Part shown: positions 1 to 17,406 of the stretch, one piece after another
How the letters are laid out: each line of letters begins with the position of its first letter
Numbering within the stretch: position 1 is the stretch's first letter
From: Actinomycetota bacterium
GTDB taxonomy: Bacteria; Actinomycetota; Thermoleophilia; UBA2241
NCBI GenBank assembly: GCA_003132645.1
Contig: PKYM01000123.1
Location: 1,243-18,648 of the forward strand
DNA: 17,406 bases
Direction: 5' to 3'
Notes under the pieces: generated by a model
The model's input: the letters and a program-made list of their open reading frames with translations, nothing else
Database searches by the model: none
Told to the model about the DNA's origin: nothing
Position numbers and translations under genes: made by a program

Positions 1-791
1 GTGGGACACGAGATCAGGTTGGGCCCCCGGCGGCGCAGCTCGAGCGCCTCGAGGATGGCCCAGGCGACCCGGACCTCCTCGACCGGGTCGCCGGTCAACG
101 AGACCCGCACGGTGTCGCCGATGCCGTCGCAGAGCAGCGCCCCGATGCCGACGGCGCTCTTGATCGTGCCAGACCACACCGTGCCGGCTTCGGTGACCCC
201 CACATGCAGCGCCGCGGCACTGCGCTGCGCGAGCGCCCGGTAGGCGGCGATCGTGTCGGGCACGCTCGAGCTCTTCACTGACAGCTTGAAGTCGGCGAAG
301 CCCCACTCCTCGAACCGCGCCGCGTAGCGCAGGGCGGCTTCGACGAGAGCGTCGATCGGCTTGCGGGTCGCCAAGTCGCGAAGCTCTCGCGGCAGCGACC
401 CGGAGTTCACTCCGATGCGGATGGCGGCGCCATGCTCGGCGGCCGCGCGCACGATCTCGCGCACGTGAACGTCGCTGCCGATCGTGCCGGGGTTGATACG
501 CACGCCGGCCGCGCCGCGCTCGAGCGCCACCACGGCCAACCGCCAATCGTAGTGGATGTCGGCGATGATCGGCAGCGGAGCGTGACGGACGACCTCGGCG
601 AAGGCCTCGGTGTCGGCCGCAGAGGGCAACGACACTCGCACGAGCTCGCTGCCGGCCGCCGCCAGCGCCCTCACTTGCTCGAGTGTCGCACGCGCGTCGC
701 CGGCAGGCGCGTTGGTCATGGATTGCACCACGACCGGCGCGCCACCGCCGATGGTGACGCCGCCGACGTGGATCTGCCTCGTGTCGCTCAT
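1..791 (-). CDS. ispG: 4-hydroxy-3-methylbut-2-enyl diphosphate synthase (IspG/GcpE), partial
   Basis: IspG is the [4Fe-4S] enzyme that converts methylerythritol cyclodiphosphate to HMBPP in the non-mevalonate isoprenoid pathway (cytosolic). The frame opens with ATG at 791 and runs off the left edge after 263 codons, so only the N-terminal barrel and the start of the cluster domain are present. Family hallmarks seen: VVQSMTN near residue 21, IIADIHYDWR (75-84), RINPGTIG (98-105), IRIGVNSGSLP (124-134), HVGVTEAG (196-203), GTIKSAVGIG (208-217), GIGDTVRVSLTGDPVEEV (223-240) and ISCP at 260-263. The Cys of ISCP is the first cluster ligand; the others lie outside the window. It is a housekeeping gene, 109 bases beyond the preceding gene, and probably marks the edge of the glycan cluster. 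No strong Shine-Dalgarno sequence precedes the ATG, and an in-frame TTG lies 6 bases upstream. Confidence 0.95.
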   Translation of the reverse strand, partial: MSDTRQIHVGGVTIGGGAPVVVQSMTNAPAGDARATLEQVRALAAAGSELVRVSLPSAADTEAFAEVVRHAPLPIIADIHYDWRLAVVALERGAAGVRINPGTIGSDVHVREIVRAAAEHGAAIRIGVNSGSLPRELRDLATRKPIDALVEAALRYAARFEEWGFADFKLSVKSSSVPDTIAAYRALAQRSAAALHVGVTEAGTVWSGTIKSAVGIGALLCDGIGDTVRVSLTGDPVEEVRVAWAILEALELRRRGPNLISCP

Positions 792-900
792 GACCAAAAG
801 GATACTACGCGCCCGCCGAGCTCACCATCGCGGCGAGCGGGTCGGGCGGGTCGGCGAGGCGCGGTCATGGCAAACGCCACGGTCTGGCGCCGCCGCCGCT

Positions 901-2772
901 TCAGGGCGCGGCCTGAGATACGGCGGCGAGCGCCACCCCCGCGGCTTGCCGGCGAAAGACGGCATACTGGGGTCTCACCAGAACGAGCCGGTAGCCGAGC
1001 CCGCCACAGTAGTGCCGCTCGAGATCGCGCCGGCTGAGACCGGCGGTGTGGACCACGCGCACGACGACATCGGGGAGCACGTGCTCCCGCTCGTAGTAGG
1101 CCAGCGTCGCCGGCGGCAGCGGTCCCGTGTCGTCGTTGACGTCGAGGCCCTTGGGGCTCGAGATCCAGACCGAGTTCGTGGCGACTCGGTGAGGCCAGAA
1201 CAGATACAGGGCCGGAGCCTGATAGAAGATGAGCAGCCGGTCGGCCGGCGAAGTCACGCGGGCGAGATCGGCGCGCAGCTGCTCCAGGTAGGCGGCGCGC
1301 ACGGGTGTGGTGCGGACGCCAGCGTAGGGGCCGCCGTGAACGGTCGCGGTCATCTGTGAGTAGGGCACCGCACGCGGCAAGAACTGGTATTGATAGACGA
1401 CCGTGACGGCGAGAATACCGGCGAGGCAGGCAAGCGTGAGGCCCGGCAGCAGCCTGCGCACGCGTCGGCCGTCACCGGCGGCCGGTGCCAGTGCCAGAGC
1501 CAGAAGAACCCCGCTCATGACCATCGCCGGCAGCAGGCCGACGTCCATTTGTACCCAGCCGTTGGCGCTCGAGTACCCGCTGACGAGCCCCGCGACAAGA
1601 GCCGGCAGATAGCCCCACACCAGCAGGCGCGTGGCGAGGCCACGGCGTTCGGCCGGCACGAAGAGGTAGAAGAAGGGCGCTGCCAAGCCGTAGATGACGC
1701 CGAAGCCGTCGGCACCCGACACAAGCTGCTCGCCGAAGGGCAGCAGCGCCAGCGCGGTGAGGACGAGGGCCAGCCGAGCGGCCGGCCAGCGACGGTACGC
1801 CAGCCAGACACACAGCCCCGCAACCACCACGAGCGGGTAGAGCTGCACGTGGCCCACCACGCCGGTCACGATATCCCGCAGTTTCGCGAGCCCGCTCGCG
1901 GCGTTGACCTCGCTCCAGCCCGCAAGCTGATAGTGAAGGCAGCGCAGCAGGTTGCCCACACCGAAGCCGACCAGCAGGAGTGCTTCGGCGGCCAGGGTGG
2001 CCCCGGCTCCGAGCGCCCAGGCACGCAGCGCCCGCCCACGCCGGTCCGGCACGGACCACGCGAGGCAGACAGCGGTCACGGGCAGCGCCACGACCAGCGT
2101 CGGGTAGGCGAAGACCGCCAAAGCCTGAGCCACCCCCGCCGCGGCGAGCCAGCCGACGCGGCCGCCGCCGACCACAGCGCGGGCACCGAGCGCCATGCCG
2201 ATCACCAGCAGTCCGGCGCCGATCGTGTTGTAGCTGAGGTTGGTCGTCGAGACGAAGACGAACGTCACGCAGACCAGCGAGGCGGCCAGCGCGTACTCCC
2301 AGCGGACCACCTTCTTGAGTCCGAGGCAGCCAACCAGTGCAACGATCGTCACCCACGCCAGGTACAGGTGCCGCGTGAAGAGGACGATGCCGCCGGCGCC
2401 CCCGGTGAGCCAGACGTAAAGCTTGACGAACGGGTAGACGAAGAACTGGGCCGCCTGCAGGGTGTTCATCTCGTCGACGAACGGCCGCGCGCCCAATGCC
2501 ATCCGGTAGGCCACCGCGACATAGAAGCCCTCGTCGGAGAGGTCGGTGCCAAGGAACAGGCGTCGCCACGTAAGGGTGAGCGCGGCCAGCGCCACGGTCA
2601 CTACGGCGGTGGCGAGCAGCGGCGGCGGAGCGAAGCGCCGCCGCGCGGCTCGCGCGGCCCGGCCGTCCGACGCGTCCTCTGCTGCCGGCCGTCCGCGCTC
2701 GCCGGCCGGCGGCGCCGGCACTCGTGCGAGGCGTGAGAGCCAGGTCACTTGAGCACGCCCCCGATGCCGCAC
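901..2772 (-). CDS. Polytopic membrane protein, GT-C/GT39-like putative glycosyltransferase
   Basis: The protein has 623 residues: a basic, Arg/Ala-rich N-terminus of about 50 residues, then roughly ten to twelve hydrophobic segments from about residue 52 to 465, then a soluble C-terminal domain of about 150 residues. The first large loop after the first hydrophobic segment holds GTDLSDEGFY (75-84) and FVDEMN (98-103). Paired acidic residues at this place are typical of GT-C enzymes that use polyprenyl-phosphate sugars, so I infer a membrane glycosyltransferase acting at the outer face. Specificity cannot be read. The GTG at 2772 has no good ribosome site. A GTG at 2748 preceded by CGGGGGCG about 8 bases upstream may be the true start (615 residues). 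It lies 37 bases after the radical SAM gene, probably in the same transcript. The acceptor is unknown; a non-catalytic membrane protein is possible. Confidence 0.7.
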   Translation of the reverse strand: MRHRGRAQVTWLSRLARVPAPPAGERGRPAAEDASDGRAARAARRRFAPPPLLATAVVTVALAALTLTWRRLFLGTDLSDEGFYVAVAYRMALGARPFVDEMNTLQAAQFFVYPFVKLYVWLTGGAGGIVLFTRHLYLAWVTIVALVGCLGLKKVVRWEYALAASLVCVTFVFVSTTNLSYNTIGAGLLVIGMALGARAVVGGGRVGWLAAAGVAQALAVFAYPTLVVALPVTAVCLAWSVPDRRGRALRAWALGAGATLAAEALLLVGFGVGNLLRCLHYQLAGWSEVNAASGLAKLRDIVTGVVGHVQLYPLVVVAGLCVWLAYRRWPAARLALVLTALALLPFGEQLVSGADGFGVIYGLAAPFFYLFVPAERRGLATRLLVWGYLPALVAGLVSGYSSANGWVQMDVGLLPAMVMSGVLLALALAPAAGDGRRVRRLLPGLTLACLAGILAVTVVYQYQFLPRAVPYSQMTATVHGGPYAGVRTTPVRAAYLEQLRADLARVTSPADRLLIFYQAPALYLFWPHRVATNSVWISSPKGLDVNDDTGPLPPATLAYYEREHVLPDVVVRVVHTAGLSRRDLERHYCGGLGYRLVLVRPQYAVFRRQAAGVALAAVSQAAP

Positions 2773-2809
2773 GGGAGGGGAAGGGCAGCACGACAGTCGG
2801 GCTCTCGAA

Positions 2810-3763
2810 TCACGCCGTGCCAGAGTCCGCGGCTGCGGTCGGCAACTGTTTGATTATCACGGCGTCCCGATCGCATCCGTCCTTGCAGGGCAGCGCGCAC
2901 CTCGTGTAACCGGGATTGAGTGAGAAGCCCGGCTCAAAGAGGTTCTTCATGCGGTAGTCAGCCAGATCACGTCCACCCACCACGTCGGCGAGCAAGGGGG
3001 AATATGTGTACGTGAACCCAGCCGCACAGGTGAAGACGTCGCCGTTGGGCAGGACGTTGACGTAGTTGCGGCCGGCCGAGCAAAGCTTCACAGAGCGGTC
3101 GGCGAAGTCCACCACGCCCCGGTCCGCGGCCAGGTAGCCGTCGAGGGCCTTGGCTTGCTCTTTCGAGCATTTGAACGCGGCGTCCACGCACGGATCGACG
3201 TGCAGGCCGATGTTCTTCGTGCGCAGCATGCTCCCTATCTGCTTGAGGACATCGAGGTTCTGGGGCGTCGCCACGACGTTGACATTGATGCGAAATCGCT
3301 CCTGCAGCTGGAGCACCTTCTGGATAAACTCCTCCTCACTCACGAACTCTCTGTGGAAAGACGCGTTGAGGTGAATCCTCTTCTTGACCCGTTCGTAGAC
3401 TTCGGGTCGTGCTGAAAGGTTCGTCACGACGCCGAGCACAGAGTGTTTGTCGGGCAACTCGTTGATGATCTCGGGGAGATCCTGATAGAGAAACGGCTCC
3501 CCTCCCGCAATGTAGACGCTGGCAGGCGGCAGCCTGTCGAAGGTCTCGAGCCAGTCGGCTCCCGTCCTCTCAGAGTCTTTGCCGAAGACGCTCGAGAAGT
3601 CGAACCGCGTGCAGATGGGACAATACGAGCAACGATAGTTGCAGCGAAACGTAGGCCAGAAGAGGACATGTAGCCTGTTGCGGAACACCCTCCGGTAGTA
3701 CGGCTTGAGGTAGAACTTCATTCGGGCCGGAAGAAATCGCTGCAAGGTCGCTGCGTCTACCAT
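2810..3763 (-). CDS. Radical SAM protein with C-terminal SPASM-like auxiliary cysteines
   Basis: This 317-residue cytosolic protein carries the radical SAM signature CNYRCSYC, giving the CX3CX2C ligands C41, C45 and C48. It also has the SAM-binding GGEP at 87-90. The C-terminal part has five more cysteines (C228, C246, C289, C293, C297) around NVLPNGDVFTC, the usual layout of SPASM/twitch domains that bind one or two auxiliary [4Fe-4S] clusters. Such proteins modify peptides, sugars or lipids; the substrate here is unknown. No short precursor-peptide gene is visible beside it, so a sugar or lipid-linked substrate is an inference from context. It follows the GT2 gene, with its ATG 8 bases beyond the GT2 stop side, and precedes a membrane glycosyltransferase. 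Its base composition is poorer in G+C than the flanks: a hand count of 3241-3360 gives 66 of 120. Confidence 0.88.
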   Translation of the reverse strand: MVDAATLQRFLPARMKFYLKPYYRRVFRNRLHVLFWPTFRCNYRCSYCPICTRFDFSSVFGKDSERTGADWLETFDRLPPASVYIAGGEPFLYQDLPEIINELPDKHSVLGVVTNLSARPEVYERVKKRIHLNASFHREFVSEEEFIQKVLQLQERFRINVNVVATPQNLDVLKQIGSMLRTKNIGLHVDPCVDAAFKCSKEQAKALDGYLAADRGVVDFADRSVKLCSAGRNYVNVLPNGDVFTCAAGFTYTYSPLLADVVGGRDLADYRMKNLFEPGFSLNPGYTRCALPCKDGCDRDAVIIKQLPTAAADSGTA

Positions 3764-3771
3764 GGCGCGAC

Positions 3772-4785
3772 CTACAGCCTGGGCTCAGCGAGCTCGTGCA
3801 GCTCCTGGTGCGCGTCAAGCGGGGATGAGAGCGCCGTCAGACTCGCGGGTGGGCGATCGAAATTGATGCGCTCGCTCTCAACGACGTGCGGTCGATGGTA
3901 GACCTGCGTCTGGATCGAGCCGATGTACTCCCCCAAGATGCCCATGAAGAAGAGCTGCACGCTGCCGAAGAAGTAGATGCCGATCAGCAGCGGCGCGAGG
4001 CCCAGGTCGAAGGTCTGCCAGAATACGAGTTTCAGCACGAGATAGATGAGCGAGATGCCCAGCGAGAGCACCGAGAGCAGAAAGCCAGCCATCATCGCCA
4101 GGCGCAGGGGCACCTTGGAGTGGTTGGTGATGCCCAGCATGGCGAGGTCGTACAACGTGTAGAAGTTGTTCTTGGTGATGCCGTGCTGCCGCCGCTGCTG
4201 AACGTAGGGTATCTCGGCGTGTTCGTAGCCCAGATCGCTGATAAGACCGCGGAAGTAGGGGTACGGGTCGTCGATGTCGCGCAACGAGTCGATCACGACC
4301 CTGTCGTACAGGCCGAAGCCTGTGAAATTCTCGATCAGCGGCACTTCGCTGAGGCGGTTGATGAGCCGGTAGTAGAGACCGCGCACAAAGAACATCGAAC
4401 GCTTTTCGAGGCTCTGCACCTTGACGGCTACGACGACCTTGTAGCCCTCTTCCCACTTGACGACGAAGTCGCGGATCAGCGCCGGCGGGTCCTGCAGGTC
4501 GGAGGCGATGTAGCAGACCGCGTCGCCGCACGCCTGCAGCAGGCCGTGGTAGGGAGAGCGCACATGACCGAAGTTGCGCGTATTGACGATCACCTTGACG
4601 TGCGCGTCCCTGGCACAGATCTCCCGCAGGATGGGCACGGTTCGGTCGGTCGAGGCGTTGTCGATGAAGATGTGCTCATAGTCGTAGCCCGGCAGCGCCT
4701 CGCAGACGGCGCGCACGCGCTCGCATAGCTCGGCGACGTTTTCCTCTTCGTTATAGCAGCCGCTCACGATGCTGATCGTGGTCAA
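3772..4785 (-). CDS. GT2 family polyprenyl-phosphate glycosyltransferase, GtrB/DPM1-like
   Basis: Family-2 glycosyltransferase of 337 residues, expected to move a sugar from a nucleotide donor to polyprenyl phosphate on the inner face of the membrane. Seen: the N-terminal SIVSGCYNEEENV (5-17), the IDNASTD donor loop (41-47), the metal-binding DLQDP (96-100), RRQHGITKNNFY (198-209), and two membrane spans at about 229-253 and 263-285 followed by GEYIGSIQTQVYHRP. This layout is that of GtrB, ArnC and bactoprenol glycosyltransferases. The start is TTG at 4785, supported by GAAGGGA five bases upstream. It overlaps the stop of the upstream gtrA-like gene by 4 bases (TTGA), which indicates translational coupling. 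The GtrA neighbour supports a lipid-linked sugar made here and used outside. The sugar transferred is not evident. Confidence 0.92.
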   Translation of the reverse strand: MTTISIVSGCYNEEENVAELCERVRAVCEALPGYDYEHIFIDNASTDRTVPILREICARDAHVKVIVNTRNFGHVRSPYHGLLQACGDAVCYIASDLQDPPALIRDFVVKWEEGYKVVVAVKVQSLEKRSMFFVRGLYYRLINRLSEVPLIENFTGFGLYDRVVIDSLRDIDDPYPYFRGLISDLGYEHAEIPYVQQRRQHGITKNNFYTLYDLAMLGITNHSKVPLRLAMMAGFLLSVLSLGISLIYLVLKLVFWQTFDLGLAPLLIGIYFFGSVQLFFMGILGEYIGSIQTQVYHRPHVVESERINFDRPPASLTALSSPLDAHQELHELAEPRL

Positions 4786-5264
4786 CGCGGTCCCTTCGTC
4801 GATGCAGTGAGCCGTTCACGACGGCCTGCCGGCCCGCCGAAGCTGAAGTACTTGTGAGCCACATAGCTTGCCACCACAACGGCGACCCCAAAGGCCGCCT
4901 GGATCGCGTAGGCATTCCACGGCAACCAGCGAACGGCCAGCGGAAAGGCGATCAAGTTGACGAGCATCGTCGCAACGTATACGGACGAAAACCGCGGCAG
5001 CTCCCGCCACACCCTGTTGTGGCTGCGAAAGACGACGAAGCGATACCAGACGTATGCGTTGGCGGTAGCGATGGTGTAGGAGATCACGAGAATCGGGGCG
5101 TAGCCGACGTGATGCGACAGCAGCGCGTACAACGCCGCCCAGATCGCGTAACCAAACACGGTGTTGAAGGCCCCGACCGCAAGGTATTGCAGCTTCTCCG
5201 CGTGCGGGACGAGAAACCGGGGGACGTAGCGGTCGGCGGCGGCCTCGATGGCTCGCCGGCTCAC
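4782..5264 (-). CDS. GtrA-like membrane protein (putative lipid-linked sugar translocation)
   Basis: Small membrane protein of 160 residues with four hydrophobic spans at about 26-48, 53-77, 92-114 and 116-138. It opens with LQYLAVGAFNTVFGYAIW (25-42) and has conserved NAYVWYRFVVFRS (69-81) and a closing VAHKYFSFG, the typical GtrA family pattern. GtrA proteins accompany GtrB-type glycosyltransferases and are thought to flip or help move polyprenyl-phosphate sugars across the membrane. The longer open frame reaches back to 5552 inside the FkbM gene, but I chose GTG at 5264. It overlaps the FkbM stop by GTGA, like other junctions in this cluster, and gives the usual family length. The downstream GT2 gene overlaps by 4 bases, so the pair is co-translated. 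Transport by this protein is family knowledge, not shown here. Confidence 0.9.
   Translation of the reverse strand: MSRRAIEAAADRYVPRFLVPHAEKLQYLAVGAFNTVFGYAIWAALYALLSHHVGYAPILVISYTIATANAYVWYRFVVFRSHNRVWRELPRFSSVYVATMLVNLIAFPLAVRWLPWNAYAIQAAFGVAVVVASYVAHKYFSFGGPAGRRERLTASTKGPR
4791..4797 (-). promoter_or_regulatory. Ribosome binding site of the GtrB-like gene
   Basis: GAAGGGA on the minus strand ends 5 bases before TTG 4785. It lies inside the end of the gtrA-like gene and supports the unusual TTG start. Confidence 0.75.
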
Positions 5265-6490
5265 GGCGCGGCTCGCTCGGCGGGGATGGCGTAGAGGACA
5301 CAGTCGAACCCGTCGGGACGGTGCGCTCGCAGGTGGAGACGGTAGTCCTCGGTCAGCTCTGCCACGAGGGCCGGTAACCGCCACAGGTCGGCCTGATGGT
5401 GATACGCCGACACGGCCAGGACGGGGCGTCGCTCGCGCAGCAGCTTCTGCGCGCCACGTAGCGCGTCGGCCTCGGCGCCCTCGACATCCATCTTGATGAA
5501 GCTCACGGCCGCGTCTTTGAGCGCGTCGTCGAGACTCACACACGCCACGCACCCGTCGTGCGGACCGTCGCCAGCAGTGGCCGACGTCGCCTGCGCATCG
5601 ACGAAGGCGCCGGCGGGCCCGAGTCCGGCGAAGCGCCGGCTGCCTGGCCCGTGGTCCGCCGCCGCTTGGTGAAGGCGCAGGCGAGCGCCGTACCGTCGCG
5701 CCAGCGTCGCCGTCGTGCGTTCGAGGGCCGCGAAGTTGCCGGCGTCGGGCTCGAAGGCATCGATGCTGGCGAACTCGGGACAGCGGGCGACAACCTCCTG
5801 TACGGTGTCGCCGTCAAACGCGCCGCAGTCGACGAAAACCTCGCCCGGGTGCAGCGTGAGCAGGTCAGACGGAAAGTACTGCTCAGGCACGGGATCGTCG
5901 AGGTCCGTGAAGTCGCCGCTCAGCCGCCAACGCGTCTGTCGCACGAACTCGTCGCTCGAAGCGAAGTCGGCCCATATTGAGGCCATTCGCGTCACCTCGT
6001 CGGCCGCCGCCAGGACAGCGCTCGGCCGCCCGGCTGCATAGCAGGGCAGCAGATCGGCAGCCTCCAGGCCCCAGGCGAGCCTGATCCACGAGACAACGTC
6101 ACGGCAACCGGACTCGTGGAGCTGTCTTGCGCTGTCGGCGAAGGCATGTCCGGGATTCCAGGCCGCGACCACGAACGAGCCTTGGGCGCCATGGCGAGCC
6201 GCCGCCTCGCCCGGGGCCAGCACGGGGGTGCCGTGCACCCGCGTGCCCCACAGACGTGAGTCGTTGTCGGCGAACGCCGCGGGCGGAGCGCCGGCAGCCG
6301 CGAGTGCGGCGCGCAGGCGCCGACCAAGACCGCCCGCGCCGAACAGAACCACGGGCGGCGCATCGTCGGCGGTCATACGCCGCGCGACTTCGATCTCGCG
6401 CGCGCGGGCCTCCGCCCGGCTCTCGGCGAGCAGCGGCGCAAGAGTCTCGACGGCGTAGTTCACCCTAGATGCCACGAGCCTCGATGACAT
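5261..6490 (-). CDS. FkbM family methyltransferase with N-terminal Rossmann-like domain
   Basis: A 409-residue protein. The C-terminal half is an FkbM-type SAM-dependent methyltransferase: VFVDCGAFDGDTV (218-230) is SAM motif I, DAFEPD (244-249) follows, and FIKMDVEGAE (331-340) is the FkbM signature. FkbM enzymes usually O-methylate sugar or polyketide hydroxyls. The N-terminal part (about 45-150) looks like a separate nucleotide-binding Rossmann domain with VLFGAGGLGRRL (48-59) and FADND (73-77), as in PglD-like or sugar-acceptor modules. ATG at 6490 lies 26 bases inside the end of the neuB-like gene, and its GAGGA is too close to be a good ribosome site. GTG at 6475 or 6463 are alternatives. 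The GtrA-like gene overlaps its stop (GTGA). The target sugar is unknown. Confidence 0.9.
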   Translation of the reverse strand: MSSRLVASRVNYAVETLAPLLAESRAEARAREIEVARRMTADDAPPVVLFGAGGLGRRLRAALAAAGAPPAAFADNDSRLWGTRVHGTPVLAPGEAAARHGAQGSFVVAAWNPGHAFADSARQLHESGCRDVVSWIRLAWGLEAADLLPCYAAGRPSAVLAAADEVTRMASIWADFASSDEFVRQTRWRLSGDFTDLDDPVPEQYFPSDLLTLHPGEVFVDCGAFDGDTVQEVVARCPEFASIDAFEPDAGNFAALERTTATLARRYGARLRLHQAAADHGPGSRRFAGLGPAGAFVDAQATSATAGDGPHDGCVACVSLDDALKDAAVSFIKMDVEGAEADALRGAQKLLRERRPVLAVSAYHHQADLWRLPALVAELTEDYRLHLRAHRPDGFDCVLYAIPAERAAP

Positions 6491-7544
6491 TCCTCAGGCT
6501 CTCATGGTGGGCATAGGGGCTGTCGATGGCGTCGATGGTGATGGCCTGGTCGGCAACGACCGAGCGCAACAGCACCTCGCCTCGCATCAGCTCCCGGCAC
6601 GAGATCTGCCCTTTCTGCAGCGGGATCGCGAGATAGACGTCGTCGTCTGTGAGAGCGTGTGCGGCCGGCAGGTCGCGGCGCGCGTAGACGCCCCGCACGA
6701 GACCGTTCAGATACTCGATCTCGGGACGGCTGCAGGTGCGCCAGCTGTCACCAGTGGGGCCGCACATCTCCTGGGCCTTCTTCCAGGCCTTGAACCAGGT
6801 GTCAACCTGCTCCGGCAGCGAGCAATACGGCGAGACTACGACTCCGCCGGCGTCAATGTCGACATGCCGCTCGAAAGTGCGAGCCCCCTTCGCGTAGGCA
6901 ATCGTGATCGAGCTCGTCCAGTCCTGGCACTCATGCGACGACAGCCCGATGGTGTGGTTGGGATACCGCGTGCGCAGAAAGTCGATCTGGTTGAGCTGCA
7001 AGTCCTCGTCGCCGCAGGGGTACAACGAGACGCAGTGGTTGATGGCCAGGGGGACGTTACGGTTCTCGAAGAACGTCACGAGATCGTCCAGGTCCTTGAG
7101 CGAGCAGCCCCCGGTGCTGACCATCACCGGCTGGCGCAGGCTGGCCAGCTTCTCGATGAGCACCCAGTCGTTGCCGTCGGAGCTCGCAAGCTTGAGGATC
7201 TGCACGCCGAGCTCTCGGCAGAGATCGACCGAGGCCTCATCGAAAGGCGTCGCCATGGTGACGCAGCCCGCCTTGCGGATGGCCTCGACCAGCACGCCGT
7301 AGTCGTCGTTGGACAGACGCGTGGCCAGCGTCTTTTGAATGTAGCGGATGTCGTCGCGCTCGCGGAAGTCCTTGTGGATGAAGTGCTCCACGTCGCGCAA
7401 CTGCAGCTTGATCGCGGCGCGAATGTTGTTGAACCGCACCACTCTCGAATAGGCCGTGATGATGTCGAGTCCTCGCCGGACGTCGCCCCCATGGTTGTTG
7501 GCGAGTTCCAAGACGAATAGATCTTCAAAGATATCCCGGTTCAT
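6465..7544 (-). CDS. NeuB-family synthase (sialic/nonulosonic acid synthase-like) with SAF domain
   Basis: A 359-residue TIM-barrel synthase of the NeuB/SpsE family, which condenses phosphoenolpyruvate with an N-acetylhexosamine-type aldose to make a nine-carbon keto acid. Seen: LELANNHGGD (12-21), AAIKLQ (43-48), TPFDEASVD (99-107), LKLASSD (117-123), MVSTGG (141-146), NHCVSLYP (169-176), GLSSHE (200-205), FERHVDID (224-231), and a C-terminal SAF/antifreeze-like domain from about 284. Several motif residues depart from the classic forms (for example ERH instead of EKH, SSH instead of SDH), so the substrate may not be ManNAc. The ATG at 7544 is chosen because GGAGG sits 5 bases upstream; a GTG at 7550 overlaps that site. 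No CMP-sugar synthetase or epimerase is in the window. It is the first gene after a 181-base gap. Confidence 0.86.
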   Translation of the reverse strand: MNRDIFEDLFVLELANNHGGDVRRGLDIITAYSRVVRFNNIRAAIKLQLRDVEHFIHKDFRERDDIRYIQKTLATRLSNDDYGVLVEAIRKAGCVTMATPFDEASVDLCRELGVQILKLASSDGNDWVLIEKLASLRQPVMVSTGGCSLKDLDDLVTFFENRNVPLAINHCVSLYPCGDEDLQLNQIDFLRTRYPNHTIGLSSHECQDWTSSITIAYAKGARTFERHVDIDAGGVVVSPYCSLPEQVDTWFKAWKKAQEMCGPTGDSWRTCSRPEIEYLNGLVRGVYARRDLPAAHALTDDDVYLAIPLQKGQISCRELMRGEVLLRSVVADQAITIDAIDSPYAHHESLRNVIEARGI

Positions 7545-7725
7545 CTGCACCTCCAGGGCCGCCGGATCGGGCCGCGCCCACCTGGCCGACTCCCTGCTTG
7601 TGTCGGCACATTCGAGCCTGAACTCAAGTAGTCTCCGCTGGCAACGCCCCGGGGATGACGTTCGACTTGTCCCGCGATGGCTGCCCCGTCCGTCGGGCCC
7701 CCACGAGGGCCGCGACGCGCTCGCC
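7545..7725. other. Intergenic gap between the two gene blocks
   Basis: This 181-base stretch separates the right block from the neuB-like gene and is the largest internal gap among otherwise overlapping genes. It holds the neuB ribosome site (7550-7554). It also contains a small 5-bp hairpin (7696-7700 with 7707-7711) just past the methyltransferase stop; no T-run follows it on the minus strand. I see no convincing -35/-10 pair, although this is the natural place for a second promoter. No coding sequence is supported. Confidence 0.5.
7550..7554 (-). promoter_or_regulatory. Ribosome binding site of the neuB-like gene
   Basis: GGAGG on the minus strand lies 5 bases before ATG 7544 and overlaps the alternative GTG at 7550. 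This decides the start in favour of ATG. Confidence 0.85.
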
Positions 7726-8895
7726 TCAAGTCAAAGATACAAACGCATTATGCAGCCCGTAGACCCGGCGCGCCGCGTCGACGATCTCCGCTTCGTGGGC
7801 CGGCGCACCTATGAGTATGGCTTCGTGGCGTGCGGCGAGGGCTTCGGGTCCCGTCACGGTGAGACCGGCTACCACAAGACCGTGAAGCCGGGGGGCGTCG
7901 ACGATGGCCACCACATTGGCCTCAGCCAGCGGCGAGCGAGCGAGGAGATGCTGCGTGTGCGTGCCGGCTCCCCAGATGATCAGCGGCTCGCCTGTCGCGC
8001 TCAGGCGCCGCAACTGCGCTCGTAGCTCGCGTTCACGGACCTCGCTGTCTGTGACGTACCGGCGCGCCGCCAAGCCACCGACGCGGTCTCGGGCCAGCGT
8101 TGAGCTCACCCGGGAATGCTTGAACACGCCGCAGACGACCGGCTCGGGGACCGTTCCGGTATGGCGCAGCGCCGGCCACGCTTCGACCAGCGCCAACCCG
8201 GCGCCGGCCGCGGCGTGGGCGAGCGAGACCTGCGTGAAGCAGTTGATGTGCTCCACGCTGAACTGCTGGAAGGGCACGGACGGGTAGTCGGCGAAGCGTT
8301 CGAGATCGGGCACCTCGATGTACAGCAGGCCATCCGCGGCGAGTACGCTCGACGTTTCCCGCAGCGCGGCGGGGATCTCGCGAACGTGCTCCAGGACGGC
8401 GCACAGCAGCAGGCATCCCGCCCCTGCCGCGCTCGGCGGCATCGCGAGGACGCTGCCCGCCACGACCTCGACGCCGTGCAGCCGGCGCGCGGCCGAGGCG
8501 GAATGTTCGGCCGAATCGATACCCAGCAGGTTCGTGTGGCCGGCCTGCCTCAAGAGCCCGAGAACGTCACCGTTCCCGCAGCCGACGTCGACGATCCGCG
8601 TGGCAGGATCGGGCAGAAGCGACAGCAGCCGCGCGACCATGTCGCGGTGCGAGTCACCCAGCGCCGGCGGCGCCTCTCCACCGCGCTCCAGATACTCATA
8701 CTTTGAGGTGGCGACATAGTAGCGGTCCAGGGACTCCTGACTGGGGATGCCGTCGGCGTAGACGGCACCGCAACCGGTGCACTCGACTACGTCGTACGCG
8801 GTGATGCGTTTGCCGTCGTCTTCAACCGCGAACCGCTGGCGATAGAGCGTCTCGGGCTCGTAGCGGCCGCAAACCGGACAGTCGCGGCGACTCAC
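7726..8895 (-). CDS. Sugar C-methyltransferase-like SAM enzyme (NovU/TylC3 architecture)
   Basis: A 389-residue protein in three parts. First is an N-terminal zinc-ribbon with C6PVC9 and C39TGC42. Next is a class I SAM-dependent methyltransferase core with IVDVGCGNGD (101-110), LGIDSAE (124-130), LEHVREIP (168-175) and the family-typical FSVEHINCFTQVSL (212-225). Last is a C-terminal Rossmann-like domain starting IIWGAGTHTQHLL (306-318). This order is that of the NovU/TylC3 group, which C-methylates 4-keto nucleotide deoxysugars, usually at a carbon next to the ketone. The open frame extends back to 9144, but GTG at 8895 is chosen because it overlaps the HAD stop (GTGA), has GGGAG about 8 bases upstream and begins right before the zinc ribbon. 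It is last in the operon that makes the CDP-deoxysugar, which fits such a substrate. The exact position methylated is unknown. Confidence 0.87.
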   Translation of the reverse strand: MSRRDCPVCGRYEPETLYRQRFAVEDDGKRITAYDVVECTGCGAVYADGIPSQESLDRYYVATSKYEYLERGGEAPPALGDSHRDMVARLLSLLPDPATRIVDVGCGNGDVLGLLRQAGHTNLLGIDSAEHSASAARRLHGVEVVAGSVLAMPPSAAGAGCLLLCAVLEHVREIPAALRETSSVLAADGLLYIEVPDLERFADYPSVPFQQFSVEHINCFTQVSLAHAAAGAGLALVEAWPALRHTGTVPEPVVCGVFKHSRVSSTLARDRVGGLAARRYVTDSEVRERELRAQLRRLSATGEPLIIWGAGTHTQHLLARSPLAEANVVAIVDAPRLHGLVVAGLTVTGPEALAARHEAILIGAPAHEAEIVDAARRVYGLHNAFVSLT

Positions 8896-9623
8896 GCGTC
8901 GCTCCCGCAGCCGTCGGCTGCCATGACCAGGGCGACGATCCCGGCAGGCGAGTCGAGCACGAGGTCTGCCGGCAGGGTGGCCACGTGAGGTGCCGTGCGG
9001 CGGTCCCCGGCCGCCGTGACCGCATGGCCGTAGCCATAGGTCGCGGCCGCGAACGAGGCGTCGCAGGCGTCGGCCATCTGCCGATCGTCGACTGAGTCGC
9101 CGACCACAAGCAGACGAGCACCCCGCACGGCGCACGCCGCGCACGCCGCGCGCGCCATGGCGGCCTTGTCGCGGTACGGAGGTTGCACTGAGTCCAGCGT
9201 GTAGAGGGCTTCGAGACAGGGTGCGACCCCGAACGCCGCCAGGATCGCGAGCGCCGGATGCCTGCGCTTGTTTGTCACCACGATCTGACGCACACCGGCC
9301 GCGGCCAGCTGCTGAAGCGCCGCGATCACTCCTGGATAGGGGCGGCTGAGGCGCCAGCCTTGAGCGTCGTAGTGCTGCGCGAAGGCGGCGGCGACGGCCG
9401 GCAGGGCGGCGGGCTCGAGACCTGGCAGCGCTTCGCGCAGCAGACCGGCCAAAGGCCGACCCAGGAGCGTATCGAGCACCGGTGGTTCGACCCCCGGCGC
9501 ATGTGTCGCGAGGGCGGCTCGCAGGGACGCCTCGATCCCGGGTCGCGAATCGACCAGCGTGCCGTCGAGATCGTAGAAGACGGCGTCATAGCGCAGGGCG
9601 ACGTTCGCCACATCAGGACTCAT
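8892..9623 (-). CDS. HAD-superfamily phosphatase (Gph-like)
   Basis: A 243-residue cytosolic hydrolase of the haloacid dehalogenase superfamily, close in layout to phosphoglycolate phosphatase. Motif I is FYDLDGTLVDS (16-26), with D18 the nucleophile and D20 the general acid. Motif II is VVTNKR (115-120), motif III is probably K153, and motif IV is VVGDSVDD (173-180). A cap domain lies between residues 27 and about 95. ATG at 9623 overlaps the stop of the ThDP enzyme (ATGA), and its own stop overlaps the methyltransferase start (GTGA), so it is held firmly inside the sugar operon. That placement suggests a sugar phosphate substrate. It could serve the deoxysugar path or a 9-phosphate product of the neuB-like enzyme. 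Sequence alone does not decide. Confidence 0.9.
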   Translation of the reverse strand: MSPDVANVALRYDAVFYDLDGTLVDSRPGIEASLRAALATHAPGVEPPVLDTLLGRPLAGLLREALPGLEPAALPAVAAAFAQHYDAQGWRLSRPYPGVIAALQQLAAAGVRQIVVTNKRRHPALAILAAFGVAPCLEALYTLDSVQPPYRDKAAMARAACAACAVRGARLLVVGDSVDDRQMADACDASFAAATYGYGHAVTAAGDRRTAPHVATLPADLVLDSPAGIVALVMAADGCGSDA

Positions 9624-11479
9624 GGTTCGCGCGCTTCGTTTGCCGCCCCTGGCGACCCGCCTATCCGGTTCTCGGCAAGCTCCTGGCTATCGAGGAACGG
9701 GTAGAGATCGTCGAGGGCGGGCGATTCGATGGTGCCGTCGCGCCTCTGACGCGACCGCACGCGCGGCTCGAAGCCCTGTCGCGGGTCGACCACGACCTGG
9801 CAAAGGCAAGGACCGTCGCCGGCCAGCACGGCGCCGATCGTCTCGGCGATGGCGGCGGGGTGGCTCAGTCTCACGGCGGGAAGGCCGTACGCCCCAGCCA
9901 CGGCGACGTAGTCGGGAAGCTCCAGGCCGCTCGCCGGGCTCTCCCCGATCAGACCGTCGAAGAACGCTCGCTGCGTACTGCGGATCGACAGGTAGCCGCC
10001 GTTGTCGAGGACGAAGATCTTGACCGGCCAGCTGGTCTGAACCAGGGTCTGCAGCTCCTGAATGTTCATCTGCAGGCTGCCGTCGCCGGCCAGGCAGACG
10101 ATCGCCGGTCTGTCCGCGGCCAACGCCGTGCCGTGCATCTCGGCGGCGGCGGCGGCGGCGCCGAGCGCGGCCGGCAAGTCGTAGCCCATCGAGGCCGCGC
10201 CTGAGTTCGAAAAGAGGCGCTGACCGTCGCACAGGCGAGCGGTCTGGAACGCCATGACGCACGCGGCACCGTTGCCTGTGACCACCACGTCATGGGCTCC
10301 GAGCCGCCCGAACAGCTCCTCCATGAAGTGATACGGGTTGATGGGCGGCGCGCTGCTGCGCTGGTGCTCCTGCACTACCGGATAGCGCGCCACCCGCTCT
10401 CTGCACCAGGCAAGCCAACCGGCGTGGCGGCCCACGGCGTAGGAGCGCCGCTCGAGCTCGGCCTCGAGCGCGCCGAGAAACTCGGCAAGATCGGCGGTGA
10501 TCGGCAGATCGACTCGAACCGTCGGCTTGTCCATCTCGCCGGCATCCACGTCGACCTGGATCTTGTAGGCGCCGGCAGCAAACGAAGCCCCGTCGTAGCC
10601 GACCTGGCGGATGTTCAGGCGCGAGCCCAGAATGAGCAGCGTATCGGAGCTCTGCACTACGAAATTGCCGGCCCGATCGCCGATCGTTCCCGGGCGTCCG
10701 CACCAGAGGGGATGGTCGGTCGGCAGCACGTCGTGAGTCCAGGCGGTCGTCACAGGAATCCCGAGGCGTTGCACAACCGCGTGGAATCTGTTCGTCGCAC
10801 CGGCCAGCCGGACACCGCTGCCGGCCAGAACAACGGGACGCTCCGCCGCGGCGAGCCGGTCGAGCACGACACTGGCCATCGCGACCACGTCGTCGGCGAG
10901 CACCGGGGGCTCAGCGGCGGGGTCGTAGCCGACCAGGGCGTGCTCGTCGATCGGAGAGCTCTGCACATCGACGGGGATGTCGAGCCATACAGGACCCTGG
11001 CGGCCGTGCGTCGCAAGCCACAGTGCGCGCTCGACATGGTAGCGCACCTCAGAGGGCTCAGTAAGAAGCGCGGCATACTTGGTGATGCCTGTGACCATGC
11101 GGACGATATCGGCTTCCTGGTCGCCGAGTTGCCGCACGCGCAGGCCGGGATGTGAGGCCATACAGGTCTCACGTTTGACCTGGCCGGAAATCACGACCAT
11201 GGGCAGCGAGTCCGTCCAGGCCCCGAACACACCGTTCAGCGCATTGATGGCCCCAGGGCCTGAGGTGACGCTGACGATCGCCGGGCGTCCCGAGATCCGG
11301 GCGTAGCCCTCGGCCGCCATGGCCGCTGCCTGCTCGTGGTGCATACAGGTGTACGAAAGGAGTGTTTCGCGACGCAGGGCATCGTTCAGGAACATGGCGG
11401 CACCGCCCGTCACCAGAAAGGCCCGCCGCAGACCTGCCGCGGCCAGGCGCGCCATGACGTAGTCGGCGACCCGGATCAT
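9620..11479 (-). CDS. ThDP-dependent acetolactate synthase-like enzyme, candidate YerE-type sugar ligase
   Basis: A 619-residue protein with the three-domain fold of acetohydroxyacid synthase. The Pyr domain has the catalytic glutamate in HHEQA (E49) and SVTSGPGAINALNG (70-83). The middle domain includes ILGSRLNIRQVG (283-294). The PP domain has SNSGAASMGYDLPAALG (424-440), AGDGSLQMN (464-472) with Mg/ThDP ligand D466, and DNGGY (492-496). The end, DGTIESPALDDLYPFL (581-596), is typical of members in polysaccharide clusters. In Yersinia, YerE uses this fold to add an acetyl unit from pyruvate to C-4 of CDP-3,6-dideoxy-4-keto-glucose. Presence of rfbFGH in the same operon supports that role. 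ATG at 11479 overlaps the SDR stop (ATGA); an upstream ATG at 11500 is less likely. A polyalanine insert sits near 441-446. Ordinary acetolactate synthesis is not excluded but no ilvN or ilvC is present. Confidence 0.9.
   Translation of the reverse strand: MIRVADYVMARLAAAGLRRAFLVTGGAAMFLNDALRRETLLSYTCMHHEQAAAMAAEGYARISGRPAIVSVTSGPGAINALNGVFGAWTDSLPMVVISGQVKRETCMASHPGLRVRQLGDQEADIVRMVTGITKYAALLTEPSEVRYHVERALWLATHGRQGPVWLDIPVDVQSSPIDEHALVGYDPAAEPPVLADDVVAMASVVLDRLAAAERPVVLAGSGVRLAGATNRFHAVVQRLGIPVTTAWTHDVLPTDHPLWCGRPGTIGDRAGNFVVQSSDTLLILGSRLNIRQVGYDGASFAAGAYKIQVDVDAGEMDKPTVRVDLPITADLAEFLGALEAELERRSYAVGRHAGWLAWCRERVARYPVVQEHQRSSAPPINPYHFMEELFGRLGAHDVVVTGNGAACVMAFQTARLCDGQRLFSNSGAASMGYDLPAALGAAAAAAEMHGTALAADRPAIVCLAGDGSLQMNIQELQTLVQTSWPVKIFVLDNGGYLSIRSTQRAFFDGLIGESPASGLELPDYVAVAGAYGLPAVRLSHPAAIAETIGAVLAGDGPCLCQVVVDPRQGFEPRVRSRQRRDGTIESPALDDLYPFLDSQELAENRIGGSPGAANEAREP
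10141..10157. repeat. Short CGG trinucleotide run inside the ThDP gene
   Basis: Five and two-thirds CGG units encode most of an alanine run just before the GDGS cofactor motif. In-frame gain or loss of units would only change the alanine count. It may be simple codon bias in a high-G+C gene. Confidence 0.5.
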
Positions 11480-12516
11480 GCGGTCTTCTCGCGGTGCCAT
11501 GACATCGTGCGGCGAACTGCGTCCTCAAGCGAAGTCCACTCGGCCACGCCCAGCTCGGAGCGAGCGCGCGCCGTGCTGGGAACATACCAGCTTCCTCCTC
11601 CGCCAGGGTCGCGCCCGCCCTCGATGCGCACTTCGAGTGGCCGTGCCGCCGCCTGCGCGACGATGCTCGCCGCCTCGGCGATCGTCACGGCCCGCTGCGA
11701 GCCGACGTTGTAGGCCCTGCCGGGCCGGCCGTCAACGAGAATCGCCCAAAGCCAGCCGGCCATGTCGGCGGCGTAAAGGTACGAGCGCACCGGAGTGCCG
11801 TCGCCGTGCACCACCACGGGCTTGCTCGCCAGTGCATCGGCGATGAAGTTGCCGATTGCGAAATGCCGGTCGAGAGGCAGGCCCGGACCCACGAACGAAA
11901 AGAGCCTGGCGATCGACACGGCCGGCGGGCCGCCGACGCCACAGGAGCTCAGCATCGACTCCATCCGGCGCTTCGCCTGATGGTAGGCGAAGCGATCGTC
12001 ATCGGCGTCAGGCCCGCCGCAGGGATCGTTCTCGGACAGCGGCCGGCGGGCGCCGGGCGCCCGCCGATACACGGCTCCGGAGCTCAGCGCGAGAAGGTGG
12101 CCGACGCCTCTTGCTTCGCAGAACTCCACGACGCGACGCGTGCCGTCGATGATTGTGCTGCGCATGTCGGAGGGGCGCTCCTGGGCGAGTGCGGCATCGG
12201 CCGTGGCCGCCGCGTGGATCACGTGCGTGAAACGCCCCGCGGGCCAGGAGCACTCGCGCACGTCGCCACCGACAAGATCGACAGCCTCGTCACCGGCTAT
12301 CTCGGGGACGGAGCGCGCGTAGGCGGCCGGGTCGCGCGTCAGCACCACGGCCCGGACGCCGAGGCCAAACCGGCGGTTTGCGCCGCACATCGTGGCCAGC
12401 AGCCAGGTCCCGACAAACCCCGTTCCACCGGTGACGAACAGCCGGGCGTCGCGCAGACTCTCGCAGCGATGTCCGAGGCGCGCGACCGCCCGGGCGGTAT
12501 CGGAGGCGACGATCAC
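11476..12516 (-). CDS. Extended SDR (NAD-dependent epimerase/dehydratase family), candidate ketoreductase
   Basis: A 346-residue extended short-chain dehydrogenase. The cofactor site is VTGGTGFVGTWLL (28-40), followed by LSSGAVY (144-150) and the catalytic YHQAK (Y178, K182). Later family motifs are ARLFSFVGPG (203-212), HGDGTPVRSYLYAADMA (237-253) and YNVGS (269-273). Such enzymes dehydrate, epimerise or reduce nucleotide sugars. Lying directly before the YerE-like gene, and after rfbFGH, it could reduce the ketone of a branched CDP-sugar (the YerF step) or a 4-keto group. YerF is named for role, not for shown similarity. GTG at 12516 overlaps the GT87-like stop (GTGA) and is preferred over a frame extending to 12924 that lies wholly inside that gene. 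The downstream ATG of the ThDP gene overlaps its stop. Confidence 0.86.
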   Translation of the reverse strand: MIVASDTARAVARLGHRCESLRDARLFVTGGTGFVGTWLLATMCGANRRFGLGVRAVVLTRDPAAYARSVPEIAGDEAVDLVGGDVRECSWPAGRFTHVIHAAATADAALAQERPSDMRSTIIDGTRRVVEFCEARGVGHLLALSSGAVYRRAPGARRPLSENDPCGGPDADDDRFAYHQAKRRMESMLSSCGVGGPPAVSIARLFSFVGPGLPLDRHFAIGNFIADALASKPVVVHGDGTPVRSYLYAADMAGWLWAILVDGRPGRAYNVGSQRAVTIAEAASIVAQAAARPLEVRIEGGRDPGGGGSWYVPSTARARSELGVAEWTSLEDAVRRTMSWHREKTA

Positions 12517-13886
12517 GGTCGCTCGCCGCCCGTGTCGGTCGCCCGTGTCGATGCGACGGAGATCGTGGCGTCGTCGGCGCTGACCGCGCGGCCGCGATTC
12601 CTGCGAAATGCGAACCGTCGCGTGCCGAAAGCGTCGCCCCTCGCCTCGACGACCTGCGGTGCCGCGTCGGGCGTCACGCAGGTGACGATCAGGGCGATGC
12701 AAACCAGCGGGTAGACGATCGCCGAACTCGTCACGTCGAAGATCAGGACCCTGTAGTCGGCGCGAATCAGGAGGAGCCCCAAAAGGATGGCGGCCCGGCG
12801 CCCGTGTCGGGAGTCGGCTCCGTACGCCCCGATCAGCGCCAGCGGCAAGAGAATGTGGACAAGGGTGTAGTCGTGGCTCTGAATCGGCAGGCACAACCCG
12901 GCGACCAGGAGCGCCGTAAAGCATTTCCAGGGTGCAAGGTCAGTGGTAATCACCCGCACGCTGACCCAGGCGAAGATCGCTAGGCAGAGCAGCAGATAGC
13001 AGAAGCTGAGGTTGGGTCCGGTCACGACGTAGTTCGAGTACATGTTCAGAAGCCGGAAGAGCCCCCAGAGAGAATGCCCGTGCTGCACGGCCCCCATGTT
13101 GGTGGCGTAGGCCCCAAAGCCGTCGAGGGTCGTGCGCGTGTTGCCCAGGACCTGCGGTACGGTGAAACCGGAATGCGCGGCCAGGACGATCGCACTCAGG
13201 ACCGTCACGGCCATCGCGCCCGTGACGGTGTACGCCAGCTCTTTCCAGCGGCGCTCCCGCACATACAGGACGAGCAGCACCGCGACGTAGTACTTGCCGG
13301 CGATAGCCAGCGCTAGGGGGACCCACGACCAGCGCGACTTTCGTTCGTAGTGGAGGTAGGCGAACGCGGCGAGCAAGACGAACATCAGCATCTCGAGGTT
13401 GCCGAGCTGCAGCGCGAACAGAACGGGGTACGACAGCGCCACGAAGATCGCAGTGTACGCCTGCCGCAGGCGGCGTCCCCCGACGCGGCGCGTCACCCCA
13501 TACCAGACCACGGCGACCAGCGTGGCCAGAAACACGGCGTTGAAGATCATCCAGACGACGACGTCCGGGAGGGCGGTCGCGTACGTCATCAGCAGATGCA
13601 ACGGAGTCGAATAGACCCTGTCCGTGGTGTGCGGCGGGCCATAGACGAGCGCCATGTGGTAGACCGAATTGAAGTCGTTAAAGGTACCCCGTGGGTCGAA
13701 CAGGAACGTGTCGTAGGGGTATCCCTTGCCGGTGGTCAGATGCACCGCGAGGTGGAAGACGGCGGCCGTCAGCGTGCCCACCAGCACGATGAGACCGGCG
13801 AGACGAATCTCGCGCCCGCCGTCGCGCTGCTGCTCGGGCAGGACGGCACCCGCCAGAAATCGCGAGAGCCGCTTCAGCACATCCAT
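12513..13886 (-). CDS. Polytopic membrane glycosyltransferase, GT87 (DUF2029)-like
   Basis: A 457-residue membrane protein with about ten hydrophobic spans from residue 29 to about 405 and a basic, soluble tail of about 50 residues. Features typical of GT87 polyprenyl-phosphate-sugar transferases are FNDFNSVYH (69-77) in the first outer loop, with D71 a candidate catalytic acid, the segment FALQLGNLEMLMF (157-169), and AGKYYVAVL (196-204). These enzymes add sugars such as mannose or arabinose from lipid-phosphate donors outside the membrane. Placed between rfbH and the SDR gene, it may add a sugar during assembly of the same glycan. A donor could come from the GtrB-like enzyme further left. 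Its ATG (13884-13886) follows the rfbH TGA with no gap. The family call rests on layout and short motifs, so it is moderate. Confidence 0.68.
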   Translation of the reverse strand: MDVLKRLSRFLAGAVLPEQQRDGGREIRLAGLIVLVGTLTAAVFHLAVHLTTGKGYPYDTFLFDPRGTFNDFNSVYHMALVYGPPHTTDRVYSTPLHLLMTYATALPDVVVWMIFNAVFLATLVAVVWYGVTRRVGGRRLRQAYTAIFVALSYPVLFALQLGNLEMLMFVLLAAFAYLHYERKSRWSWVPLALAIAGKYYVAVLLVLYVRERRWKELAYTVTGAMAVTVLSAIVLAAHSGFTVPQVLGNTRTTLDGFGAYATNMGAVQHGHSLWGLFRLLNMYSNYVVTGPNLSFCYLLLCLAIFAWVSVRVITTDLAPWKCFTALLVAGLCLPIQSHDYTLVHILLPLALIGAYGADSRHGRRAAILLGLLLIRADYRVLIFDVTSSAIVYPLVCIALIVTCVTPDAAPQVVEARGDAFGTRRFAFRRNRGRAVSADDATISVASTRATDTGGERP

Positions 13887-15272
13887 TCAGTGCGCTTCCG
13901 ACGCGGTAGTGATCTGGTCGGCAACGTAGTCGAGCATCTCGCCGGTAAGACCCGGGTAGACACCGACCCAGAAGGCGTCGTTCATGAGCCGGTCCGTGTT
14001 GTCAAGGCCAGAGGCAACGCGATAGCCGGTGCCGGCAGCGCGCCTGGAGTCAAAACACGGCTGCCGCACGATGTTGCCGGCAAACAGCATGCGCGTCTGG
14101 ATCCCGGCCGCTTCGAGTCGCGCCACGATCGCGGCGCGCGAAAGGCCGGCGGCAAGCGCCGTCTCGCGCAGCGTGAGCAAAAAGCCGAACCAGCTCGGCG
14201 CACTGCCCGCGGTCGCGCGTGGCAGCACGACCAGTTCGGCGAGCGGCGCGAGAGCAGCGGCGAGGCGGGCGTGGTTGGCGCGCCGTTGCGCGGTGAACCC
14301 CGCGAGCCGCTCGAGCTGAGCGCAGCCGACGGCGGCCTGCAGGTCGGTGGCGCGCAGGTTGTAGCCGAAGTGCGAGTACACGTACTTGTGGTCGTAGCCG
14401 TGCGGCAGCTCACCGAGGTCGTGAGCAAAGCGGCGTCCGCAGCGATTGTCCACGCCCGATGGGCAGGTGCAGTCGCGGCCCCAGTCGCGCAGCGAGGCGA
14501 GGATGCTCGCCAGCTCGTCGTTTGCCGTGTAGACGGCGCCGCCCTCGCCCAGGGTGAGGTGGTGCGGCGGATAGAAGCTGCTCGTGGCGACATCGCCGTA
14601 GGTGCCGGTCAGACGGCCGCGATACGACGAGCCCAGCGCGTCGCAGTTGTCCTCGACCAGCCAGAGGTCGTGCGCCCGGCAGAACGCGACCACGCTCTCG
14701 CAGTCGAACGGGTTGCCAAGCGTGTGAGCCACAAAGACCGCCCTGGTCCGCGGGCTCAGAGCCGCGGGCAGCAGCGCCACGTCGACGTTGGCCGTGTCGA
14801 GTTCGACGTCGACGAACACGGGAACGGCGCCGTACTGGACGATAGGTGCCACGGTGGTTGGAAAGCCGGCGGCGACGGTGATGACCTCATCGCCCGGCGC
14901 GATGCGGCGAGCGCCGAGACGCTCGCTCGTGAGCGCCATGAACGCCAGAAGGTTGGCCGACGAGCCCGAGTTCACAAGCAGACAGTGCCCGAGGCCGAGC
15001 AGGGCCGCGAGCTCGCGCTCGAAACGCTCGGCGAAGCGTCCGTGAGTGAGCCAGAAATCAAGCGAGGCGTCGACCAGGTTGCGCAACTCCTCGGGACCGA
15101 AGACGCGCCCGCCGTAGGGCACGCGCGACATTCCCGGCACGAACGCTCGGTCGGTCCCCGGGGCGGCGAGGGCGCCGGCTACGCCGGCGCCCTCGCCGCC
15201 CCCGAAGGCCTCGTCGTAGTAGCGGCCGACCAGCTCCATAATCTGGGCGCGCAGGTCGGAGGCGGCGCTCAC
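13887..15272 (-). CDS. rfbH: CDP-4-keto-6-deoxyglucose C-3 dehydrase (E1), RfbH
   Basis: A 461-residue member of the DegT/DnrJ/EryC1 fold. RfbH (E1, DdhC) uses PMP and a [2Fe-2S] cluster to remove the C-3 hydroxyl of CDP-6-deoxy-4-keto-glucose. Here FYPPHHLTLGEGG (233-245) has His237 where PLP aminotransferases carry lysine, corresponding to His220 of the Yersinia enzyme. Cysteines C210 (EDNCDALGSS), C268 and C270 (DWGRDCTC) and C278 fit the reported C-X57-C-X1-C-X7-C cluster motif exactly. LVNSGSSANLLAF (99-111) is the phosphate-binding segment. GTG at 15272 overlaps the rfbG stop (GTGA). The gene for E3, the flavin/iron-sulfur reductase that normally completes the reaction, is not in the window. 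It may lie elsewhere, or a general cellular reductase may serve. Confidence 0.97.
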   Translation of the reverse strand: MSAASDLRAQIMELVGRYYDEAFGGGEGAGVAGALAAPGTDRAFVPGMSRVPYGGRVFGPEELRNLVDASLDFWLTHGRFAERFERELAALLGLGHCLLVNSGSSANLLAFMALTSERLGARRIAPGDEVITVAAGFPTTVAPIVQYGAVPVFVDVELDTANVDVALLPAALSPRTRAVFVAHTLGNPFDCESVVAFCRAHDLWLVEDNCDALGSSYRGRLTGTYGDVATSSFYPPHHLTLGEGGAVYTANDELASILASLRDWGRDCTCPSGVDNRCGRRFAHDLGELPHGYDHKYVYSHFGYNLRATDLQAAVGCAQLERLAGFTAQRRANHARLAAALAPLAELVVLPRATAGSAPSWFGFLLTLRETALAAGLSRAAIVARLEAAGIQTRMLFAGNIVRQPCFDSRRAAGTGYRVASGLDNTDRLMNDAFWVGVYPGLTGEMLDYVADQITTASEAH

Positions 15273-16471
15273 AGGCGGCCACCGTCGGCCGCCGTCGCGG
15301 AAGCTTTGGCGCTCGTCCAGGGCAAGCCCAGCGCACCGGCCGCCCGGACGTAGTCCGCGATGTCGGCCTCGAGCGCGCCGCGCAGGTCGGCAGCGCCCGC
15401 CGCCCAGCCGCGATACCAGGCGGCCGTTCGTGTGACGGCGGCGCGTGCATCCCAGACCGCCGTCCAGCCCAACTCGTCGCGGCTCTTGGTGCAGTCAAGC
15501 AACAGCAATCCAGCCTCGTGGATCCGCTCGCGGTCGTCCGCCGCGCGCCAGGAGCCCGCCCCGTAGGCCGCGACGAACTCCCCGACCAGTTCGGCAACGG
15601 AGATGGTGGCGCCGGCCGCGGGGCCGAAGTTCCAGGCTCCCTCGCACGCGTGGCCGTCGGCGAGCAGCCGGGCGCCGAGCCAGAGATAGCCCGACAGCGA
15701 CTCGAGCACATGCTGCCACGGCCGGACTGCGGCTGGGTGGCGCACCACGATCTCGTGGCCGGCGGCGATCGCCCTGACGCAGTCGGGCACGAGGCGGTCG
15801 GTGGCCCAGTCGCCGCCGCCGATGACGTTGCCAGCCCGCGCCGTAGCCACACAGACCGCCGAATCGCGACCGAAGAAGCTCCTGCGGTAGGCCGCGGTGA
15901 CGAGCTCCGAGGCGCCCTTGCTTGCGCTGTAGGGGTCGTAGCCGCCCAGCGCGTCGTCCTCGCGATACGCTACGGTCGTCTCACAGTTCTCGTAACACTT
16001 GTCGCTTGTCACGTTCACGACGGCGCTCACAGATGGACAGGAGCGCACTACCTCGAGCAGATTCACCACGCCCATCACGTTGGTCTCGAACGTGTCGCGT
16101 GGGTCGCCGTACGAGGGCCGCACGAGTGGCTGCGCAGCAAGATGGAAGACGATCTCGGGCCGGCACACAGCGACGGCGGCCGACAAGGCGGCGAGGTCGC
16201 GTACGTCGCCCGCGACGTGCGCGACCTCGCCGTCAAGGCCGATGAGATCGAATAGGCTGGGGGTGGTCGGCGGCGCCAGGGCATAGCCGGCGACGCTCGC
16301 GCCGAGATTGGAAAGCCAGGCGCACAACCACGATCCCTTAAAGCCTGTATCGCCGGTGACCAGCACCCGGCGGCCGACGTAAGCGCCGCCGAACAGCTCG
16401 GCCCGGGCGCCGGCGCGGCGCTCGATAGTGTCGGCGGCCACCCCGCGCGGCGTTGGTGGCGCAGCGGTCAC
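15269..16471 (-). CDS. rfbG: CDP-glucose 4,6-dehydratase
   Basis: A 400-residue extended SDR that converts CDP-glucose to CDP-6-deoxy-4-keto-glucose, the second step toward 3,6-dideoxyhexoses. Seen: VLVTGDTGFKGSWL (36-49) for NAD binding, HLAAQPLVRPSY (110-121), NVTSDKCYEN (153-162), which is the RfbG hallmark, GGYDPYSASKG (176-186) with catalytic Y181 and K185, ARAGNVIGGGDW, and HPAAVRPWQHVLE. The open frame extends far upstream across rfbF, but GTG at 16471 is chosen: it overlaps the rfbF stop (GTGA) and has GGAGAG four bases upstream. The result carries about 25 to 30 N-terminal residues before the Rossmann fold, longer than usual. A start further in would remove these. Order rfbF-rfbG-rfbH matches known CDP-dideoxysugar operons. 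Confidence 0.96.
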   Translation of the reverse strand: MTAAPPTPRGVAADTIERRAGARAELFGGAYVGRRVLVTGDTGFKGSWLCAWLSNLGASVAGYALAPPTTPSLFDLIGLDGEVAHVAGDVRDLAALSAAVAVCRPEIVFHLAAQPLVRPSYGDPRDTFETNVMGVVNLLEVVRSCPSVSAVVNVTSDKCYENCETTVAYREDDALGGYDPYSASKGASELVTAAYRRSFFGRDSAVCVATARAGNVIGGGDWATDRLVPDCVRAIAAGHEIVVRHPAAVRPWQHVLESLSGYLWLGARLLADGHACEGAWNFGPAAGATISVAELVGEFVAAYGAGSWRAADDRERIHEAGLLLLDCTKSRDELGWTAVWDARAAVTRTAAWYRGWAAGAADLRGALEADIADYVRAAGALGLPWTSAKASATAADGGRL

Positions 16472-17241
16472 CACACTCTCCACGGCGCCTTGCCCGTCTG
16501 CCAGAGCTCCTCGAGCGTGTTCCTGTCGCGCAACACGTCCATCGGCTGCCAGAAACCACGGTGCCGATAGGCCATAAGCTCGCCGTCCTGGGCGAGCCGC
16601 TCGAGCGGCTCGCGCTCGAGGTAGGTCTCGTCGCCGACGAGGTAGTCGAGCACACCGGGCTCGAACACGAAGAAGCCGCCGTTGACCCAGGCACCGTCGC
16701 CGGCCGGCTTTTCTGTGAACGAGGTCACCTGACGGCCTTCGCTGTCGAGCTGCAGCGCGCCGAATCGCCCGTGCGGCTGCACCGCGGTCACCGTGGCCAG
16801 TCGCCCATGGGCGCGGTGGAAGGCCAGCAGCCCCGCGACGTCGACGTCGGCTACGCCGTCGCCGTAGGTCAGCAGGAAGGTCTCGTTGCCGAGGTAGCCG
16901 GCCACGCGCTTGACGCGGCCGCCGGTCTGCGTGCCGGCGCCGGTGTCGACCAGCGTGACGCGCCACGGTTCGACCTCGCCGTCGTGGACTTCCATGGCAC
17001 GCTGGCGCAGGTCGAACGTCACGTTCGAGCTGTGCAGGAAGTAGTTGGCGAAGTACTCCTTGATGACGTAGCCCTTGAAACCAAGGCACACCACAAAGTC
17101 GGTCAGCCCATAGTGACTGTAGATCTTCATGACGTGCCAGAGCAGCGGGCGGTCGCCGATCTCGACCATCGGCTTGGGCCGTACCTGAGTCTCCTCGGAC
17201 AGGCGCGTGCCTAGTCCACCGGCGAGGATCACCACCTTCAC
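16468..17241 (-). CDS. rfbF: Glucose-1-phosphate cytidylyltransferase
   Basis: RfbF makes CDP-glucose from CTP and glucose-1-phosphate, the committed step to CDP-3,6-dideoxyhexoses. The 257-residue protein has the usual family length. Seen: VVILAGGLGTRLSEET (3-18) with RPKPMVEIG (21-29) for nucleotide binding, FKGYVIKEYFANYFL (55-69), which is typical of RfbF, LLTYGDGVADVDV (123-135) for metal and sugar, FTEKP (175-179), WVNGGFFVFEP (185-195) and GFWQPMDVLRDRN (229-241). The start is GTG at 17241 with a strong GGGAGG six bases upstream; a frame reaching 17286 would add 15 residues without such a site. Its stop overlaps rfbG by 4 bases. It is the first gene of the right-hand block within the window, so a promoter may lie just upstream. 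Confidence 0.97.
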   Translation of the reverse strand: MKVVILAGGLGTRLSEETQVRPKPMVEIGDRPLLWHVMKIYSHYGLTDFVVCLGFKGYVIKEYFANYFLHSSNVTFDLRQRAMEVHDGEVEPWRVTLVDTGAGTQTGGRVKRVAGYLGNETFLLTYGDGVADVDVAGLLAFHRAHGRLATVTAVQPHGRFGALQLDSEGRQVTSFTEKPAGDGAWVNGGFFVFEPGVLDYLVGDETYLEREPLERLAQDGELMAYRHRGFWQPMDVLRDRNTLEELWQTGKAPWRVW

Positions 17242-17247
17242 GTCCTG

Positions 17248-17253
17248 CCTCCC
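17248..17253 (-). promoter_or_regulatory. Ribosome binding site of rfbF
   Basis: GGGAGG on the minus strand lies 6 bases before GTG 17241. It is among the strongest ribosome sites in the window and fixes the rfbF start. Confidence 0.85.
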
Positions 17254-17297
17254 GACCGCGTCGCTTCTCGGCTTGCCACCGCGCACAAACCTTGCGA

Positions 17298-17318
17298 CGG
17301 CCCCTCTCCCGAGGGCCG
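17298..17318 (-). other. Imperfect hairpin in the rfbF leader
   Basis: Eight base pairs with a one-base bulge (17298-17306 with 17311-17318) enclose a four-base loop. No T-run follows on the minus strand, so it is not a clear terminator. It lies about 57 bases before the rfbF start and could be an RNA leader structure or chance in G+C-rich DNA. Confidence 0.35.
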
Positions 17319-17406
17319 CCCGCCAGGTGTGCGACGCCGTTGTCCATTCAGGTTACGGCGCGAGCGCGGCGAACCCTCTCATCATCGGCCGATTGTGCCT
17401 CAGGCT

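Follow-up and report, generated by a model that had tools for sequence, protein, structure and literature searches.

The genes analysed here probably direct the synthesis of a CDP-activated 3,6-dideoxyhexose that carries at C-4 a branch of more than two carbons and is destined for a surface glycan. A CDP-linked, C-4-branched 3,6-dideoxy sugar as the operon product is well supported. We also lean, with some reserve, towards the wider view that the operon belongs to a widespread class of loci in which very long-branched sugars arise in two successive carbon-carbon joining steps: an interchangeable enolate enzyme, resembling sialic acid synthases, HpcH/HpaI or HMGL, supplies a polyhydroxylated 2-keto-3-deoxy acid locally, and the coupling of this acid to CDP-3,6-dideoxy-4-keto-glucose falls to a YerE-like ThDP enzyme; NeuB would then have been recruited as donor supplier, and the NeuB-type product would contain at least ten carbons. 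The class of the ThDP enzyme is known and the donor arrangement is apparently undescribed; a term search found no mention of NeuB in the available part of a review of YerE-like enzymes (PMC12247030).

The window, that is the whole 17,406-nucleotide stretch of DNA analysed, carries a packed run of genes on its minus strand. All genes named in the original prediction are present on that strand at their predicted positions, with family matches far beyond chance. The stretch from 17241 to 9620 encodes RfbF, RfbG and RfbH, then a membrane protein of GT87 type, an SDR and the ThDP enzyme of 619 residues, but the run does not end at 9620 and goes on to about 2810, adding a HAD, a methyltransferase, a NeuB-like enzyme, FkbM, GtrA, GT2 and a radical SAM protein.

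16468..17241, minus: RfbF, glucose-1-phosphate cytidylyltransferase (TIGR02623, 436 bits, cut-off 300)
15269..16441, minus: RfbG, CDP-glucose 4,6-dehydratase, start codon uncertain (TIGR02622, 456 bits, cut-off 278)
13887..15272, minus: RfbH, CDP-6-deoxy-4-hexulose-3-dehydrase, E1 (NF011936, 665 bits, cut-off 423; best PDB 3bcx, 502 bits)
12513..13886, minus: GT87-type membrane glycosyltransferase (PF09594, 39.5 bits)
11476..12516, minus: extended SDR, proposed reductase of the new branch ketone (PF01370)
9620..11479, minus: ThDP-dependent C-C ligase of the YerE-like/JanthE lineage, 619 residues (PF02776, PF00205, PF02775)
8892..9623, minus: HAD-family hydrolase, proposed to dephosphorylate the keto-acid donor (PF00702/PF13419)
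7726..8895, minus: SAM methyltransferase, weakly like sugar C-methyltransferases (PF13489; best PDB the sugar 3-C-methyltransferase 5t6b, 37.5 bits, with TcaB9 second)
6465..7544, minus: NeuB-like PEP-dependent synthase, proposed maker of a 2-keto-3-deoxy acid (PF03102, 123 bits; best PDB 3g8r, 217 bits)
5261..6490, minus: FkbM-family methyltransferase (PF05050; TIGR01444 over cut-off)
4782..5264, minus: GtrA-type membrane protein (PF04138, 62 bits)
3772..4785, minus: family 2 glycosyltransferase, suggested to work on a lipid-linked sugar together with GtrA (PF00535, 81 bits)
2810..3763, minus: radical SAM protein encoded at the end of the packed run, no role assigned (PF04055, 36 bits)

From the computed gaps, overlaps of 4 nucleotides join RfbG to RfbH, GT87 to SDR, SDR to ThDP enzyme, ThDP enzyme to HAD, HAD to methyltransferase, FkbM to GtrA and GtrA to GT2; RfbH and GT87 abut, and gaps of 26 and 181 nucleotides separate RfbF from RfbG and the methyltransferase from the NeuB-like gene. 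This packing is that of an operon, as predicted from gene spacing; a scan for promoters and terminators gave no signal above shuffles. The right end of the window is the end of contig C159, and genes upstream of RfbF therefore lie outside the view.

RfbF, RfbG and RfbH all score above their curated cut-offs, and genes for CDP-3,6-dideoxy-4-keto-glucose thus accompany the ThDP gene; the proposal that these three and the SDR match a CDP-4-keto-3,6-dideoxyhexose route is supported by the gene identities. Across the 52 aligned sequences, that of the window among them, RfbH shows no variation in the first His of its YP-HH motif or in four cysteines; among these conserved residues are presumably the catalytic ones, the His that replaces the PLP lysine and the iron-sulfur cysteines. 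The window itself contains no E3 reductase to serve RfbH; elsewhere in the genome there are two PF00175 matches of 32 and 24 bits (cut-off 22).

The ThDP enzyme contains all three TPP_enzyme domains, with HHEQ (including the catalytic Glu) and GDGSLQMN (the GDG...N motif). A tree of YerE-like and IlvB sequences, the check that had been suggested for it, placed the enzyme with the sugar-branching YerE-like group and apart from the four acetolactate-type rows with support of 100/99. It falls inside a 24-row clade with JanthE (100/97), and PpYerE lies outside that clade, its exact place unsettled; JanthE, PpYerE and locus L103 form long branches in both ThDP trees, the one used for partner type and the one used for placement. 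JanthE, from Janthinobacterium sp. HH01 (PDB 8RPH, 8RPI, 8RPJ), is the nearest solved relative, at 37% identity against 28% for PpYerE, and its entry 8rph is the best PDB match both by sequence (405 bits) and by fold. In the fold ranking, the only use made of a middling AlphaFold model (pLDDT 75), 5ahk, which we take to be PpYerE, stands at rank 17, with eight entries for plant acetolactate synthases and two 6lpi chains ranked above it. JanthE has CDG for the usual GDG, which the window enzyme keeps. A QMW/QQW loop is present in all five YerE-type and all three IlvB rows and absent from all 84 aldol-linked rows, the window included; the genome's second acetolactate-like protein, L112, has KLW for QMW, so that loss of the loop is not specific to branching enzymes. 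A search of plasmid records gave 46 matches; among the 30 listed, identity does not exceed 34.7% and every annotation given is acetolactate synthase.

Among 93 loci with a relative of the ThDP enzyme, 85 contain an aldol-type partner (NeuB-like in 42, HpcH/HpaI-like in 22, HMGL-like in 21) and eight do not, partner types being counted by bit-score thresholds. The first set comprised the window and 80 fetched loci, which were the best-scoring matches to the window and not a random YerE-like sample; 77 of these 81 have a partner (41 NeuB-like, 21 HMGL-like, 15 HpcH/HpaI-like), four have none and none has two. The partner lies within 2.5 kb in 73 of the 77 and on the same strand in 75. A second set of 12 loci from the window's phylum gave seven of HpcH type, one with a divergent NeuB (PF03102, 230 bits) and four without partner. 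Two assignments depend on how weak NeuB matches are treated. The match in L103 reaches 53 bits and was counted because it adjoins the ThDP gene and passes PF03102, while L036, of HMGL type, was not counted as a two-partner locus despite a remote NeuB (29%, 73 bits) 7 kb away, beside a PF02348 cytidylyltransferase gene; with any NeuB counted, 84 of the 93 loci have one partner, one has two and eight have none. By their record titles the sampled genomes belong to Acidobacteriota, Verrucomicrobiota, Planctomycetota, Pseudomonadota, Bacteroidota, Bacillota, Chloroflexota, Cyanobacteriota and other phyla.

On the tree of ThDP enzymes the partner type switches nine times or more, against 35 to 39 times in the ten shuffles listed. 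In the window's own bacterial family (15 genomes) the four other YerE-like loci are all of HpcH/HpaI type, with that gene directly after the ThDP gene. The HMGL-type representative resembles 4-hydroxy-2-oxovalerate aldolase, and the HpcH-type representative, which had no PDB match by sequence search, folds like the HpaI pyruvate aldolases in a predicted model (pLDDT 94.5). Aldolases of the HpcH/HpaI/HMGL kind make 4-hydroxy-2-oxo acids, the donors used by the known long-branch enzymes.

As for the loci without a partner, L090 has RfbF, RfbG and RfbH with a 45%-identical ThDP enzyme and no aldol partner within 20 kb (some 9 kb to either side), and the sequence covered for L076, with 2.7 kb on the 3' side, lacks one too. 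In L046, L058, L061 and L102 the contig ends at, or within 0.8 kb of, the 3' side of the locus. L091 and L092, each with about 9 kb on either side, encode more distant ThDP enzymes (37 and 36%), that of L091 being of PpYerE type. Three PpYerE-like loci could be read, L091, L106 (with 3.4 kb upstream) and L108, and none has an aldol-type partner in the stretch read; a fourth, L107, is cut by a contig end, and L106 to L108 stand outside the 93.

These comparisons bear on the original prediction, in which the operon was yersiniose-type, the ThDP enzyme adding two carbons from pyruvate at C-4; the NeuB-like protein would then serve some other step or sugar. RfbF, RfbG, RfbH, the ThDP enzyme and the SDR do match the yersiniose gene set as given there, and in L090 that set occurs with no aldol partner. 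According to the available text of PMC12247030, pyruvate is moreover also accepted by JanthE, the closest characterised relative identified, so that a two-carbon branch would be compatible with a place in its lineage. Against this stand the aldol-type partner in 85 of 93 loci, together with nine or more switches of type, its absence from the readable PpYerE-like loci, and the distance of the window enzyme from PpYerE, with low identity, a place outside the clade and the QMW/QQW loop lost. The label is probably wrong, and we leave a two-carbon branch a small but real chance. Nor is the role of YerF as branch reductase, on which the same prediction drew, settled: a 2016 paper, in the part available, calls the ketoreduction step of yersiniose uncharacterised (PMC4753412).

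The NeuB-like protein shows the conserved residues of the NeuB family and shares its fold family with sialic acid synthases (3g8r, 6ncs, 1xuu). In 40 other loci a homologue with 55-70% identity to it is encoded no more than 6 kb from the ThDP gene. Unlike the sialic acid synthases, the NeuB-like proteins of ThDP loci form a clade of their own (support 91, not starred, with long outgroup branches), and the window's genome has no match to PF02348, the NeuA/KdsB family of CMP-sugar synthetases, in a search whose control was positive in 11 of 14 genomes; being 88% complete, the genome may lack an absent family through missing sequence. As it stands, it lacks the customary path by which a NeuB product would enter a nonulosonate glycan, and a NeuA-like gene occurs in none of the 41 NeuB-type loci. 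NeuB homologues of 42-43% identity are found in genomes G063 and G215, neither of which is among the YerE-like matches, and that of G215 adjoins a PF02348 gene; they thus occur independently of YerE-like genes, and a NeuB fold does not by itself tell what is made. Such homologues, together with family membership and conserved residues, favour the suggestion that the operon supplies a single glycan with two different residues, one a 3,6-dideoxy sugar with or without a branch, the other a nonulosonic acid from the NeuB-like enzyme. This we regard as very doubtful, and a separate nonulosonic acid as unlikely, in view of the missing PF02348 and NeuA-like genes and because this suggestion would not account for the loci in which a pyruvate-type aldolase stands next to the ThDP gene in place of NeuB. 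A role for the ThDP enzyme in making branched-chain amino acids, as an isozyme of acetolactate synthase placed in a sugar operon by chance, is hardly credible and was rejected: it has the acetolactate synthase fold and acetolactate models are its best NCBIfam matches, but among the 25 listed of 53 such matches these all fall below cut-off (TIGR00118, 305 bits against 538), the tree separates it from acetolactate-type rows, and the genome has its own ilvB near the ketol-acid reductoisomerase gene ilvC on contig C296.

In the long-branch pathway that we prefer, we infer every substrate and product. RfbF, RfbG and RfbH would provide CDP-3,6-dideoxy-4-keto-glucose, and the NeuB-like enzyme would form a 4-hydroxy-2-keto-3-deoxy acid by condensation of PEP and an aldehyde, the latter probably a small and perhaps phosphorylated sugar; the HAD enzyme may strip the phosphate. 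Decarboxylation of the acid by the ThDP enzyme would yield an acyl anion for addition to the ketone at C-4. The result would be a tertiary alcohol flanked by a new ketone, which the SDR would reduce. The methyltransferases may then modify the branched sugar, with transfer by GT2/GtrA or GT87. The window-type SDR occurs in 31 of 41 NeuB-type loci, none of 21 HMGL-type and one of 15 HpcH-type, and a HAD, an FkbM-like gene and a GT2 homologue of at least 200 bits in 21, 20 and 23 of the 41 NeuB-type loci, counts that omit genes below thresholds. The HAD and an AroB-like gene, c12, never co-occur in the 93 loci (hypergeometric 5e-5; a tree-based test was not significant), a hint that they could be alternative phosphate removers.

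The closest likeness in description is to yersiniose on one side and to erwiniose and caryophyllose on the other. With YerE the window shares a ThDP enzyme alongside CDP-3,6-dideoxy-4-keto-glucose genes; PpYerE differs in clade, identity and loop, and the window adds the NeuB-like gene. With ErwE and MMAR_2332 the likeness is functional, a C-4 branch drawn from a functionalised longer 2-oxo acid, to judge from the accessible parts of PMC12247030 and PMC5706390. ErwE is there said to act on the same CDP sugar as proposed here and to use 4-hydroxy-2-oxo acids, not pyruvate, and JanthE is reported to be a YerE-like enzyme that takes 2-oxo acid donors both long and short (both statements PMC12247030). 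The caryophyllose branch is given as 1,3,4,5-tetrahydroxyhexyl, deoxy at branch C-2 (PMC5706390, in part); by our own deduction, this is what a 2-keto-3-deoxy acid would leave.

According to the available text of PMC12247030, YerE-like enzymes take C2 to C8 keto acids and the vast majority of the loci found in silico have no known sugar structure. If the partner pattern holds, the adjoining aldol enzyme indicates the kind of donor, and the physiological substrates of a large group of enzymes become testable gene by gene. NeuB-type synthases would gain another use, and the loci would offer paired enzymes for the synthesis of tertiary alcohols.

The genes for a CDP-linked branched deoxysugar were placed by the original prediction in one coupled operon between 9620 and 17241. 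This observation is confirmed, since RfbF, RfbG and RfbH pass curated cut-offs and the E1 residues of RfbH are conserved, but the unit is longer than was stated. The minus-strand genes overlap by 4 nt at seven junctions and the closely packed run ends at a radical SAM gene (2810), beyond which lie a membrane protein gene and then ispG.

Genes of the minus-strand run, in order of transcription
17241-16468, minus strand, RfbF (curated cut-off passed)
16441-15269, minus strand, RfbG (curated cut-off passed)
15272-13887, minus strand, RfbH (curated cut-off passed)
13886-12513, minus strand, GT87
12516-11476, minus strand, SDR
11479-9620, minus strand, ThDP enzyme
9623-8892, minus strand, HAD
8895-7726, minus strand, methyltransferase (weak likeness to sugar 3-C-methyltransferases, 37.5 bits)
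7544-6465, minus strand, NeuB-like (PF03102, 123 bits)
6490-5261, minus strand, FkbM methyltransferase
5264-4782, minus strand, GtrA
4785-3772, minus strand, GT2
3763-2810, minus strand, radical SAM (end of the closely packed run)

Contig C159, which ends with the window, is one of 370 in a 3.24-Mb genome that is 88% complete. RfbH has an HH pair whose first His, along with four cysteines, is invariant in 52 aligned sequences; we take the HH pair to be the mark of an E1 dehydrase, and the roles of these residues are likewise assumed. The N-terminal stretch of the FkbM methyltransferase (5261-6490) weakly resembles the N-domains of NeuD/PglD acyltransferases, its 22.6 bits falling short of the TIGR03570 cut-off. 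By tblastn, no gene similar to the radical SAM gene (2810-3763) was found in the 80 fetched ThDP loci.

Of the 25 listed among 53 models, the ThDP enzyme falls under every acetolactate cut-off. Its best solved relatives are 8rph, which is JanthE (405 bits), 5ahk (222 bits) and then plant acetolactate synthase (199 bits); the entry title of 5ahk reads acetohydroxy acid synthase Pf5 (Pseudomonas protegens), an enzyme that we take to be the reviewed PpYerE. Pairwise identity is 37% with JanthE, 28% with PpYerE and 30% with the IlvB encoded in this genome, so that PpYerE and IlvB are inseparable by identity alone. The gene for that IlvB lies 2 kb from a ketol-acid reductoisomerase gene on the same contig. 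The proposal that the enzyme is YerE-like rather than a true acetolactate synthase was borne out by a 34-row tree, in which PpYerE, four PpYerE-like rows, locus L092, JanthE and the window clade split from four acetolactate-type rows (100/99). Within that assemblage a group of 24 rows (100/97) unites JanthE with the window clade and excludes L092 and the PpYerE-like rows. A YerE-like enzyme is present in five of 15 genomes of the order, its largest piece scoring at least 393 bits; the remaining acetolactate-like matches in the 15 reach at most 221 bits. The ThDP gene of genome G312 (L100:8992-10803) has one in-frame TAG and may be a broken copy or contain a sequencing error.

The genes near the ThDP gene were compared across loci. 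Our main sample comprised the best 80 of at least 567 confirmed relatives from a contig scan of genomes (43-59% identical), and therefore represents loci near the window. ORF clustering revealed a NeuB-like, HMGL-like (c10) or HpcH/HpaI-like (c14) gene in the neighbourhood, and tblastn over 81 loci, including the window, assigned 41 to NeuB-like, 21 to c10, 15 to c14 and four to none, with two types above thresholds in none of the 81. The partner is no more than 200 bases away from the ThDP gene in 41 of 77 loci and within 2.5 kb in 73 (2.1 kb in the window), and on the same strand in 75. Pyruvate aldolases make 2-keto-3-deoxy acids from pyruvate and an aldehyde, and NeuB uses PEP and an aldehyde. 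Beside the ThDP gene, three unlike enzymes with such chemistry in common stand in for each other, and this is our main argument for a donor role.

A second sample of 12 further loci from the window's phylum gave c14 in seven (L089, L096-L101), a divergent NeuB in one (L103) and no aldol-type partner in four (L090, L091, L092, L102), so that over both samples a partner is present at 85 of the 93 loci and absent from eight. The L103 protein (L103:10824-12241, genome G311; PF03102, 230 bits) is 25% identical to the window's and represents a separate recruitment of a NeuB; its gene and a following small HAD gene lie directly 3' of the ThDP gene. The other four YerE-like loci in the 15 genomes of the window's family all have c14 directly after the ThDP gene. 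Among the 85, locus L036 combines an HMGL-type gene with a remote NeuB (73 bits) that adjoins a PF02348 gene 7 kb off, apparently a nonulosonate set in its own right; a second partner match was seen nowhere else down to E 1e-5. Locus L090 (3597-10850) carries RfbF, RfbG, RfbH, SDR, GT2 and a ThDP enzyme at 45% identity, and is an exception to the pattern in having no aldol-type gene in 20 kb. On a 97-row tree with 84 typed rows, at least nine changes of partner type were needed as against 35-39 in the ten shuffles listed: partner type is passed on by descent, but with repeated exchange; clear exchanges are L022 (c14 within the NeuB clade) and L078 (NeuB within a c14 clade). Among control loci, PpYerE-like L091, L106 and L108 had no aldol-type partner within the stretch read, though all carry RfbH and two of the three also RfbF and RfbG-like genes; PpYerE-like L107 is cut and stands outside this comparison. 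Control locus L109 had no partner-type match. The one weak c10 match (54 bits) at the IlvB locus L110 is a protein of homocitrate/isopropylmalate-synthase type (PF00682 with HCS_D2).

The NeuB-like protein scores too low for the NeuB and PseI equivalog models, and its best PDB match is 3g8r (217 bits). Near-invariant residues common to both references, from 43 aligned family rows, include N17, H18, K46, Q48, T99, P100, F101, D102, K118, S121, S143, H170, C171, S202, H204, E225 and H227. In a tree, the 41 proteins from ThDP loci fall into a single group with support 91, to which L093/L094 and 3g8r do not belong. No NeuA-like gene was found in any of the 41 loci, and the window's genome, 88% complete, has neither a second NeuB above cut-off nor a PF02348 match. 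At L094:8212-10466 (genome G215) a NeuB 42% identical to the window's adjoins a PF02348 cytidylyltransferase gene, with no ThDP match in 20 kb; this is likely to be an ordinary nonulosonate locus, and possibly the ancestor type. The c10 representative matches PF00682, with 4-hydroxy-2-oxovalerate aldolase models below cut-off, and in the PDB a putative aldolase is best, followed by 4-hydroxy-2-oxovalerate aldolases. For the c14 representative the match to PF03328 is weak (32 bits, cut-off 25), but HpcH/HpaI aldolases are the first matches of its predicted model (pLDDT 94.5); its invariant residues include E113, R140 and D142, presumably of catalytic meaning.

A QMW or QQW loop is present in 5/5 YerE-type and 3/3 IlvB rows and in 0/84 aldol-linked rows, which mostly have A-C-(V/I) there; its loss is not unique to the aldol-linked clade, since L112, the genome's second acetolactate-like protein, has KLW. 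In a second motif, a W or F position is T in 82% of NeuB-type rows and all c10 and c14 rows. From acetolactate synthase structures, we assume that both line the active site. Each aldol type also tends to have a characteristic SDR, a pairing to be anticipated for a reductase working on the product: the window's SDR type occurs in 31/41 NeuB, 0/21 c10 and 1/15 c14 loci, SDR c11 in 0/41, 16/21 and 1/15, and SDR c13 in 2/41, 1/21 and 11/15, respectively. An AroB-related 'sugar phosphate phospholyase' (L053:9723-10793; TIGR04425, 413 bits, cut-off 400) occurs there and in 18 more of the 81 loci. It accompanies NeuB-like, c10 and c14 partners alike, and 18 of the 19 loci have an SDR in its vicinity. 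It was found together with the HAD gene in none of the 93 loci, and may serve as an alternative phosphate removal or in ring closure on the branch. Genes similar to the methyltransferase at 7726-8895 occur in 21/41 NeuB-type loci as against 1/36 of the c10 and c14 types; given its weak resemblance to sugar 3-C-methyltransferases, the operon's sugar product may carry an additional C-methyl group. Within the genus the locus is apparently not constant, as G343 (89% complete), which alone represents the rest of the genus in the order search, gave no match to the YerE-like ThDP enzyme, RfbH or this NeuB.

A review (PMC12247030) lists YerE-like enzymes, long-branch ones included, with more than 200 found in silico; by term search, NeuB is absent from its text and aldolases appear only as another carboligation class. 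Among the papers listed for YerE and aldolases in branched-sugar synthesis, only this review and the EvdS6 paper (PMC10338323) deal with branched sugars, judged by title or abstract. We found no open-licence literature tying NeuB or oxovalerate aldolase to CDP-glucose and thiamine, branched-chain sugars to thiamine and RfbH, caryophyllose lipooligosaccharide to acetolactate synthase, or a CDG motif to thiamine diphosphate, and for gene clusters making 4-C-branched sugars from pyruvate the sole match was an NMR review. A 2019 Freiburg dissertation by Steitz on longer-branched sugars, which the review on YerE-like enzymes cites, may state part of this. According to that review, ErwE joins hydroxylated 2-oxo acids, but not pyruvate, to the CDP sugar in question here (CDP-3,6-dideoxy-4-keto-glucose), and the caryophyllose enzyme MMAR_2332 resembles it in donor preference (PMC12247030). 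The caryophyllose branch is described as 1,3,4,5-tetrahydroxyhexyl (PMC5706390); so described, its deoxy position 2 is as expected if a 2-keto-3-deoxy acid loses CO2, its C-2 becoming C-1 of the branch. In the loci analysed here, the NeuB-like, c10 or c14 enzyme would supply such a donor to the ThDP enzyme.
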